Part shown: positions 1-64,000 of the stretch, piece after piece
How the letters are laid out: the number at the start of each line of letters is the position of its first letter
How positions within the stretch are numbered: the first letter of the stretch is position 1
Source of the DNA: Nitrospirales bacterium
GTDB taxonomy: Bacteria; Nitrospirota; Nitrospiria; Nitrospirales; UBA8639
Length of the DNA: 64,000 nucleotides
Reading direction: 5' to 3'
Assembly: GCA_029261295.1 (NCBI GenBank)
Contig: JAJDBP010000029.1
Location: 124,001-188,000, forward strand
Position numbers and translations under genes: made by a program
The notes under the pieces: model-generated
What the model saw: only the letters and a program-made list of their open reading frames with translations
The model's database searches: none
What the model was told of the DNA's origin: nothing

Positions 1-1455
1 ATACTCAACTAAGACATCTTTTTCTTCGGCAGAAAGCATGGTTCCGAATTCATGCCCCTTGTTACTACTTCCCCGTTCAGTAACATCGTATGGGGAGCCC
101 TTCCTTGCAGCTTCAGGTCCTGAACTGACAAAACCAACTCCGTGCTGATCATATACATCATACCCACGGTAAAACTTCGTTGGTCGTTGATCCACTGGTT
201 TAAGTAAGTCACGCAAGGATGGGACTGAACCGTTGTGAAGGTACGGCGCACGTAACCAAAGCCCATCCAAAAACGACACCACATACCCATTGAGGGTTTC
301 TTCAACAAGTCCCTTGCGTTCAATTCCCATATCTGTGACAACCTGATTGGCCTTGATGGCTGCGTTTTTATTCCAAGTGGCAATTCGGTCAGGGTCGGTC
401 CCAATTTCACCAATAGGCATACGAGTACCAGTTCGCTCACTGTCATGGCAGTCTGCACAAGCTTGGTTAAATACTTTGAGCCCAGAAGTAACCTTGTCGT
501 CTTGAATAGGAAACGGATATTTAGGGGGAGGATAGTTTCCAAGATAGTCCTCTAACCAATCAATATGTCCTAAAAATTCTTCCTTGTCATGGGGCGCAGC
601 GCCGAGCAAGCCTAAGGCTGAGTCGATGATGACAGATCTTGCATTATGGCTATCGCCAGCCAGATTCATAAAATGGCCCTGCTCGGGCTTGTACTTCTTT
701 AAATTCCAAATCGACGGCATATCAGTTGGTCCATAGGTGTCATCCATAGGAGACTCGATCATAAAGTACTTCGTCAGGTTCATCGCATCGTCTCTCCCGC
801 GACCCCATTCGGGAAAATCATCTCGATAGATCCAGGAAAATTGCTCCTCACGTTCAAGAAGTCGTTTCTTGGTAATTGGAATAAGAATGAAGCGATAAAT
901 CAGCCGATCAATCCATGACAAATCTGCCACAAGGCGGATTTCACCCATAATGTTATCCGGATTGAACCGGTGATCTTTGGCACAATCAACCAGGAAGCGA
1001 AAAAAGGCTTCAAGATCAAGAGTATGATTTGGCCCAGTCACCACAAAGGTTGGAGGTTCGTTTGGTTTCGACCGATAGCTGGTGGCATGACAGGCTGCAC
1101 AAGTATTGGCCACACGCGGAAAACCAATCACTTTCTTCGTAAACCCAATGGGCATCTCTTGTCCTTGCTCCCAATTCACCCCAAGTGCAGCATACCCTCC
1201 AGGTCCAGGAAGTTTGTCAGAAAACATGCGTGGCAACACATACCAAATCCAATAAGGAATGCCGGCATCATGTTCTGCGCCAATAGAACCGTACTTGAAA
1301 CGCATATCAGGATCGGACGTAATCCAGTCCGGCTGAGGTTCTTCCCTGAAGAATTTATACCATCCAACCAAAGCCCCAAAAGCAATGATGACAAGCAATA
1401 ACACCATGACAGTCGTCTTTATTTTTTTCCAACGCTTGGTCGTATGAATAGCCAT
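1..1455 (-). CDS. Di-heme c-type cytochrome, RoxA/MauG-like (3' end off the window)
   Basis: The frame is open from an ATG at 1455 to the left edge, giving 485 codons without a stop, so the C-terminus is missing. The N-terminus is basic and followed by one hydrophobic stretch (about residues 14-32), which fits a membrane anchor or uncleaved signal. Two haem c sites are visible: CAACH at about 119-123 and CADCH at about 333-337. Near the C-terminus is an APYLHNGSVPSLRDLL motif, shared by di-heme peroxidase, MauG and RoxA-like cytochromes. It is a paralogue of the gene at 1501-3015, sharing the KYGS..E...PYWIW region and the haem spacing. It is the last visible gene of a minus-strand operon, 45 bases after its neighbour. 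Periplasmic electron transfer or an oxygenase/peroxidase activity is likely; the substrate is unknown. Confidence 0.8.
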   Translation of the reverse strand, partial: MAIHTTKRWKKIKTTVMVLLLVIIAFGALVGWYKFFREEPQPDWITSDPDMRFKYGSIGAEHDAGIPYWIWYVLPRMFSDKLPGPGGYAALGVNWEQGQEMPIGFTKKVIGFPRVANTCAACHATSYRSKPNEPPTFVVTGPNHTLDLEAFFRFLVDCAKDHRFNPDNIMGEIRLVADLSWIDRLIYRFILIPITKKRLLEREEQFSWIYRDDFPEWGRGRDDAMNLTKYFMIESPMDDTYGPTDMPSIWNLKKYKPEQGHFMNLAGDSHNARSVIIDSALGLLGAAPHDKEEFLGHIDWLEDYLGNYPPPKYPFPIQDDKVTSGLKVFNQACADCHDSERTGTRMPIGEIGTDPDRIATWNKNAAIKANQVVTDMGIERKGLVEETLNGYVVSFLDGLWLRAPYLHNGSVPSLRDLLKPVDQRPTKFYRGYDVYDQHGVGFVSSGPEAARKGSPYDVTERGSSNKGHEFGTMLSAEEKDVLVEY

Positions 1456-1500
1456 GACTAATTCTCCAATACAGGTTAGAGAGTCGCGAAAGTCAGAAAG

Positions 1501-3015
1501 CTAAAATGTTTTGAGATACTCAATCAGAGCCTCTTTTTCTGGCGTAGAAAGAGCCGTTCCATACTTGGGGCCCTCATGCCCTTGATTCGAATTTCCAGGG
1601 ATTCGCTTTCTCTGTTCATCTAAGGTCCTGAATAGGAAAAACTTTTTCCCGTTCTCTTCCGGTACACTTGACTCAAATCCGACGTTGATTGGGTCATAGA
1701 CATCATTGCCTCGGTAAAACGTTTTGGGACGTTGTTCAGCAGAATCGAGCAGATCACGAAGAGTCGGGATCGAACCATTGTGTAAATAGGGTGCCCGTAA
1801 CCACAAACCATCAAGGGGCATATTGGCGTAACCAAATGTTTTGCGGAAATGGGAAAAGCGCTCCTCTCCAAACCCGGCGTAGAGTAAATTTTGATTGACC
1901 GCGACTTGCTCTGTGTACGAATCCAATCGATGGGGATCTGTCCGAATGTCTTCGATCGGTGTCACTTTGCCGACCTTCTCGCCATCAAATTTTCGTCCAT
2001 CCGTTCCATGACAATTGGCGCAGTAACGGACGTATACTGGCTTACCCTTCGCTACAAGCGCATGATCAATGGGATAGGGATAGGCCGGAGGTTCCTTGGT
2101 CAGTAACCAATCCTCAATTCGTTTGATCCGTGGACGATCAAGAGTCGGAGGCGTCGCGCCAGTTCCAAAAGCTGCACTCCGATTCCGCTCCTCCACACTC
2201 GTATTGTTTCCGTCCCAATGTAATTGCATCCCCTTTTTTGGGCCTTGCAACCAGATCGAAGGAAAATCTGCAACCCCGACTCGTTCTTTTTCTGGCACTG
2301 GTCGATTTGGGAAAAAATTGAATAATGTTTTGGCCGAACCAAAAGTATCAACTCGACCCGGTCCCCAATCTGGTTGTTCAAGCATAAATTGAAAACGTGA
2401 GGCCAACATCAACAATCGTTCTCTGGCTAGAGAGATTGCAATTGGATAGACCAAATAACGATCAATTAAACCGAGATCTCCTCCCAACTGTTGAATTTCT
2501 GGAATAATAAAATCGGTGGAAAATTTTCCATCCTTGGCGCAACCAAACAAGAACCGTTCGAACCCCATTAAATCGACAGTATTGGCTGGCATACCGAGGT
2601 AAACATTCGGAGCACTGGCGGCAGTATCTCGGACGGTACTGGTATGACAGACAGCACAGTTTAAAAACACTCGATCCACTCCCATATGTCGTCGTTTTGA
2701 CATCCCAACTGGTAGGGCCATATCTCCTTCATAGATAAATCCCAATGCCTTCAATTCTTGGCCAGGATATTTTTTCCCTTCCGGCAATTTATCCTCACAC
2801 ACACGAGGAAGAGCCTTCCAGATCCAGTAGGGAAATCCAGATTCACGTTCTCCACCAGTCGACCCGTATTTGAAATGCTCTTCGATGTTTGCGTAGTCCA
2901 CGGGAGAATCAACCAGAAATCGAGTTGCTGCTGCCACCACAATCACGGCAAAGATGCCCCCCACAACAATTAAAATAAGCCAACACGTTTTCGCTGACTT
3001 TTTAGTTGAACTCAA
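1501..3015 (-). CDS. Di-heme c-type cytochrome, RoxA/MauG-like
   Basis: 504 residues with an N-terminal hydrophobic segment (about 11-31) and two haem c motifs, CAVCH at 120-124 and CANCH at 332-336. The C-terminal half carries LRAPYLHNGSIPTLRDLL, typical of the di-heme peroxidase/RoxA-like superfamily, followed by a long loop before the last helix. The start is TTG at 3015, preceded by GAGGTG five bases upstream; no better ATG lies nearby. It is a paralogue of the downstream partial gene and probably arose by tandem duplication. A periplasmic, membrane-attached redox role is expected. The assignment as a di-heme cytochrome is firm; oxygenase versus peroxidase versus plain electron carrier cannot be settled from sequence alone. 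Confidence 0.85.
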   Translation of the reverse strand: MSSTKKSAKTCWLILIVVGGIFAVIVVAAATRFLVDSPVDYANIEEHFKYGSTGGERESGFPYWIWKALPRVCEDKLPEGKKYPGQELKALGFIYEGDMALPVGMSKRRHMGVDRVFLNCAVCHTSTVRDTAASAPNVYLGMPANTVDLMGFERFLFGCAKDGKFSTDFIIPEIQQLGGDLGLIDRYLVYPIAISLARERLLMLASRFQFMLEQPDWGPGRVDTFGSAKTLFNFFPNRPVPEKERVGVADFPSIWLQGPKKGMQLHWDGNNTSVEERNRSAAFGTGATPPTLDRPRIKRIEDWLLTKEPPAYPYPIDHALVAKGKPVYVRYCANCHGTDGRKFDGEKVGKVTPIEDIRTDPHRLDSYTEQVAVNQNLLYAGFGEERFSHFRKTFGYANMPLDGLWLRAPYLHNGSIPTLRDLLDSAEQRPKTFYRGNDVYDPINVGFESSVPEENGKKFFLFRTLDEQRKRIPGNSNQGHEGPKYGTALSTPEKEALIEYLKTF

Positions 3016-3049
3016 TTGCTCACCTCGTGATTCATCATGAACGTTTCAC

Positions 3050-5410
3050 TTATGTATGAGGAAGACAAACCTGTAATTTGTCATAACCCTTCGAAAGTAA
3101 GTCTTTCAGCTCAGGAGGGGCTCCGGTTTTGTCCTGTAGGACATCCGCGACATAGTTTTCCATAGCTGACAGATCTGAATGGTTCATCCACTCATCAGGA
3201 GTAAGGTGTTGACGAATCAAAGAAGAAAATGGCGGCATTGGAGCCTCCGGGCGTATTGAAGGAGATACTTTCCACATGTGCAATCGAAAAAAGATACGTT
3301 CAGCACAATGTGCAACTTGCTGTTGAACCTTTAGAGCAGAACCATGTAAAAAGTTTGGGGGGAAAGGGTCTTCTTCATGATGACATTCGGCACAATACTT
3401 TTGAAAAATTTTGATTCCTAGTAGAGATTGAGAGTCCTCACTGGTTATTCCGCTTTGATGTCCATGAGACTCCAATGAGGAAATGGCTGGAGGCATTTTT
3501 CGATCATCCTCGCAACACCAAGCCAACGCTGGCATGCCCAAATGCTTATAAAAAGATTTCAGGAGAACGGTTCTTTGAAAGGGGGTTCGTGTGAATGTAC
3601 CGGAATGGCCTTGCAACGATTCATTCATCATTCCGTTAATAGCTTCATCAACCTTGCTGAAATCATCTAATACGGTAATGATGGCCGATCCTTTCAAAAC
3701 AGTCGGTGACTTCCTCAGAGAGTGAGCTTCTTTGGGGAGAGGAAAGCTAAATGTCACACTATGAATCGCATTGCCGTTGGCCTGTCGAATATGAAGCTGA
3801 GAGTTTTTTTGTCTAAGCCCAAAGCTCCCAGTGAGCAACTCATTTTTAAAAACGAGTGTATCTGGAACAACTTCAAGGTCATTCAACACGTGTGCTTCAT
3901 CTAATGAAAGTTGTTCAATAGTCCCTTCAGTGAGGTGTTGTCCTTGAACATACAAAACTCCTTCAAGAAATAATCGAGCGCGTTCGCCGCTCCCCGGCAA
4001 TTCCGATGACTCACAACTCATCAGAATTCTGTCCATGGCTTTGAGCGGACCTCTCACTTGGGCTTTACATTCCGTCTCATAGCGAACCGCATGGTTCATG
4101 TCTTGCGAACCTTCATAAAACAGATAGTCATCCAATCGTGTGAGATCTTCCATCGCAAGAAATCCAGATAGGCCTGGGAGAATTTTATCCATTTCAAACG
4201 ATCCTTCCGAAGCTGACCAAATCGTCAAGGGTGATCGTGGAAGGGACGGTTCAAAAGTAGAGCGAACTCTTGATTTCAATTCATGAGAACTGTAAATCGC
4301 ACGCTGGATCCATGAATCCTCATTTGAAGGCGATGTAGGAACAAAAAATTCTAGCGGATTGCGATTGAGAATATCGGGACTGGGAATCTGAAGACCTTGA
4401 GGCCATTTTTCATCCCAATAGTTTTTAAGACGAGTACTTATTGATTTCTGCCCTTTTGGTAATCCAGCAGGAGAGTCATAGGTCCCACCCAGGCGGTATT
4501 TTAAGAGAAGACGCAACACGTCTGCCCGGCAATGAATAGAATCCGCTGATGAATTCGGATATTCGCAACCTTCCTGCCACAATAATTGATACGCAGAAAA
4601 GGTGTTCGCTCGGTTGGTCGAGTCATCAATCGCATTAGGAATATCGACGCCTTGATGGATGGGAATTCCATAAAATGCTCGTTGTTGTTTCTCAAGAAGT
4701 GAGGCAATCTGTGGGTTCGCATTGGTTTCATCCCACAAGGGCCTTGAAAAAATAGGACTATGATTCTGATGACACGTTGTGCAAAGCGCCCGATTGGCAT
4801 ATTTCACGACGGGAACCTGATTCGGGCCATAGTTCGTGACGACCTGGAATTCAAAACGTCCAGCTGATTCGTTATAGCTGATGATTTCGATGATAGAAGA
4901 TTTCTCTTGATACCCAAGAAAAAGACGGTCCTTGAATAGCATGCCAGCCTGGCCTTTTCGAAAACGTGGTTCAGTATCAATGCCCACGACCACTCGAGGG
5001 GAGGCAAAGTATTGCGGCTTGGAGGCGTGCCGTTGTAATGACCGATTGATGGGAATCAGTACTCCCTTTAAAGGTGACCCTTGGCCTTCATGATGAAGGT
5101 GCTGCTCAATTCGTTCCAGCAAAGCCCTGAAGGGAAAAGGGATGTGATACACGACTTCCTTCCCTCGTGGTTCCGTAAACACATAATCAAACAACGACCG
5201 CCCTACTGGAGGAATGGTTCTTCCTAGATCTTCCGGACTGACAATCAACGTTGGATTGGACAATACCTTCTCACTATGCCGAAGCTTCCCATTCGCATAC
5301 ACCTCTAGGTTTTCGTCCAATTCGGAATCACAAGAAGTAAGAAGAGGCATCATCATAAGACCGAGAATGAGTACCGTTCTAAGGACAGGGGCCAAGACGA
5401 CGCTACCCAT
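3050..5410 (-). CDS. Large di-heme c-type cytochrome lipoprotein
   Basis: 786 residues. A signal peptide ends in a lipobox (PLLTSC, Cys27), so the mature protein is probably lipid-anchored in the outer or inner membrane facing the periplasm. Two haem-binding motifs are visible: CTTCH near residue 210 (followed by QNHSPIFSRPLWDETNANP) and CAECH near 672 (followed by HEEDPFPPNF). The long region between them resembles no enzyme family I recognise. It sits between two other redox genes in the same operon, with 34 bases to the downstream gene and 19 to the upstream gene, so joint expression is likely. Function unknown; an electron-transfer partner for its neighbours is the simplest reading. Confidence 0.75.
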   Translation of the reverse strand: MGSVVLAPVLRTVLILGLMMMPLLTSCDSELDENLEVYANGKLRHSEKVLSNPTLIVSPEDLGRTIPPVGRSLFDYVFTEPRGKEVVYHIPFPFRALLERIEQHLHHEGQGSPLKGVLIPINRSLQRHASKPQYFASPRVVVGIDTEPRFRKGQAGMLFKDRLFLGYQEKSSIIEIISYNESAGRFEFQVVTNYGPNQVPVVKYANRALCTTCHQNHSPIFSRPLWDETNANPQIASLLEKQQRAFYGIPIHQGVDIPNAIDDSTNRANTFSAYQLLWQEGCEYPNSSADSIHCRADVLRLLLKYRLGGTYDSPAGLPKGQKSISTRLKNYWDEKWPQGLQIPSPDILNRNPLEFFVPTSPSNEDSWIQRAIYSSHELKSRVRSTFEPSLPRSPLTIWSASEGSFEMDKILPGLSGFLAMEDLTRLDDYLFYEGSQDMNHAVRYETECKAQVRGPLKAMDRILMSCESSELPGSGERARLFLEGVLYVQGQHLTEGTIEQLSLDEAHVLNDLEVVPDTLVFKNELLTGSFGLRQKNSQLHIRQANGNAIHSVTFSFPLPKEAHSLRKSPTVLKGSAIITVLDDFSKVDEAINGMMNESLQGHSGTFTRTPFQRTVLLKSFYKHLGMPALAWCCEDDRKMPPAISSLESHGHQSGITSEDSQSLLGIKIFQKYCAECHHEEDPFPPNFLHGSALKVQQQVAHCAERIFFRLHMWKVSPSIRPEAPMPPFSSLIRQHLTPDEWMNHSDLSAMENYVADVLQDKTGAPPELKDLLSKGYDKLQVCLPHT

Positions 5411-5429
5411 CAGATGTATGGCCTTTCAA

Positions 5430-6305
5430 TTACTTGCCTTTGGCCAACATCCGCTGAGGACCCACCCAACAATCTTCCTGAACCTCACCTGATGCCTGGA
5501 AGTTCGCCGACTCCTTTTCGGCTACTTCCTTATTGTAGAGCGTGAAGTTGAGGACAAAGACTTTCTTCATGTAGGCACGACCCAGATAAAAGCCAGGTCT
5601 AACCATTCGAATTTCATCCCTAATGACCAAGCCTTCTCGCCCTGCCAGCGCATCTGGCTTCTCACGATACCCTGGAAGATCGTCGGTAAACGCATAATCA
5701 ATAATCACCGATTCCCGACGACCATCAAGGAGGCTTTGCCCACAATAAAGTTTGGCAGGAAACAGCATCCAAGCTTCCTTCCCGTCAACATCAATTTTTT
5801 GAAGAGATTCTGTCTCACCACCAATAAAAGGTTTTAAGATGCTCAGGTCATTGATTCGATTTCGTAACACACTTTGATCTCGATAAAACACTTTTCCCTT
5901 CCAGATGGCTTCGGCGATATGTTCCAGCTTGACCTTGGCAATATTGACCGCAAAACCTTTCAAACCACCACCAACAATTTCTGCTGCACGCGCACCCCCA
6001 CTACTACCTTTAGGAAAAAATGCTTGCCCATCATACGGCCCATCAGGAATGGGCCCCGCAGTTAAACGCGCGTAGATCTGATCAACTTGCTCTTGGGTGG
6101 CTCCTTCAAGGCTTTCCGGTGTGATCTTCATCAAATCCAGGGGAGCGAGTGGAAGATCCCGTTCAAGTTTGGAGAAATCAACTTTACTCGCATAGCTTTC
6201 TCCACTGGCAGCAAAGGGGACATCCGGAGCCTGTTCGTTTCCACAGCCGCCAAGGATGCCCGATAATATGACGGAACACAGTGCTAATTTATATATTGGA
6301 ATCAT
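5430..6305 (-). CDS. Lipoprotein of the cytochrome operon, unknown function
   Basis: I start this gene at the ATG at 6305, which has GGGAG seven bases upstream; an in-frame ATG at 6329 has no ribosome-binding site. The product has about 291 residues, with a signal peptide ending in a lipobox (GILGGC) and no CXXCH motif, so it is not itself a c-type cytochrome. It lacks obvious membrane segments after the signal. It lies between the 808-residue and 786-residue di-heme cytochromes with short gaps on both sides, so it is probably a periplasmic lipoprotein acting with them, for example as an assembly or docking factor. I do not recognise the family. Confidence 0.7.
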   Translation of the reverse strand: MIPIYKLALCSVILSGILGGCGNEQAPDVPFAASGESYASKVDFSKLERDLPLAPLDLMKITPESLEGATQEQVDQIYARLTAGPIPDGPYDGQAFFPKGSSGGARAAEIVGGGLKGFAVNIAKVKLEHIAEAIWKGKVFYRDQSVLRNRINDLSILKPFIGGETESLQKIDVDGKEAWMLFPAKLYCGQSLLDGRRESVIIDYAFTDDLPGYREKPDALAGREGLVIRDEIRMVRPGFYLGRAYMKKVFVLNFTLYNKEVAEKESANFQASGEVQEDCWVGPQRMLAKGK

Positions 6306-6341
6306 AGAAATTCTCCCTTGTAGGTGCATGACAGTGGTTCG

Positions 6342-8759
6342 TTACAGGGTTGCCAAAAACGCCGTCAGGGCGTTCTTTTCCTTCTCCGACAAATCCTCAC
6401 CAAATCGATGTCCTGCATCTTCTCGTAGCATCAGACTATTGCTATAGATTTCGCGGAGTTCAGCACCAATCTTAAGTAGAAATGCTGGGTTTTTGACTAA
6501 GTCCTTTGCTCGATCTCGAATCATATTAGCCACGTGCTTTCCTTGCTCAGGTCCATAACGACCAACATACTTTGATTCGAGTTTTCCAAAATCAACCCTT
6601 GAAAGAACAAGATCCCCCGCAAATTCCTTATGGCGGAAATTCCCGATCCTGGCTGATGGGGTGCCTTTGGGAAAAACAATGGTGGAATCAATAAATCGTT
6701 CAAGCTTTCCTTCAGAAACCTTCGGGAACAATCTGATCACCACATCGCGATTAAAAAGTGTCACTTTGGGAACACGTTTATCCGGATTAAGCAAATCATG
6801 CATGGAGGCTTTGTAGAGCTTATAACGACCTTCGACGCTTGGATCAAAAGGCCAACAAGGCGGGGAATTCTTCATGCGCTTAATATTCTGTTCATCCAAA
6901 AAATCGACATAGGGGGAGTTATAGAACTGATCACCATGACCGCCACATAGCTCAGGCCCGATACCATTATTGTGCATGAAAGGAGCATGAGCCCACAGAC
7001 TTAAAAGGGAGATATTCCGATAAAATCCACGACCCCCCTCCGAAGGTTCTTTAATAGCTGGATCGTCTGATTTACTGCGTAAGGTTTCCGATCCATACTC
7101 CTGCCATACGGCACCGGTTATATGGTTCGAATGAAGTGCCCTGGCGCGATTGGTTCCCACTTCGGTCACAGGAGTCAACTGGTCATTACCCAACCAATCA
7201 ATTCGTATGCCTTTGTCTTCCGGCTTCTTCGAACGGGCTCTGAAATCCCGCGTGTCGATAGGCCCTGACTGGCTTGAGTGGCAACTCGCACAGTTCTTGG
7301 TAAAAATTATTTTTCCGAGATCCACTGACCCCTTACCAAATTCTTTATCAAGTTGTTCAATGAGGTCGCGATTGGACTTCAAATTCCTGGCTTGATAAAG
7401 ATCCGTTGGCCTGGCAGAAAAAAGGAAGTTACCAAGATCCCCTAAGCGATCTTCGATGGCTCGGAATTCTGCACAGTCCGCACGGGTCTGCCCGATATCA
7501 AATGGTGTCTGCCCAAAACCTCTCAAAGTCGGATCGAGTTGGCGCATGTCAGTCAAATGATTCGCCCACGATTCTTCTGAGCAGGTCCCAATGTTGATAT
7601 AGACTCGTTGGATCGCTTCAAGAATCCCGATACTGTCCTCACCCCCTTTTAGTAATTGGTGGACGTCTTCTGTCTTCTGCTTACGTTCCCAACATTTGGC
7701 TTCTCGTCCGGGTTCGCACCAACAATTCGGGTCGTTCCCATCCCCTGAACACTGTTTAGTCTTGTGCCATTTCACAATGTCATGCGAAAAAGTGGGGCGT
7801 TGAGAAAAGTTGAGGATCGCATTAATGGTCCCAGGATTATTAATTTGGTCATTGGGAAGAGCCGAAGTATCCACCGATCCAGGCCGAGCATGTCCGTAGA
7901 CCTGATATTCAATGGTTCTGGGGTCCATGCCCGATCCAAGAATTTGAGAGAAACGAGAATATTGATTGCCCACGGTTCCGGAAAGGTTTTCCGGTTTTGG
8001 ATGCGCAGGATCCTTTGGAGGGTTCAGTGGCTTAAAAGCAATATGACAAGACCCACAAGAAAGTCCAATTAGGAAAGGGGGTTCAACCGAAGCATCGAGG
8101 ACTCGACTACTATCGGGTTGGGTGGAGTCTTTGTGTTGAAGTTTCGCATTGTATCCAGCCCACGTTCCTGTCTTGCCGTTATTAACCTTGACCCATTGCT
8201 CTTTTTTGAAACGGGGGTTGGGAAACTTTCGGATTCCCATCGCTCCAGTAGAGGTTCCGAATCGTAGGTCGCAGGCTGATTGTCGTTGATCATTTGGGCC
8301 ATGCTCGTCTTTATCAGAAAGGGGGGCATCTTTTAAGGAACAGGCTGGATCTTCATAGCCAGGTTGACCGACAAAATTCAACAACGTTTCATCGCCAGGA
8401 CAATAGTCAAATCCGTACGTCTCATCGAGGCTTTTCGCAGGGCAATTCGGATCCCCAGGCTTACAGCAATTGGGGTCATTTATGAGGCCCCAACGTGTGA
8501 ATCGATAATCACGTTCCGTGGTACTCAATACGCCAAACCAATCGATTAACACCCCAAGTCGCTGCGGATAGACATAGGTAAAGAACCGTTCATTTCCAGC
8601 AGTCGCGTTAAACCAGATTTCAGCACCAACACGTTCAGATTTGGTGTAGGATTCGTCAGCATATGGAAAGGTAAAAGAAGAATCCTGCCCTACCGCAATT
8701 GTGGCCATTCCAATGAAGAATATGATGCTGAAAGCTAAGACCACACGTTTCATATTCAT
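6342..8759 (-). CDS. Di-heme c-type cytochrome, RoxA-like, first gene of the operon
   Basis: About 805 residues with a Sec signal peptide (VLAFSIIFFIGMATIAVGQ). Two haem sites are visible, CGSCH near residue 237 and CASCH near 493, and an APFMHNNG motif near the end matches the APYLHNG motif of its operon partners. A Cys-rich insert near residues 90-130 (NCCKPGDPNCP and others) could form disulfides. Start choice: a GGGGGG tract lies eight bases before the ATG at 8759; in-frame GTG 8768 and ATG 8765 are too close to it. It is the promoter-proximal gene of a five-gene run on the minus strand. The length and two-haem layout resemble RoxA/RoxB-type oxygenases, but haem ligation and substrate are inference. 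Confidence 0.8.
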   Translation of the reverse strand: MNMKRVVLAFSIIFFIGMATIAVGQDSSFTFPYADESYTKSERVGAEIWFNATAGNERFFTYVYPQRLGVLIDWFGVLSTTERDYRFTRWGLINDPNCCKPGDPNCPAKSLDETYGFDYCPGDETLLNFVGQPGYEDPACSLKDAPLSDKDEHGPNDQRQSACDLRFGTSTGAMGIRKFPNPRFKKEQWVKVNNGKTGTWAGYNAKLQHKDSTQPDSSRVLDASVEPPFLIGLSCGSCHIAFKPLNPPKDPAHPKPENLSGTVGNQYSRFSQILGSGMDPRTIEYQVYGHARPGSVDTSALPNDQINNPGTINAILNFSQRPTFSHDIVKWHKTKQCSGDGNDPNCWCEPGREAKCWERKQKTEDVHQLLKGGEDSIGILEAIQRVYINIGTCSEESWANHLTDMRQLDPTLRGFGQTPFDIGQTRADCAEFRAIEDRLGDLGNFLFSARPTDLYQARNLKSNRDLIEQLDKEFGKGSVDLGKIIFTKNCASCHSSQSGPIDTRDFRARSKKPEDKGIRIDWLGNDQLTPVTEVGTNRARALHSNHITGAVWQEYGSETLRSKSDDPAIKEPSEGGRGFYRNISLLSLWAHAPFMHNNGIGPELCGGHGDQFYNSPYVDFLDEQNIKRMKNSPPCWPFDPSVEGRYKLYKASMHDLLNPDKRVPKVTLFNRDVVIRLFPKVSEGKLERFIDSTIVFPKGTPSARIGNFRHKEFAGDLVLSRVDFGKLESKYVGRYGPEQGKHVANMIRDRAKDLVKNPAFLLKIGAELREIYSNSLMLREDAGHRFGEDLSEKEKNALTAFLATL

Positions 8760-9342
8760 ATCCATCACCCCCCTATAGAATAATAAGTTTGGTTCGTGAA
8801 GAGACGTTGAATGATATCTAGCAAATGCAATACCTTAAAAACCGTTAGATAAAATTCTCTTGCCGTAGTTTTCTAACTTTTGGAAATCTTTAGGGATTAT
8901 GGCAGGAAGGATTAAAAAAACCAACAAACGTTTCATTCAAAACGCATTGGAGTCACGTATCAGATTCGATACCAGATGTATCTGATCAGATAACTGTCTC
9001 GTATTAGACCTCAAGGGGGTATCCATTTCCCTTCACTTCTGCAAGCGGGTACAGTATTTTGCCAATTGCAAGTTTGTTGGGCTAAGGCTCTGATAACCAG
9101 AGGCATTGGTTTCATATAAAATACGAATACCATCAGATTTAAAAATTAAACCGATCCATTATATTTACAGCCTATCAAAATACCACGCTGCATCTCTACC
9201 AGTAGGACTAAGGATTAAATATAAAGAGTCTTTAGGTTGAAAATGGCAGGCATCGCATAGAAGCGGAAGTCGAATCTTAGTGGAGACCCTCCCTTGCTCA
9301 AAAATATTTCAAGAGCCTTGCCTCCTTTCAATCCTGTGACTG
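8760..9342. other. Intergenic region upstream of the cytochrome operon
   Basis: About 580 bases without a convincing gene, between the stop of the TolC-like gene (9343) and the start of the cytochrome operon. Both flanking genes are on the minus strand, so this region should hold the operon promoter. I see a 14-base perfect palindrome at 8979-8992 but no clear intrinsic terminator for the efflux operon. It is A+T-rich and has no long open frame on either strand. Confidence 0.5.
8979..8992. promoter_or_regulatory. Perfect 14-base palindrome, possible operator
   Basis: TATCTGATCAGATA reads the same on both strands. A related inverted pair (GATAC, five bases, GTATC at 8968-8982) overlaps its left edge. 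It lies about 220 bases before the first cytochrome gene in a gene-free region, which suits a regulator site. No matching regulator is recognisable nearby. Confidence 0.35.
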
Positions 9343-10623
9343 TTACAACTCTTTGCCGACCAATCGCTCTAATTCAGTGAGAGCGCTAGCGAGATCAAAA
9401 CGAACATGTGCATACCCTTCAAATGTTTGCCATAACACCCGTTGAGCATCTAAGACATCAAGTAAGCTGGCTTCACCAAATTTAAAACTCGTTCTTGCAA
9501 TACGAACAGCTTCCTTCGCTTGCTTTAATAAACCTTGCTCAAAGGTCTTGATCTGCGTCGAAGCGGTCTTCGAAAGTTGTACCTGCTCGGTGATGCCTTT
9601 TTTGAGAAAACTTTTAACCTGCTGAAGATTGGCTTCTGCCTGACGACGAAGGCCCAAGGCCTGAGCCATTTCACCCTGTCGTTGGCTCCAGAGCGGCAAG
9701 GGAAGGGAGAGCCCTCCCACAAACCCTTCTCGTCCGGCATCCCGTTGATAGCCTCCACTGATTGTGACATTGGGCACACGAGCATGTTGCTCTTGGTCAT
9801 ATTGCGCATCGGCTACGTCAAGCAATTTTTGAGATTTGCGTATTTCAGGATGTGCTTGGAACGCCGCTTTGATCAAATCCTGGGCATTCATTTTTTTCAC
9901 CTCTGACTCGAAATCGCCTTGGATAGAAAATTCTTCACCCAAATTGCCAGCCGTCAATTGATCAAGAGCAGCTTTGACAATTCGAACCCTTCCTCTTGCC
10001 TGATTCACTTCTTTTTGGGCTTGTAATAATTCCACCTTCACTTTGACACCTTCAAATGGTGGAGCTTCCCCAGACTCGACTCGCCGCTGTACCGCTCCTT
10101 CAAAAGTGGTGACGGTATGTAAAAGCCGTGAAGCCAGATCAGCAAGAGTCTGGGCCAACAGTAATTCATAAAAGGTTCGCTTCACCGTTGCCCGAACGTT
10201 TACCTGGGAAACCTCAATATTGGCTTGCGCACTACTGACACGAGCCTCCGCAGCTTGTTGGCGGGCAGCACGCGTACCCGGCCATTCCAACGGCTGACTC
10301 AAAGAAATATACCGTTCAAACATCGTACGGCCGGTGGGATCAAGAATTTGTCCACGACCGCCTTGTAGGCCCAACGTAGGATTGGGATAGGCGTTAGCAG
10401 TCTTCTTCTCCCCGGTCTTTTGATCAAAGAAACCTTTACCCCATTCAAACGTAGGATTGTGCGTCAAGGTCAAATCAATAATTTCTTGAAGCGAATACGG
10501 TCGAACCGTGCCCTCTTCCGCTTGAGCCTGTGTGGTAAATATAAGCCCTATACTGCCCAAACTCACCATTAGCCACAGTACCGTTGAACGAAATAAATTA
10601 TACGATCGTTTGTTGTTCATCAT
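9343..10623 (-). CDS. czcC: TolC-family outer membrane efflux protein (CzcC-like)
   Basis: 426 residues with a signal peptide (ending TQAQA near residue 35) and the long heptad-rich helices of TolC/CzcC proteins in two repeated halves (for example EARVSSAQANIEVSQVNVRATVK and the matching C-terminal half with SFKFGEASLLDVLDAQR). It forms the outer membrane exit duct of a tripartite RND pump. Its start overlaps the end of the RND pump gene by 26 bases, so the two are co-translated. It is the last gene of the minus-strand efflux operon. The metal carried cannot be read from this subunit; the symbol follows the operon type. Confidence 0.88.
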   Translation of the reverse strand: MMNNKRSYNLFRSTVLWLMVSLGSIGLIFTTQAQAEEGTVRPYSLQEIIDLTLTHNPTFEWGKGFFDQKTGEKKTANAYPNPTLGLQGGRGQILDPTGRTMFERYISLSQPLEWPGTRAARQQAAEARVSSAQANIEVSQVNVRATVKRTFYELLLAQTLADLASRLLHTVTTFEGAVQRRVESGEAPPFEGVKVKVELLQAQKEVNQARGRVRIVKAALDQLTAGNLGEEFSIQGDFESEVKKMNAQDLIKAAFQAHPEIRKSQKLLDVADAQYDQEQHARVPNVTISGGYQRDAGREGFVGGLSLPLPLWSQRQGEMAQALGLRRQAEANLQQVKSFLKKGITEQVQLSKTASTQIKTFEQGLLKQAKEAVRIARTSFKFGEASLLDVLDAQRVLWQTFEGYAHVRFDLASALTELERLVGKEL

Positions 10624-13600
10624 GACTCCTGGGACAAAAATATCGATAGACAGCTGGAAGCACCAACAAAGTAAGGGCAGTAGAAGTGACTAAGCCGCCA
10701 ATGACCACCGTGGCCAGGGGGCGTTGAACTTCAGCACCCATCGTGGTCGCCAAAGCCATGGGAAGAAACCCAAAGCTTGCGACTAACGCCGTCATCAACA
10801 CAGGACGTAGTCGATCTACCGCACCTTGGGCCACCGCCTGTTCAAGGGCCAGACCTTTGTCTTCTAACGTACGAATTCGTGAAACCAAGACCACGCCATT
10901 TAGTACGGCAATGCCAAACAATGCAATAAATCCCACAATGGCAGAAATACTCAGAGGCAATCCGCGTATCCAAAGCGCGAAGATTCCTCCAGATAAGGCT
11001 AAAGGAACATTCAGGAAAATGAGCATAGCTGGCCGGAGAGTGCCAAATATCAGTGAGAGCATCCCAATGATTAAGAGTAATGTGACCGGCACAATGAGCG
11101 CTAAACGCCGTGTGGCTTGTTCAAGATTTTCAAATTGTCCGCCCCATTCCAAATAGTAGCCAGAAGGAAGGGAGATGTGTTCGCGAATAGTCTGTTGAGC
11201 TTCAGCCATAAAGCTACCCAAATCCCGTCCACGAATATTCGTTTCTACCACGATTCGACGATGGTTATTTTCTCGACTAATTTGTGCTGGGCCTTCATCG
11301 ACGAGCACTTCAGCAATGCGAGAGAGTGGGACCAACTCACCATGAGGTGTTGGGACGAGAAGATTTCTGAGAGCTCCCGGGCTGGCTGAGGATTGATCCG
11401 TAAGACGAACAACTAACGCAAAACGACGTTCCCCTTCAAAAATGGTCCCGACATGTTGTCCGGCCCTGGCCGTTTGCACATAGGTCAAGACATCATCCGC
11501 CGTAATTCCATAGCGGGCAATCTGATCTCGATCCACAATGACACGAATACGTGGAACACCGGCAACCTGTTCGGCTTTGACATCCGCCGCCCCTGGAATA
11601 CCTTGTAAGACGGAAGCCACCTGCTGGGCATGCTTACGTAGCCCAGAGAGATTCGGTCCAAAAATCTTTACGGCAATATCGGATCGCGTTCCGGCAATCA
11701 ATTCATTGAATCGCATTTCGATGGGTTGAGTAAATCCAAGTCCGACTCCATGCACCGATTCCATAATGGCTTGTTGCATGCGCTCAATGAGTTCGTCTTT
11801 CGTTGTAGCACTGGTCCATTCACTCTTGGGTTTTAAAATGGCAAAGACATCTGAAAGTTCGATACCCATAGGATCGGTCGCCACTTCAGGACTTCCGGTT
11901 CTAGAGACCACTTGAATCACTTCCGGAAATTTTCGCAGAGTCGCTTCTACCTGAAGGGCTGTCGCTACCGATTCATCAAGTGACACGCTCGGCAAACGCC
12001 AGACTTGAACAGCTAAGTCTCCCTCATCTAAACGTGGCATAAACACCACCCCCAGTGAACTCCCGATGAAAAGACTTCCCACAAATAATACAATCGCTGC
12101 TCCGGCGGCTAAAAGTGGTTGCCTTATAGACAATAGAAGACAGGGCTCATAAATTGAACGGAGCGTTCGAATCAACCATGTGTCTCCTTGATTGGGTTGG
12201 ATTTTGGCAAACCAAAACGCCAGCGTGGGGACCGCCGCCACGGCAAAGAACAATGAACCGATTAGCGCAAAAATGACCGTAAACGCCATGGGATGAAACA
12301 TTTTCCCTTCGACTCCCGTGAGAGTCAAAATAGGAAGATACACCACGATAATAATGCCCATAGCAAAGGTAATAGGACGCAACACTTCCTTGGCCGCATC
12401 ATGAATACCCTGAGCTCTAGCTTCAACCGAACGATCCTTGAGAGCATGTAATTTCCGAAGAATATTATCAATCATCACTACCGAGCCATCCACCAGCAAT
12501 CCAAAATCAATCGCGCCAAGACTCATCAGGTTTCCCGAAATCCCCGTCTTGAGCATCCCGGTAAATGCAAACAACATCGAAACCGGAATGGCCGCCGCAA
12601 CAATCAACCCAGATCGGAAATTCCCCAGGAAGAGAAACAAAATAGCAATAACGAGTAAGCCGCCTTCCCACAGATTATTTTGAACGGTACGAATGACCTG
12701 GGAGACAAAAATGGAACGATCATAATAGGGCTCAATAATCACACCAGGTGGCAATGTGGCTTGAATTTCTTGCACACGCGTTTTAATTTTCTCAAGTAAG
12801 AGTTGAGCATTTCCACCGGCCAACATCTGCACCATCCCAATGACGGTTTCACCCTCCCCCATCCTAGTTGCAGCCCCAATCCTGAGGTTTGCACCTTCTT
12901 GCACGACAGCAATATCTTTAATAAAGATTGGAATCCCGCCAGGGGCATGCTTCACAAGAATGTTTCCAAGGTCCGTCACCCCCTTGGCCATGGCTTCCCC
13001 GCGAATAAGAAATTGTTCGCGTTCATGTACAATATACCCACCACCAGCCAGCGCATTATTTTGCTCTAAGGCCTCATAGACATCTTTAAGAGAAAGCTTC
13101 ATCGCGAGCAATCGTTGAGGATCGACCATCACTTGAAATTGCTTCTCTCGCCCTCCCCAAATATTGACTTCGACTACGCCAGGGATCGCTCGAAGGCGTC
13201 GCCCAATATCCCATTCCAACAGCGTGCGTAATTCCATAGGACTGTAGCCTTCGCCACTGACTGTAAATTGATACACTTCGCCAAGCCCTGTCGTCAGCGG
13301 CCCCATCATGGGTCTGGCATATTCTGATGGGATCTGTTCGACAGCAATGGCCAATCGTTCATTCACTAATTGACGAACAAAATACAGATCCAGATCATCC
13401 TCAAATATGGCCGTCACGACTGAAATGCCAAATTGAGAAATCGAGCGAAGCTCTTTAAGACCAGGCAGCCCACTCAAGTTCGTTTCAATGGGGAACGTGA
13501 CAAATTGTTCCACTTCAATCGGGCCTAGGGCCGGAGCGCGAGTCAGAACCTGAACCTGCACAGGGGTGAGATCAGGCACCGCATCAATCGGCAATTCCCC

Positions 13601-13690
13601 TAATGAATACACACCCGCCCCCATGACCAAAAGAAGTGTCACAAGCGTAAAGAACCGATACCGTAAAGAGAGTGTTAAAAGACGTTCCAT
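10598..13690 (-). CDS. czcA: Heavy-metal RND efflux pump, CzcA/CusA family
   Basis: 1030 residues, normal length for the heavy-metal RND family, with twelve membrane segments in two blocks (one at the N-terminus, about 340-540, about 860-1020) and two large periplasmic loops. The central membrane motif DFGLLVDGSVVMIDN in TM4 matches the DFG..DGA....EN signature of Zn/Co/Cd-type (HME1) pumps, with Ser in place of the usual Ala; Cu/Ag-type pumps differ here. It is the proton-driven inner membrane pump of a tripartite exporter, with the adaptor encoded upstream and the TolC-like duct downstream. The ATG at 13690 follows a 205-base gap that holds a hairpin repeat. Confidence 0.92.
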   Translation of the reverse strand: MERLLTLSLRYRFFTLVTLLLVMGAGVYSLGELPIDAVPDLTPVQVQVLTRAPALGPIEVEQFVTFPIETNLSGLPGLKELRSISQFGISVVTAIFEDDLDLYFVRQLVNERLAIAVEQIPSEYARPMMGPLTTGLGEVYQFTVSGEGYSPMELRTLLEWDIGRRLRAIPGVVEVNIWGGREKQFQVMVDPQRLLAMKLSLKDVYEALEQNNALAGGGYIVHEREQFLIRGEAMAKGVTDLGNILVKHAPGGIPIFIKDIAVVQEGANLRIGAATRMGEGETVIGMVQMLAGGNAQLLLEKIKTRVQEIQATLPPGVIIEPYYDRSIFVSQVIRTVQNNLWEGGLLVIAILFLFLGNFRSGLIVAAAIPVSMLFAFTGMLKTGISGNLMSLGAIDFGLLVDGSVVMIDNILRKLHALKDRSVEARAQGIHDAAKEVLRPITFAMGIIIVVYLPILTLTGVEGKMFHPMAFTVIFALIGSLFFAVAAVPTLAFWFAKIQPNQGDTWLIRTLRSIYEPCLLLSIRQPLLAAGAAIVLFVGSLFIGSSLGVVFMPRLDEGDLAVQVWRLPSVSLDESVATALQVEATLRKFPEVIQVVSRTGSPEVATDPMGIELSDVFAILKPKSEWTSATTKDELIERMQQAIMESVHGVGLGFTQPIEMRFNELIAGTRSDIAVKIFGPNLSGLRKHAQQVASVLQGIPGAADVKAEQVAGVPRIRVIVDRDQIARYGITADDVLTYVQTARAGQHVGTIFEGERRFALVVRLTDQSSASPGALRNLLVPTPHGELVPLSRIAEVLVDEGPAQISRENNHRRIVVETNIRGRDLGSFMAEAQQTIREHISLPSGYYLEWGGQFENLEQATRRLALIVPVTLLLIIGMLSLIFGTLRPAMLIFLNVPLALSGGIFALWIRGLPLSISAIVGFIALFGIAVLNGVVLVSRIRTLEDKGLALEQAVAQGAVDRLRPVLMTALVASFGFLPMALATTMGAEVQRPLATVVIGGLVTSTALTLLVLPAVYRYFCPRSHDEQQTIV

Positions 13691-13895
13691 TGATTTAGGA
13701 TCTTATTAAATAATCCTGGAAAATAATCCTTATATGCCTTGGGAAAATTCATTGAGTAGGAATCCCGGGAATGGTCAATAAATTCATCCAGCAAGGCCGC
13801 AGCATTTTTGGGGCGCGGAGCGTACTTCCAGTACGTGAGCACGGCAAAAAGGCGAAAACGCAGCTGGTGATTTTTTTCAACATTCCCATATTCAC
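13691..13895. repeat. Intergenic gap with a palindromic, repeat-like element between czcB and czcA
   Basis: This 205-base gap inside an otherwise compact operon contains a hairpin (CGTACT, TCC, AGTACG at 13821-13835) embedded in a G+C-rich stretch with GCGGAG and GTGAGC flanks. The composition differs from the flanking genes. A 74-codon frame on the minus strand crosses the gap but ends inside czcA and resembles no protein I know. I read it as a dispersed intergenic repeat, by analogy with REP-like elements; no second copy is visible in this window. Confidence 0.4.
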
Positions 13896-15068
13896 TCAAT
13901 CTCCAGCGATAGAATCTTTTAAGAGCGCATTTTTCAAATCAAACACACCCTCAATGACCACTTCATCTCCCGTCGTCAGTCCTTCAATCACCTCAATCCA
14001 TCCTTCACTCTCCTGCCCAAGTTTCACGGGAATAAACCGATACCTATTATCATCTTTCACGAACACCCCACGAACCCCCTCTACTAAGGTTGGCGCGGTC
14101 ACTGGAATAGCCAAAATGGACGCCTCCCCTTCCTCTAAACGAACTTCAACGTATTCATGAGGTTTCAGCAAACCCTGCCGATTATCGACATCAAACCGAA
14201 GTTGAATGGTCAACGTCGCTTTATCAGCCACAGGTGAGATATACGCCAAAGGCGCTTCAATTGGTTCACGGCCTTTCGCAAGGATGGTCCCACGGTCACC
14301 TTCATTGAACCGTTGGGCTTGTTCAATCGGAAGGTTCGCAAAGACCCAAACCTGCCGTGTATCCACCACCTCAAAGAGATGATCGCCTGGACTCACCCCC
14401 TGCCCAAGCACCACCGTTTGCTCAGAAATCGTTCCAGTTAATGGGGCCTTAATGATGTACCGATGCCCCTCCATCGTATGACTGTGCAACAGTTCATCTA
14501 GGTCTTTCTTCAACAGACCCATGTTCTGAAGCTTTTCCGTCACATGCTGATTGATCGCTTGGGCTTCAAAGTACTGAGCTTGATCTTCCATCAGACGCCG
14601 TTCCGACACAATTTGTTCGCCATGGAGTTTTTTCGTTCTCTCGAAGTTGGCGAGACGCAAGTCGACTTGCACTTTTGAGACTAAAAACTCCTGAACCAAT
14701 TCATCCAGCTTGAGACTCACAATGGCGAGTAACGGATCACCAACTTTGACATGGTTCCCTAATTGAACAAACACCTCTTCCACCTGACCCTCCAGTCGAG
14801 AGGACACCTTAGCTATCCTCCCAAGATCCAAGGCCACCCCGCCTGGGGCCACAATGGCCTGAGAGAGCATCCGGTTCTCAACAAGTGCCGTCTTGATTTG
14901 TGCTTGTGCCGAAGCCGTCAGCTGCAGCGAAGGAGGATGAGAGGCTTCCGGAATCCCCGCCGTTTCCGATTGAATTTTTCCAACAGGTTCCGATGGCTCA
15001 GAGCATCCCTGAACCAGCAGCAAAGGAAAAAGCAGAATGACATAGATAATCACAACACACCTCTTCAC
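13896..15068 (-). CDS. czcB: RND efflux periplasmic adaptor lipoprotein (CzcB/HlyD family)
   Basis: 390 residues with a signal peptide and lipobox (LLVQGC), so the adaptor is probably lipid-anchored to the inner membrane. It has the membrane-fusion-protein order: beta-barrel strand, lipoyl-like half motif (GRIAKVSSRLEGQVEEVFVQ), a coiled-coil hairpin, the second lipoyl half (YIIKAPLTGTISEQTVVLGQ), then beta-barrel and membrane-proximal domains. It links the RND pump to the outer membrane duct. The start is GTG at 15068; no strong ribosome-binding site is visible and no ATG is in frame nearby, so the exact start is uncertain. No His-rich metal-binding N-terminus is seen; that role may fall to the separate His-rich protein upstream. 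Confidence 0.88.
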   Translation of the reverse strand: MKRCVVIIYVILLFPLLLVQGCSEPSEPVGKIQSETAGIPEASHPPSLQLTASAQAQIKTALVENRMLSQAIVAPGGVALDLGRIAKVSSRLEGQVEEVFVQLGNHVKVGDPLLAIVSLKLDELVQEFLVSKVQVDLRLANFERTKKLHGEQIVSERRLMEDQAQYFEAQAINQHVTEKLQNMGLLKKDLDELLHSHTMEGHRYIIKAPLTGTISEQTVVLGQGVSPGDHLFEVVDTRQVWVFANLPIEQAQRFNEGDRGTILAKGREPIEAPLAYISPVADKATLTIQLRFDVDNRQGLLKPHEYVEVRLEEGEASILAIPVTAPTLVEGVRGVFVKDDNRYRFIPVKLGQESEGWIEVIEGLTTGDEVVIEGVFDLKNALLKDSIAGD

Positions 15069-15112
15069 AATTCACATTAAACATATTCAAAATCCCCTAT
15101 CACTTTAAGGGA

Positions 15113-15160
15113 CTTTGGTCCGAAGAGGACCAAAGCTTAGGGTGAGGGTAAAAGCTCACC
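15113..15160. repeat. Two adjacent hairpins between the His-rich gene and czcB
   Basis: A nine-base perfect stem (CTTTGGTCC, loop GAAGA, GGACCAAAG; 15113-15135) is followed by a six-base stem (GGTGAG, GGTAAAAG, CTCACC; 15141-15160). Neither is followed by a U-run on either strand, so they are not classical terminators. They lie in the transcribed leader between the first gene of the operon and czcB. The core GGTCCGAAGAGG recurs at 33694-33705, which suggests a dispersed repeat. Confidence 0.45.
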
Positions 15161-15247
15161 GAATACTTACACCACTATATTTAGGAATTGTTCTAGAATG
15201 CGCCCAGACCCCTACCAAAAGACAGAGGGCTCAGGAACACGATGAGA

Positions 15248-15727
15248 TTAAACGGATAGAACAGGCGGAGCGCGAGGAGAAAGGTTAGGTGGAAGAATTG
15301 AGGAATGTTGATGCTCTAAGAATTCAGGACTTTTTGAACGAACACTAGCATAAGCGGGAGAACTGACGGCCCCTATAACAAGAGCATGAAAAATTTCGGT
15401 TTTGTCTGAATCGGTATCAGGAGAGGGCTTAATCACCGAGAAGCCATAGGTCGCCTCTTCAAAATCATACGGTGGATGCGAAGAAGAATGAGAGGGTTCG
15501 GTTGAATCTCCTAGAAAGAAGAACCCATCATGATGATGTTCTTCATGAGCATCACCTTGGTGAGCATGAACAGGAGTATTAACTAAAATCGAATGGTAGG
15601 TGCCGCCATGAACCTGATCAGACTGACCATGGGCATGATCTGCTTCAGGATGGATATGAACAAGGGGTAGCGCAACAACCCAAATCACCAACCATAGCCG
15701 CAGGAATGTCTTATGTAGCACCTTCAC
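15248..15727 (-). CDS. Secreted His-rich protein leading the Czc operon
   Basis: 159 residues starting at GTG 15727 (GGAGG seven bases upstream). A signal peptide (LWLVIWVVALPLVHIHP) is followed by a His- and acid-rich region with clusters such as HPEADHAHG, HAHQGDAHEEHHHDG, and a C-terminal NLSPRAPP motif. Small His-rich periplasmic proteins of this design often precede Czc-type pumps in other bacteria, where they are thought to buffer or sense metal. It is the first gene of the operon, 179 bases before the adaptor gene. Metal binding is strongly suggested by composition; which metal is not. Confidence 0.7.
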   Translation of the reverse strand: MKVLHKTFLRLWLVIWVVALPLVHIHPEADHAHGQSDQVHGGTYHSILVNTPVHAHQGDAHEEHHHDGFFFLGDSTEPSHSSSHPPYDFEEATYGFSVIKPSPDTDSDKTEIFHALVIGAVSSPAYASVRSKSPEFLEHQHSSILPPNLSPRAPPVLSV

Positions 15728-16034
15728 CCGATATCCTCCATCTTACTTCCTCGGCAATATCAACCCAAGTATTGACCTTATCATAAAATTAATAAGAGAC
15801 AAAACACTTTGAAAGGAACGCCGCCTTCAATCAATATATATTTCAAATCTATGGAAGTAGTGGTTGGATATCCGACTACCTTTGGAAATTTTAAAAAAAT
15901 GTCATTTGTGACCTTATTTCCAGTCCACCAGCAAAGCGATTGAATTATTTCACACTTTTCCTTAAGCTTTCCTAATAATATGTCCTTTTCAGGGAAAATT
16001 CATTTCTCAAATGATTTTGAGAGAAGGAAAGAGA
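15728..16034. promoter_or_regulatory. Divergent promoter region between the Czc operon and the caspase/ABC operon
   Basis: 307 bases, A+T-rich, between the start of the His-rich gene (minus) and the start of the ABC transporter gene (plus); both operons must be transcribed from here. An interrupted dyad lies at 15857-15879: GTAGT, a GGATATCC centre, ACTAC. It may be an operator. No regulator gene flanks it. Confidence 0.45.
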
Positions 16035-18311
16035 ATGCCTTATAACGAAATCTTATTTAGCCTTCGAAACATAAAAAAGACATATCCAACTGCGTCTGGT
16101 GAAACTATTGTGGCTCTGGATATTGAAAAACTAGATATTCCACGAAATAAAGTAATTGCTATCTTGGGAAATTCTGGGTCAGGAAAAACAACCCTATTAA
16201 ATATTTTATCTATGTTAGATATACCAGACGAAAAGCTTAAATCGAATAGCGATTCTTCAAACTCTCAAATACTCTTTTCAGGTTTCTCTCGAGATCCCTC
16301 TCCCTTTGTAGATTTATTGAAGCCACAAACAAATTTTTTGGATTTCAGAAAAGAAACCTTTGGATTTATTTTTCAAGAAGGTTATTTACTAGAAAACCAA
16401 ATTGGAAAACGAAATATGATGATTCCCCTCCATATTAATGGGCTCAACACCTATGAGTATCCTTATAAAAAAATTGCAGAAACGATGCGTCTCAATAAGG
16501 GACAAGAACAACGACTTCCGAAAGATATTTCCGGCGGGGAAGCTCAAAGAATTGCCATCGCTCGAAGCTTGATTCATAACCCCTCTGTTCTTATCGCAGA
16601 TGAACCCACAAGCAGTCTTGACCCATTAGTTGGCTTAGAATTAATGGGATTTATTAAAGATTGGTGCCATAATTCCCCAGACCGCACAGTAATTTGGGTA
16701 ACACACAATATACATCAAGCTGCCTCTTGTGCTGATGTGGCCATTATTATGTCCAATGGGCATACAGGATCACCTCGTCTTCTTCCACAAGATACAGAAA
16801 AGCGAGGCGAAATTTTATTGCAATGGATGAAGGAGGAGGAGGAAAAGGTTTATCGCCAATCCAATATAGATGAAAGAAACAGGAAAGATGTATGGAAAAG
16901 TCTAAGTTTTTCAAAAAAGGCATCAAACCCTTTTTTTGAAAAACTTTCATTCCTGTTGCCCTACGCTATTTCTGAAGTTTTCCCCAAAAGATCCCCGGCT
17001 AAAAGAAGTGAAAAGAAGGTCAATCTCATCAAAAGGCAAGCTGCCCAAGGCCACAATATAATTTTCTTTTTTTTATTAATGCTTTTAGCATTGTTCCTTT
17101 CTGATATGTATTTTGGGATAAAAAATATACTTGCAACCGCCAATAATTCTGATTTTAGTAGAAATCAGCTCATAATCAATAAGGGAATCGACAAAACCGG
17201 GTTCCTGACAAAAGACGACCTAAAGAAAATAAGAGTTGAGATGGAAAAATGGCCGGCCACTGTTTCTCCTGTAAGAATGCCTTCCAATCTAATTAGAATG
17301 AACCCAAGTGTTAGTGAAAGCTTTGAAATGGTTACCATTCGCTTTGTGGCACTTGCTCTTTCAGACCCAATATTAGGTGATATACCCGTATTTAAAAATG
17401 AGAATCTCTCTGGAAAATTTTGCAATGAGAAATCCTTAGTTTCACCAAAAAACTTAAAAACTATTAAAGAGGTATTTAATAAATCTTCGGCCAGACAAGA
17501 AATCGGAACTCAAAAGGGGGTTTTTATAAAACGCAGTACTTTATGTAATAAACTTAAATACGAAGATAGCATTCCCTCGGAACTTCTTATTAACGAGTCC
17601 GAGGCACATGCGCTTTCCTCGAATAAACGGTTAAAAGTATTGGGAGTAGTTGAGAACTTACCCTTTGCCGCAAATGCACTCATAAGCTTGGGAACCGATG
17701 AGCAGATGTTTGTGGAAGGAGGCACCGAGGATAGTTTGCCCATGTTCCAAAAAATTACGATTTATCTTGATGACCCTCTTGCCCATGGAATAGACGTTGG
17801 AGACCATCTGAAGAGAATTGAATATACATTTGAAGGGAAAAACTTGAAATGGTGGATTTTCACTAAAGATTTAACGGACACTTTTTTATATTTTTCTTTA
17901 ATAACATTAATTGGGGCCAGTATAATCGTGGCATTGGCAGTTTCGGTTTCAGTCGCAAATGCCATTCAAAAAAAGAAAAAGGAAATAGGGGTTTTAATTG
18001 CTTATGGAATGGCATATTCGCACATAAGTCTTTTGTTCATTTTTCAGATGGTTTTAGTTTGGGGGGTTGCATGTGTTGCGCTTCCCATTCATCATTTTGG
18101 TATCCGACCTATTTTTTCAAATTTTTTCAGTTCGAATATTCTTACAACCATAAAAGTCAGTCCAGATGCAATCGTTGACGCATTTTCGCTACCTCTAACT
18201 CTATGGGTCGGCATCCCTTTTTTCGTGCTATTTTTGGCTATCTTAGCTATTCTTGTTCCAATTCACACAATAAGGAAGCAATCTACTGCTGAGATTATGA
18301 AAGGGAAGTAA
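16035..18311 (+). CDS. ABC transporter, ATPase fused to FtsX/MacB-type permease
   Basis: I start at the ATG at 16035, which has AAGGA seven bases upstream, not the in-frame ATG at 16011; this gives 758 residues. The N-terminal ABC domain has Walker A GNSGSGKT (about 45-52), a Q-loop (FIFQEG), signature SGGEAQ (about 166-171), Walker B VLIADE and an H-loop (WVTHN). One membrane helix (about 342-365), a periplasmic domain of about 250 residues and three C-terminal helices with an FtsX-type permease region follow. This is the MacB layout, which uses ATP to drive periplasmic events or export of proteins through a TolC partner rather than transport through the membrane. It is the first gene of the caspase/subtilase block, so export or release of those products is a reasonable inference. 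Confidence 0.85.
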   Translation: MPYNEILFSLRNIKKTYPTASGETIVALDIEKLDIPRNKVIAILGNSGSGKTTLLNILSMLDIPDEKLKSNSDSSNSQILFSGFSRDPSPFVDLLKPQTNFLDFRKETFGFIFQEGYLLENQIGKRNMMIPLHINGLNTYEYPYKKIAETMRLNKGQEQRLPKDISGGEAQRIAIARSLIHNPSVLIADEPTSSLDPLVGLELMGFIKDWCHNSPDRTVIWVTHNIHQAASCADVAIIMSNGHTGSPRLLPQDTEKRGEILLQWMKEEEEKVYRQSNIDERNRKDVWKSLSFSKKASNPFFEKLSFLLPYAISEVFPKRSPAKRSEKKVNLIKRQAAQGHNIIFFFLLMLLALFLSDMYFGIKNILATANNSDFSRNQLIINKGIDKTGFLTKDDLKKIRVEMEKWPATVSPVRMPSNLIRMNPSVSESFEMVTIRFVALALSDPILGDIPVFKNENLSGKFCNEKSLVSPKNLKTIKEVFNKSSARQEIGTQKGVFIKRSTLCNKLKYEDSIPSELLINESEAHALSSNKRLKVLGVVENLPFAANALISLGTDEQMFVEGGTEDSLPMFQKITIYLDDPLAHGIDVGDHLKRIEYTFEGKNLKWWIFTKDLTDTFLYFSLITLIGASIIVALAVSVSVANAIQKKKKEIGVLIAYGMAYSHISLLFIFQMVLVWGVACVALPIHHFGIRPIFSNFFSSNILTTIKVSPDAIVDAFSLPLTLWVGIPFFVLFLAILAILVPIHTIRKQSTAEIMKGK

Positions 18312-18429
18312 AGGCCGAGTTAAAGCATTCTGCCTTTGTTTAACATGGAGGGGAATTAAGATTAAGGTAAGTAGTCCTCATTTTTTAGGACTGCCAAAAC
18401 AATTGTTTTGGAAAAGGAGAGAATGGAAA

Positions 18430-19467
18430 ATGTATGTACTTCCGCAATGGATCCCTGCCATCACGATTTTAAGCATTGGCGTTTTCATTTTAAGTGGTTG
18501 TTCAGATCCTGGCTATAAGTTTAAAGCCTCATTCTTCGTCAAATATGACGGGATAAAAAAAGAGGTCATCCCGGATACAGTGGAATTGCAATATACAAAG
18601 AAGGATGCCCAGAAAGAGACTCCCACCCTAGAATGGGAAGAAGACGGCTTTTTAGCCAAAATCGACCTACTGTCGAATTCACCATTGCCCAATGTGGACT
18701 CCAATATGCCTATTGAGCTCTTTGTAGGGAAACACGGATATCTAAAGGAGGAAAGGTTCCCATTAACAATTGATATGTTCAAAACAGGGAATCCGGATCG
18801 AACTAGACTAGAACTTCATTTCGACAAACCGGCTCTTTTTGTGGTGATTAATCCGAGCAAACGACTTAAATTCGCTAGTTTATTAGATAATTTAAATTGG
18901 GCCTTATTTAGGGATAATTTCGCAAAATTCGTAAGTCAAATCCAAGGACAAAAGGGGATTCGAGATAAGTGGGGACCCTTTGTCCTTTATTCCATCGTAG
19001 AAGACCAAAATCTAAAAGAACTATCAAACAATTTTTCCCAATCTATTGAATGGAACAATGAAAGACTCAATAAGATTACAGAGGAAATAATAGCAGAGGG
19101 TGAACCTATCATGCCGGAGATTGTGCTCAAAAAGCTCGGAGAAAAAATTGACCGTTATAGCTACTCAAATAATAAATACAGAGGAATGATTATCTATGTA
19201 CTAGGGGGAGAAAGACTGCCTCCCACAGCAGAGGAAGTTCTAAAGGTCGGAAAATTCCTAAAGGAGGCAGGATTATTGGGTGTCATTGTGCAATTTGCCC
19301 CAACCAATACCAAAACAAAGGACTATTCAAAGCAATGCTCTGATTGCCAAAACCTAAAATTTTTTGAAATGGATATAGACAGTGAATTAGCAAGAAAAAG
19401 TTTTTACTTAGCATTTCAAGAAGTGATTCAGACGACAGAAAATCTCATTGAGGGTATTAAAAAATGA
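18430..19467 (+). CDS. Lipoprotein of the caspase block, unknown function
   Basis: 345 residues from the ATG at 18430 (AGGAG about nine bases upstream); an in-frame TTG at 18403 is less likely. The signal peptide ends in a lipobox (FILSGC). The region from about 150 to 345 alternates strands and helices (for example GMIIYVLGGERLPP, then GVIVQFAP), which faintly resembles a Rossmann-like or vWA fold but has no MIDAS motif. Two Cys in SKQCSDCQ may bind metal or form a disulfide. It lies 118 bases after the ABC gene and overlaps the next gene by four bases (ATGA), indicating translational coupling with the vWA protein. Probably periplasmic, membrane-anchored; function unknown. Confidence 0.7.
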   Translation: MYVLPQWIPAITILSIGVFILSGCSDPGYKFKASFFVKYDGIKKEVIPDTVELQYTKKDAQKETPTLEWEEDGFLAKIDLLSNSPLPNVDSNMPIELFVGKHGYLKEERFPLTIDMFKTGNPDRTRLELHFDKPALFVVINPSKRLKFASLLDNLNWALFRDNFAKFVSQIQGQKGIRDKWGPFVLYSIVEDQNLKELSNNFSQSIEWNNERLNKITEEIIAEGEPIMPEIVLKKLGEKIDRYSYSNNKYRGMIIYVLGGERLPPTAEEVLKVGKFLKEAGLLGVIVQFAPTNTKTKDYSKQCSDCQNLKFFEMDIDSELARKSFYLAFQEVIQTTENLIEGIKK

Positions 19468-21932
19468 GCCAATTCAAAAAAACACTGATCGTATTTTGCT
19501 TGCTCTTCATAATACCGATCGTCTCTCCAGCGTTAGTTTTTTCTGCGAAAATGGATTGGCAGGGGGAAAAGCTAGTCCTCCCAAAAAAAATCACGAAAAA
19601 GAAGGGAAGACGTTTGGCTGCTGTAGGAATTGAAAATGTTCCTTTTTATTATTCACCAGGAAAAGATAAAAAACTTAAGGGTCCCAAGTTTTTGGATTTG
19701 GTTACTATATACAGGGCAACCAAATATAGAGTGTACTATTTGGTCAACTATGGGAATACCGAGGAGGGATGGGGATGGGTGAAAGCGAAAGATCTCATTT
19801 TCCAAGATAGCCTGATCATACAAGAAATGACAGAGATCGAAAGGAAACGAAGCACACTACAAACCAGTTCTGATGAAACTTTTGTTTGCTACGATGGGGA
19901 TAACTCGGAATTAAAAAGAAGTGGGAACGACGATACAAACCTGGCTAAAGCTATATCTAAAAATAACTGGAGACAAACCGAATTTCGTTTGACCGAGAAA
20001 GTTGCCGTATTCGCAGGACCCGATCGAAAAAAATTCAAGGAAATCAAAAATATCAGCCTTTTTAATATTCTTTATGTTTATAAAGTTTGCCTGAAACCAG
20101 AGAAGGGGGAAAAGGGGGAGAGAATAGTGCGGTCGTATATGTTCGTCGGAACTAAAGCGCGCTGGAAAAATAGCAACCCCAGGAAATCCTTATTGGGATG
20201 GGTCCAAGAAAGCCAGTTAATAGTATGGAAATCTCGAGTTGCAGTCTGGTTTGACAAAAAATCATATGGAGAACGCGACCCTGTACAAATATTTAAACAT
20301 GAACAGGATTTACTTAATTACGTTGAAACGAAAAGGGCCCAAAGGGCCATTTCTATGGAAACAGAATTTTCGGCCCCATTGAAATTTTTCACAACTAGAT
20401 TTCCGGTTCTTAAAAATCGTACGAAAAACGATCCCCCGATAGGACGGGAGTCGATGAAGATTGCCTTCATTGCTGATGGATTTAGAGGAACTAATATCAA
20501 GGAAACAATTCCCAAGCATATTATTGAAGAAAAACGTCAGAGTACGTTCCAGTTAGGGGCGGATCTGAAACAAATGGATATTTTTTTCCTGATTGACTCG
20601 ACTACCAGCATGCACCCATATTTTAAAGTAACAAAAAACGCTATCAAACGTTTTATTAATAATTCCAAAGGAGGAAAAAAGAAGAAGTATCGGTTCGGAT
20701 TGGCACTGTACCGTGATTACCATTCCGGAAAAGATTTACTCTTTCAACCCATATTGCAATTGTCAGAACAGCACCAACCACTCTTGAATTGGTTGGAAAC
20801 TTATGACTTAGTAGATAAAGGAGTCAATACGGATGCCTATGAAGCTATGTTCGGGGGCATCAAAAAATCCGTCGAGTGGGCAAAGTGGAAAAAAGGGCGG
20901 ATAAAAGCATTAATTGTAATTGGAGATTCCGGAAATCATGAACCCTTGGATCCTCAAGACCCAAAGCTAGATGAGGTAGTAAACATCTTACAACGGAAAA
21001 AAGTACTTTTCTATGGTATTAACGTCCAACCACATCCTATTGCCCTCTTTGGGGATTATTATACTGCTTTTCTGAAACAGTCCAAGAGGATAATTTCCAA
21101 AAATAATGCGTGGGGTGGGTCAGAGGGAATGGGTGTGTTCGGAACAAAGCCATTTGATCCTCAGAAGTTGGAAAGTAATTCAAAGGAAATCGTTGCGTAT
21201 TTGAATGAAATAGCACAATTGTCTTCCACTACTCAAAAGGCGTATAAAACCCTGGCGAAATCGAAAAGCGGCCCTAAAGAATCAACACTCTCCCAGAAAT
21301 TGTCTAATGTAAGAAGTGAACATGGCGCAGTCGTTACAAGTTATTTACTTGCTTTAATGAAGGAAAGAGGACTGAAACTAGAAGATGTTCCTTCAAATCT
21401 TAACCAAATATCAGAGGAAGGATGGGTTCTTACTGAATCACTAGATGGGAAGAAGCATTTTGAACCTTGGATTTTAATTGGAAGATCAGATCTGAAAAAC
21501 ATCATTGCCATACTGGGTATCCTCGAATCTGAAATGGTCAAATCTGATCCAGAGGGAATAGAGGAAACCATTGTTGGGATAACTGCAAGAGTCTCGGGAG
21601 ATAAACCAATAAAGAATGATCAAACCCTGGCTGACTATCTGACGCGGCTCTCGCATATACCTTTTACAAAATGGTCACAATTGCTCCGCAACACTATGAC
21701 TGAAACCGAATACCTTATTCAGAATGATGCTGTCTTTAAAATGGAGTTATGGGAAAATCTGTGCAAAAAAATCGCCAGCCTAAACCTCGTAGTGGGGAGC
21801 TTAACTGGAACAATACAAATCGATAAAAAGAATTTTATCTGCAAAGTTGTTGACCCAAAACCGAAAGAGTGGTTTTTTCAACAAGGGCGTGGAGAGAAGT
21901 ATGCTTGGATTCCAATGGACTTTGTTCCTTAA
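19464..21932 (+). CDS. Secreted SH3-like and von Willebrand A domain protein
   Basis: 822 residues with a signal peptide (LLFIIPIVSPALVFS). Two SH3-like segments appear near residues 45-115 and 170-265 (for example YYLVNYGNTEEGWGWVKAKD). A vWA domain follows at about 370-550: FFLIDSTTSM supplies the DxTxS MIDAS metal site, and later NTDAYEAMFGG and ALIVIGDSGNHE fit the remaining strands and metal-coordinating positions. A helical C-terminus ends in another small beta region. vWA domains mediate metal-dependent protein binding. Its place between a lipoprotein and secreted caspases suggests a periplasmic or surface scaffold or substrate receptor. The domain call is good; the role is inference. 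Confidence 0.78.
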   Translation: MSQFKKTLIVFCLLFIIPIVSPALVFSAKMDWQGEKLVLPKKITKKKGRRLAAVGIENVPFYYSPGKDKKLKGPKFLDLVTIYRATKYRVYYLVNYGNTEEGWGWVKAKDLIFQDSLIIQEMTEIERKRSTLQTSSDETFVCYDGDNSELKRSGNDDTNLAKAISKNNWRQTEFRLTEKVAVFAGPDRKKFKEIKNISLFNILYVYKVCLKPEKGEKGERIVRSYMFVGTKARWKNSNPRKSLLGWVQESQLIVWKSRVAVWFDKKSYGERDPVQIFKHEQDLLNYVETKRAQRAISMETEFSAPLKFFTTRFPVLKNRTKNDPPIGRESMKIAFIADGFRGTNIKETIPKHIIEEKRQSTFQLGADLKQMDIFFLIDSTTSMHPYFKVTKNAIKRFINNSKGGKKKKYRFGLALYRDYHSGKDLLFQPILQLSEQHQPLLNWLETYDLVDKGVNTDAYEAMFGGIKKSVEWAKWKKGRIKALIVIGDSGNHEPLDPQDPKLDEVVNILQRKKVLFYGINVQPHPIALFGDYYTAFLKQSKRIISKNNAWGGSEGMGVFGTKPFDPQKLESNSKEIVAYLNEIAQLSSTTQKAYKTLAKSKSGPKESTLSQKLSNVRSEHGAVVTSYLLALMKERGLKLEDVPSNLNQISEEGWVLTESLDGKKHFEPWILIGRSDLKNIIAILGILESEMVKSDPEGIEETIVGITARVSGDKPIKNDQTLADYLTRLSHIPFTKWSQLLRNTMTETEYLIQNDAVFKMELWENLCKKIASLNLVVGSLTGTIQIDKKNFICKVVDPKPKEWFFQQGRGEKYAWIPMDFVP

Positions 21933-21995
21933 ATAAGAGAAACACAAATACCCTTTAAACAATATGTAGGGCAGAATTAAAGCGAGCGCTTAATC

Positions 21996-23270
21996 ATGAA
22001 AATGGAGAGGTTATTTTATCACCGTAATTTTGCTGTTCTTTTCCATATGATTTTTATTATTCTCTTGCTCGTCACAAGTATACAGGGAGCCCCACGATTT
22101 CCCGATAAAGTGGAAACACCAAGTGGGGAACAGTATGCTTTGCTAATTGGGATTAGTAATTACGATTATCCTGGTGTGAGGTCTGGCATTGTCCCTTTAG
22201 AGTTTGCTCATGAAGATGCGAAGGCTTTAAAAAATCGGCTTGAAAAGGATTTTCATGCCATAAGCCTCCTAAATGAAGATGCTAAACGAGAAGATATCCT
22301 CAATCAATTAAGTTATTTACAGGAAACGATTAAACCACAAGATAGTTTCCTTCTTTTCTTTGCTGGTCATGGGCTTCGAAATCCTTCCAATCAAGAAACC
22401 TATTGGCTTACATACGATACCAAATTAGATAATCTCGAAATCAATGGTATTCGCTTATCACATCTAATGGATTATGTCGTGGATATAAAAGCCAAAAATA
22501 AATTAGTTTTGCTTGACCACTGTTTTAGTGGGGATCTGGTACAACCTAAACTCGACTTACAGTTTTCAAAGGGGAAAACGAGGGGAGGAAGTATTCCAAA
22601 GGTTGCTCCTACCATTAAGAAGGTTCCTGAAATTACTTCCATGGATGAATTTAAAAACTCTTTTAGGCCTGACCAGGAAGGCCTACTAGTTCTTGCTGCT
22701 GCACACGAGGAATCTTACGAATATAAGCAGTATGGACATGGGCTATTTACGGCAGCACTCCTCGAAACACTCAATTCGCCAAAGGCCGACATTATAAAAG
22801 ATGGCAGCCTATCCCTTCATGAATTGACTTCTTATCTTCCTAGGCGATTCAGGGAAATGGCCGACTCCCAAGGAAACCTGCAAAGCATGATTGAGGGTCC
22901 AAAAGAAAAGAATTCTTCAGAATGGGCGCAAAATTGGACTTTAGTGAGTCTTCCGCCTAATACGAGCAACGGGGAAAAAATCGCAGATCAATACAAAGCA
23001 ATATTAGCGAAATGGTGGAGGATGGGTTGGATCCAGGTTGAAACTAAGGCTTGGGGGAAAGAGACCATAAAGGAATGGCTTATAAGTATTAATGGTAATG
23101 GCGAATTGACAAAATTATACAAAAAGCTGTGGAGAATACTAAAAAACAATATCGATTTTGTTTTGCAACAAAAAGGGCAAGAAGAGCTAGGCCTTAGCGA
23201 GCAGTCAATTGCAAAACAAATTGAAGAAGAATTCAATGAAGAACTCAAAGAAGAACTAGAAACCCAGTGA
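21996..23270 (+). CDS. Secreted caspase-like peptidase (C14 family)
   Basis: 424 residues with an N-terminal signal (FHMIFIILLLVTSIQGA). The caspase fold starts at QYALLIGISNY (about 47-57); the catalytic pair is intact, with His125 in LLFFAGHG and Cys176 in VLLDHCFSGD. After the peptidase domain comes a helical tail with the pattern WWRMGWI...KEWL..., shared with the next gene. Bacterial caspase relatives (orthocaspases/metacaspases) cleave after basic residues and take part in stress responses or in conflict systems. An N-terminal signal makes this one periplasmic or secreted, unlike most defence-linked caspases. It lies 63 bases after the vWA gene and 12 before the giant caspase/subtilase gene. 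Confidence 0.85.
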   Translation: MKMERLFYHRNFAVLFHMIFIILLLVTSIQGAPRFPDKVETPSGEQYALLIGISNYDYPGVRSGIVPLEFAHEDAKALKNRLEKDFHAISLLNEDAKREDILNQLSYLQETIKPQDSFLLFFAGHGLRNPSNQETYWLTYDTKLDNLEINGIRLSHLMDYVVDIKAKNKLVLLDHCFSGDLVQPKLDLQFSKGKTRGGSIPKVAPTIKKVPEITSMDEFKNSFRPDQEGLLVLAAAHEESYEYKQYGHGLFTAALLETLNSPKADIIKDGSLSLHELTSYLPRRFREMADSQGNLQSMIEGPKEKNSSEWAQNWTLVSLPPNTSNGEKIADQYKAILAKWWRMGWIQVETKAWGKETIKEWLISINGNGELTKLYKKLWRILKNNIDFVLQQKGQEELGLSEQSIAKQIEEEFNEELKEELETQ

Positions 23271-23282
23271 AAGATTTTTCAA

Positions 23283-26200
23283 ATGATTAAATTTTCTAGG
23301 ATAATTTTCCCTAGTTTTTCTACCAATTGGGGTTTCCTATACGTATGGGGAATCTTAATTTCCTGTACCTTCTTTTTATTCGAGATAGAAGATTCCTTCG
23401 CAAAAAACCATGCACTATTGATTAGTGTTAGCCAGAATTCAAACATAAAGAATGAAAACTTAAAAAGCGACTTTCTTGAGTCTGATCTCCAAAGTCTAAC
23501 CAACAGTCTTCAATCTGGGGGCTATATCGTCGAACATTTTCGTAACAGTGATGCCAAGCGAAATCTTATTATTAACAAGCTCGTTCACTATTCAACCAAA
23601 ATAAATAAAAATGATTCGCTCATAGTATTTTTTTCTGGGGTAGGTGTGCGAAGTAACAAAAATGACATATCCTATTTACTTACTGAAGATGTCAAAACAA
23701 ACGGCTCTGATGGATTCGCTCTAGGGGGTATTAGAATTGATCATTTATTTGATTATCTAAACGATATTCCATCTGAGAAAAAACTATTAATCCTAGATTT
23801 GAACTTTGAGCAGCAAATTAACCAACAGGATATAACCTTTGTGCATTCTATTGACCCTCAGGCATGGGATGCAGAATTCTTGGGTTCGGCTGCCAAGAAA
23901 AATCTTAAAACCTTGTCGGTTCTTGCCTCCTTTTGTAATAGCCCTTGCAAAACATCAGATCTACGACATGGGAGATTCAATCAGGCTCTAATCGACGCTG
24001 TTTCTCTTGGCAACCAGAAAACGAGCGGGCATTCATCACTCAAGCTCAAAAAAATGTTTAGCTTGGTGAAGACAAAAATTTCAAAATTTAAGGCTAAGGA
24101 ACCTTTTGAGAAAACAATGGGTCCCGAAGTTTTTAGTTTCGTCAATGAATCCACTTCAGATTGGGAAATATTCAGGGAATCTTTTGACAATAAACTTATA
24201 TTTGAACCAACAGCGTTAAAAGAATATATACGAACTATAAAAAAATGGGAGAAAAGAGGTTGGATTTCTACAAAAGCTTTGTTTATTTCACAAATTGGTC
24301 TAAAAAGATGGAAACAAAGTTACGTTGAACAAGTCCCTATGAATATAAATGAGGAAAAGCTCGTTTCTCTTGTTAAGCGCATACTAGATTTTGACATTGA
24401 AAACTACGGTCTTACCGAACAAGCTCATGCAAGAGCCCTTGAGAAAAATATCGAAGAGTTTTATCCAAAACATAACAATTTACCGGTGATCGAAGAAAAA
24501 CCCACAGTTGTTCCTAAACCCTTAACTGTCGTTAAACCTCCCATAGATGCGTCCTCCTCAAAATCTCCAAGAGCTAAACGGGCTCTACTTATCGGAATAG
24601 ATAAATATAGATCTGGTGAAATTTCCCAACTTAAAGGGTGTGTCAACGATGTTGAATTAATGGAGAAAATATTAGTATCCAAATTCAATGTCTCCTCTGA
24701 AAACATAAAAGTGTTAAAAAATGAACAAGCAACCCATGCAAAAATTGTTAGTGCTATTCAGACTCATTTAATTGCCAAGGCTAAACCAAATGAAGTGGTT
24801 ATCCTCCATTTTAGTGGCCATGGATCACAAATGAGGGATGCAGACGGAGATGAAATTGATCATTTGGACGAAACCCTTGTTCCTCATGATAGTCGAACTC
24901 CAGGTGTGTTTGATATTACCGATGACGAAATCAACGGACTTCTCCATCAGTTAACTCAAAAGACTAAAAACGTCACGGTCATTCTGGATAGTTGTCATTC
25001 AGGAGCAGCCGCGCGCGGTGGGACCACCGTGCGAGAGATTGCTCCGGATGACCGAACTCCACCTCCCCCAGCAGACTATGCACGTAGTTCTCGAGAATTA
25101 GGGGAAGGAGATGCCAATTTTCGCCTCAATGGCTCGAACTATGTTCTTATTTCTGGCTGTCTATCCAGTCAACGGTCTAATGAATCGGTGTTCAACGAAA
25201 GCCGCTATGGTGCATTAACCTGGTATCTGGCAGAGGCGCTGCAAGCTGCAGGCGATGATACAACCTATGATTCTATGATGGTTGAGGTTCAGAAAAATGT
25301 CAGTATGAGATTTCCATCACAAGAACCTCAACTGGAAGGATTGGGAACTAACCAAATTGTATTTGGAACGGACAAAATAAATACACAACCCTATTTGCTA
25401 ACTGAGCCGCTGAGCGAAGGAAAAGTCCAGATCCAAGGAGGTGCGGTCTATGGGTTAAAAAAAGACTCAGTAATTGAGGTTTACTCTCCCAAAACAGTCA
25501 ACTTTGAAAAATCTCAACCCTTGGCAAAAATAAAAATTTTTCAACTTGAAGACTTTTCCTCGCAAGCTGAAGTTGTGCAAGGACAGCGGTCTATTCCTAA
25601 AGGATCTAAGGCCCTTATCGAAGCTATTCATTTTGGGTCAACAGCTATTCCCATTTACATAGATGTCCAATCCGTTCCAGCATTAAAAACGGTTCGACAG
25701 GCTCTGGACAAAATGGAAACCCTGTCATTGTCCTTTGTTAAAAAAAAATCGGGGGCTCAACTCATTTTACAGGAACAACATGGAAAGGTGGTTTTACAGA
25801 GCGGGGATTTGGAATTTCTACGGCCACCAATACCAATAACAAAATCAAACTTTGAAAATGATGTGATTACAACAGTGAAAGATTTTGTACAGTGGCTCAC
25901 TGTGCTAGAACTAAAAAACCCTAATCCAAGATTTTCCATTAAATTACAAATACAACGCCAAAAGGATTCGCCTAACTCTAGAGCTCCTCAACAAGTCATT
26001 TCCGATACTTCACTCACTTATCGTGTATTGAATAATTCTGCAAGGGATTTGTATGTTTACATTTTTGATGTTTCGAGTGACGGATGTGTCTACCTATTAC
26101 ATCCTCCAGTCAAAGGAGAGCACGAAGCGCTTCCTTCCGGTGCAGAATTTGAAAAATCGACCAAGTTTTATGTACCTCAGAACTACCAAAGAGTTGTTGA

Positions 26201-28151
26201 TGTTATAAAAGTTATTGCAACTGACCGTAGAATAAACCCATCAATATTCCCCAATGGATGTCTTCGTGAATTACCCCCAGGAAATACCAGAGGTTTGACC
26301 GATCCACTCGAGCGTTTATTAGCCCAAGGAACGCATGGCATGCGAGCGCCTCGACTCGAAGAACATGAATCTATGGCCAACTCCTGGGTTACAGCTCAAA
26401 GAAGTTTTACTCTAATTCGACCAACTGTAAATGTTTCAGGGTTTTTGGGAAGCTTTAGTGAAATACAAAAGGCAGAAGAATTAAAGTCAAATTTATTTGG
26501 CATAGGCCGAGACAGTTCGCCACCCGATACTCCTCTTTCATGTTTAAATCTCGACCCCTCATACAAAGATGGGACAATATTTGGATTTTTACCGTGTGCG
26601 GCAAGTCGGGATAGTGTACCCAACCTGTCAATAGGGAAGGCCTTTGACAGAGCCTATAGCATTCAAGCTCAAATAGGTGCGCAAAGGGTGGAACCCAACA
26701 TTCAGGTCATCATGCCAGTTAGGGAATTTGAGGGCGCTACACCCACGCGGAGCAGCGGAAAAGGAGACGAGCATGACCCTTTGGCCAAACAAGATGATCA
26801 GTGGAGCTTAAAGCAAATTCAAGCATTCCAAGCATGGGAAAAGATTCGAAGAAGATATCAAGTCCTTGAAGGTTCCGAGGCTGAAGGCATATTAATTGCG
26901 CATCCGGATACAGGCTATCTTCCACATCCCGAAATTTGGGATGAATTTAATGGGATCAGGCCAATCGATGAAGGGAAGGGGTATAACTATTATGAAGGAA
27001 ATGCCAATCCCGAAGACCCGTTGCTAAAGGATCGTCTGCTGGATCATCCCGGACATGGGACAGCCAGCGCAAGTGTCATCATCAGCCCACCAGGCTGTCA
27101 ATTGCCGGGAAATAGTAAGTGCGTCAATGGGGTTGCTCCGGGTGCTCAGGTAATTCCTTTGCGCGTGCATCGAACAGTTTCTCAATTCAATACTGGCGCT
27201 CTTACTAAGGCCATTCAAGATGTGGCTGATGGGAATATACAAGGAAATCCCAAACTCATCTCAATCGCCATGGGTGGTCCCCCCACCTATAGCATGTGGA
27301 AAGCGGTGAAGGCTGCAGAAGATAAGGGGGTTTTAATTATTGCTGCAGCAGGCAATTACGTGAAGACGGTTGTGTGGCCAGCTCGTTTTGAATCTACTAT
27401 TGCCGTAGCGGCTCACAATGTTCGCTGTCAACATTGGAAGGGGTCTTCAAATGGAAATGCTGTTGACATTAGTGCCCCGGGAGAATCCGTGTGGAGGGCC
27501 ACTCTAAGTGAGGAGCATCAGGATATAATCGGAATGGGAAAGGGAACAACCTTTGCGACAAGTCATACCTCTGGTGCAGCAGCACTCTGGTTGGTTTGGC
27601 ACCAGGATAAGCCAAAAATTCTAGAGGAATTACAAGCCAATGGGTTAATCACCAAAGCCTTTCGTAAAATTTTAAAGGACAGTGCTAGAAGGCCAAGTGG
27701 AAATCCTTCTGAAAATCCTGCCGGCATGTATTGTCAGGAAAGTGCATGGGATGAAAATTTCGGCCCCGGGATGTTAGATGTAAATAGATTGTTGGAAATG
27801 CCCTTAGTTATTGAGCAAGAAGGATTATCTGACCAAACGAATCTTCGGGAACTCTCAGAACTACCCTTGTTCTCTTCACTATATCCCCCTGGAACAAAAG
27901 CGGAAACCATCAGAAATGATTATCAAACATTAGTGGGCCAGACTAGAGGCGATGATTTTGAGAAGTTGACTTCATATGAAACGGAAATTCTTTACCACTA
28001 CACTGTTAATGAAGAGGTTCGACGAGCCATAGATGGAATTGTGCAAACTCAGCGTGGAATAGAGCCCTATATGCGGGCCCGGACAACCCTACAAAAACAA
28101 GACTTATCCATTCAGCTACGAGAAATCCTTAGTCTATTAATTCATCCTTAA
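23283..28151 (+). CDS. Secreted pseudo-caspase / caspase / subtilase fusion
   Basis: 1622 residues with a signal peptide (to about residue 40). Domains in order: a caspase fold at about 41-240 that has lost both catalytic residues (FFSGVG with Val120 for His; LDLNF with Asn174 for Cys); a helical linker like that of the preceding gene; an intact caspase domain at about 430-690 (His513 in FSGHG, Cys571 in LDSCHSG); a beta-rich region at about 880-1000 resembling DUF4384-type domains found near caspases; and a subtilase domain at about 1170-1500 with Asp1209 (HPDTGY), His1258 (HPGHGT) and the oxyanion Asn (AAAGN), but Thr1423 where the Ser nucleophile should be (GTTFATSH). It is the last gene of the block. 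Domain calls are firm; whether the subtilase part is active is open. Confidence 0.85.
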   Translation: MIKFSRIIFPSFSTNWGFLYVWGILISCTFFLFEIEDSFAKNHALLISVSQNSNIKNENLKSDFLESDLQSLTNSLQSGGYIVEHFRNSDAKRNLIINKLVHYSTKINKNDSLIVFFSGVGVRSNKNDISYLLTEDVKTNGSDGFALGGIRIDHLFDYLNDIPSEKKLLILDLNFEQQINQQDITFVHSIDPQAWDAEFLGSAAKKNLKTLSVLASFCNSPCKTSDLRHGRFNQALIDAVSLGNQKTSGHSSLKLKKMFSLVKTKISKFKAKEPFEKTMGPEVFSFVNESTSDWEIFRESFDNKLIFEPTALKEYIRTIKKWEKRGWISTKALFISQIGLKRWKQSYVEQVPMNINEEKLVSLVKRILDFDIENYGLTEQAHARALEKNIEEFYPKHNNLPVIEEKPTVVPKPLTVVKPPIDASSSKSPRAKRALLIGIDKYRSGEISQLKGCVNDVELMEKILVSKFNVSSENIKVLKNEQATHAKIVSAIQTHLIAKAKPNEVVILHFSGHGSQMRDADGDEIDHLDETLVPHDSRTPGVFDITDDEINGLLHQLTQKTKNVTVILDSCHSGAAARGGTTVREIAPDDRTPPPPADYARSSRELGEGDANFRLNGSNYVLISGCLSSQRSNESVFNESRYGALTWYLAEALQAAGDDTTYDSMMVEVQKNVSMRFPSQEPQLEGLGTNQIVFGTDKINTQPYLLTEPLSEGKVQIQGGAVYGLKKDSVIEVYSPKTVNFEKSQPLAKIKIFQLEDFSSQAEVVQGQRSIPKGSKALIEAIHFGSTAIPIYIDVQSVPALKTVRQALDKMETLSLSFVKKKSGAQLILQEQHGKVVLQSGDLEFLRPPIPITKSNFENDVITTVKDFVQWLTVLELKNPNPRFSIKLQIQRQKDSPNSRAPQQVISDTSLTYRVLNNSARDLYVYIFDVSSDGCVYLLHPPVKGEHEALPSGAEFEKSTKFYVPQNYQRVVDVIKVIATDRRINPSIFPNGCLRELPPGNTRGLTDPLERLLAQGTHGMRAPRLEEHESMANSWVTAQRSFTLIRPTVNVSGFLGSFSEIQKAEELKSNLFGIGRDSSPPDTPLSCLNLDPSYKDGTIFGFLPCAASRDSVPNLSIGKAFDRAYSIQAQIGAQRVEPNIQVIMPVREFEGATPTRSSGKGDEHDPLAKQDDQWSLKQIQAFQAWEKIRRRYQVLEGSEAEGILIAHPDTGYLPHPEIWDEFNGIRPIDEGKGYNYYEGNANPEDPLLKDRLLDHPGHGTASASVIISPPGCQLPGNSKCVNGVAPGAQVIPLRVHRTVSQFNTGALTKAIQDVADGNIQGNPKLISIAMGGPPTYSMWKAVKAAEDKGVLIIAAAGNYVKTVVWPARFESTIAVAAHNVRCQHWKGSSNGNAVDISAPGESVWRATLSEEHQDIIGMGKGTTFATSHTSGAAALWLVWHQDKPKILEELQANGLITKAFRKILKDSARRPSGNPSENPAGMYCQESAWDENFGPGMLDVNRLLEMPLVIEQEGLSDQTNLRELSELPLFSSLYPPGTKAETIRNDYQTLVGQTRGDDFEKLTSYETEILYHYTVNEEVRRAIDGIVQTQRGIEPYMRARTTLQKQDLSIQLREILSLLIHP

Positions 28152-28470
28152 AAGAGAAATTGAAGTGAGGATCTACACACTTCAAAATGAGGGGCTTGGG
28201 AAAATTTCCTATATTGGCGGATAAAGAATGAATTCCATCCAATGCATAAATAATATGTTTTGCAACCATTTTCCCATTTCAATGAAATCAATGACTTGAA
28301 TATTGCAAAATACCGTTGCCTAATTAATTCAGAAAATTTGACGTGCACTGACCTTAAAAAATAAGAATAAATCCGCCATCATTCATGTGATGAATGAAAG
28401 AATATCGTCTAGTGTCAGAATCGCATTAGATCAAACTTCCCAACTAATTCCCGCTTCAAACTACACTTCT
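28152..28470. other. Convergent intergenic region after the caspase block
   Basis: 319 bases between the stops of the caspase/subtilase gene (plus) and pafA (minus), A+T-rich. An eight-base stem (TTGAAGTG, ten bases, CACTTCAA; 28160-28185) follows the plus-strand stop closely and may slow or end transcription, although no U-run follows. No gene or other structure is evident. Confidence 0.4.
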
Positions 28471-30003
28471 TTAAATATCTTGTTTTTTGGAGAGCGCTTC
28501 TGGAGTAGGACAAGAAGGGCCGTCAGAACAATAGTCGCGGCTTTCTTGGACGTAGGTACGGAAGGGATCGGCCATGACGAAGGGCGGGCTGCCTTGGAGT
28601 TGTAAGACTGACCAATTGATGACATAGGGTGGGCGGCGGGGATCTTGGTGTTTGGCTGTCTGTTCTAGAAAGTCGGCCCAGCCTTCTTTAACCACATGTT
28701 TAATGACCTCGGAACGGCCAAAAGCCCGCGTGTTTCGGGGTGGAGTATGTTTCGATAAATTGACCAAATCATTGGTCGTAAAGCGTGGGGCATCGCCTTC
28801 TTCGGCCATGCCATGATACAGGCCAGCTTGCAAGTCGACATTGTGATATTCCAAGTCCAGACTTTTGAGCCAGGGATCATCCCATTCTAATTTCTCCGCC
28901 TCTCGAAAGTTCTCTAATAACCAAAGCTTGGAGGCCCAATCTACTCGACCGACCACAGCCTGATAACCTTTCCTTAAGTCTTTGACGACGGATTCCCAAT
29001 GGGCTAATACCCAATCAGTTTCCTCATCCTGCCCGGCATAGTGTTTTGATGCGGCTTCCCAAAATTCTTCTTGAATATCCAAAGCCGAAAGATGCTTGCC
29101 GGTTGAGAGGGTGACCATCCATTCTCGTTTTGGGTCACGTGAGATGGCTCGTAGGGTTTGAACAGGATCATCAAAATCCAGGCCTGTCGGAGCATGGCCG
29201 TCTTCAATAAGTTGTAACGCTAATCCCGTGGTGCCCATTTTTAACAGGGTCGTTTCTTCCGCCATATTGGAATCGCCCATAAGCAAGTGTAACCGACGGA
29301 ATCGTTCGGGGTCGGCTAAGGGTTCGTCTCGGGTATTCACGATCGCTCGGTTGTGCTGCACCCATTCAAAAAAATCGTTGACGATGTAATCAGGTCGTTG
29401 CGAAATTTGGTAGATCACGGGTTCTTCCGCTGATGCCCGTGCAAGATTCCCTTTGCCTCCTTCGATGTCGTCTAAGCCAATCCATCCTTCCGCTGTGCGT
29501 GCCATCCCAATGCGCCCAGCTCCTGTAAAGACTTGGCGCGTGACGAGAAACGGCATGAGCAGGCCTAACCCTTGATAATTGAATGGAAACTCTCGGGAAA
29601 CCAGATAGTTCTCATGACAGCCAAAGGTGGCATCAGTTTCGTGATCAATATTATTTTTGATGATAGAGACCTTATCGTTCAGATCAAGTTCGTCTAAGCA
29701 GTCTTGCAGCAATAAGTCTCCAGCACGATCGACGGCTAAGAGATCCCATAATGAATGGCATTCTGGAGAGGCATATTCTAAATGTCCCATATCCACATAC
29801 ATTCTCCCCGCGTTCAGGAGAAAGCCTCCGTTGCCGGGTGGTTCATCATGCCCACGGTAATGCCAATCAATCACACCATGTTTTTTTTTGCCAAATAAAT
29901 GTTGGATGATATGGCGGGCGACGCCAGACGGAGACACATTCGATTGATCGGCTTTAATAAGCAGACCGTATTCGGTTTCTATTCCGAAGATTCTGTTTTT
30001 CAT
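28471..30003 (-). CDS. pafA: Pup/UBact ligase PafA
   Basis: 510 residues of the Dop/PafA (carboxylate-amine ligase) family, starting RIFGIETEYG. I call it PafA rather than Dop because of the segments ARHIIQHLFG, GDSNMAEETTLLKMGT and the C-terminal INWSVLQL...DPFRTYV, which follow mycobacterial PafA, and because its place after prcA matches the order mpa-dop-pup-prcB-prcA-pafA of actinobacteria. PafA uses ATP to join the C-terminal Glu of the modifier to Lys side chains of target proteins. Conserved Glu of the IETE motif and YEHHEN-like positions (here GCHENYLVSR) are present. It is the last gene of the proteasome operon, 128 bases after prcA. A C-terminal extension of about 25 residues is not typical. 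Confidence 0.85.
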   Translation of the reverse strand: MKNRIFGIETEYGLLIKADQSNVSPSGVARHIIQHLFGKKKHGVIDWHYRGHDEPPGNGGFLLNAGRMYVDMGHLEYASPECHSLWDLLAVDRAGDLLLQDCLDELDLNDKVSIIKNNIDHETDATFGCHENYLVSREFPFNYQGLGLLMPFLVTRQVFTGAGRIGMARTAEGWIGLDDIEGGKGNLARASAEEPVIYQISQRPDYIVNDFFEWVQHNRAIVNTRDEPLADPERFRRLHLLMGDSNMAEETTLLKMGTTGLALQLIEDGHAPTGLDFDDPVQTLRAISRDPKREWMVTLSTGKHLSALDIQEEFWEAASKHYAGQDEETDWVLAHWESVVKDLRKGYQAVVGRVDWASKLWLLENFREAEKLEWDDPWLKSLDLEYHNVDLQAGLYHGMAEEGDAPRFTTNDLVNLSKHTPPRNTRAFGRSEVIKHVVKEGWADFLEQTAKHQDPRRPPYVINWSVLQLQGSPPFVMADPFRTYVQESRDYCSDGPSCPTPEALSKKQDI

Positions 30004-30081
30004 AAAGGGAATCTATCCTATCTAGCTTCTTGTGTCATTGGAAATGGAAAGTGGAGGTCGCGATTGAAAACAGTGAAGATT

Positions 30082-30117
30082 CTACCTCCCCTTCACCCCT
30101 CCTTACAAAGGAGAGGG
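30082..30117. repeat. Proteasome-locus hairpin repeat, copy 1
   Basis: First of three near-identical copies of a short element: a CTACCTCCCCTT lead followed by CCCTCCTT, ACA, AAGGAGAGGG. The arms form a stem, with one change relative to the other copies. It lies in the 128-base gap between prcA and pafA. On the transcribed (minus) strand it reads as a G-rich/C-rich hairpin without a U-run. Confidence 0.7.
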
Positions 30118-30131
30118 AAATACAGACAGGC

Positions 30132-30950
30132 CTAAGAGGAAGGTTCGAAGTATTGGGGGATTAAGGGTTGAAGTTCGGATTGAGCTAGCGTGCGATAGGT
30201 TTCCATTTTCCCGCTCTCTCGATCCAGGAGCACACATTCCAGCGTTTCTTTGGATAGTGTTTCTTTGATCTGTGAGGCAATGGCTTCATCATCGGGAATG
30301 GTGAACATTGATGCAGTTGCTGAGCCAGATGTCCCCTCCTCTTCCGCATCAGAAGTAGGCGTCTCGGCTTGGAGCACACTCGCAATTCCCCACAGACGAA
30401 GACTCACCTCTAACGCCTTCTGCAATGACGAAGGTTTCTCTTCAGCTTTCCAAACCTCTGCTAAACTTTCACGAATGGATGAGGAGGCTGCCAGCAGGGC
30501 AAACTCACGCTGCTCCTCATACATCCCATCATAGTTAATGCTGAAGAGACGATCACGATCCTGGGTCGACCCCACTTCTGCTAACAACACCTTGGTGATG
30601 TAGGGCGCTTTGAAAATTTCCTCAAACGCTTGTTTAATGACTGGGGCGAGACCATTTTTCATGAGCCGGGACACGGTCACATCAGATGGGGATCTCTGAA
30701 ACCCTTCCACATGCGCCATATCTAATAGGGTATAGCGTAATTTTTCCAGATCAGCTGGGTGTCCCATCCCACCCAACGCAATACGATCGTAAATTTCATA
30801 AATCTTTTCGGTGCCGCGATTCACCGTCAGTAGAAGAATCCCTTGAGCAAAGGAAACCGCGACTAACGGATTCCCTTGCGTGAATTGATCATCCAGATAG
30901 GTCCGTCTATTCGCGACCGCTTCTATCCAGCGGTAGGGTTCTTCGTACAT
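30132..30950 (-). CDS. prcA: Proteasome alpha subunit PrcA
   Basis: 272 residues with the N-terminal YRWIEAVANRRTYLDDQFTQGNPLVAVSFAQGILLLTV region of alpha-type 20S subunits and no N-terminal catalytic Thr. Alpha rings form the gate of the 20S core and the docking surface for the ATPase ring. The gene overlaps prcB by one base (TAATG), which fits equimolar synthesis. A low-complexity acidic and Ser-rich insert at about 200-215 (DAEEEGTSGSATAS) is not common in the family. Cytoplasmic; partners are PrcB and the AAA+ ATPase encoded upstream. Confidence 0.88.
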   Translation of the reverse strand: MYEEPYRWIEAVANRRTYLDDQFTQGNPLVAVSFAQGILLLTVNRGTEKIYEIYDRIALGGMGHPADLEKLRYTLLDMAHVEGFQRSPSDVTVSRLMKNGLAPVIKQAFEEIFKAPYITKVLLAEVGSTQDRDRLFSINYDGMYEEQREFALLAASSSIRESLAEVWKAEEKPSSLQKALEVSLRLWGIASVLQAETPTSDAEEEGTSGSATASMFTIPDDEAIASQIKETLSKETLECVLLDRESGKMETYRTLAQSELQPLIPQYFEPSS

Positions 30951-31735
30951 TACGTTAAGACCTTTTCTGAAAAGAGTGTTTTCAAGCGATCGGCAGATAT
31001 TGTTCGCACGCCTTCGACCGAAATGCGTTTGACGATAGGGTATAATTGAGCCTGTGCATCCACTCCGCCTGTGGCAGAATCAAACTCTGCGGCACTTGTC
31101 ATGAGACGGAGGACGAATGCCAGGGCCTCTTCTTCATTCATGTCGGCAACGGGACCTGTGCCCCACCGGTTCATGTAATACAAAATTCCTCGAATCGTCG
31201 TAGATCCCGATCCTGAGACCGCATATTCCACGGCTTCAAACTCGGCTCCCAAGATGTCATAGAAAAAGATCTTCCCGCATTCCTCAAGTTGATCGTATCC
31301 CGCGAAAACTGGAACCACCGTGCCTGTTCCAGCCAAGGCTGCTGGTGCATTATTTTTTAACAGCGTCGATAAGGCTCGCAACTTCCCTTCAAAACTTAAA
31401 TCCTGCAATTGGCTTCTTCGGTAATACTTAAATGAATGCTCTAAGACCCTTGCCATTTCAAATGCCGTGGCCGGAACACCTGCAATAGCCATGACAGAAA
31501 AACGATCGATCTCCAACACCTTATCGGTCCGATCATACATGACCACATTGCCTGCCGTGGCCCTCCGGTCTCCAGCCACTAAGACCCCATCAGCATATTT
31601 CATGGCGAAGACGGTGGTGCCTGATGTGATCTCAGTTTGGTTTGGCACTCCATGTCCCTTCGCTGAGGCAAATAGCTTATCAATGCCATATCCCTGATCT
31701 TGAAGGACTTGTAGGAAATCTCCTTGTTGTCTCAT
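30950..31735 (-). CDS. prcB: Proteasome beta subunit PrcB
   Basis: 261 residues. A 39-residue propeptide ends in ITSG, and the mature enzyme would begin with Thr40 (TTVFAMKYADGV), the N-terminal nucleophile of 20S beta subunits. The downstream GDRRAT and GSGSTTIRG segments match the family. It forms the two inner rings that hydrolyse unfolded substrates. Its start lies only five bases after the UBact/Pup stop, and its stop overlaps the prcA start, so the three genes form one translational unit. Confidence 0.92.
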   Translation of the reverse strand: MRQQGDFLQVLQDQGYGIDKLFASAKGHGVPNQTEITSGTTVFAMKYADGVLVAGDRRATAGNVVMYDRTDKVLEIDRFSVMAIAGVPATAFEMARVLEHSFKYYRRSQLQDLSFEGKLRALSTLLKNNAPAALAGTGTVVPVFAGYDQLEECGKIFFYDILGAEFEAVEYAVSGSGSTTIRGILYYMNRWGTGPVADMNEEEALAFVLRLMTSAAEFDSATGGVDAQAQLYPIVKRISVEGVRTISADRLKTLFSEKVLT

Positions 31736-31740
31736 GCGTG

Positions 31741-31953
31741 TTATTCTCCAGTCCGCTGGCGATATTTTTCTGCCTGTTTAGGATCCACCTTCCGCATTCG
31801 CTTCATCAGATTATCACGAGAAGGCGAATCGGTCTCTGGCCGCTTTGGACCTGATTCTTCCCCTGGTCCAGATGGCTTTGATATCGGATCAACCGGCCGT
31901 TCTTTACGATCGAGACTTCCGACTAATTGAGTAAACTGGTTTGTCTGTTTCAT
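31741..31953 (-). CDS. ubact: Ubiquitin-like modifier UBact (Pup-like)
   Basis: 70 residues, rich in charged and polar residues and Pro, with no hydrophobic core, as expected for an unfolded modifier. The C-terminal segment DNLMKRMRKVDPKQAEKYRQ and the final RTGE match UBact, the Pup-like family known from Nitrospirae and a few other phyla. The chain already ends in Glu (codon GAA before TAA), the form that PafA can ligate directly, so no deamidation by Dop is needed to mature it. The gene sits between dop and prcB, the same place as pup in actinobacteria. Confidence is high because of context plus the C-terminus. Confidence 0.88.
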   Translation of the reverse strand: MKQTNQFTQLVGSLDRKERPVDPISKPSGPGEESGPKRPETDSPSRDNLMKRMRKVDPKQAEKYRQRTGE

Positions 31954-32055
31954 ATTCCTTATCCTCCGCTTAAACTACCTTTTTAATGATCGAGGTACAG
32001 CTTGTCACGAGTTGTCTATAAGCTGAGTTCCTCAATTGCTCTCAACCTGATGTCT

Positions 32056-32090
32056 CTACCTCCCCTTACCCCTCCTTACAAAGGAGGGGG
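32056..32090. repeat. Proteasome-locus hairpin repeat, copy 2
   Basis: Same element as at 30082 and 33788: CTACCTCCCCTT, then CCCCTCCTT, ACA, AAGGAGGGG with a perfect nine-base stem. It lies in the 188-base gap between dop and the UBact gene, in the same orientation as the other copies. Confidence 0.75.
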
Positions 32091-32141
32091 ACTTATTAGA
32101 TATTTTCTCCACTCTCCCACACCCTCGAAAGGAGGAGAGCG

Positions 32142-33665
32142 TTATTTTGGGACGGTCATGGATTCAATCATATCCTGAGGGGTTTTGGCATCCATTAGCA
32201 TTGCTCGACAGTGGGCGACCGATGTTGGGTCAAGATGATCAAGCAAATCAAAATGAAGTTTCCCCTTTTCCCCATTGAAATGAACCCCTTCCCATTGTAT
32301 CGAAGAAATATCTTCACCAAATCGTTGCACACACAAGCCCCTAAGACCTCCACGTGTATCCAACGGCCCGTGTTTCATGGCCTCATGAATGTCATTTTCT
32401 TGAGATATGCTGGTTGTTCGCCCTTCCGCTTCTAGCCCACAAAAAAGTCCACGCTCAGGATCTATATTATGATATTCCAAATCTAAACTCGCGAGCCAAG
32501 GATCGTCCCATCCAATACCTTCATCTTGCACAAAGCTTTCGAGCAACCATCGTTTCGTCACCCAATCAATTTTCCCTACCAATTGAAGTGGATCATGTTC
32601 TAATTGATGAAGCACCTGTTCCCATTCCTGAAGGATCCATTCCGTTTCTTCATCAATATCGCTTAAAACCTTACGCGCCTGTTGCACATAGTCTCGTTGG
32701 ATATCTAATCCTAAAATGTTGCCCCCCTGTTTGCGTTTGACCAGAACCTTTAAATCTGGATCCAGTGAAAGGTCTTGAATCGCCTCCACCGGAGACGCCA
32801 AATCAAACGAGGGAACAAATCCTTCGGCAATCATGTCCAACACCACTCGGGTGGTTCCCACCTTCAAAGCCGTGGCATATTCACACATGTTGGCGTCCCC
32901 TAGAATAAGGTGGAGCCGTCGATAGTGTTCACGCGTGGCATGCGGTTCATCTCGTGTATTCAGGATAGGGCGGTTATGCATGGTATCCACGCTGAGTTCT
33001 GTTTCCATAAAATCAGCCCGTTGTGAGATTTGAAATCCTCCAGGAGTAAACCCTTTCTCTTGCGTCTCTCGGCCAACCTTGCCTGCCCCGGCGATTAATT
33101 GTCGACTGACCAGAAAAGGCAACAGGCCTCGCACCAGACTTTCAAAATTAATACTTCGCGAGACTAGGTAATTATCGTGGCAACCATAACTATGCCCGTG
33201 GAAATCTGTATTGTTTTTATAGAGCTGGACTACACGTCCACCCAAGACCTCGTTACGACGTTGAGCCGCGACCCACAGGATTCGTTCACCCGCTCGGTCA
33301 TGCGCGACGATGTCTTTCAGAGTCCGACATTCTGGCGTGGAATATTCCGGATGCGTGTGGTCGTTATAGAATCGCGCGCCATTTGGCAACACCAAATCAC
33401 TTTTCATTTCATGAAAAGAAAATGGGCGATGGGCATCCTGCTCCGCAAAGAGATCTTCTTCTTTATCCTGAGCCAATTCCTTTACTCGAAAACCCCGTTG
33501 ATCTTCATGGGGATGTTCACCTCGATAGTCCCAGCGACGTGTAAAATGTCCATCGAGATAGGCCCGGACCAATTCCATTGATTCCACGACGGGATCTGCC
33601 GTCTCAGAATCTTCCCGCGCAATTCCGTACTCAGTCTCTATGCCAAATAAACGAACAGGGTTCAT
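32142..33665 (-). CDS. dop: Depupylase/deamidase Dop
   Basis: 507 residues of the Dop/PafA family, starting RLFGIETEYGIA. I call it Dop because the region after the first strand is long (about residues 40-85, the Dop-loop area) and because NGARFYNDHTHPEYSTPEC, LYKNNTDFHGHSYGCHDNYLVSR and GDANMCEYATALKVGTT track mycobacterial Dop more closely than PafA. Dop removes the modifier from target proteins and, where the modifier ends in Gln, deamidates it. Here the modifier ends in Glu, so depupylation is probably its only duty. It is encoded between mpa and the UBact gene, as in actinobacteria. Confidence 0.84.
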   Translation of the reverse strand: MNPVRLFGIETEYGIAREDSETADPVVESMELVRAYLDGHFTRRWDYRGEHPHEDQRGFRVKELAQDKEEDLFAEQDAHRPFSFHEMKSDLVLPNGARFYNDHTHPEYSTPECRTLKDIVAHDRAGERILWVAAQRRNEVLGGRVVQLYKNNTDFHGHSYGCHDNYLVSRSINFESLVRGLLPFLVSRQLIAGAGKVGRETQEKGFTPGGFQISQRADFMETELSVDTMHNRPILNTRDEPHATREHYRRLHLILGDANMCEYATALKVGTTRVVLDMIAEGFVPSFDLASPVEAIQDLSLDPDLKVLVKRKQGGNILGLDIQRDYVQQARKVLSDIDEETEWILQEWEQVLHQLEHDPLQLVGKIDWVTKRWLLESFVQDEGIGWDDPWLASLDLEYHNIDPERGLFCGLEAEGRTTSISQENDIHEAMKHGPLDTRGGLRGLCVQRFGEDISSIQWEGVHFNGEKGKLHFDLLDHLDPTSVAHCRAMLMDAKTPQDMIESMTVPK

Positions 33666-33690
33666 ATATTAACGTCTTCAACAAGGGGGC

Positions 33691-33735
33691 TTGGGTCCGA
33701 AGAGGGCACTAGCCAGTAGGGTAGACATTTACCCA
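33691..33735. repeat. Partial copy of the two-hairpin element seen at 15113
   Basis: GGTCCGAAGAGG at 33694-33705 is identical to the core of the hairpin at 15113-15135. A second small inverted pair (GGGTA ... TACCC, about 33719-33734) follows at a similar distance. The first stem is degenerate here. It lies in the gap between mpa and dop, close to hairpin repeat copy 3. Confidence 0.35.
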
Positions 33736-33787
33736 TTATTTGGACAATCGCTGAAAAATTCTCCATCAAATTGGCAACTGACGTTTC

Positions 33788-33820
33788 TACCTCCCCTTGC
33801 CCCTCCTTACAAAGGAGGGG
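33788..33820. repeat. Proteasome-locus hairpin repeat, copy 3
   Basis: Same element as at 30082 and 32056: CTACCTCCCCTT, then CCCCTCCTT, ACA, AAGGAGGGG, a perfect stem. It is in the 213-base gap between mpa and dop, in the same orientation as the other two. Confidence 0.75.
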
Positions 33821-33878
33821 AAATTTACAAACCAATAATCCCAACATACTCTCCCTTCAAGCTTGCGGAAAATTGCTA

Positions 33879-35660
33879 TTAGACAATTTGAGAGGTCCGA
33901 TGCTCTTCGCCATTTTTACCTGGCTTTAACGAAGACACGCCGACCACTTGGTCTGGGTGATAATCTAGGAGTTTCAGCCATTCTTCAGCCGAATCATCTG
34001 GCGGGAAAATTTCGCTTTCCTTGAACTCCTGATTGGTCGAAATGAGAAGGTCCTCCAGGGTCAGGCCCAAAGGCTCTGGATGGTTCGCTTGAATGGCTCG
34101 CTCAATCGCCCGTTCTTTGGCACGTCGAACAATTCCCGCTAAGACCGCCCCACTCAATAAATCTTTGCGATACAACACTTCCCGCCTTCCATTACGCAAC
34201 CGAATGGCCAGCACTCGATTTTCCGGACTCTGCTGGAACAGGTTCTCCAACAATCCGTCAATCATGTTCGACACTGGAGTTTTATTGGCAGTCGCATCTT
34301 TTCCTGAATCGTTTGCGGCATAGGGAAGGTCGGCCTTTAAATACACCTGGAGAATTTCGCCAACATCTTCTCGCCCAGGCCGACCAACTTTAATCTTTCG
34401 ATCAATTCTTCCAGACCGCAAGACAGCGGGATCGATCATATCCGGTCGGTTTGACGCCAAAATCACGACCACCTGTGAAAGACTTTCTATGCCATCGAGT
34501 TCCGCGCAAAACATGGGCACCAAGGTATTTGAGACATTATAAGATCGCATCGTTCGTCGCGTTCCTAAAATGGACTCCGCCTCATCGATAAAAATAAACG
34601 GAAGCTTTCCCGCCTGCCGCTGTTGCCGAGCTTGGAGAAAGAGATCGCGGATGATTCTCTCCGATTCCCCTACCCACATATTCAAAACCTCTGGACCTTT
34701 GACATGGAGAAAAACCCCACCATTAATTGGCGGAAGCTTATGAGCAGCATTGGGTACTGGATTCTCCGTACTAGAGGTTGGCGCCTCGCCTTCTTTGGCT
34801 AAGATGTCACCCAAACTGGCTGCAGTGGCTTGCCCAATGAGTGTTTTTCCACATCCTGGAGGCCCATACAACAAGAACCCCTTTGGTTGCTGGAATTGAT
34901 ATTGTGAAAATAAATCGGCATGAAGAAGGGGATATTCAATGGATCGGCGAATGGACTCAATAGCCTCCTGCTGTCCTCCAATCTGTTCCCACCGCACCGT
35001 CGGCAACTCCGCTAATAAGTGTGCTTGCCCCTGAGAATTTTCTAATCGCTCAATGGCGATTCGATGCGTAGGATCTAAACGAACTTCATCTCCTGCCTTG
35101 AGGTCCGTATGAGCTAAATCATCAGCTCGTTGAATGAGAATGCCTTGCCTCCCCGCTTCCTGATCGATACGCAAGCGTCCTTCTTCCAGTATCTCTCGAA
35201 TTTTCACAATTGGTCCGCTTCGATCATACCCAAGAGACCGAATGACGACATAGGCTTCATTCACCAGAATCTGGTGCCCAATTTTTGGAACATCTCCATC
35301 GAGTTGCAGATCAACATTGGCATAATATTCAGCGCCCCCCACCACAATCCTGGCCACCCCATCCTCAGGCAGGCCGATCAAGGTCCCAATTCGATTAGCT
35401 GGAGCCGTCAGCTTTTCAATCACCGTTTGCATTTTTGTTCGTTCGGTCTCATGTTGTTGTGCAGCCGTGCTCAATTCTATGAATCGGTGACGCAATTGAT
35501 AAAGAAGCGCAATTCGTTCATCCCCTTCAGGTAACGACGCCAGGCATTCATCAATGAGCTCAAGGGATGAACGCTCCGAGGCACCCTGCCTTCGTTCTGA
35601 TTTGGCGCTGCCGCCTTTATCTGAGGGAGTTGGTGAAACTGGGGAAAGATGATCGCTCAT
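33879..35660 (-). CDS. mpa: Proteasome-associated AAA+ ATPase (Mpa/ARC)
   Basis: 593 residues. An N-terminal helical segment (about 35-95) could form the coiled coil that binds the modifier. OB-fold regions follow (about 95-240), then one AAA domain with Walker A GPPGCGKT (near 267), Walker B FIFIDEAE and the SRH region (ILASNRPDMIDPAVLRSGRIDRK). It unfolds tagged proteins and feeds them to the 20S core. The C-terminus is HRTSQIV; mycobacterial Mpa ends in a QYL motif that docks into the alpha ring, so the Tyr is missing here. An insert rich in Pro, Thr and Ser between Walker A and the pore loop (about 285-315) is longer than usual. First gene of the proteasome operon. Confidence 0.88.
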   Translation of the reverse strand: MSDHLSPVSPTPSDKGGSAKSERRQGASERSSLELIDECLASLPEGDERIALLYQLRHRFIELSTAAQQHETERTKMQTVIEKLTAPANRIGTLIGLPEDGVARIVVGGAEYYANVDLQLDGDVPKIGHQILVNEAYVVIRSLGYDRSGPIVKIREILEEGRLRIDQEAGRQGILIQRADDLAHTDLKAGDEVRLDPTHRIAIERLENSQGQAHLLAELPTVRWEQIGGQQEAIESIRRSIEYPLLHADLFSQYQFQQPKGFLLYGPPGCGKTLIGQATAASLGDILAKEGEAPTSSTENPVPNAAHKLPPINGGVFLHVKGPEVLNMWVGESERIIRDLFLQARQQRQAGKLPFIFIDEAESILGTRRTMRSYNVSNTLVPMFCAELDGIESLSQVVVILASNRPDMIDPAVLRSGRIDRKIKVGRPGREDVGEILQVYLKADLPYAANDSGKDATANKTPVSNMIDGLLENLFQQSPENRVLAIRLRNGRREVLYRKDLLSGAVLAGIVRRAKERAIERAIQANHPEPLGLTLEDLLISTNQEFKESEIFPPDDSAEEWLKLLDYHPDQVVGVSSLKPGKNGEEHRTSQIV

Positions 35661-35786
35661 GATCTATTCCGTTCTGTGCAAATGATTTCTGATACCGTCA
35701 GTAAAAAAATATCCATCATCTTTTTTCGGTAGATGAAAGGAGTGGATATTCATTCTACAATGTTTAGGTAGGGTTACCCAAGTTTC
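35661..35786. promoter_or_regulatory. Promoter region of the proteasome operon with an inverted repeat
   Basis: The gap between mpa and the RRM gene terminator should carry the operon promoter on the minus strand. It holds a split inverted repeat: ATCCATCATCT and AGATG...TGGAT at about 35710-35750, two nested arms (CATCT/AGATG and ATCCA/TGGAT). It may be an operator or a leader hairpin. Confidence 0.35.
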
Positions 35787-35823
35787 AAAAAAAAGCGGGG
35801 AATCCGTTGCCAGATTCCCCGCT
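35787..35823 (-). terminator. Intrinsic terminator of the RRM protein gene
   Basis: On the minus strand an eleven-base perfect stem (AGCGGGGAATC, loop TGGCAACG, GATTCCCCGCT) is followed directly by a run of eight T. It lies 30 bases after the stop of the RRM gene. This is the clearest intrinsic terminator in the window. Confidence 0.9.
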
Positions 35824-35852
35824 CAGGAGCACGGTATGTCGTTAGAGGTCTA

Positions 35853-36197
35853 TTACCAACGATCTCCGCCGCCACGACCACCGCCGCCGCCGCGGTTACC
35901 ACCGCCACGACCACCACCACCGCCACCACCGAAGCCGCCCGTGCGTGGAGCTTGAGGCTTAGCCTCATTGACGGTCAGGGTTCTTCCCCCTAACTCGGTC
36001 TCGTTCAAGGCGTCAATCGCTGCCTTCGCTTCGTCATCTGATCCCATTTCTACGAAACCAAACCCTCGTGATTGCCCCGTGTACTTATCGGTAATCACTT
36101 TCGCTGATTGCACGCTGCCGTGCTGTCCAAACAGGTCAGATAATTCCTGTTCAGTTGTTGAATAGGGCAAACCACCCACATAGATCTTTGAACCCAT
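35853..36197 (-). CDS. Glycine-rich RNA-binding protein, RRM domain
   Basis: 114 residues. One RRM spans residues 1-82 with RNP2 (KIYVGGLPY) and RNP1 (RGFGFVEM). The tail after residue 83 is Gly/Arg-rich (GGGGGGRGGGNRGGG). This matches the Rbp-type proteins of cyanobacteria and many other bacteria, which bind single-stranded RNA and are often induced by cold. The gene stands alone, with a GGAGGG ribosome-binding site before the ATG and a strong terminator after the stop, so it is monocistronic. Its leader (36198-36453) is long and may hold regulatory structure. Confidence 0.92.
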   Translation of the reverse strand: MGSKIYVGGLPYSTTEQELSDLFGQHGSVQSAKVITDKYTGQSRGFGFVEMGSDDEAKAAIDALNETELGGRTLTVNEAKPQAPRTGGFGGGGGGGRGGGNRGGGGGRGGGDRW

Positions 36198-36350
36198 CGG
36201 GGTCCCTCCTTCTAAAAGCGATATTGTTCTGCATGAATTAAAGAGATGAGAAGGGAAGGAACGGCCCGAAAACGCGGAACAGGAGGCGACTTAGGACTAA
36301 CTTCCAACTCAGATTCCCTATGGATACATGGGCAAAACAACATCAGTGAA

Positions 36351-36385
36351 GGGCCGCATCACCTGATCCATTCACCACGCGGCCC
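36351..36385. terminator. Hairpin downstream of clpX
   Basis: GGGCCGC and GCGGCCC form a seven-base G+C stem with a 21-base loop, about 70 bases after the clpX stop on the minus strand. No U-run follows. It may end clpX transcription or belong to the leader of the RRM gene. Confidence 0.35.
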
Positions 36386-36453
36386 AGAACTTCGTGATGA
36401 ACATCTTTCACTATTAGCATAAGCCAGTTTCATAAATAATGCAATACAAAGAA

Positions 36454-37752
36454 CTAGGCCCCTTTTCTCTCATAAATCAATTCTGGGACCCCTTCGCCTT
36501 CAATCGTTTTCTCAGTAATGACCACTTGTCGAACGTGTTTGAGGGCTGGCACGTCGTACATTAAATCCAGCATGACATCCTCTAAGGTGGCTCGAAGTCC
36601 TCGAGCCCCTGTTTTCATGGTTGAGGATCGGGTGGCAATGGCCTGAATGGCCTGAGGAGTAAATTGCAAATCCACACCATCCAAATGAAACAGCGCTTGG
36701 TACTGTTTCAATAACGCATTCTTAGGTTCTTGAAGCACTCGAACTAAATCTTCCACACGCAAATCATTCAACGAGGCTAAAATAGGAAACCGCCCCACGA
36801 ATTCTGGGATGAGCCCATATTTCAACAAATCTTCCGGACGCAACTGGCTCATCAGCTTCGCAGAGTCGTCTGCGTGTTTATGGGAAGAACCTGCACCAAA
36901 TCCCACACGTTTTTGGTTCGTCCGTTGGGCGATGATATCTTCCACACCCACAAACGCCCCACCGCAAATAAAGAGGATATTACTGGTATCCACCCGAAGA
37001 AATTCTTGTTCCGGATGTTTCCTGCCTCCTTTTGGCGGGACATTGCATAACGTCCCTTCTACTAATTTCAAGAGCGCTTGTTGTACCCCTTCACCAGACA
37101 CATCACGGGTAATAGAAGCACTTTCTGATTTCCGGCTTATTTTGTCGACTTCATCAATATAAATAATTCCGACTTGTGCTCGGGCAATATTAAAATCACA
37201 GGCTTGCAGTAACTTGAGGACCACATTCTCGACATCTTCGCCCACATACCCTGCTTCGGTCACGGTCGTGGCATCCGCAATAGCAAAAGGCACTTGCAAC
37301 ACTTTCGCCAAGGTCTTGGCTAACAATGTTTTGCCGGTCCCCGTCGGACCGATTAACATCACATTGCCTTTTTCCAACTCCACATCGGGAACATCTTTTC
37401 CACTAAACACGCGCTTATAATGATTGTGCACAGAAACGGATAGGATTTTCTTTGCGCGGTCTTGGCCAATCACATATTGATCAAGAATTTCTTTCAATTC
37501 CGGTGGCGTCGGCAAAGGACCGGTGGGGAGGTCTAATGGAGGTGGTCCTTCACCTGGGTTCCCTGAAAGAAATTTAGAACATTGGCCTACGCAATCAGCA
37601 CAAATTAAGACCGAACCTGGGGCATTACATTCCATGCACAGTTGTTTGGCTGGGGCTTGAATTAAATTGGTCGCTCCAGCTTTTGCTTTTCCACAAAAAG
37701 AACAGACGGCATCGGCACGAGTTCTACCTTGTTTTGAATCCCAAAAAGCCAC
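36454..37752 (-). CDS. clpX: ATP-dependent protease ATPase subunit ClpX
   Basis: 432 residues. The AAA+ domain has Walker A GPTGTGKT (about 135-142), Walker [10 protein letters not shown], a pore region (AGYVGEDVE), a VGFGAG loop at the place of the ClpP-binding IGF loop, and sensor 2 (ARGLRA). The N-terminal zinc-binding domain is unusual: CSFC (17-20) and CMEC (39-42) have standard spacing, but a third pair, CADC (53-56) plus Cys60, follows. ClpX unfolds tagged proteins for ClpP or acts alone as a chaperone. No clpP, tig or lon gene is adjacent, so this may be a second ClpX or a separated one. It is transcribed alone. Confidence 0.88.
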
Positions 37753-37877
37753 AGCACCACCCTTTCTATGAATGAAGCAAGAAAATGGTATGAAGGTCGT
37801 TACAATGCATTTAAGATTAGTGACATGAAAAATGAATCTTAAACCTCAGACCTACCCCTTATCAAATAATCTCTCTC

Positions 37878-38909
37878 TTATGAAGCATCTCCATGAATGC
37901 CAAGCGGAACAGGCGTCCAGAACAAACCACTATCAAGACTACGAAAAAGACCTTTGCCGTTCGTCCCGGCATAGAGCACATGAGAATCGAGAGCACTCAT
38001 CGCAAGCGCCCTAATATTGATATTCGTTAAACCCATATTCCTCGTCTCCCAGGTCTTTCCACTATCGTCACTTCTGGAAACCCCTTTTCGATGCCCCACG
38101 TACATGACTCCAGCGTTCTGGGAGTCAAGAAGTAGTTCGACCAACATGTGGTCAGGTAATGATTCACCGATTCGAGACCACGAGCTTCCTGCATTTTCTG
38201 TGTGAAACAACCCTTCCAATGTCGCAATATACACCCTATCGGGATTAAAGGGATCAACCTTTATCCGGGTCACCCCTAATGATCGAGAAGATTTTAGGAC
38301 ATCTGCGGCCACTAAACCTGTGTTCACCTTATCCCAATTCCTGGCTCCATCCACAGACTTATACACACCACCACTGGTTCCGGCATACAAGGTTTGAGGC
38401 TGTTGAGGGTCGATCGCTAAAGAAATGACCATCAGGACTTCGGTCATGCCTTTCATGCGCTTTCGCCAGGTCTCTCCTCCATCATTTGATTCGAATACCC
38501 CAAGAGATGTCGCTGCCCAGACATGACTACTCGATCCTGGAGCAAACACCAATTCATGGACAACAGAAGAGATCGTCACCTCGTGAAGGCCCGTTCGCCG
38601 CGACACCCACCGTTGCCCCCCATCATAACTTTTATAAACCGCATCACCCTTCGTCCCGGCCAAAATATTAGCTGGGAACAACGGATCAATCGCCAGGGCA
38701 ATCACACGAGAATGCGTCATGCCGGTCGACATGTTTTCCCACTGGCTTCCACCATTGCGTGTTTTATAGATATAGTCGTTCGTCGCGATGTAGATGATAT
38801 GTGGCTTCGTCGGATGGAGAGCAACCTCCACCACTGTCTCACTCTGACCACAGCCCAGTAACAATATCCAACTCAACAGGTACAGAGAGAAGCACTTTTG
38901 AGACGTCAT
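37878..38909 (-). CDS. BNR/Ycf48-like beta-propeller lipoprotein
   Basis: About 343 residues from the ATG at 38909 (an in-frame TTG at 38918 is the alternative). A signal peptide ends in a lipobox (ILLLGC). The rest is built of six to seven repeats of about 45-50 residues with the BNR/Asp-box pattern (KTRNGGSQWENM, KSYDGGQRWVSR, ESNDGGETWRKR, RSDDSGKTWETR, RSLDSGLFWTPV). Such propellers (Ycf48, sortilin-like, sialidase-like) bind proteins or glycans; catalytic residues are not evident. It is probably anchored in the outer membrane. The gene stands alone between clpX and the M48 genes. Function unknown. Confidence 0.8.
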   Translation of the reverse strand: MTSQKCFSLYLLSWILLLGCGQSETVVEVALHPTKPHIIYIATNDYIYKTRNGGSQWENMSTGMTHSRVIALAIDPLFPANILAGTKGDAVYKSYDGGQRWVSRRTGLHEVTISSVVHELVFAPGSSSHVWAATSLGVFESNDGGETWRKRMKGMTEVLMVISLAIDPQQPQTLYAGTSGGVYKSVDGARNWDKVNTGLVAADVLKSSRSLGVTRIKVDPFNPDRVYIATLEGLFHTENAGSSWSRIGESLPDHMLVELLLDSQNAGVMYVGHRKGVSRSDDSGKTWETRNMGLTNINIRALAMSALDSHVLYAGTNGKGLFRSLDSGLFWTPVPLGIHGDAS

Positions 38910-38990
38910 ACTGAACAATACCGAAAACTGTTATGGCTAGGAACTGGCCAGGATAGAAAAGGATGAGAAGAAACGTCTACGCATGAAACT

Positions 38991-39905
38991 CTAGCGAAAA
39001 CGTGCTCCACTCTCTTGTGACTGGGTAGAGGCAGGAGGCGTCGGAGAAATCTGAGGTAATATTTTTACGGCAGCTTTCGGCGCACGTTCATAGATGGGAA
39101 TCGCTTCGGCCATCCATGCATTAAGGTCTGAAATCCTGGTTTCGTTCGCTGGATGGGTGGAGAGAAACTCTGGTGGAGCTCCCTGGGACGTGGCAGCCAT
39201 CCGCTCCCAAACCCGAACGGATTCCCGAGGATCATATCCGGCATCAGCCGCCAATAACACCCCAATATAATCTGCTTCTGATTCATGCTTCCGACTAAAG
39301 GGAAGCAAGACCCCAGCCTGGACCCCCAACCCCATAGCCTGCATTCCTAGCTGGCCTAATAGTGGATTCCCGCCTTGGGTCGATAATAGGATAGCGGCGG
39401 CAGACATACCCACCTGTGCCACCATTCCTTGGCTCATACGTTCTCCTCCATGCTGAGCCAAGGCATGAATGACTTCATGCCCCATAATAGCCGCTAGTCC
39501 CGCTTCATTTTTAGCCATCGGAAATATTCCAGTATAGACGGCAATTTTCCCTCCGGGTAACGCCCACGCATTTTTGGTATTGTCATCTTTGATCACCGTG
39601 ACTTCCCAATCAAAGGATTTAGCGGCTTCAGCATATTTGGAACGTTTGGCTGCGGCAATAATGCGAGCCGCCACCCGTTGAACCGGCTCTACTTCTCTGG
39701 GATCTTTGGAAAGGGCCACCTTGGGGTCTTGTAGGACTTCACGATATTGTGTGGCTCCCATTTGATTCATATCGCCAGCTGACATCAACAAAAATTGCGA
39801 CCGATTGGTATACGGATTCGTTTGGCAAGCAGCGAGAAGCCCACTCAACAAGATTATCCACAACACCGGAGGAGGAACGTATTTAAAAAACTTTGGTTTA
39901 CCCAA
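38991..39905 (-). CDS. M48-family metalloprotease lipoprotein
   Basis: 304 residues, starting at TTG 39905 (AGGAG seven bases upstream). The signal peptide has a lipobox (LLAACQTN). The zinc site is HEVIH at 143-147, with the third ligand Glu in SRKHESEADY. This is the Oma1/LoiP-type group of M48 peptidases, which act in the periplasm on misfolded or membrane-linked proteins. It is a close paralogue of the next gene (40085-40978), sharing long identical stretches such as HEVIHALAQHGGERMS. The C-terminal 30 residues are Pro/Ser-rich and differ between the two copies. Confidence 0.88.
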   Translation of the reverse strand: MGKPKFFKYVPPPVLWIILLSGLLAACQTNPYTNRSQFLLMSAGDMNQMGATQYREVLQDPKVALSKDPREVEPVQRVAARIIAAAKRSKYAEAAKSFDWEVTVIKDDNTKNAWALPGGKIAVYTGIFPMAKNEAGLAAIMGHEVIHALAQHGGERMSQGMVAQVGMSAAAILLSTQGGNPLLGQLGMQAMGLGVQAGVLLPFSRKHESEADYIGVLLAADAGYDPRESVRVWERMAATSQGAPPEFLSTHPANETRISDLNAWMAEAIPIYERAPKAAVKILPQISPTPPASTQSQESGARFR

Positions 39906-40084
39906 TGGTCGTCTCCTTCACGCGTTTCATAAAAGATAATCTTTAGTCGCGATATAGAAAATATTGGCTTTTATTCGAATGCAAGGCAACTGCCGCACGC
40001 GTTTCAGTTCGCCCACTCCCAACCAAGGGCCACCCTACGAGCAGAAATCACTTTCGGGACGCTCTTGCGATATCCTGCCCCACC

Positions 40085-40978
40085 TTATTTCAGTGCAGCA
40101 GGAGGTGGAGGCGAAGGGGTAATCGCCGGCAGCAAGGTAACCGAAGCTTTAGGGGCTGAATTATAGATCGCCAAGGCCTCCGTCATCCAATTCTTAAGAT
40201 CGGAAATTCGAGTTTCATGGGACGGATGAGTTGACATAAATTCCGGCGGAGCGCCCTCCGATGCTGCCGCCATGCGTTCCCAAATATGGATGGCCTCACG
40301 CGGTTCATAGCCTGCGTCGGCTGCCAACAGAACCCCCACATAATCCGCTTCCGATTCATGTTTTCGACTAAAAGGAAGGAGCACGAGTCCTTGGGTGCCA
40401 GCACCTAACGCCGACATCGCCAATTGATTGAGGGCGGGGTCTATTCCGAGTATAGCCAAGCCTATATTACTCACCGTTAACCCTGCCTGGGCAATGGTAC
40501 CATGACTCATTCGCTCCCCTCCATGCTGCGCCAACGCATGAATGACCTCATGCCCCATAATAGCCGCCAAGCCAGCTTCGTCTTTGGCCATAGGAAAAAT
40601 TCCAGTGTAGACTGCGATTTTCCCTCCTGGCATCGCCCAAGCATTTTTGGTGTTATCATCTTTGATGACCGTCACTTCCCACTCAAATGCCTTGGCCGTC
40701 TCAGCATATTTCGATCGTTTTGCCGCTTCAATGATTCGTGTAGCTACTCGATTGACGGGATCTGTTTCACGAGGATCTTGAGAAATGACGACTTTGGGGT
40801 CTTTAAGAACTTCACTATATTGGGTAGCGCCCATCTGATTCATTTGGTCGGCAGAGACCATCAACAGCTGGGAACGTCCCGTATAGGGATTGGTCTCACA
40901 TCCGGCTATAACAATCATCGCCAAAAGAATCCCGATTACAGGGATCCGGAAAACACGATTCAAAAATTCCTGTGTCAT
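40085..40978 (-). CDS. M48-family metalloprotease lipoprotein, paralogue
   Basis: About 297 residues from the ATG at 40978, which has GAGGCGG three bases upstream; an in-frame ATG at 41026 would add residues without a signal-like design. The lipobox is IVIAGC. The zinc motif is HEVIHALAQHGG, with Glu in SRKHESEADYVG. It is a tandem duplicate of the 38991-39905 gene, 179 bases apart. The main differences are the signal peptide, the segment after HGGERMS (GTIAQAGLTVSNIGLAILG) and the tail. It probably handles periplasmic quality control; two copies suggest either dosage or divided substrates. Confidence 0.88.
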   Translation of the reverse strand: MTQEFLNRVFRIPVIGILLAMIVIAGCETNPYTGRSQLLMVSADQMNQMGATQYSEVLKDPKVVISQDPRETDPVNRVATRIIEAAKRSKYAETAKAFEWEVTVIKDDNTKNAWAMPGGKIAVYTGIFPMAKDEAGLAAIMGHEVIHALAQHGGERMSHGTIAQAGLTVSNIGLAILGIDPALNQLAMSALGAGTQGLVLLPFSRKHESEADYVGVLLAADAGYEPREAIHIWERMAAASEGAPPEFMSTHPSHETRISDLKNWMTEALAIYNSAPKASVTLLPAITPSPPPPAALK

Positions 40979-41047
40979 GATCCGCCTCATAATCATAAAA
41001 ATAAATGAATAGATCATACGCTCCATTGAGGGGAATGGAGCGCCTGA

Positions 41048-42526
41048 TTACGTTCCCTTCGGAGGTTCTGGAATACGAATATCCAATTCCTGAATATCTT
41101 TATATTGTGTCAGGGCCGGCTTTGTCCCTTCGCGAGGGCCTACGACGAGAATAGCAAAATCTTGAGGCCGAAGGTGTCGTTCTGCCGCTTGTCGTACTTG
41201 GGCAACGGTGACCTTCTCTATGCCAGCCCTGAAGGTTTTCAGCCAAGTCGAAGGATATCCATAATATTCATACGTTAAATATTTACCTAATACCTTCGAA
41301 GGTGAATCGACCGAAAAAACAAAGGAATTCAGAATACTGGCTTTCGCATTAGCCACTTCCTCTTCGGTCGGCGGATTTGACACCATTTTGTGGGATTCGG
41401 AAATGAGCGCATCAATCCCTTTCCTTGTCGTTTGGGTTTTCGTCGACATCGAGAGAATCGCCATGCCTGGATGATCCCAGCCCAGCCCAACACCACCATG
41501 AACATCATAGGCCAAGCCTTGCTTGGATCGAATATTCGAAAACAGCCGTGCACCAAATGATCCTGAAAGAATTTGATTAACAATTACCAAGGAATAATAA
41601 TCTGGGTGGTCACGTCGAATCCCCTGGTGCCCCATCGCAATTTTTGCTTGAGTCATGTCATTTTTTTCGACATAAAACACTCCAGCTGTGACACTCTCCT
41701 GGATAAAAGCCAACGAATCCTTAGGCTCTGGGCCCTTAGGCCAATCCCCCAATACCTTATTGAGCAACGCAATCGTCTGATCTTTTTGGAAATCCCCAAC
41801 TAGGCCAAGAATCATTCGGTTGGGATGAAAATAAGTGTGATGCCAATTCACCACGTCTTCCTGAGTAATGGAAAGAATCGTGGAATAGGTGGGGAACCAG
41901 GTATAGGGGGATTTTTTCCCGTACACTAATTTTTTAAATTCGCGAGAAAGAATGCCTCCAGGATCATCATTTTGACGAGCAATACCCGCCATCATTTGGT
42001 TTTTCGCAATCTTCAGTTTTTCAGGCGCAAACGCAGGAGTACGCAACATATCATTAAACACGTCTAACACCGCAGGAAAATCTTCCTTCAAACAACTTAA
42101 GGAAGCCGTCCCTGCCGTCCCACCAATCGAGGTCTCAATAAGCGCGGCTTTTCCTTCCAGAAATTCATCCAATTCATCTCCTGATTGCTTGGTGGTCCCC
42201 CCTGTTCGCAATACGGTTCCGGTTAGCGAGGCAATCCCAATTTTATCTTTGGGTTCTAATCGAGACCCCGTTCGAATAAATGCTGAAAGGCTAATGAGGG
42301 GAAGTTCATGGTCTTCCATCAATAAGACCGTCATCCCATTATCCAACACCACTCGTTCCGGTTGTGGAATCACTAAATCCGGCAAGGGCGGAAACTGTAA
42401 TTCATTGACTTGTTCAACTTGAGCGGAGACAGACGACGTCATCATGACTAGGAAAAAAGTCAAAGCAAAACAAACGGACAGACTCTGCTGAATCATCACT
42501 CTCACAGACCACCTCATTGTCATCAT
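41048..42526 (-). CDS. M16-family peptidase, non-catalytic partner subunit
   Basis: 492 residues with a signal peptide (ALTFFLVMMTSSVSAQ). It has the M16 fold (VVLDNGMTVLLMEDHELPLISLSAFIRTGS), but where the catalytic HxxEH should follow the sequence reads GIASLTGTVLRTGG, so zinc ligands are missing. The C-terminal half keeps the R/Y-type substrate-binding region (FSNIRSKQGLAYDV). In bacterial two-gene M16 systems the inactive protein pairs with an active one to form the proteolytic chamber. Its ATG overlaps the stop of the active subunit gene by four bases, so they are translationally coupled. Periplasmic. Confidence 0.87.
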   Translation of the reverse strand: MMTMRWSVRVMIQQSLSVCFALTFFLVMMTSSVSAQVEQVNELQFPPLPDLVIPQPERVVLDNGMTVLLMEDHELPLISLSAFIRTGSRLEPKDKIGIASLTGTVLRTGGTTKQSGDELDEFLEGKAALIETSIGGTAGTASLSCLKEDFPAVLDVFNDMLRTPAFAPEKLKIAKNQMMAGIARQNDDPGGILSREFKKLVYGKKSPYTWFPTYSTILSITQEDVVNWHHTYFHPNRMILGLVGDFQKDQTIALLNKVLGDWPKGPEPKDSLAFIQESVTAGVFYVEKNDMTQAKIAMGHQGIRRDHPDYYSLVIVNQILSGSFGARLFSNIRSKQGLAYDVHGGVGLGWDHPGMAILSMSTKTQTTRKGIDALISESHKMVSNPPTEEEVANAKASILNSFVFSVDSPSKVLGKYLTYEYYGYPSTWLKTFRAGIEKVTVAQVRQAAERHLRPQDFAILVVGPREGTKPALTQYKDIQELDIRIPEPPKGT

Positions 42527-44088
42527 GATTGTCCCTCCCCAACCGATGCCGATGCTGGCATGACCATTTCAGGAGGAGGTACTGTTTCAATTTTCCCGAC
42601 AACACGGTTCGTTGGTTGAAATAAGGCTTTTGCTACACGTCGAATATCCTCTTTCGTCACATGATCAAAACGTTTGATATAACGAAAAAGTTCGCGCCAA
42701 TCCCCAAACAACATATGATAATCCGTCATATGCATGGCTAACCCTAAATTGTTGTTGAGGGCACGTAAAAGTCCAGCCTTTGCCCGTGTTCGAAAACGGG
42801 CCAATTCCTCATCAGACACATTTTCTGTTTTCAACTTGTCGAATTCTTCACGAAGCGCCTGTTGAACCGCCTGATTCGAGATTCCACGACCTGGTACTCC
42901 ATAGGCCAACCATACATGAGGATATTTATCCCCAGGGTAAGCCCCGTATGCTCCAACTGAGACGGCAAGCTGCTTATCTCGCACCAACGATCGGAACAAC
43001 CGTGAGGTACGGCCATTCGTCAAAATGTCATCAATGGCATCGTAAACCGGTTGATCAACATGTGTCGCAGCCGGCTTATGATAGCCCTCTAAATACAATG
43101 GCTGTGATGGATCTTGTAAGGTCACAGTCTTTTCAGTGATGGATGGAGGCTCCACGGTGCGGATAGGAGGAGGAGGAGATCCAGCTGGAATTCTTCCGAA
43201 ATATTTTTCCAAAAGCGGAATCACCTGCTTCGGATCAATATCACCGACAATCGCCGTGACCATATTCGAAGGAACATATTGAGCCTCATAAAACTCTTTC
43301 GCATCCGTCATCGTATAGGATTGAATATCGCTGGCATAGCCAATAACCGGATGATGATAGGGATGCGCCATAAACGCAGTTGAGACAAATTGTTCAAGCA
43401 GTCGACCAAATGGTTGACTCTCTGTTCGCAGACGACGTTCTTCCATCACGACATCTCGCTCTTCATAAAATTCCCGAAAGACTGGCTCTAAAAAGCGTTC
43501 AGATTCTAAATAGGCAAATAGTTCTATTTTATTTGCCGGTAACGAATAGAAATAGCCGGTCACATCGGCACCGGTAAACGCATTCAGTGCCACCCCACCT
43601 TCTCGTTCGATAATATCGCCGAATTCGTTTTTGAGCACATATTGAGAGGCTTCTCGCTGTCGTTGCTTAAATGTGTCGTATAAAGATTTCACTTTTTCAG
43701 GATCTGGCTTCCGCGAAAGTTTTTCTAATTGATAGGCTTGATAGGCCTCTTCTAATGTCACTAGTGCCACTTTTTCGGCCTGATAATTTTTGGTTCCTAT
43801 TCGAGGTGTTCCCTTAAAGGCCATATGTTCAAACATATGTGCCAATCCTGTCTCTCCCGCGCCTTCCTGTGCCGAACCCACATTCACGCGAGTAATAAAG
43901 GAAAAAACGGGAGCCACAGGACGTTCAACCAGAATAAACGTCCACCCATTTTTTAACGTATGCTGAGTCACATGCTGTTCAAAAGAACCCAGATCTTGAG
44001 CATGTACCATAGCCCCAGATATGACCGCCGCCATGATCATCAGAACCATGAATTTGACCCGACTCCAGACTCGATAACTGATTTGCAT
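42523..44088 (-). CDS. M16-family zinc peptidase, catalytic subunit
   Basis: 521 residues with a signal peptide ending VHA (near residue 30). The inverted zinc motif HMFEH lies at 84-88, and the distal Glu is likely in the EREGGVALNAFTGADVT region. Related to PqqL/insulinase-type processing peptidases that degrade peptides in the periplasm. An insertion at about 95-145 (AYQAYQLEKLSRKPDPEKVKS) is coiled-coil-like. It is translated first, followed by the inactive partner with an ATGA overlap. The dipeptide epimerase gene lies 113 bases away on the other side but is transcribed first, so all three may share one transcript. Confidence 0.88.
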   Translation of the reverse strand: MQISYRVWSRVKFMVLMIMAAVISGAMVHAQDLGSFEQHVTQHTLKNGWTFILVERPVAPVFSFITRVNVGSAQEGAGETGLAHMFEHMAFKGTPRIGTKNYQAEKVALVTLEEAYQAYQLEKLSRKPDPEKVKSLYDTFKQRQREASQYVLKNEFGDIIEREGGVALNAFTGADVTGYFYSLPANKIELFAYLESERFLEPVFREFYEERDVVMEERRLRTESQPFGRLLEQFVSTAFMAHPYHHPVIGYASDIQSYTMTDAKEFYEAQYVPSNMVTAIVGDIDPKQVIPLLEKYFGRIPAGSPPPPIRTVEPPSITEKTVTLQDPSQPLYLEGYHKPAATHVDQPVYDAIDDILTNGRTSRLFRSLVRDKQLAVSVGAYGAYPGDKYPHVWLAYGVPGRGISNQAVQQALREEFDKLKTENVSDEELARFRTRAKAGLLRALNNNLGLAMHMTDYHMLFGDWRELFRYIKRFDHVTKEDIRRVAKALFQPTNRVVGKIETVPPPEMVMPASASVGEGQS

Positions 44089-44201
44089 TCAGCACCATCC
44101 TGTTTCAAGGTACATCAACATCTTACCGTTCATTTATCCTACCCAGGAATGAAGAAATGTGGCAAGCAACGATCTGCTGCGCATATTCCATCGTTGGACT
44201 A

Positions 44202-45323
44202 TCACTCGATGCACGTCACCGTTGCAGGATCAACATCAAGCGTCATTCCCAATCCAGGTTCGTGCCATGGGTGAAGCCAGGAACCTTCATAGTGATACCC
44301 CCCTTGAATAGGATCAACGGCCAATAACAAGGGCATATCTAAATCTAGGATCGTACATCCACCCATTCCCAAGACAAGACTCCAGGAGCACCCCATGGCG
44401 ACACGGCTTTCCACCATTCCGCCAACCATGATTTCAATGCCCGATACCTGAGCGAACTCGGCAATGCGAACGGATTCGATCACTCCACACTTCGTAATTT
44501 TTAGATTAAAGATGTCTACGGCTTTCTCTTCGAGAAGCTGATAGGCATCTTCAATAGAACGAAGCGATTCATCGGCGGCAAGCGGAATCGCACTTTGCTC
44601 CTTGAGCATAATCATTTCTTCACGATGATCCCGATGAAGGGGTTGCTCAAAGACATGCACGGGAATAGATAATTTCTCGATGGCCTGTAGAAAAGCTCGT
44701 GCTTGGTCAAAAGTGTATCCCTGATTGGCATCAATGACAAACGTCGCTTCCGGACAGGCCGACCCCACAGCTGCCACTCGTCGAATATCATCGTCCACAT
44801 CATGCCCGACTTTCATCTTTAATATCCGAAAACCTTGATGATACCAATCCTTGGCAGTACCGAGTACGTTTTCGATCTCTCCAATCGGTAAGGTCACATC
44901 CGTTTCCCGTTTTCGAAGATCCGCCCCGCCCCACAAACCCCAAAGAGGGATTCTCGCCGCGTGGCATAATGCATCAAGAAGGGCCGTTTCTAGGCCACAT
45001 CTTAAAGCCGGCAACGATTGTGTGCTCGCCAACAGTTGTTTTGAGATATGACGAAATTGTGTCGCTGGTATCCCCAGTAACGCTTGGGCCGCTGTTGGAA
45101 ATGCAGCAAGACAGGTTGCCTGATCTTCTCCAGAAATATCAGGAAAGGGCGCGACTTCCCCAAACCCCTCAGAACCATCGTATAGAGTCACTCGTATAAA
45201 GATATTTTTGGCCACATCCATGGCCCCACTCGCAACCACAAAGGAATTTTTCAGAGGCAAATCTACGGGCCAGGCTTCAACTTTTCTGATAGTGAAGGAA
45301 TTCACAGTTTGATTCGAAGACAA
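44202..45323 (-). CDS. Enolase-superfamily dipeptide epimerase
   Basis: 373 residues of the mandelate racemase/muconate lactonising group. The KxK motif LKMKVG holds the catalytic Lys; metal ligands are in VIDANQGY, FEQPLH and AADESLRS; the second catalytic Lys is in NLKITKCG. This set matches L-Ala-D/L-Glu-type dipeptide epimerases, which recycle peptidoglycan or other dipeptides in the cytoplasm. The exact dipeptide is uncertain because specificity varies within the family. Its location next to the M16 pair is consistent with peptide recycling. Confidence 0.82.
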   Translation of the reverse strand: MSSNQTVNSFTIRKVEAWPVDLPLKNSFVVASGAMDVAKNIFIRVTLYDGSEGFGEVAPFPDISGEDQATCLAAFPTAAQALLGIPATQFRHISKQLLASTQSLPALRCGLETALLDALCHAARIPLWGLWGGADLRKRETDVTLPIGEIENVLGTAKDWYHQGFRILKMKVGHDVDDDIRRVAAVGSACPEATFVIDANQGYTFDQARAFLQAIEKLSIPVHVFEQPLHRDHREEMIMLKEQSAIPLAADESLRSIEDAYQLLEEKAVDIFNLKITKCGVIESVRIAEFAQVSGIEIMVGGMVESRVAMGCSWSLVLGMGGCTILDLDMPLLLAVDPIQGGYHYEGSWLHPWHEPGLGMTLDVDPATVTCIE

Positions 45324-45373
45324 TAGGAGGGGGAAGGACTACAACAAATGAGGACAATCAGAATAGCCCAAAC

Positions 45374-46018
45374 CTAAGCATAGCGATCATTTTCCCAAGG
45401 CAAGGCGGTATTAGAATACCCACGCACTTCCCAAAAACCTTTTTGATCACGATCAAGAAAGGTAATCTTTTTCACCCACTTCGCCCCTTTCCACGCATAT
45501 CGCTTGGGGACGATCATTCTCACTGGCCCACCATGATCATTGTTCAGTGGCCGATCTTTCCAGTGTGTCGTCAATAACACATCCTCATCATCACACACCT
45601 CCAAGGGCAAATTGGTGGTGTAATCATCATAGGACTCAAACAAGATAAATTTCGCAGAGGGGAGAGGCTGAACAATCTCCAGAATATGTTGAAACTTCAC
45701 TCCAGTCCAATCACAGTCCAACATACTCCACGTCGTCACACAGTGAAAATCAGCATGCACCTGAGACACAGGTTGAGCTTGAAATTCTTCCCAGGTCCAG
45801 GTCACCGGATTAGCCACCACACCATCAATCGTTAATGTCCATTCTGCTAAATCAATTTTTGGTTTGTAACCGAGGTCCAACACAGGAAAATTATTCACCA
45901 CATGTTGGCCTTCCGGCAGACGATCATCCTGAGGTCCATCCACTTCTCGGCAAGAAAACTCGCGCCGATGCTGCGCCATTTTCTGTTTGGCGTTCACAAT
46001 TTTTTCATTTGGCTCCAT
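45374..46018 (-). CDS. Molybdopterin-binding (SUOX-fold) oxidoreductase-like protein
   Basis: 214 residues. The sulfite oxidase/YedY fold is recognisable from WTLTIDGVVANPVTWTWEEF, the Cys in DFHCVTTWS (Cys93, the expected Mo ligand), and NNDHGGPVRMIVPKRYAWKGAKWVKKI. There is no Tat or Sec signal, so the protein should be cytoplasmic, unlike YedY/MsrP. It lacks the C-terminal dimerisation domain of true sulfite oxidases. Small cytosolic members of this family exist, with unknown substrates. It is followed by the epimerase gene after 50 bases and may share its transcript. Confidence 0.82.
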   Translation of the reverse strand: MEPNEKIVNAKQKMAQHRREFSCREVDGPQDDRLPEGQHVVNNFPVLDLGYKPKIDLAEWTLTIDGVVANPVTWTWEEFQAQPVSQVHADFHCVTTWSMLDCDWTGVKFQHILEIVQPLPSAKFILFESYDDYTTNLPLEVCDDEDVLLTTHWKDRPLNNDHGGPVRMIVPKRYAWKGAKWVKKITFLDRDQKGFWEVRGYSNTALPWENDRYA

Positions 46019-46297
46019 ACAGCAAGCACCCCTATGGCTAAATCATTCCTATTTTGGACCGTCTTTTTGCGCCAATGTTGCGACACACAACACCCTAAGG
46101 GTACCATAATTTGGCCTTCCCAGAGCAACGAATAGCGCCACGAGGACCGTGGCATGGTCACTCTCTCAAAAATTTGATACATTAATACTATTCGTCCATG
46201 GTTAGCCTGGAACCGCTCGGCTCTTTGCCCCCCTGCCTGTGTGCCTTCTTTTCCAGCTTACTCCTTCTTTACTATTTTTTTGTGGAGGATCCGTCTT

Positions 46298-46849
46298 ATG
46301 ACCGTGCAGCTACTGGCTAGAGTTGTGTGTTGTTCCGTACTTGTACTAGCGCCGTCGTATTCATTAGCCCTGGCCCAGGACCAGGAAGCGGCTTCGCCGA
46401 TCACGGTCTCCGATGGAAAAACGATTTCCATGGAATACACCCTGACCTTGGAAGATAAAAAAGTCTTGGATACCAATGTTGGAGGACAACCGCTAGATTT
46501 CACCCAGGGATCGCATCAGATTATTCCTGGATTAGAAACAGCGCTTGAAGGGATGAAAGTGGGAGAGAGCAAACAGGTGACCGTCGCCCCTGAACAAGGC
46601 TATGGCCCCATCAACCCCAAAGCCATACAAGAAGTCCCGATTGACAAAATCCCCGAAGAGGCCAGAAAAGTTGGGTCTCGATTACAAGGCAAGGGGCCGC
46701 AAGGTCAAATGGTGAGTCCTATCGTCACGGAAGTGAAAGAACAGGTGGTCATGTTAGATTTCAACCATCCATTGGCAGGCAAAAAACTCTTTTTTGATGT
46801 GAAAATCCTTGATATCAAAGCCGCAAGCACACCTGAACCAAAACCGTAA
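46298..46849 (+). CDS. FKBP-type peptidyl-prolyl isomerase, exported
   Basis: About 183 residues from the ATG at 46298, which has a clear GGAGG eight bases upstream; an in-frame ATG at 46241 lacks one. A signal peptide (VLVLAPSYSLALAQ) precedes an FKBP domain with a SlyD-like insert-in-flap: MEYTLTLEDKKVLDTN, QIIPGLETALEGMKVGE, then PEQGYGP, and a C-terminal DFNHPLAGKKLFFDVKI. It catalyses proline isomerisation and probably acts as a periplasmic folding helper. The His-rich tail of SlyD is absent. The gene is transcribed alone and ends at a 30-base perfect palindrome. Confidence 0.9.
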   Translation: MTVQLLARVVCCSVLVLAPSYSLALAQDQEAASPITVSDGKTISMEYTLTLEDKKVLDTNVGGQPLDFTQGSHQIIPGLETALEGMKVGESKQVTVAPEQGYGPINPKAIQEVPIDKIPEEARKVGSRLQGKGPQGQMVSPIVTEVKEQVVMLDFNHPLAGKKLFFDVKILDIKAASTPEPKP

Positions 46850-46859
46850 CAACCCCGCG

Positions 46860-46889
46860 TGAGAACCTCGCCTTAAGGCGAGGTTCTCA
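46860..46889. terminator. 30-base perfect palindrome after the FKBP gene
   Basis: GAGAACCTCGCC and GGCGAGGTTCTC flank TTAA, and an outer T/A pair makes all 30 bases self-complementary. It starts 11 bases after the stop codon. No U-run follows on either strand, so it is a strong hairpin rather than a textbook intrinsic terminator; it may protect or end transcripts from both sides. Confidence 0.6.
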
Positions 46890-46956
46890 GCACAGGATCA
46901 TTCAAATCTACTCTTCTTCCGCAAGAAGAAAACCCTACGTTCCTCAAAGTAGATAG

Positions 46957-47319
46957 CTACTTAATCTCTTTTAAATGCATGACGGCTGAATTGGCATGCT
47001 TGGTGGCCACATCTGCATGACCAGCTTTGCCATGAGCAATGGCTTCGCCTAGCTCACTAATCCCGGCATCTAAATGAGGATTCGTTATTTCTTTAGTTGC
47101 CGCTTGCGCATGCTGAAGTGAAACATCCGCATGGGTCACGACCGCATCGGCATGTCCCTTCCCGCCATGATCTGCGGCTTCCTGGGCATGGGCAATGGCT
47201 TCTGCCACATGCGGATTTCCCCCGCCACTTCCCGTCGAATAACTGGCACACCCAATGACCAGCATGATCGATACCATCGCCGTCCAAAAACTTCCTTTTA
47301 ATTGGGATACATGCATCAT
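46957..47319 (-). CDS. smbP: SmbP-like small metal-binding lipoprotein
   Basis: 120 residues. The signal peptide has a lipobox (LVIGC, Cys24). The mature part repeats short His/Ala helical units (HVAEAIAHAQEAADHGGKGH, HADVSLQHAQAATKE, HADVATKHANSAVMH), like SmbP of Nitrosomonas, a periplasmic protein that binds several divalent metal ions. The ribosome-binding site is AGGAGG before an ATGATG pair. It is divergent from a Cys-rich regulator gene, with a shared 181-base promoter region that holds an inverted repeat. Family call is good; the physiological metal is unknown. Confidence 0.75.
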   Translation of the reverse strand: MMHVSQLKGSFWTAMVSIMLVIGCASYSTGSGGGNPHVAEAIAHAQEAADHGGKGHADAVVTHADVSLQHAQAATKEITNPHLDAGISELGEAIAHGKAGHADVATKHANSAVMHLKEIK

Positions 47320-47500
47320 AGACCTCCTTAGAACCGAAAAATAATGATTGTGAGCTGACCTTCTTTGCTGACACCAGAAATATCACAAAGACTTTACTTT
47401 GTAAAGTTTGTCATGTTATAAGTTTTTTAACTAAGCTTACTATAGACTCTGGCACGGGCCGCAGTAAGACCCATGGCTATTTCACCGGAACACTTCACCC
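47320..47500. promoter_or_regulatory. Divergent promoter region with inverted repeat (smbP / SufR-like regulator)
   Basis: A seven-base inverted repeat (ACTTTAC, TTT, GTAAAGT; 47391-47407) with matching CAAA and TTTG outer arms lies between the two divergent starts. A TATAGA -10-like box at about 47441 would serve the regulator gene. The dyad is a reasonable operator for the regulator encoded beside it. Confidence 0.5.
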
Positions 47501-48139
47501 ATGTTTGAACAGTTTGAAACACGCCAACATCAGGTCCTAGCACTCCTTCAAGAATCTCAATCCGGGTTAACGATTGATGCCCTCGTCACTCGCCTGGAAA
47601 TTTCCAGAACGGCCGTCAACCAACATATGGTGAGTCTAGAGCGAGATGGCTTAATCAAGAAATTCGCCCAGCAAAAAAGTACAGGCGGCCGACCAGGATG
47701 GAGCTACCAAATTACAGACGAGGGGATCAATCAATTACCCAAGCAGTATTCCTGGTTTTCGGAATTATTACTCGATACATTAAAAGAGGAATTGGGAAGT
47801 CAAAAATTGGAAGCCTATATGAAGAAAGTGGCTCAATCCCTTGTGCCTGAACTTCGGCAGCAATTGAAAGGCAAAGAGCCCAAAGAACACATTCAACAAG
47901 TGGCGGGCATCCTTCTGAGCCTCGGCTATCAGGCCCAAACCGAAGTCGCTCCATCAAAAAAAGAATTGCCAATACTCACCGCACACAATTGTGTCTACCA
48001 CGATCTGGCCATTAAACACCCAGAAGTCTGCGCCTTCGATATCGCCTTACTCGAACAACTGGTCGACCGCAAAGTGGACCACCAAGAATGCATGGCCAAA
48101 GGCGGCCACGCCTGCCGCTTCGCCTTCAAATCTTCGTAA
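47501..48139 (+). CDS. HTH regulator with C-terminal Cys cluster (SufR-like)
   Basis: 212 residues. The N-terminal winged helix is clear (TIDALVTRLEISRTAVNQHMVSLERDGLI, then TGGRPGWSYQITDEG). The C-terminus has four Cys (HNCVYHDLA, PEVCAFD, HQECMAKGG, HACRF) in the pattern seen in SufR-type repressors, which hold a [4Fe-4S] cluster and sense iron, oxygen or NO. No suf genes are adjacent; the divergent neighbour is the SmbP-like gene. No clear ribosome-binding site precedes the ATG at 47501. Cluster binding is inference from the Cys pattern. Confidence 0.8.
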   Translation: MFEQFETRQHQVLALLQESQSGLTIDALVTRLEISRTAVNQHMVSLERDGLIKKFAQQKSTGGRPGWSYQITDEGINQLPKQYSWFSELLLDTLKEELGSQKLEAYMKKVAQSLVPELRQQLKGKEPKEHIQQVAGILLSLGYQAQTEVAPSKKELPILTAHNCVYHDLAIKHPEVCAFDIALLEQLVDRKVDHQECMAKGGHACRFAFKSS

Positions 48140-48216
48140 TTGGATACCTCCGACAATTATCTCAAAATCCCTAAAACTGCTCTGCTTGCAAGAACGAAAA
48201 GAAAGGACAGGAAGGA

Positions 48217-50109
48217 TTATGATTTTGGGCGGGTGATACCGAATTTTACCATGCGGGAACGGAGTGTACTGGGGGCTAGTCCTAGAATTGCCGCAGCCCC
48301 AGTCTTACCCTCAATAGCCCATGAGGTATCTTTTAGCACCTTGGTAATATGTTCCCTTTCAACATCAACGAGATTCATAAAGGTGCCCTGAGATGGTTGA
48401 ATAGGATGCTGCGAGACCAACGTATCGACTATTTCAACAATGGGGTCATCGGACATGATGGTCGCCCGTTCAATGACATTCTGTAGCTCCCTCACATTTC
48501 CTGGCCAATGATAATGCATAAGACGATCTAAGGAACTCGGGGACACCGACGTGACGGTTCTACCGACTTTCCTGGAAGACATCGTGAGAAAATGGCGGAT
48601 CAACTCAGGAATGTCTTCTGTGCGCTCCCGTAAGGGTGGAATACGTAACGGAAAAACATTCAGACGATAAAACAGATCGGCACGAAACGTCCCTTCCTCG
48701 ACCATCTTTCCAAGATCTCGATTGGTGGCAGCAATAAGACGGACATCGACCTTGATTGTGTCCGTGCCACCTACCCGTTCGAATTCTTGTTCTTGTAACA
48801 CCCGTAATAATTTCACTTGTGCCTGAGGCGTGAGCTCTCCCACCTCATCAAGAAACAAAGTCCCGCCGTTGGCCAATTCAAAACGACCCACTCGGTGACC
48901 TATGGCCCCGGTGAAGGCCCCTTTTTGATGCCCAAATAATTCACTTTCAATGAGTTCTGCTGGCAAGACCGCACAATTAACTTTGACCAGGACCTTGTCT
49001 TTTCGTGCACTGCGATGATGGATGGCCCTGGCAAACAATTCTTTCCCAACACCCGTCTCGCCAATGAGCAGTGCCGTCGTATCGGTATGGGCCACACGAT
49101 CAATATTGGCAAACATTTTTGACATTTTTGCCGATTGCCCAATGATATTTTCGAAATGTTGCCCACCTTTGAGCTCTTCAAGCAAATAATCCGTCTGCCG
49201 TCGTAACGCATGTAATTCCTCCTCCGCCTGCATGCGTTCATTGATATCGCGAAGCACAAAAGCATAATGCCGTTCTCCTTGAATGGCAAAAGGCGAGACC
49301 GTCATTTCAACGGGAAACTCAGTCCCATCTTGACGGAGAGCCGTGAGACCATCCGTTGCCCAAAGCGCAGCCTGATCGAGCTGCGTCCCATCCTGGCCAT
49401 CAAGATAGTCTTCAATAAGTGTGCGAAAGGGATGAGACAGAAGTGCATCGAGAGAATGCCCAAGGGCCTGCTTGGTTGAATAGCCGAAGGTTCTCTCCGC
49501 CGCCTTATTAAACAACTTCATCACCCATTGGTGATCAATCACAATAATGGCATCACGAGTGGAATCAAGAATCGTCGAGAGTCGGGCTTCACTGGAACGT
49601 AACGCATCCTCAATTTTTTGTCGCTCCAGTTCGGCACATACTCGTGATCCAAAAATTTGGAATACCGACATATCAGCCTGCTCAGTGTACAAAGGCTTAT
49701 GGTCCAGTACGGCGAGATGCCCCATCACCTGCTGTTGTGAATCAAACAATGGCATCGCCAAATAACTCACCACGCGCATATTCACCAACGCTTGGTCTTG
49801 TGGAAATAATTCCACCACTTTCTCTGAATACAAACGCATTTCTCCCTGTAACACTTGTTCACACGGCGTTCCAGCAATGTCATATTCCACACGTTCCAAA
49901 AAACCCGTGGGCGACCAAAAGGAAAGGGCCCGAACACGATTTTTCCCCTCACCGACAAACACCGCCACAAACGCATAGCCAACATCTAACGTCTTCGCTA
50001 ACTGCTGGACCAAGGAACGAAAGAATGCCTCACCAATCACACCAGCCGTTCCGCCAACAATTTCATTCAGCAGCTTATCGACATTTTTGACTTCTGAGGG
50101 TCGTGCCAC
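48217..50109 (-). CDS. Sigma-54-dependent transcriptional activator, GAF-PAS-AAA-Fis
   Basis: 630 residues. A GAF domain (about 15-165) and a PAS domain (about 170-295) precede the sigma-54 interaction AAA domain (about 310-550) with Walker A GETGVGKE, the ELFGHQKGAFTGA loop and Walker [13 protein letters not shown] Fis-type HTH closes the protein (about 590-628, LGLAPSTLRSRM). It has no receiver domain, so the GAF/PAS part probably senses a small ligand, as in FhlA or NorR. It is divergent from a cytochrome P460 gene that has a sigma-54 promoter and an upstream dyad, so that gene is its likely target. Confidence 0.92.
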   Translation of the reverse strand: MARPSEVKNVDKLLNEIVGGTAGVIGEAFFRSLVQQLAKTLDVGYAFVAVFVGEGKNRVRALSFWSPTGFLERVEYDIAGTPCEQVLQGEMRLYSEKVVELFPQDQALVNMRVVSYLAMPLFDSQQQVMGHLAVLDHKPLYTEQADMSVFQIFGSRVCAELERQKIEDALRSSEARLSTILDSTRDAIIVIDHQWVMKLFNKAAERTFGYSTKQALGHSLDALLSHPFRTLIEDYLDGQDGTQLDQAALWATDGLTALRQDGTEFPVEMTVSPFAIQGERHYAFVLRDINERMQAEEELHALRRQTDYLLEELKGGQHFENIIGQSAKMSKMFANIDRVAHTDTTALLIGETGVGKELFARAIHHRSARKDKVLVKVNCAVLPAELIESELFGHQKGAFTGAIGHRVGRFELANGGTLFLDEVGELTPQAQVKLLRVLQEQEFERVGGTDTIKVDVRLIAATNRDLGKMVEEGTFRADLFYRLNVFPLRIPPLRERTEDIPELIRHFLTMSSRKVGRTVTSVSPSSLDRLMHYHWPGNVRELQNVIERATIMSDDPIVEIVDTLVSQHPIQPSQGTFMNLVDVEREHITKVLKDTSWAIEGKTGAAAILGLAPSTLRSRMVKFGITRPKS

Positions 50110-50215
50110 TTGGGATTCCTCGCGCTACGTCAGGATTAAGATTTCCGTCTCTCATGAGTTAGCCAATTCACGGGTTGCTCATTCAATACTTCCAGAAGAA
50201 AGACTCTTGTTTCCG

Positions 50216-50251
50216 CCCACGCTTGGTCGTGGGGCCACCACCAACCGTGGG
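50216..50251. promoter_or_regulatory. 36-base dyad, likely enhancer site for the sigma-54 activator
   Basis: Arms CCCACG, TTGGT and GTGG are mirrored by CCAC, ACCAA and CGTGGG around a two-base centre, with only two symmetric C/C mismatches. The centre lies about 130 bases before the predicted P460 transcription start and about 125 bases before the activator ATG. This is the usual place of an enhancer for a bacterial enhancer-binding protein. Confidence 0.65.
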
Positions 50252-50337
50252 AAGTTTACTCAAAACATTCGCGACCCGACCATTGTAAGTCTTTGATTTA
50301 TAAAGAACCAGCCTTTTTTATCCATACGCCAGCCAAG

Positions 50338-50353
50338 TGGCCCATCGGTTGCA
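50338..50353 (+). promoter_or_regulatory. Sigma-54 promoter of the cytochrome P460 gene
   Basis: TGGCCCATCGGTTGCA matches the -24/-12 consensus (TGGCAC, five bases, TTGCA) with the GG and GC pairs in correct register. The predicted start is near 50364, giving a short leader with AAGGAG before the ATG at 50401. Confidence 0.75.
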
Positions 50354-50400
50354 AAACAGCTCAACCAGGAAATCGCATTAAAAAAAAGAAGGAGATCAAA

Positions 50401-51000
50401 ATGAAGCGCACAACCCTCACATCATCCCTTCTCTTCCTGGCCACCATAAGTCTGCCAGGAGTGGCTATTGCGGAAGAGGAGAAGGCATTTGCCCCAAACG
50501 TAGACATGGCGACTGGTGAGATCAGTGTTCCGGCGGATTACACACTTTGGCCGACACTCGGCACATGGAGTCATGCCAAGATCGATGGCGGAGCAGTCAA
50601 CATTCACGAATATCATGTGGTGTACACCCAACCAACCACGATTGAGTATTACCAAAAGAAAGGACGCTTCCCGGATGGGGCAGTCCTGGTCAAAGAACTG
50701 CTTCATGCAGGAACCATGTCCATGACGACCGGTCCGGCCGTTGGTCATGCCACCACACTAAAGGGCTATTTTGTTCTGGTACGCGATACCAAAGGACGAT
50801 TCACAAACTCACCATTATGGGGTGATGGCTGGGGGTGGTCATTTTTTGACCCTGCTGATCTCAAAAAAACGACCTCCAAGGACTACAAAGTTGATTGTAT
50901 TCCCTGTCACGTGCCAGCCAAAGACCTCGCACCTCGGAATGCCAAAAAAGATGATAAGTGGATTTATACACTCGGATATCCGGTGCTTCAGAAGAAATAA
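50401..51000 (+). CDS. Cytochrome P460 family protein, first copy
   Basis: 199 residues starting at ATG 50401 (GAAGGAG seven bases upstream). Signal peptide (LFLATISLPGVAIA), then the P460 domain with FPDGAVLVKELL (about 90-101) and a single haem c site CIPCH at 166-170, followed by the conserved YTLGYPVL end. Cytochromes P460 carry haem c cross-linked to Lys and oxidise hydroxylamine, and related forms bind NO. It is less similar to the copies at 51610 and 63052 than those are to each other. The sigma-54 promoter and enhancer-like dyad upstream suggest induction by the divergent GAF activator, probably under nitrogen-oxide stress. Confidence 0.87.
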   Translation: MKRTTLTSSLLFLATISLPGVAIAEEEKAFAPNVDMATGEISVPADYTLWPTLGTWSHAKIDGGAVNIHEYHVVYTQPTTIEYYQKKGRFPDGAVLVKELLHAGTMSMTTGPAVGHATTLKGYFVLVRDTKGRFTNSPLWGDGWGWSFFDPADLKKTTSKDYKVDCIPCHVPAKDLAPRNAKKDDKWIYTLGYPVLQKK

Positions 51001-51053
51001 CAAATGGTCACGCCTCATTACATTTCACTCTCTTAGTAAAGAAGGAAAAGAAA

Positions 51054-51449
51054 ATGTCACAAAATCTCACGGACATGCATGCACAAGTCATTGATTATTT
51101 ACAACAGGGAAAGTTTGCCGAAGGCATTGAAGACTTTTACGCAGAAGATGCTTCAGCGCAAGAAAATACCAATGCTCCTACTGTGGGCCGGGCTACCATG
51201 CTCACCAACGAACGTGCGTTCCTAACGAAAGTGACGGCGTATCACGGGATAGAAATCCTGGGCACAGCTATTCACGATCAAGGAGAGGGAAATGGAGTGG
51301 TCTTTTATGAGGCCATCATGCAATGGGACCAAAGTGATAAAGGTCACGTCACCGTGAGTCAGGCAGTCGTAGAACGATGGAAGAATGGAAAAATTTCCAG
51401 CATTCGCTTCTATGGCAATTTTGATCCTGGGTCGGAGGCTCCGGCGTAA
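51054..51449 (+). CDS. SnoaL/NTF2-like protein
   Basis: 131 residues from the ATG at 51054 (AAGGAAAAG upstream). The NTF2-like pattern is clear: helix-rich start (AQVIDYLQQGKFAEGIEDFYAEDA), then a curved sheet (GNGVVFYEAIMQWD, GHVTVSQAVVERWKNGKISSIRFYG). The family includes small cone-shaped proteins and enzymes of diverse function; no catalytic residues can be assigned. It has no signal peptide and so is cytoplasmic, 53 bases after the P460 gene, probably on the same sigma-54 transcript. Confidence 0.75.
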   Translation: MSQNLTDMHAQVIDYLQQGKFAEGIEDFYAEDASAQENTNAPTVGRATMLTNERAFLTKVTAYHGIEILGTAIHDQGEGNGVVFYEAIMQWDQSDKGHVTVSQAVVERWKNGKISSIRFYGNFDPGSEAPA

Positions 51450-51609
51450 CCGTTCAAATATGTCGATCCATGGGCAGAGCTAGAGGCCTCTTTTGTATAG
51501 AACCTACAGTGGCTGCCCCTTAAGCAAGGGATTTTCGCCAGATAGAAATACCCTCTCTATCGTGCCGAAAAAGTGGAATCAATAAAGAAGGGTGTGAAGG
51601 AGAGGCATT

Positions 51610-52215
51610 ATGCATGACCAAATACTCACTCGAATTCATTCAACAACACTTGGGGTGTTGGGAGGCCTTGTTTTGTTGTTAGGTTTTCTAGCAACTCCCT
51701 CGATTGCAGAGAAGAAAGGAGAACGCGTGTATTCGTTTAATGCCCAAGGCGAACTCATTCAACCGCAGGGGTACCGGGAGTGGATTTATGTTGGAACCCC
51801 CGTCACCCCAAATGAATTGAACAATGGGAAAGCGGCTTTCCCCGAGTTTCATAATGTGTATATCCATCCGGACCACTTCAAAAAATGGAAAAAGACCGGC
51901 GCCTTTCCTGATGGCACGATTCTCATGAAGGAATTAGTGAGTGTGGGGTCGAAGCAAGCAGTCAGCGGATCAGGTTACTTCATGGGGGAATTCATCGGTC
52001 TTGAGGCGACGATTAAGGACTCTAGGCGGTTCAAGAGTGAGCCAGGCCAATGGGCCTACTTTAGTTTCACTCGAGAAGGCAAGAAGCCTGCAAAGACTGG
52101 GAAAGCCTTCCCCGCCGATAAGTGCAATTTTTGCCATCAAGCATTTGCCAAGGATGACTGGGTATTCACGCAATATTACCCCGTACTCAGAGCAGCCAAG
52201 CCGGGTCGCAAGTAA
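51610..52215 (+). CDS. Cytochrome P460 family protein, second copy
   Basis: 201 residues from ATG 51610 (GGAGAGG four bases upstream). The signal peptide ends near TPSIA. The P460 features are FPDGTILMKELV (about 99-110) and the haem c site CNFCH at 172-176, with TQYYPVL near the end. It is nearly identical to the copy at 63052 from residue 20 on. A small periplasmic protein gene follows after 84 bases, as at the other copy. Expected role: periplasmic oxidation or binding of hydroxylamine or NO. No good sigma-54 box was found in its upstream 160 bases. Confidence 0.87.
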   Translation: MHDQILTRIHSTTLGVLGGLVLLLGFLATPSIAEKKGERVYSFNAQGELIQPQGYREWIYVGTPVTPNELNNGKAAFPEFHNVYIHPDHFKKWKKTGAFPDGTILMKELVSVGSKQAVSGSGYFMGEFIGLEATIKDSRRFKSEPGQWAYFSFTREGKKPAKTGKAFPADKCNFCHQAFAKDDWVFTQYYPVLRAAKPGRK

Positions 52216-52299
52216 AAGCCATGTAGCGTTAGTCGTCTTTTGCTCACAGTCCTGTTCAAAAACGAAACTTTATATTCGCTCATTCACGGAGGTAGCAAG

Positions 52300-52692
52300 A
52301 TGAAAATCATCCTATCAGCAGTCTGTCTCTCTCTCGTCTTCATGGCCGGCATGGCATGGGGCGAACATCCTGGCGTGGCGACCTCTCATCGTGACGCCAT
52401 TCAGAAAGCCATGATGACGCATATCGAGGAGGTCACGGAGCACAATGCGAACGGCATGTATCCCGTGTTCGATCCTGATGCGAAGACCGTGGTTCAGTTG
52501 AAGCTCAAAAAATTTCACGACAGTGTGGAAATCATGGGGAGAAAGACCCCCTATTTTGTGAGTTGTGCCGACTTCACGGCTGAGGATGGCACACTTTATG
52601 ATCTGGACTTCCTCGTTTCGAGAAAATATGCTGTCGTGGGGACTCTGATGCATTCGAAAAACGGTACGCACATTAGCTATGAGATTCCATAA
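52300..52692 (+). CDS. Small periplasmic protein paired with cytochrome P460, first copy
   Basis: 130 residues from ATG 52300, which follows GGAGGTAGCAAG; an in-frame ATG at 52240 lacks a ribosome-binding site. A signal peptide (LSLVFMAGMAWG) precedes a domain of about 110 residues with GVATSHRDAIQKAMMTHI, NGMYPVFDPDAKTVVQLKL and a C-terminal beta-rich part (CADFTAEDGTLYDLDFLV). I do not recognise the family. The same gene follows the duplicated P460 at 63052, so the pair was duplicated together and probably works together. Confidence 0.75.
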   Translation: MKIILSAVCLSLVFMAGMAWGEHPGVATSHRDAIQKAMMTHIEEVTEHNANGMYPVFDPDAKTVVQLKLKKFHDSVEIMGRKTPYFVSCADFTAEDGTLYDLDFLVSRKYAVVGTLMHSKNGTHISYEIP

Positions 52693-52789
52693 CAAGGCGA
52701 AAGTAAGTCGAGGGCCATTTCTTCAAAGCTTTCGATCCCAGGCGAAGATCCGACTTCCTTAAAACTATCAATCAATGGAAGATTTTACC

Positions 52790-53257
52790 ATGTTCAAAAA
52801 ACCCTTATGTTCAGATTTCTTAGCTACCATGCTGATCCTGACATGTGTAGGAGCAGGGAGTATGGCACTACTCAGCACACCCAATCTGATCCATGCTGAA
52901 GAAACCAAGTCACTGTATGATCGGTTAGGAGGAATAGACCCGATTACGGCCGTGGTTGATGAATTCGCCAATCGGCTCGTGGCCGACCAGACGGTAGGCG
53001 GACGTTTTGCATCTGCCGACGCGAAGAGGTTTAAAATGCTTAATACGGAATTAGTCTGCCAGTCCACTGGCGGTCCTTGAAAATATTCAGGTCGGGCTAT
53101 GAAGGATACTCACAACGGAATGCGAATTTCCAATGCAGAATTTGATATCGTAGCAGGGCATCTGGCTACGACCTTGAAAAAATTCAAGGTACCCAAACAG
53201 GAGGGCAAAGAACTCTTGGCAAGTATCGGCTCGTTGAAGAAGGATATCGTAGAGTGA
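52790..53257 (+). pseudogene. Group I truncated haemoglobin with an in-frame TGA at a Cys codon
   Basis: From the ATG at 52790 (GGAAG eight bases upstream) the frame reads a signal peptide (VGAGSMALLSTPNLIHA), then SLYDRLGGIDPITAVVDEF, and on to CQSTGGP. The next codon is TGA (53078-53080), and the same frame then continues KYSGRAMKDTHNGM and on to a normal end KKDIVE at 53257. Related globins often have Cys at this place (GGPCKY). The proximal haem His (MKDTH) lies after the TGA, so a product ending there could not bind haem normally. Either this is a recent nonsense mutation, a sequencing error, or TGA is read as selenocysteine. I list it as interrupted; no convincing SECIS hairpin is visible. 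Confidence 0.7.
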
Positions 53258-53607
53258 TCTTAAGCTAAAACTTCCGATTGCGAATCCTTTGGGAATGTTG
53301 GAGTGGGCGGCGACCCAGTCGCCGCCCAACTAGATTGAGCTAAACCTTTCAGGAAGGGTGTTGGACCATTAGCTTCAGAATTAGTTTTTGGGGTATTGTC
53401 ACCATAAGCCGAATTGGGATCAATTCACACTTGAAGGCAGAACCTTTTCCCTGATAAATCAATGGATAATATCCAAGTGAATTGTCTGTTTCGCATCTAT
53501 TTTTCCCAAAATTGACCATACCCGATCAGGGGGTCCCCGCACTGGCCCGGAGACGCCGCACACACACTTAGGCCACCTCTCCAAATTCGCAATGAGAAGG
53601 CCTCGTT
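53258..53607. other. Intergenic region before the antiporter gene
   Basis: 350 bases without an ORF of interest between the haemoglobin remnant and the antiporter. The only clear structure is the hairpin at 53304-53328. The antiporter promoter should be within the last 150 bases; no strong box stands out. Confidence 0.4.
53304..53328. terminator. Strong hairpin after the haemoglobin gene
   Basis: An eleven-base perfect G+C stem (TGGGCGGCGAC, CCA, GTCGCCGCCCA) lies about 47 bases after the haemoglobin stop at 53257. No U-run follows. It probably ends the P460/haemoglobin transcript. Confidence 0.55.
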
Positions 53608-54822
53608 ATGCCTGAACTTTATCAAATCGCCATTATTCTCCTCGGTATTGTGGGCTTCGCGAGTCTTTCGCACCGGCTTGAAGGTTCAATCTTGACCTTG
53701 CCGATGTTCTTTACGGCATTTGGCTGGTTGATCGGGCGTGGTGGGGCAGAACTCGTGCCTATGAGTGCGGAGCACGAAATCATCCATACGATTGCCGAAA
53801 TCACACTGGTCTTAGTCCTCTTTTCGGATGCATCCCGTATCTGCTTCGGTGAGCTTACTAAGAGTTACACTATTCCAGCACGCATGCTACTTGTCGGAAT
53901 GCCGTTGACCATTCTGCTTGGTACCTTACTTGCTCATTGGGTGTCGCCGGATAAGCCATGGGCATTGGCGCTCCTCTTGGCAGCTATTTTAACGCCGACA
54001 GACGCCGCTCTCGGCCAGACAGTTGTGACCAGTGCATCCGTGCCACCGCATCTGCGTCAGGGGATTAATGTGGAGAGCGGGCTTAATGACGGTCTCGCTC
54101 TTCCGATTGTCATCATCACGGCACTGTTAATGGCTCGATTGTCAGGAGTTGACGTCACAGGGGTACCAGACAACCTGTTCGTGTTCTCGCTGATGCAATT
54201 GACCCTCGGCCCTCTAGCGGGAATAGTGACCGGATATGTCTTTGCCAAAACTCTCGATGCAGCCATTGATCGCAAACTAATCACCCATGTGTTCCAAGGC
54301 GTGTACTTTCTCTGCGTCGCTTTTCTAGCCTTTACGTTGGCAGAGCTTATTGGTGGCAACGGGTTCATTTCAGCATTTGTGGGTGGATTTGTGTTCGGCA
54401 ACGTAATGCGAAATTCACGCAATTTTATCAGCGAATTCATGGAAGGCGAAGGGCAACTCCTAACAATTTTGACATTCATCATATTCGGCGCCGTCATGGT
54501 GCCGATCGGCTTCGAGCACGCCACTTGGAAAACGGTTGTCTTAGCGGTCGGATTCTTGTCTGTGGTTCGAATGCTGCCAATCTTTCTGTCGCTGTGGGGA
54601 CAAGGATTGAGCGTCTACGAAAAACTCTTCCTCGGTTGGTTCGGCCCACGCGGGCTTGCTTCAATCCTATTCGCCCTCCTTATTGTGAAGCGTTTTCCAG
54701 TTCCGGGCACAGAAGAACTCCTGGCTTGTGTGGTGCTAACGGTAACCCTGAGCATCGTTCTACACGGGGTGACAGCGAAGCCGATGTCGGAGCGGTTTGG
54801 TCACAGCCAAATCGAGGGCTAA
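53608..54822 (+). CDS. Cation:proton antiporter, NhaP/CPA1 family
   Basis: 404 residues with about 12 membrane helices and GAGAAGG seven bases before the ATG. The transport-site motifs are present: PTDAALGQ (near residues 131-138) and NVESGLNDGLALP (near 154-166), the ND pair that binds the cation and proton. It lacks the long cytosolic C-terminal tail of many NhaP proteins. It exchanges Na+ or K+ for H+ across the inner membrane and supports pH and salt balance. It appears monocistronic; its base composition is slightly more G+C-rich than the genes to its left. Confidence 0.9.
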   Translation: MPELYQIAIILLGIVGFASLSHRLEGSILTLPMFFTAFGWLIGRGGAELVPMSAEHEIIHTIAEITLVLVLFSDASRICFGELTKSYTIPARMLLVGMPLTILLGTLLAHWVSPDKPWALALLLAAILTPTDAALGQTVVTSASVPPHLRQGINVESGLNDGLALPIVIITALLMARLSGVDVTGVPDNLFVFSLMQLTLGPLAGIVTGYVFAKTLDAAIDRKLITHVFQGVYFLCVAFLAFTLAELIGGNGFISAFVGGFVFGNVMRNSRNFISEFMEGEGQLLTILTFIIFGAVMVPIGFEHATWKTVVLAVGFLSVVRMLPIFLSLWGQGLSVYEKLFLGWFGPRGLASILFALLIVKRFPVPGTEELLACVVLTVTLSIVLHGVTAKPMSERFGHSQIEG

Positions 54823-54991
54823 GTCATGCCATTCAGGTCATTCATCGCATGTAAATAACAGATTAATTTCCACAATGGCGATTTTCACCCCTTATACCTT
54901 TTGACGTAGTAGTTTCGTTGTAGTTTCATACTAGTTTCCTGCTTGTCGCCTCCTTTAGGATTATTAAAACATTCTAAGTCTTTGGTTTAAT

Positions 54992-55041
54992 TGGTGGGTC
55001 GTAGAGGGATCGAACCTGTGGCCCGGTGATTAAGAATCAAA
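54992..55041 (-). other. 3' half of a tRNA (Lys, CTT-like), remnant or attachment site
   Basis: On the minus strand the sequence ends ACGACCC-A-CCA, preceded by a T-loop (GGTTCGATCCC) with one mismatch in its stem, and by an anticodon-like loop TTCTTAA (CTT) with only three paired bases. The 5' half of the tRNA (acceptor 5' strand and D-arm) is missing. Such 3' tRNA fragments typically mark the end of an integrated element, because integrases recombine in the 3' part of tRNA genes. No integrase gene is nearby. Confidence 0.65.
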
Positions 55042-55089
55042 ATTTCACAGATATGCTAAGGGCTTGATTGACGTTCGGAAAGTGCCAGG

Positions 55090-58000
55090 TCAGACTGGCT
55101 TTTTGAGCCCCATTTTTTTGATTCGTGAGTGAAGAGTGGTGGGTTTGACTCCCAGCAGTTCAGCAGCACCTCCCGGGCCGCCGACCTTCCAGTTGCTCCG
55201 CCTGAGGGCAGCTAATATATTTTCCCGCTCGCGATGAGGCTTCTCTGCCTCAGGTATCAGGTCCATCTCGTTTGACGCTTTAGGGATTGCGGCTGATGAC
55301 GCAATGGACTCTGAAGGTTGCACGAGATCCGGCAGATCGAAGTGAAGCGCATGACCACGCGAGGTGATGACAGCCCGCTCGATGACATTCTGCAATTCTC
55401 GCACGTTACCCGGCCAATCATATCCTTGCAAGGTAACCGCATGGGCCTGAGTTAATCCGAGTTGACCACAATTGAATTTTCTCGCGGCGAGATCAAGAAG
55501 GTGGGAGGCGAGCAACGGAATATCTTCCTTTCGACTGCATAACGGGGGGATCTCAATGGGATACACATTGAGACGGTAATACAGATCTTTTCGGAATCGC
55601 CCTGCTTCAACTTCTTGTCGCAAATCGCGATTCGTGGCAGCGATAATTCGCACATCCACCTGTCGCGTTCGGTCATCTCCGACGCGCTCATATTCCTGTT
55701 CTTGAAGAACCCGCAATAATTTATTTTGGAGCTCCAATGGAATCTCCCCCACCTCATCGAGAAAAAGTGTGCCTTCGTCTGCCAGCTCAAACCGTCCAGC
55801 TCGGTCTTTCAAGGCCCCAGTAAACGCGCCCTTTACATGTCCAAAGAACTCACTCTCATAGAGTTCCTTCGGGATGGAAGCGCAATTCACACGAATCAAC
55901 GGTCTATGCTGGCGTTCGCTTCGTTTATGAATCTCGCGGGCAACCAGCTCTTTACCGGTACCGGATTCACCAAGAATGAGTACACTCGCGTTGGTGGGCG
56001 CCACATGCTCGATCTGGCCAACGACTGCCCGCAAGACTTCGCTCCGACCCACGAGATCCCCGAATCCCTGTTCGGCGTTGATCTCCTCGTGCAGATACAC
56101 ATTTTCTTGCTCTAGTCGATGCTTCAAACGCTGGAGTTCCTCTAACGCTTCACGAAGTTCTTGTTCCGATTTTTTACGTTCTTCATATAACCCAGCGTTT
56201 TCCAGAGAGATGGTGGCCTGGGCAGTCAGACTTTGGAGAATCTCGACGCGGTCAGCCGTAAACACCCCGGAAGCGAGACCATGAACGAGATAGAGCACCC
56301 CAACCGCGTCCCCACGGCCCATGATGGGAACACATAATACCGACCGAGGTCGTAGTCGACGGACCACAGAATCTCCTGAAAAGCGAGGATCTTCCACAGC
56401 ATCGGCAATCGACAAAACTTCTTTTGTTCGAATGACGTAGTTCACGATACTTACTGGCACATCTTCAGCCGAACCGATTTCAATGGCTGGACGATACCGA
56501 ATCTCACCCTGATCAAACGTACTCGACGCTTCCATGAGTAGCGTGCCTTTCTTCATAAGTAAAAGATAGCCTTGCTGCGCGCCTGCGGTCTCAACCGCGA
56601 TCCGAATCAATTTTTTGACCAGTCCATCGAGGTCGACTTCTCGTGAAATTGTCCGTGAAGCCTTCATCACTGCGGCAAAGTCCAGCGCAGCACCGGTACT
56701 GCTTAAGAGAGTCAAAAAAGGCATGGACGTGGTACTTGAGGATTTCCTAGACATTGCAGTCCCGGCGATAAGGCCGCCCTGCTCTTTTACGAGCAAACGA
56801 GCCTTCCTTGAAGATCCCCAAAGTTGATAGCCGTGATGGGCTTCGCTGAGATACACAGCAGCTATCTTTAGCCGCTTCTGTCCGAGCCAGAACAGGCCGG
56901 CTCGCTCACGCGCCAAAGCTTCTTCTTGAAGGTACCCGTTACGGCCCGCTTCTTCGATTGCACGATCGTAAAGCTCGGCAGCCCGCCACCCATCGTCTTC
57001 GAGTCGAGCAATTTCGGCTGAGACAAGTAAAGACTTATGCAGGAAATTATCTGGACAGCTATCAGCCCATTGTTGTAGCTGCCGCTGCCGAACCTTAATC
57101 TGTTCAATGTGATCGGGGCTGACTCCGTGAGGGGTACGCTCTAGGGCAGCGATCGCAATGAGTGAGGCATAAAACTCATAGACAGCGGTAGCGACGTGGC
57201 CTGAAATAAACGAGAGAGCTGCCGCTGCTTTTTCCGAGCAGATTTGCGCCTCTTCTATCCGACCATAGATGTACAGCACCTGGCTTTTGATAATGTTGTA
57301 GTGGGCAATCGTCGGCATAGCTGCCCTTGAGACCAGATCTTCCAGAAATTCTAAATCGTGAATGTGTTCGAATAAGAAAGAACCGGGTTCTGGCGTGTCC
57401 CCAGCTAAATCTAACGTGGCACGCATGACGGCCACGACGGGATCTGTGGCATGTTGATTGTGGGTCTTGCGCCCGAATCGGATCAATTCCTCTAGCTCAG
57501 ATACAAGTTCTTTCAGGTTGGTACCGAGATGGAACAAACACAACGACCTATTGTAATAGTGGTAGCCGGCGAACTGGAGTTCACCCGATTGCAGACCAGC
57601 TTGGAATCCACGACGATTGATGGCATCGAAGTCTCGCAAATGCTTACTCCAATGATTGATGGAGGTGCAGAATAGGTGTGTGGTTTTGCACATTTGTGAC
57701 GAGTCGGAATACTTATCGCTCAATGCCATAGCCAGTTGACCGAATCTGTAGGCCTCGGGATAGTTGTGGAGCACAGAACTCTGCAATAAACCAAAGAAGG
57801 CATACCCTATTGCCGAATCGGGAGTATGACCATGAGTGAGCGAAAGATTGACGATCTTCACGGTAGCGACAAGACGCAGAGGTGGATCGGCGATGTAGCA
57901 CAGTGGGAGAATGTTGGCTAGAAGCCGAAGGGCAATGGCCACCTCACGCGAGGTGACCTCCGGTGAGTTGAGCAACGATGGAGGATCGCGCCCGTCCAAG

Positions 58001-60624
58001 GCCTCTGAGTAACGAACTAGTTCCTCGCGAAGTGCGACTTCTAAGTCTCCTGCAGGCATAGTGACGTTCAGTTTCGCAAGCGCCTCACAACCCGTCGTGA
58101 TAGCTTGCCGATAATGCCCACTGAGAGTCTGCTGGACGACCAGCACACTCTGTACCTCGGCTTGCTCGGCTGGCGTGTGCAATTGCTGAAGCATCGTGCT
58201 AATCAACTCTTGAGATAACTCGAAGTCACCACGAAGGTATTCAGCCTCTACTCTTACCCGATAGAGATCACGCGTGAATTCGTAATCAGTCTGCCAGCAG
58301 TCATTGGGTAGAAGGCCCAACCCTGCGACTGCATAGTCGCAACCGGCCCCATACGCTGTGGCGGAGACGGCCCGACGAGCGGCCTCAAGATTCAGATTAG
58401 CCAATTCCTTACGCTTAGATTGGTCATTGAGCAGGTCGCTCCCCACGTTGAGATGATCAACGACTTCAAACACACGTTCGGAATGGGCCACGTTGAGAAT
58501 GCTTGCCTGAAGCTGTAGGCCAACTTGAAGGTGAATTTCTTGTTTCAATTGTTCGCTGAGCATCGCGTAGGCTGCCTGCTGAACGCGGTCATGCAAAAAA
58601 CGAAACTTCTGTTGCTCGGTTTTAGCTCCGGGAGAGTTCTGCCGACCGAATTGATTGCGGTCCGGTATAACCAAGCCGGCCTCAAGTGCGGGGGTCAACT
58701 GATCGAGGACTTTGTTTTTCTTGTCAGTTGAAAGTAACTCAAGCGTAGCCGGATCGAAACGACTTCCGATGCACGCTGCTAGCCTAAGAGCGTGTAAAGT
58801 CTCTTGCGGCAACTCACTCAAACGGCTAATCATGAGATCGACGACATTGTTCGTAATATTCATCGCCTCAAGCTCTTCAGTATCCCAAATCCATCGATTA
58901 AGAGAGTAATCAAATGTAATGCTGCCCTGCCGGTACAATGTTGTCAGAACCTGTTTGAGGAAAAAAGGATTCCCGGCGGTTTTGTCGAGTACCAGCTGCT
59001 GAAGCCGATCAATATCCTCACGATCACCATGCAGGGTGTCCCAAAGCAACTGAGTGATGGAGTCCGAAGTCAGTGGATCTATCGAGAGCCGGCTCGCACG
59101 AAGACGCCCCTCCGACATGAGTGCGTTGACCGCTGCCGTGAGCGGGTGCGAGGAATCGACCTCGTTGTCCCGATACGCGCCCACAAGTAAGAAGTGGTGA
59201 CTGTCGTCGTCAGTCAAAATGGTGTCAATCAGTGCCAAGGAGGCTGGGTCAACCCACTGGAGATCATCAAGGAAAATGACTAAAGGATGCTCCGCTTGAC
59301 AGAAGACCCTAATGAAGCTTCGAAACACAAACTTGAAGCGGTTTCGACTCTCAGAGGAGTTCAACTTAGGGATAGCCAGTTGTGGCCCGAGGATGTGTTG
59401 GACTTCCGGGATGACATCGATCACTAACTGCCCGTTGCCATCAAGTGCTTGAAGGAGGCTGTCTTTCCACGCCACAAGGGCTTCGTCAGATTCCGTTAAC
59501 AACTGAGCAACGAGATCCTTGAGGGCCGTGACGAAGGCACTATAGGGCACGGTCAATTGTAGTTGATCGAACTTTCCTGAGATAAAATAGCCATGTTGTT
59601 CTGTGACTGGCGCGTGCACCTCATGGACTAATGCAGACTTTCCAATTCCGGAGTGGCCGGCGATCAGGACGAGTTCGACTCCCCCTTGCCCTGCACGGTC
59701 AAAGGCCGTCATGAGCGTCTCTACCTCTCTCTCCCGACCGTAAAGCTTTCTAGGAATCTCGAATCGATCATTCACATCCTGTCGCCCGGGACGGAAGTCT
59801 TCCGGATCACCCTGAAGGTGCTCTTGACATGAAAGAAGGTCGTGCTTAATGCCCAACGCACTCTGGTACCGATCCTCTGGTGCTTTCTCCAGTAGCTTAC
59901 TAATGACCGCACTCAATGAACGCGGGACATCTTGCCGGGCCTCAAAAAGCGGCGGTGACGGGACCGCAAGGTGGTGGTAGATCAACTCCATCGGATCGAC
60001 AGGCTGAAACGGAAGACGACCACTGAACAGTTCGAACAGGGTGATTCCAAGTGAGTAGAAGTCGCTGCGATAATCAACGGGCCTGTTCATCCGGCCCGTC
60101 TGTTCAGGAGAGAGATAGGGCAAGGTGCCTTCTAATCTGCTGGGGTGAGATACCGGCAAATGGTCTTCTGCTTGCCGTGTCGCAATACCAAAGTCGATTA
60201 ACGAAATGGCACCGGTCGGGTCGACAAGCACATTGGCTGGATTGATGTCTCTGTGAACAACATGCTGACGATGCACCCCTTCCAGCACATTGGCGATACC
60301 AACAGCGATATGTAACCGAGATTCGAGATCAAAATCTGATGAACGAATAAACTCGGCAAGCGTCGAGCCACCTCGGTCTTCAAAAATGAGATCAAACGCG
60401 TTCGCATTAGGGATGAGCCCATATGCACGGGGAACCCCGTCGACGGAAAGGGTAGATAAAATATCGAATTCGTGTTTGACGGCAGCCACATCCTCTTCCG
60501 TGGCCATTCCTACGAGGAACGATTTGATGATCACCGGCGCGTGATCGCTATCCCTCACGCCGCGGTGCACAATTCGCCTTTGGCTCCTATAGAGTTCCTC
60601 GTGAACCGTATAGCCTTTGAACAT
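55090..60624 (-). CDS. Ser/Thr kinase - AAA ATPase - GAF - sigma-54 activator fusion
   Basis: About 1844 residues from the ATG at 60624, which has GGAGG five bases upstream; an in-frame start at 60684 lacks one. Domains in order: Ser/Thr protein kinase (about 1-265; [11 protein letters not shown] and DFGIATR catalytic loops), an AAA_16/NACHT-like ATPase (GHSGIGKS near 326; FLDDLQWVD), a long helical TPR-like region (about 700-1270), a GAF domain (about 1300-1470), a coiled coil, a sigma-54 AAA domain ([22 protein letters not shown]; about 1510-1740) and a Fis HTH (about 1805-1844). The kinase-AAA-GAF part is a known sensor design that usually ends in a histidine kinase; here the output is direct control of sigma-54 promoters. 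Confidence 0.9.
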
Positions 60625-61037
60625 GCTTTCCTCCGGGACCAGTCTGGAACGAGCTCTCACCCTTCCCGATGAGCTAGGAAACAAGGTTTCCTAGACACCT
60701 CCCTAAGCTTCAATTATCGAGAAAGTATTCTTTGCGGCTCCGGCTCTGCCCCATTTCTCCTCCAGCTTTTCCCTTCTCCGGCCTCCGCTTAATGATGTGT
60801 CCATTTGTACTTAGGAAATCAAGAAGTCAACGATATACGAGATTTCGTATGTACGCAACGAGTCTTTGTACTCTACGAAATTTCACACTCAGAAAGTAAC
60901 TGATGGAAATTAGATAACCAACAGTATTTCAAAGGGTTAGGTCTAAATAGATGATTGGCATGTTAATTGGAAATAGCGTCAATCAAGAACGCAAATTTTG
61001 GCTACAAACCAATTCAAAGGTGGAAAGGAACAGATCA
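60625..61037. promoter_or_regulatory. Divergent region between the giant activator and the sigma-like gene
   Basis: About 410 bases, A+T-rich toward the right. A dyad at 60836-60851 (ATACGA, GATT, TCGTAT) and a second TACGAAA at about 60885 could be regulator sites. An in-frame ATG at 60951 would extend the sigma-like protein but has no ribosome-binding site. Confidence 0.4.
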
Positions 61038-61382
61038 ATGAACCGGATTGAAATATCCTTTGCAGAACCTATGAGTATCGGCACGGACTCAACAAACGAA
61101 GAATTTGATCTACTTGAAAGCCTGGGAAAAAGAAACCAAACCGCTTTGGGAACGTTGATCGATCGCTATTACAAAAAACTCCTACAGCTAGCGAAGATGT
61201 TTTTCCCAAATGAAACCGAGGCAGAAGAAGTCGTCCAGGAAATGCGGGCGAAGGTCTTGGAAGGGGTTAAAGGATTTGAAGGTCGATCATGTCTTGAAAT
61301 TTTGATCGTCCAAATACTCACAAAACGTAGCCAAGCCCATCAGGGACAAGAAAAGTGGAGGAAATCTTCGCCCGTTCACTGA
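61038..61382 (+). CDS. Truncated ECF sigma-like protein, region 2 only
   Basis: 114 residues from ATG 61038 (AAGGA eight bases upstream). The sequence LLESLGKRNQTALGTLIDRYYKKLL...EAEEVVQEM...FEGRSCLE aligns without gaps to sigma region 2 of the full ECF factor at 61873. Region 4, needed for -35 recognition, is absent, and the protein stops soon after KWRKSSPVH. It could be a decaying duplicate, or a region-2-only protein that competes for RNA polymerase. The intact ribosome-binding site and frame argue for expression. Followed after 35 bases by the DsrE gene. Confidence 0.7.
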   Translation: MNRIEISFAEPMSIGTDSTNEEFDLLESLGKRNQTALGTLIDRYYKKLLQLAKMFFPNETEAEEVVQEMRAKVLEGVKGFEGRSCLEILIVQILTKRSQAHQGQEKWRKSSPVH

Positions 61383-61417
61383 TCAAAATACGTCAATCTT
61401 AAAAGGAGTCTAGTACC

Positions 61418-61792
61418 ATGAAAACAGCCATTGTCATTTTATCCGATCCCAAAAACGGTTCAGAAGAAGCACTCGGACGGGTCTTTAACGGGTTAGCCAC
61501 AGCCTATGATTTCAAACAAGCAGGGGATGAGGTGTCAATTCTCTTTCAAGGTGCTGGCACACGATGGATCGGTGAACTCACCCAACCACAACATCCGGCC
61601 CATGAATTGTTCGAAGCCGTGAAAGATCAAGTGGCAGGAGTTTCTTGTGGCTGTCCTGATGTTTTCGGAGGCACAGAAGACGCTGAGAAGTCGGGGCTTG
61701 ATTTGATCAAAGAAAACCCCGTACCCGGAACACGAGGGATGGCAAGTCTACGAAAATTGTCCGCGGAAGGCTCAACCATTCTCACGTTTTAA
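61418..61792 (+). CDS. DsrE/DsrF-like family protein
   Basis: 124 residues with GGAGTCT before the ATG. The DsrE-like fold is recognised from MKTAIVILSDP, EEALGRVFNGLATAYDFKQAGDEVSILFQGAGTRW and the Cys pair in GVSCGCPDVFGG. Family members carry sulfur as persulfide or serve as small redox partners. It is cytoplasmic. It lies between two sigma-like genes, so it may be part of a sigma-controlled stress operon; it shows no anti-sigma features (no ZAS zinc motif, no membrane helix). Confidence 0.75.
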   Translation: MKTAIVILSDPKNGSEEALGRVFNGLATAYDFKQAGDEVSILFQGAGTRWIGELTQPQHPAHELFEAVKDQVAGVSCGCPDVFGGTEDAEKSGLDLIKENPVPGTRGMASLRKLSAEGSTILTF

Positions 61793-61872
61793 ACAACATC
61801 ATTGAAGTCGCGCTAAGAATCGCTTATGCACAAAGTTTTCATGTAATGACAAATCAAAAGGGGGCCGGCCCA

Positions 61873-62679
61873 ATGCCAACGACACTTTCACAGCCAATAC
61901 CCATAGAAATACAGGCACTCACGAATCCATGGCCGGATCGTGTTTCAGGACGACCTGTAGAGACCCAAACAATTCGAGAGCAAACCCTTTCTTATACTGG
62001 GAGGCAGGAACGCGAATGGGTTCAAGCTCTTCGCCAGGGCAATGAAACCGCGTTCGGATCACTCATAGAGCGTTATCATAATCGGCTTATTCGCCTAGCC
62101 CAGAGCTTTGTGAAATCGCAAGCGGTGGCTGAAGAGGTGGTTCAAGACACGTGGTTGGCCGTCTTACAAAGCATCGAGCGCTTTGAGGGCCGGTCATCTC
62201 TCAAGACTTGGATATTTCGGATTCTTATCAATATTGCCAAATCCAGAGGGCGAAGAGAAAAACGGTATATGCCATTCATCAGCGAAGATACAGGCACTGG
62301 AGGAGAAATAACGTTCTCACATGAATTCAACCTGTATTCCACAGATACGTCTCCTAGAAACCAGGGCAACAGTCCCCTGACAACTTGGGACGACAAAACC
62401 CCTGAACGGTTGCTGGAGTCCAAAGAAATTCTGGCCCAGATTGAGAAAGCGATCCAAGCACTTCCGTCTCACCAGCGGCAGGTCATCATTCTTCGCGATA
62501 TCGAAGGCGTCGATTCTCATGACATATGTCAAATATTAAATATTAGCGCCACCAACCAACGAGTACTCCTGCACCGAGCCCGGACGAAAGTTCGAAGAAC
62601 GCTTCATTCTTACCTTCGTGGTCCTTCGTCAACGACCACAGCCGCTTCGGTATGGTCGTCTTTGGTCTCGGACGAATAG
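61873..62679 (+). CDS. ECF-family RNA polymerase sigma factor
   Basis: About 268 residues from ATG 61873 (AAGGGGG about eight bases upstream); an in-frame ATG at 61846 has none. A 50-residue N-terminal extension precedes region 2 (WVQALRQGNETAFGSLIERYHNRLIRLAQSF...AEEVVQDTWLAVLQSIERFEGRSSLKTWIFRILIN), a spacer rich in Thr/Ser/Pro, and region 4 (LPSHQRQVIILRDIEGVDSHDICQILNISATNQRVLLHRARTKV). No anti-sigma gene follows, so its control is not visible here. It may direct transcription of the duplicated P460 block that comes next. Confidence 0.9.
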   Translation: MPTTLSQPIPIEIQALTNPWPDRVSGRPVETQTIREQTLSYTGRQEREWVQALRQGNETAFGSLIERYHNRLIRLAQSFVKSQAVAEEVVQDTWLAVLQSIERFEGRSSLKTWIFRILINIAKSRGRREKRYMPFISEDTGTGGEITFSHEFNLYSTDTSPRNQGNSPLTTWDDKTPERLLESKEILAQIEKAIQALPSHQRQVIILRDIEGVDSHDICQILNISATNQRVLLHRARTKVRRTLHSYLRGPSSTTTAASVWSSLVSDE

Positions 62680-63051
62680 CGAGTCTGAAACTAATAGGCA
62701 TGATGGTTTTATTTTCTTTAATCCAAGTTTTTTAAATAGAAAAATACGATGTAACAAACTCTTCTTTAAAAGCACAAAGGTGTAACGCTGGCAGATGGGT
62801 GCACTCAAAACAAAAGTCTCCCGATCAAAAAAGGAGGTGCATGATGAAAGTCCTACACACATTTTTACCAGTGATTGCAATTTATCTAAATCAAGAAATC
62901 TTATTGAAGGAAATAAAAGGAGTTCAACAAGAAACTCATTGCAATTGAATCCTCCGTACAGGAATGAGGCTGGTCCACAGATTGGCAGGCCCTCTCAACT
63001 CTGATGGAACCTGTAGAGAAACAATAGAGGGTGTTATGAAGGAGAAATATC
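62680..63051. other. Region between the ECF sigma gene and the P460 duplicate
   Basis: 372 bases. Besides a possible 35-codon ORF at 62841-62948 with a very strong ribosome-binding site, it holds the promoter of the second P460 block. No convincing sigma-54 box is present. No hairpin terminator is seen after the sigma gene. Confidence 0.4.
62841..62948 (+). CDS. Possible 35-residue peptide with strong ribosome-binding site
   Basis: AAGGAGG lies directly before an ATGATG pair at 62841. The frame reads MMKVLHTFLPVIAIYLNQ, then a short charged tail ending ETHCN and TGA at 62948. The start resembles the first half of a signal peptide. It could be a small membrane peptide, a leader ORF controlling the P460 block, or the remains of an exported protein gene. 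Only the ribosome-binding site supports it. Confidence 0.35.
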   Translation: MMKVLHTFLPVIAIYLNQEILLKEIKGVQQETHCN

Positions 63052-63654
63052 ATGCGTCTACCATCATTCATCCGACCCTTACCAACCTTACTTGGGGTGG
63101 CCGGATGCCTTGTTTCGTTGTTGGGTTTTCACGCAACTCCCTCGATTGCAGAGAAGAAAGGAGAACGCGTGTATTCGTTTAATGACCAAGGCGAACTCAT
63201 CCAACCTCAAGGGTATCGGGAGTGGATTTATGTGGGAACTCCCGTCACCCCCAATGAATTGAACAATGGGAAGGCCGCGTTTCCTGAGTTTCATAACGTC
63301 TATATCCATCCGGATCACTTCAAAAAATGGAAAAAGACCGGCGCTTTCCCTGATGGCACGATTCTCATGAAGGAATTAGTGAGCGTAGGGTCGAAACAAG
63401 CAGTCAGCGGGGCCGGTTATTTCATGGGAGAGTTCATCGGCCTTGAGGCAACAATCAAGGACTCCAAGCGGTTCAAAAGTGAACCAGGTAATTGGGCCTA
63501 TTTCAGCTTCACGCAGGAAGGCAAGAAACCAACAAAGACAACCAAAGCGATGCCGGCCGATAAGTGCAATTTTTGCCATCAAGCATTTGCCAAGGATGAC
63601 TGGGTCTTTACGCAATATTATCCCGTACTCAGAGCAGCCAAACCCGGTCGGTAG
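63052..63654 (+). CDS. Cytochrome P460 family protein, third copy
   Basis: 200 residues from ATG 63052 (GAAGGAG upstream). The signal peptide differs from the 51610 copy over the first 20 residues, and the rest is nearly identical, including FPDGTILMKELV and the haem c site CNFCHQAFAKDDWVF near 171. The following gene and the gap between them are also copied from the 51610-52692 block, so the whole block was duplicated over about 11.4 kb. Expected activity is as for the other copies. The divergent signal region and upstream DNA suggest separate expression. Confidence 0.87.
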   Translation: MRLPSFIRPLPTLLGVAGCLVSLLGFHATPSIAEKKGERVYSFNDQGELIQPQGYREWIYVGTPVTPNELNNGKAAFPEFHNVYIHPDHFKKWKKTGAFPDGTILMKELVSVGSKQAVSGAGYFMGEFIGLEATIKDSKRFKSEPGNWAYFSFTQEGKKPTKTTKAMPADKCNFCHQAFAKDDWVFTQYYPVLRAAKPGR

Positions 63655-63740
63655 TAACAGCCATGAAACCGTATTCGTTTGTTGCTCAAGGTCATGTTCA
63701 AAAATAAAATTTTTCATTCCTCATTCACGGAGGTAGCAAA

Positions 63741-64000
63741 ATGAAGATCACCCTATCAACAGTCTGTCTCTCTCTCGTCCTCATGGCCGGCATGGCATGG
63801 GCCGAACATCCTGGCGTAGCCACCAATCATCGTGATGCCATTCAAAAAGCCATGATGACGCACATCAAGGAAATCGCGTCACACAATGCGAACGGGATGT
63901 ACCCCGTGTTCGATCCTCATTCAAAGACGGTCGTTCAGTTGAAGCTCAAAGAATTTCACAACAGCGTAGAAATCATGGGGAGAGCCACACCCTATTTTGT
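63741..64000 (+). CDS. Small periplasmic protein paired with P460, second copy (cut by window end)
   Basis: From ATG 63741, after GGAGGTAGCAAA, 86 codons are visible before the right edge. The signal peptide (LSLVLMAGMAWA) and the sequence HPGVATNHRDAIQKAMMTHI match the gene at 52300-52692 at most positions, with a few substitutions (for example HSK for DAK). No family is recognised. The missing C-terminus would be about 44 residues if it matches its paralogue. Confidence 0.75.
   Translation, partial: MKITLSTVCLSLVLMAGMAWAEHPGVATNHRDAIQKAMMTHIKEIASHNANGMYPVFDPHSKTVVQLKLKEFHNSVEIMGRATPYF

Follow-up and report, generated by a model that had tools for sequence, protein, structure and literature searches.

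In this work, we describe a five-gene block (g1-g5) whose most fitting label is that of a vWA-ABC envelope module of the PpkA/SrfABC type in which exported caspases take the effector position. The block lies in a window of 64,000 nucleotides (the whole stretch of DNA that was analysed, G000:C22:124001-188000) of a 4.06 Mb genome; it is no artefact, and it matched no already described system among the literature and databases searched. With a probability of roughly 0.4, we read the island that carries it as an envelope sensor-effector module, in which the lipoprotein g2 and the vWA protein g3 would sense, the ABC protein g1 would transmit via ATP, and the caspases of g4 and g5 would be switched on in the periplasm. 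The features are as follows:

15824-28474, no strand: genomic island with g1-g5, about 12.65 kb, delimited by blastn against G009 and a GC drop
16035 (or 16011)-18311, plus strand: ORF g1, ABC ATPase-FtsX permease fusion of 758 aa (Pfam, motifs, hydropathy)
18430 (or TTG 18403)-19467, plus strand: ORF g2, lipoprotein of 345 aa with lipobox LSGC
19464-21932, plus strand: ORF g3, signal peptide, SH3-like region, vWA domain and C-terminal region
20571-21254, plus strand: vWA domain of g3, aa 370-597 (Pfam VWA 4e-7, TssR_VWA 2e-7)
21996-23270, plus strand: ORF g4, exported caspase (Peptidase C14)
23283-28151, plus strand: ORF g5, exported protein of 1622 aa with dead caspase, active-type caspase (by motif), linker and subtilase-like domain
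23283-24540, plus strand: N-terminal g4-like pseudo-caspase of g5, aa 1 to about 419 (BLASTP, motifs)
24576-25337, plus strand: second caspase domain of g5, aa 432-685, metacaspase-like, His513/Cys571 (Pfam, phmmer, motifs)
26886-27686, plus strand: subtilase-like domain of g5, aa 1202-1468 (Pfam S8, E=9e-28)

All five genes are on the plus strand with gaps of 12-120 bp or an overlap, as a preliminary description of this DNA had proposed. The overlap between g2 and g3 (4 bp), together with the short gaps between g3 and g4 (63 bp) and between g4 and g5 (12 bp), suggests that g1-g5 form one operon; g1 and g2 are separated by some 90-120 bp, according to the start codon chosen, and promoter and terminator scans returned sites no more numerous than in shuffles. 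The domains first assigned to g1, g3, g4 and g5 were recovered with Pfam, namely ABC_tran and FtsX in g1, VWA and TssR_VWA in g3, Peptidase_C14 in g4, and Peptidase_C14 with Peptidase_S8 in g5; g2 belongs to no known family. The proposal that every product after the transporter carries a signal peptide or a lipobox held for the lipobox of g2 and for g3 and g4, whose N-terminal hydrophobic segments are typical of signal peptides, whereas the segment of g5 (aa 17-35) is weaker and may be a signal peptide or a membrane anchor, these segments being called from hydropathy only. Similarly, the reported A+T richness applies to 16-26 kb, with a GC content of 37-40% against 45-52% in the flanks, and not to the final stretch at 26-28 kb, which encodes the subtilase part of g5 and, at 45% GC, resembles the neighbours. 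Among the genomes, plasmids and viral contigs searched, the five-gene layout did not recur, in agreement with the earlier remark that no described system with such an arrangement was known.

The island is bordered by a heavy-metal RND efflux operon on the left and by pafA on the right. When the window was compared by blastn with G009, a genome of the same genus (locus L200), positions 9347-15823 and 28475-30003 aligned colinearly, and PafA was 95% identical; in place of the 12.65 kb, G009 carries an unrelated 2.1 kb insert (L200 15887-18035) with a 574-aa ORF of unassigned family, and none of g1-g5 is there. In G010 and G014 (L202 and L203), the place next to pafA is taken by an RND efflux operon. 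Given this other content in the three genomes, the site beside pafA varies within the genus and the block is an island of the source species; both of its flanks on the contig belong to the genus. The horizontal gain first suggested from base composition is thus supported by the absence of the island from G009 despite colinear flanks. No integrase, tRNA or long flanking repeat was present at the island ends.

It is well supported by sequence comparison that g3 belongs, as a divergent member, to a PpkA/SrfABC-associated periplasmic SH3-vWA family. A family HMM built from the collected loci, with g3 left out, matched g3 with E=2e-26 across aa 193-742. When the parts of this HMM were used alone, the SH3 side matched g3 with E=2e-8 and no other test protein, the vWA part did not discriminate between g3 and other vWA proteins, and the C-terminal part gave a weak match (E=0.16) that is suggestive only. 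The metal-site motif of the vWA domain (D378-x-T380-x-S382) and D488 correspond to invariant family columns. Structure prediction upheld the vWA assignment: the AlphaFold model of g3 has a mean pLDDT of 61, with the vWA region mostly at 70-90, and this region adopts an integrin I-domain fold (Z 19.5, VIA-align). In a tree, g3 falls among deep Planctomycetota members, but on a very long branch, and its placement is unsure. The gene was not found in 146 other relatives, which include 20 members of the same genus; 395 other genomes of the phylum gave partial matches only, mostly to the vWA domain; no second family member above E=1e-15 was found in the source genome, and viral contigs gave no match to g3, g4 or g5 searched singly.

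The view that the family comprises the sensory half of PpkA in detached form as well as the vWA protein encoded in SrfABC operons is likewise well supported by what its genes encode and adjoin; its tie to PpkA is drawn from gene linkage in Tistrella and from the published description rather than from comparison with the Pseudomonas PpkA sequence. PpkA has an extracellular sensor region with a vWA domain (PMC3224232), and SrfABC-TagQRST-PpkA neighbourhoods are on record (PMC3608642). In the plasmid search, g3 led to a Gluconobacter vWA protein encoded in the order SrfB-SrfC-Sel1-vWA-ABC ATPase-permease-FGE. In Klebsiella, an SrfABC-vWA-ABC-permease-FGE operon is present on 114 plasmid records as judged by the vWA gene, and one of these records was read (L016, NZ_MN543582.1). 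Several of these Klebsiella plasmids come from patients; the vWA-ABC-FGE part of the operon is TagRST-like, and the fetched stretch contains no T6SS. The T6SS locus of Tistrella pTM1 has the order TssJ-TssK-IcmH-TssM-TagF-PppA-kinase-vWA-ABC-FtsX-FGE, the ABC and FtsX genes being TagT and TagS, and by this order it reads as a PpkA whose kinase and sensory half are split into two genes.

A genome-wide scan with a three-sequence alignment yielded 80 loci, and counts were based on 85 full-length family loci, of which 71 had at least 3.5 kb of downstream and 67 had 8 kb of upstream DNA. In 65 of the 71 other family loci, the vWA gene had an ABC ATPase gene no more than 1 kb away and an FtsX permease gene no more than 3.5 kb away; an FGE gene was found in 56/71, and SrfB/SrfC upstream in 44/67; ATPase-permeases fused as in g1 also occur at L178 and L179 (phylum of G426). 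A caspase motif scan, validated by its recovery of g4 and g5 in the window, revealed no credible caspase in 100 other vWA-hit loci (1.76 Mb, 85 of the loci being full-length family members); its lone match, on the minus strand of L063, looks like a chance antisense frame and was discarded. Profile searches in three more phylum-wide sets (Planctomycetota, Desulfobacterota-type and cyanobacterial) returned further vWA-ABC modules or vWA proteins standing alone, with no caspase layout where neighbourhoods were fetched. A third family context was observed at L048, L057 and related Gammaproteobacteria, in which a vWA-ABC-permease module free of Srf and T6SS genes follows an apparent lptE, with a gene for a small membrane protein just upstream.

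With a MacB-type ATPase and an FtsX permease next to the family's vWA gene in 65 of 71 loci, the core of the block resembles, on these gene linkages, an envelope-sensing module of the TagST/PpkA type and not an exporter. g1 matches ABC_tran (1e-20) and FtsX (5e-6), has complete ATPase motifs (Walker A, signature, Walker B, H-loop) and predicted transmembrane segments at aa 342-360, 622-640, 664-682 and 723-741 (hydropathy), and shows the layout of type VII ABC proteins (MacB superfamily), namely an NBD, one transmembrane segment, a large periplasmic domain, three transmembrane segments and an FtsX C-terminus. Membership of g1 in TagT/TagS proper could not be established, MacB, LolD and FtsE standing at least as near to these profiles as g1 does: with a TagT HMM, MacB and LolD scored above g1 and FtsE like g1, and a TagS HMM matched it weakly (1e-4). 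The link between g1 and TagST is thus through its pairing with g3 and not through its sequence; PADLOC matches of g1 were set aside as generic ATPase matches. The lipoprotein g2 had no match in Pfam, NCBIfam or PADLOC. A degenerate vWA lipoprotein had been suspected from its sequence, and the single-sequence structure model was unusable (pLDDT 33).

On the effector side, g4 (Peptidase C14, E=2e-16) appears active by motif, with the dyad His125/Cys176 (GH125G, D-H-C176) and an Asp at position -2 of the Cys. The N-terminal part of g5 aligns with g4 (BLASTP, 24% over 393 aa, E=4e-25) and has lost both dyad residues (Val replaces His at aa 120 and Asn replaces Cys at aa 174), so g5 starts with a dead g4 copy. 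Its second domain is an active-type caspase, as judged from a phmmer match to metacaspase-1 4f6o (E=1e-23) and from intact GH513G and D-S-C571 motifs, again with Asp at -2; in metacaspases, an Asp at this position marks Arg/Lys specificity. In the subtilase domain, D1209, H1258 and N1358 are retained, and the catalytic Ser is replaced by Thr1423 (codon ACC, 27549-27551), a change that the preliminary description missed and that probably leaves the domain inactive or impaired. The closest subtilase relatives found were S8 proteins of Ruegeria and Polaromonas plasmids (~32% identity), which keep the Ser (GTS). At L194 (Polaromonas pPNAP01) and L195 (Ruegeria megaplasmid), an S8 subtilase gene is followed by genes for trypsin-like and STAND-type NTPase proteins, and these loci resemble proteolytic conflict systems.

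Caspases similar to g4 were identified in 27 of 296 genomes of the phylum. Eight of these loci were fetched, several of them tandem caspase arrays, and of their 21 caspase ORFs, 19 begin with a hydrophobic segment, which is accompanied by a lipobox in 13; exported caspases per se are therefore not unusual in the phylum, and the contrast first drawn with usually cytoplasmic bacterial caspases was overstated for it. None of the eight regions has a vWA-family gene or a TagT/S pair alongside the caspases. As to whether homologues of the five genes stay together, the picture is mixed, the g1-type and g3-type genes forming a conserved pair and the caspases and subtilase occurring elsewhere without them. 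Many caspases have been described with an N-terminal helix, possibly a signal peptide (PMC3501461). The tandem arrays at L229 (G305:C39:9001-24000), L233 (G316:C92) and L234 (G251:C8) comprise up to six exported caspase genes, mostly for lipoproteins, and in some places the caspase genes are separated by small toxin-like genes (PIN-type) or by others. The source genome itself has two further caspase genes within 10 kb (G000:C2:261329-271470; L028, L029), one with a lipobox-like N-terminus and beside an FHA-like protein, with a close homologue in G009.

Beyond these homologies, we infer sensing, the order of activation, specificity and biological outcome as follows. The periplasmic SH3-vWA protein g3 and the lipoprotein g2 would constitute the sensing side for envelope stress, and g1 would couple cytoplasmic ATP use to a periplasmic conformational change, like TagST/FtsEX-type complexes. 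The caspases g4 and g5 would stand where relatives have a T6SS-driving kinase or SrfABC proteins; once triggered, g4 and the active g5 domain may cut envelope proteins at Arg/Lys. The dead g4-like domain of g5 might pair with or restrain g4, in analogy to cFLIP and caspase-8, and the subtilase domain with its Ser-to-Thr change could be a docking or restraining part that binds rather than cuts. The outcome would be regulated proteolysis of envelope proteins, the cell's own or an attacker's, upon envelope damage. In its most specific form, namely that an ATP-driven type VII ABC/vWA sensor switches on periplasmic caspases upon envelope damage, with the active/dead pair as the switch and the output of a TagST/PpkA-type sensor swapped, the proposal is a tentative one. 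Counting against the sensor-effector reading are the unreplicated layout, profile scores that bring g1 no nearer to TagT/TagS than MacB, LolD or FtsE, the lack of FGE, kinase and SrfBC in the block, the lack of a detectable relation between g2 and TagQ, the weak C-terminal match of g3 (E=0.16), and the occurrence of the phylum's exported caspases without such modules.

The main rival, which we hold to be doubtful, is that g1-g3 are a sensor or transporter with its own output and that g4-g5 are ordinary exported caspases that merely share the island. The commonness in the phylum of exported caspases, often tandem lipoproteins, without vWA/ABC genes would fit it, as would the GC of the 3' part of g5, which differs from the rest; conversely, the short gaps, the single strand and the uniformly low GC of g1-g4 and most of g5 speak against it, and the usual operon effectors of the family (SrfBC, kinase) are missing unless g4-g5 fill their place.

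It is unlikely that the block is a weapon or defence system, with a module sensing attack and caspases hitting the attacker or killing the damaged cell altruistically. This would agree with the variable chromosomal site, with the retaliation mediated by TagQRST-PpkA in Pseudomonas (PMC11881912, PMC6657622) and with the fratricide or death in which extracellular caspases have been proposed to act (PMC3501461); however, the block encodes neither a toxin nor an immunity protein nor a secretion machinery, and the genome has no T6SS sheath gene (VipB/TssC).

The model of the preliminary description, in which g1 exports or releases proteases that form a surface cascade, we regard as quite improbable. 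The MacB/LolD-like features of g1 and the export signals of all other products are in its favour, but these products bring Sec-type signals of their own, the five-gene block encodes no MacA adaptor or TolC partner (Pfam), and the subtilase of g5 is without its catalytic Ser. The idea of an own export machine is further weakened by the 65 of 71 loci in which such an ABC pair accompanies the vWA family with no caspase near, and by the published place of TagS/TagT, the relatives best studied in this setting, in an envelope-sensing pathway and not as a protease exporter (PMC6657622, PMC11881912).

Finally, an NTP-dependent caspase conflict system relocated by export (EACC1-caspase or vWA-MoxR ternary) is disfavoured as very improbable: g4 matches the NCBIfam 'caspase, EACC1-associated type' below threshold (86.8 bits, cut-off 140) and the nearest relatives found for the g5 subtilase are S8-trypsin proteins encoded next to STAND NTPases, yet no MoxR, EACC1, STAND or VMAP was found in the five products, with only P-loop cross-matches on g1 (Pfam), the vWA family differs in kind, and ABC transporters are unmentioned in a survey of those systems (PMC7159879).

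The locus bears on the physiological role and activation of exported bacterial caspases and on the part of TagST-type ABC proteins in envelope sensing, and by bringing both together it offers a testable link between a damage sensor of known kind and a measurable protease output. The pairing of a vWA-ABC sensor with exported caspases suggests an unstudied switch for envelope proteolysis; if the sensor-effector reading is true, the vWA-ABC core would be a portable sensor with exchangeable outputs (type VI secretion, SrfABC, caspases).

Among known systems, TagQRST-PpkA (Pseudomonas aeruginosa; Tistrella pTM1), which reports outer-membrane damage in Pseudomonas (PMC11881912, PMC6657622), resembles the block in bringing together a periplasmic SH3-vWA protein, an FtsX-type ABC and lipoprotein or exported partners, and differs from it in that the block has its ABC subunits fused in g1 and two caspase proteins as output. 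The outer-membrane lipoprotein TagQ has at most a candidate counterpart in g2, a lipoprotein of no known family. Neither kinase or phosphatase domains (PpkA, PppA; Pfam) nor a TagR-type FGE (FGE HMM, Pfam) are present in the five products, and the VipB/TssC sheath family was not found genome-wide, with a positive E. coli control; given these absences of kinase, TagR and type VI secretion, the block should not be named a TagQRST-PpkA pathway. SrfABC-linked operons (Klebsiella and Gluconobacter plasmids, Desulfovibrio, Acetobacteraceae) share the vWA family followed by an ABC ATPase and an FtsX permease; in the block, caspases replace SrfA/B/C and FGE, and the order is ABC-lipoprotein-vWA-effectors instead of Srf-vWA-ABC-FGE. 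No SrfB or SrfC was found among the five products (Pfam), and a genome-wide SrfB search was empty with an equally silent positive control, which has no bearing either way.

TssR of the Bacteroidota T6SS-iii is, like g3, an exported vWA protein (TssR_VWA 30.9 bits, cut-off 25.7); only the vWA part matches, and TssR is a lipoprotein in the TssNQOPR membrane complex (PMC10781749). TssR was not among the fold-search matches listed for g3, which has no bearing either way. Prokaryotic metacaspases and orthocaspases share with g4 and domain 2 of g5 the His-Cys dyad, the Asp at -2 and the pseudo-variant beside an active one; the block differs in that active and dead copies share an operon with a vWA-ABC module and in its subtilase-like fusion. 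The S8-trypsin proteins beside STAND NTPases (Ruegeria, Polaromonas) resemble g5 in the subtilase domain and a related N-terminal flank, but both retain the catalytic Ser and the Ruegeria protein is fused to trypsin, whereas in g5 Thr takes the place of Ser and the fusion partners are caspases. Lastly, YbbAP-TesA and FtsEX-EnvC-amidase also have a MacB-superfamily ABC encoded with periplasmic hydrolases, and the block differs from them in having proteases rather than an esterase or amidase, and additional vWA and lipoprotein partners. YbbAP is a type VII ABC working with the periplasmic hydrolase TesA (PMC12646458); in the literature on type VII ABC proteins, ATP drives a periplasmic conformational change, FtsEX also acting with a hydrolase, and by this analogy mechanotransmission by g1 is plausible.

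Follow-up and report, generated by a model that had tools for sequence, protein, structure and literature searches.

In a truncated-globin gene of a Nitrospirales bacterium, the reading frame is broken by a TGA in place of a codon that encodes cysteine in nearly all aligned relatives. It belongs to a duplicated block of genes, and an intact paralogue is located on the same contig. All the observations can be accounted for by ordinary steps if a redundant duplicate recently acquired a nonsense mutation, and we have good confidence in this origin of the stop. The case is most likely an ordinary recent loss of a duplicate gene, or else a sequence error. The analysed region, below called the window, is the whole stretch of 64,000 nucleotides.

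The interrupted globin gene

The gene and its internal stop have the following positions.

52775..53257, + strand: truncated-globin gene (PF01152) interrupted by TGA, with the start codon ATG at 52775 and a read-through product of 160 aa
53078-53080, + strand: the in-frame TGA, in an alignment column with Cys in 32 of the 33 aligned relatives

The read-through protein consists of an N-terminal hydrophobic stretch, judged by eye, and a truncated-globin domain. It matches the Pfam family PF01152 (Bac_globin) with 56.6 bits (cut-off 21) over positions 1-119 of the 121 in the profile, that is, end to end, as expected of a truncated haemoglobin. The stop is at residue 102 of the 160, and the open product has 101 residues. 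Unlike the truncated haemoglobins, this pre-stop product has lost the match to the family, and no Pfam family at all was found in it at E<=0.001. The proximal haem histidine, which we take to be the histidine of the motif MKDTHNGM, is encoded 3' of the stop. The open frame therefore encodes neither this presumed proximal histidine nor the complete globin fold. After the TGA the frame continues through 58 stop-free codons up to a second TGA at 53255-53257, which is the terminator of the gene. The position of the TGA and the clean frame after it agree with the original prediction, which had described an in-frame TGA at the usual cysteine codon of a truncated haemoglobin and 58 coding codons after it in an otherwise undamaged gene.

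Among the 33 aligned relatives, cysteine occupies the column of the TGA in 32 and methionine in one. Each locus is represented in this alignment by its best tblastn match only. Records describing the same gene were removed: L026 and L027, which, to judge by their coordinates, duplicate the records L057 and L055, respectively; L003, which is the same gene as L065; and L001 and L025, which are the window gene. Broken copies (L058-L064) and globin matches lacking a locus were also set aside.

The cysteine at residue 95, shared with the relatives, is present in all 34 rows of the alignment, the interrupted gene included. Residues 95 and 102 (codons 53057-53059 and 53078-53080) correspond to a Cys-x6-Cys pair that nearly all relatives have just N-terminal of the presumed proximal histidine.

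The duplicated block

The interrupted globin and its paralogue are each the last gene of a block consisting of a cytochrome P460 gene, a small gene without a Pfam match, and the globin gene.

51610..52215, + strand: intact member of the cytochrome P460 family (assigned by Pfam), first gene of the extra block
52300..52692, + strand: intact small gene without a Pfam match, second gene of the extra block
63052..63654, + strand: first gene of the second block, a cytochrome P460 gene located where congeners also have it
63741..64000, + strand: second copy of the small gene, cut by the window edge after its initial part; the intact globin comes after it
contig C22 188175-188654, outside the window, 175 bases past its end: intact globin paralogue

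The intact paralogue is located approximately 11.4 kb downstream of the interrupted gene and has 71% identity to the read-through protein. The identity between the two copies is 89.0% for P460, 82.3% for the small genes and 70.8% for the globins. The intact block is situated beside kinase-like, DsrE-like and sigma-factor genes, and the same arrangement is observed in two congeners (L055 and L057), whose globins have 95.5% and 97.4% identity to the intact one. As the intact globin occupies the position common to these congeners, the block at 51610-53257 is the extra copy. The best matches in both congeners are syntenic with the intact copy, not with the interrupted one. No orthologue of the interrupted globin was found in other genomes, the best matches outside the window genome being 68-70% identical, and no relative of the gene was found on viral contigs.

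Hydroxylamine and nitric oxide are the compounds on which cytochrome P460 proteins act; for truncated globins of this kind, a common task is the handling of nitric oxide or oxygen. Thus, the block may serve nitrogen-oxide handling, and the intact block may have kept this putative role. The small gene at 52300-52692 is conserved (motif HPGVATxHRDAIQKAMMTHI) and located between the P460 and globin genes in all five blocks compared, and this position suggests a shared role.

Two further observations concern the neighbourhood. One more P460 gene is found at 50293-51000, beside the duplicated blocks 51610-53257 and 63052-64000, the latter running past the window. An open reading frame of 1864 codons at 55090-60684 encodes, as judged by eye, a putative fusion of a Ser/Thr kinase, an ATPase, a GAF domain and a sigma-54 activator.

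Selenocysteine machinery and candidate SECIS elements

The window gene shares with those bacterial selenoprotein genes that have cysteine homologues an in-frame TGA in a cysteine column and a conserved downstream frame. A selenocysteine-containing globin, if true, would represent a new selenoprotein family. However, a young nonsense mutation also produces a TGA in a cysteine column and leaves the frame intact, and it is the presence or absence of sel genes in the genome that decides.

The genome (G000; 4.06 Mb in 38 contigs, completeness 100, the window contig being C22) has no match to SelA (PF03841); the same search was positive in two of 14 control genomes, one of which is that of E. coli. 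The best SelB match scores 126 bits, below the cut-off of 242.25, and the protein is CysN-like. For SelD, the top match is a thiamine-phosphate kinase with 76 bits (cut-off 125). The single tRNA-Sec candidate above the gathering score (47.6 bits against 47) was rejected, since ARAGORN reads it as tRNA-Ser(TGA). None of the 44 tRNA matches of the genome, all of them read by ARAGORN, has the anticodon TCA. The search of the genome for selA, selB, selC and selD, proposed initially as a check, therefore has a negative outcome. Since tRNA-Ile(GAT) and tRNA-Ala(TGC) are not seen among the tRNAs, some loci are probably absent from the assembly; joint loss of selA, selB, selC and selD in an assembly gap is not plausible.

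No genome of the genus has SelA (0 of 20). In the order it was found in three of 97 genomes, all of which belong to another family (f2). Two of these (G051 and G062) have stop-free globin matches, and the third (G048) has no globin match.

Genome-wide reassignment of UGA was also considered and rejected, because the genome encodes RF2 (514 bits, cut-off 370), the anticodon of its tRNA-Trp is CCA, and the globin gene itself ends in TGA.

A hairpin downstream of the stop had been noted earlier.

53086..53103, + strand: hairpin with a 4-bp stem TTCA/TGAA and a 10-nt loop, not a SECIS element

The bacterial SECIS model, as formulated in a recent review (PMC13188914), has an apical loop of 3-9 nt with G in the first two positions, an upper stem of 4-16 bp, a distance of 16-37 nt from the UGA, and an energy of at most -7.5 kcal/mol. 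The hairpin has a loop of 10 nt, a spacing of 9 nt and an energy of -0.4 kcal/mol in a constrained fold, and thus fails three of these limits. It had already been described as closer and weaker than normal bacterial SECIS elements. Its start had been placed about seven bases after the TGA; the actual distance is 5 nt, with 53086-53089 pairing with 53100-53103 around the ten-base loop. The same TTCA/TGAA stem is present in the relative L056, where the codon in question encodes cysteine, and so the stem is ordinary coding sequence.

No other candidate stem-loops with the bacterial SECIS geometry were observed after the TGA at 53078-53080. The + strand of the window has 1189 TGA trinucleotides, and 148 of them pass the same geometry scan with the energy limit. 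The RNA 3' of the TGA folds no better than shuffled sequences, the z-scores for three stretches being +0.39, +1.30 and +0.43. A search of the vicinity of the gene with Rfam yielded three matches up to E 10, all of them below the gathering score and none from a SECIS family.

Literature searches combining selenocysteine with truncated hemoglobin, and selenoprotein with globin and in-frame UGA, retrieved no selenocysteine-containing globin. A term search for 'globin' in the main text of four papers on selenoproteins, PMC13188914, PMC9312934, PMC12013277 and PMC2398784 gave no occurrences.

Origin of the stop codon

The interrupted copy shows no sign of further decay. Of the 55 alignment positions with at least 80% conservation among the other sequences, seven differ in it, compared with 6, 7, 8 and 6 in the four nearest intact genes. 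In a three-point estimate, dN after the stop is 0.056 on the window branch and 0.063 on the branch of the intact copy. Omega was estimated at about 0.7 for the window branch; with bootstrap values from 0.23 to more than 100, the estimate is too noisy to show relaxed constraint, partly owing to saturated synonymous sites. With no further decay, there are three options for the stop: a very recent origin, an error of the assembly, or a gene that in some way still works despite it. Selection on the interrupted copy would have acted until the stop arose.

The scenario that we consider highly probable starts with the appearance of the extra block, with the interrupted gene as its globin member. The conserved cysteine codon would then have been converted to TGA by a recent nonsense substitution. 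RF2 would terminate translation there, leaving a fragment of 101 residues in which the proximal histidine and the latter half of the globin fold are missing. The interrupted copy would thus yield no working globin, and its loss would be tolerated because of the intact paralogue 11.4 kb away. Three points here are inferred: a real and recent stop, termination of translation at it, and a paralogue that covers the function. In agreement with this, intact homologues exist (the paralogue on C22 and the loci L055-L057), and broken globins are frequent in the genus (see below). Two facts speak against a nonsense mutation. One is the clean state of the 58 downstream codons, together with a number of deviations at conserved sites no higher than in intact genes. 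The other is the position of the stop exactly on a conserved cysteine codon. In four intact relatives there are 51-59 single-base routes to a stop per gene, of which one is at the cysteine codon equivalent to the TGA. Hence, a stop on exactly this codon has a chance of about 1 in 50-60, which is not striking for one picked case.

A consensus or base-calling error, with the gene intact in the organism, would yield the same sequence as a real nonsense mutation, and a single wrong base at the cysteine codon would suffice in a gene that has no other damage or decay. However, the neighbouring genes are open, including the frame of 1864 codons, and so the assembly is not error-rich here; besides, broken globins are common in the genus. 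We consider such an error rather unlikely. Of the three explanations offered by the original prediction, the recent nonsense mutation and the base-calling error are retained, whereas selenocysteine finds no support from sel genes, tRNA-Sec or SECIS elements.

Low-level read-through of the UGA by a near-cognate tRNA would produce some full-length globin and keep the downstream frame under selection, in agreement with the lack of excess amino-acid change in that frame. On the other hand, no suppressor tRNA was found among the 44 tRNA matches, the youth of the stop explains the clean frame equally well, and an intact paralogue is present. We regard read-through as very improbable, and slightly more so its particular variant in which the interrupted copy is made in full, carrying some ordinary amino acid instead of the cysteine and giving a globin without this cysteine beside the paralogue.

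Insertion of selenocysteine at the TGA, giving a selenocysteine-containing truncated globin, agrees with the position of the stop exactly on a conserved cysteine and with the intact downstream frame, but it is contradicted on five counts (SelA, missing from the whole genus as well; SelB and SelD, both under their cut-offs; tRNA-Sec; and SECIS, with no suitable stem-loop and folding at the level of shuffled sequences), and we reject it as having practically no chance of being true. Unlike the bacterial selenoprotein genes, the window gene has no SECIS element and resides in a genome with neither sel genes nor tRNA-Sec. Moreover, among 100 globin matches from a sample of 198 genomes of the phylum only one contains a stop, and that one is the window gene, so that there is no second case to back a selenocysteine-containing globin.

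At the level of the genus, stops were observed in 8 of 40 globin match rows, compared with none of 82 in other genera (counted by hand). The eight rows are the window gene, a match in G005 with stops before the likely start, and six broken loci: L058, L059, L060, L062, L063 and L064. The latter come from four of the 19 congeners (G003, G004, G009 and G018). In the printed alignments, which show the frame of L059 partly, none of the six loci has its stop at the cysteine codon. Like the window gene, these paralogues are disrupted by stops or frame shifts. However, their similarity to the window gene is lower, and more than one lesion is present in several of them, whereas the window gene has a single stop. 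Of modest interest is the genus itself, in which small haem-protein genes, globins among them, have repeatedly been duplicated and lost.
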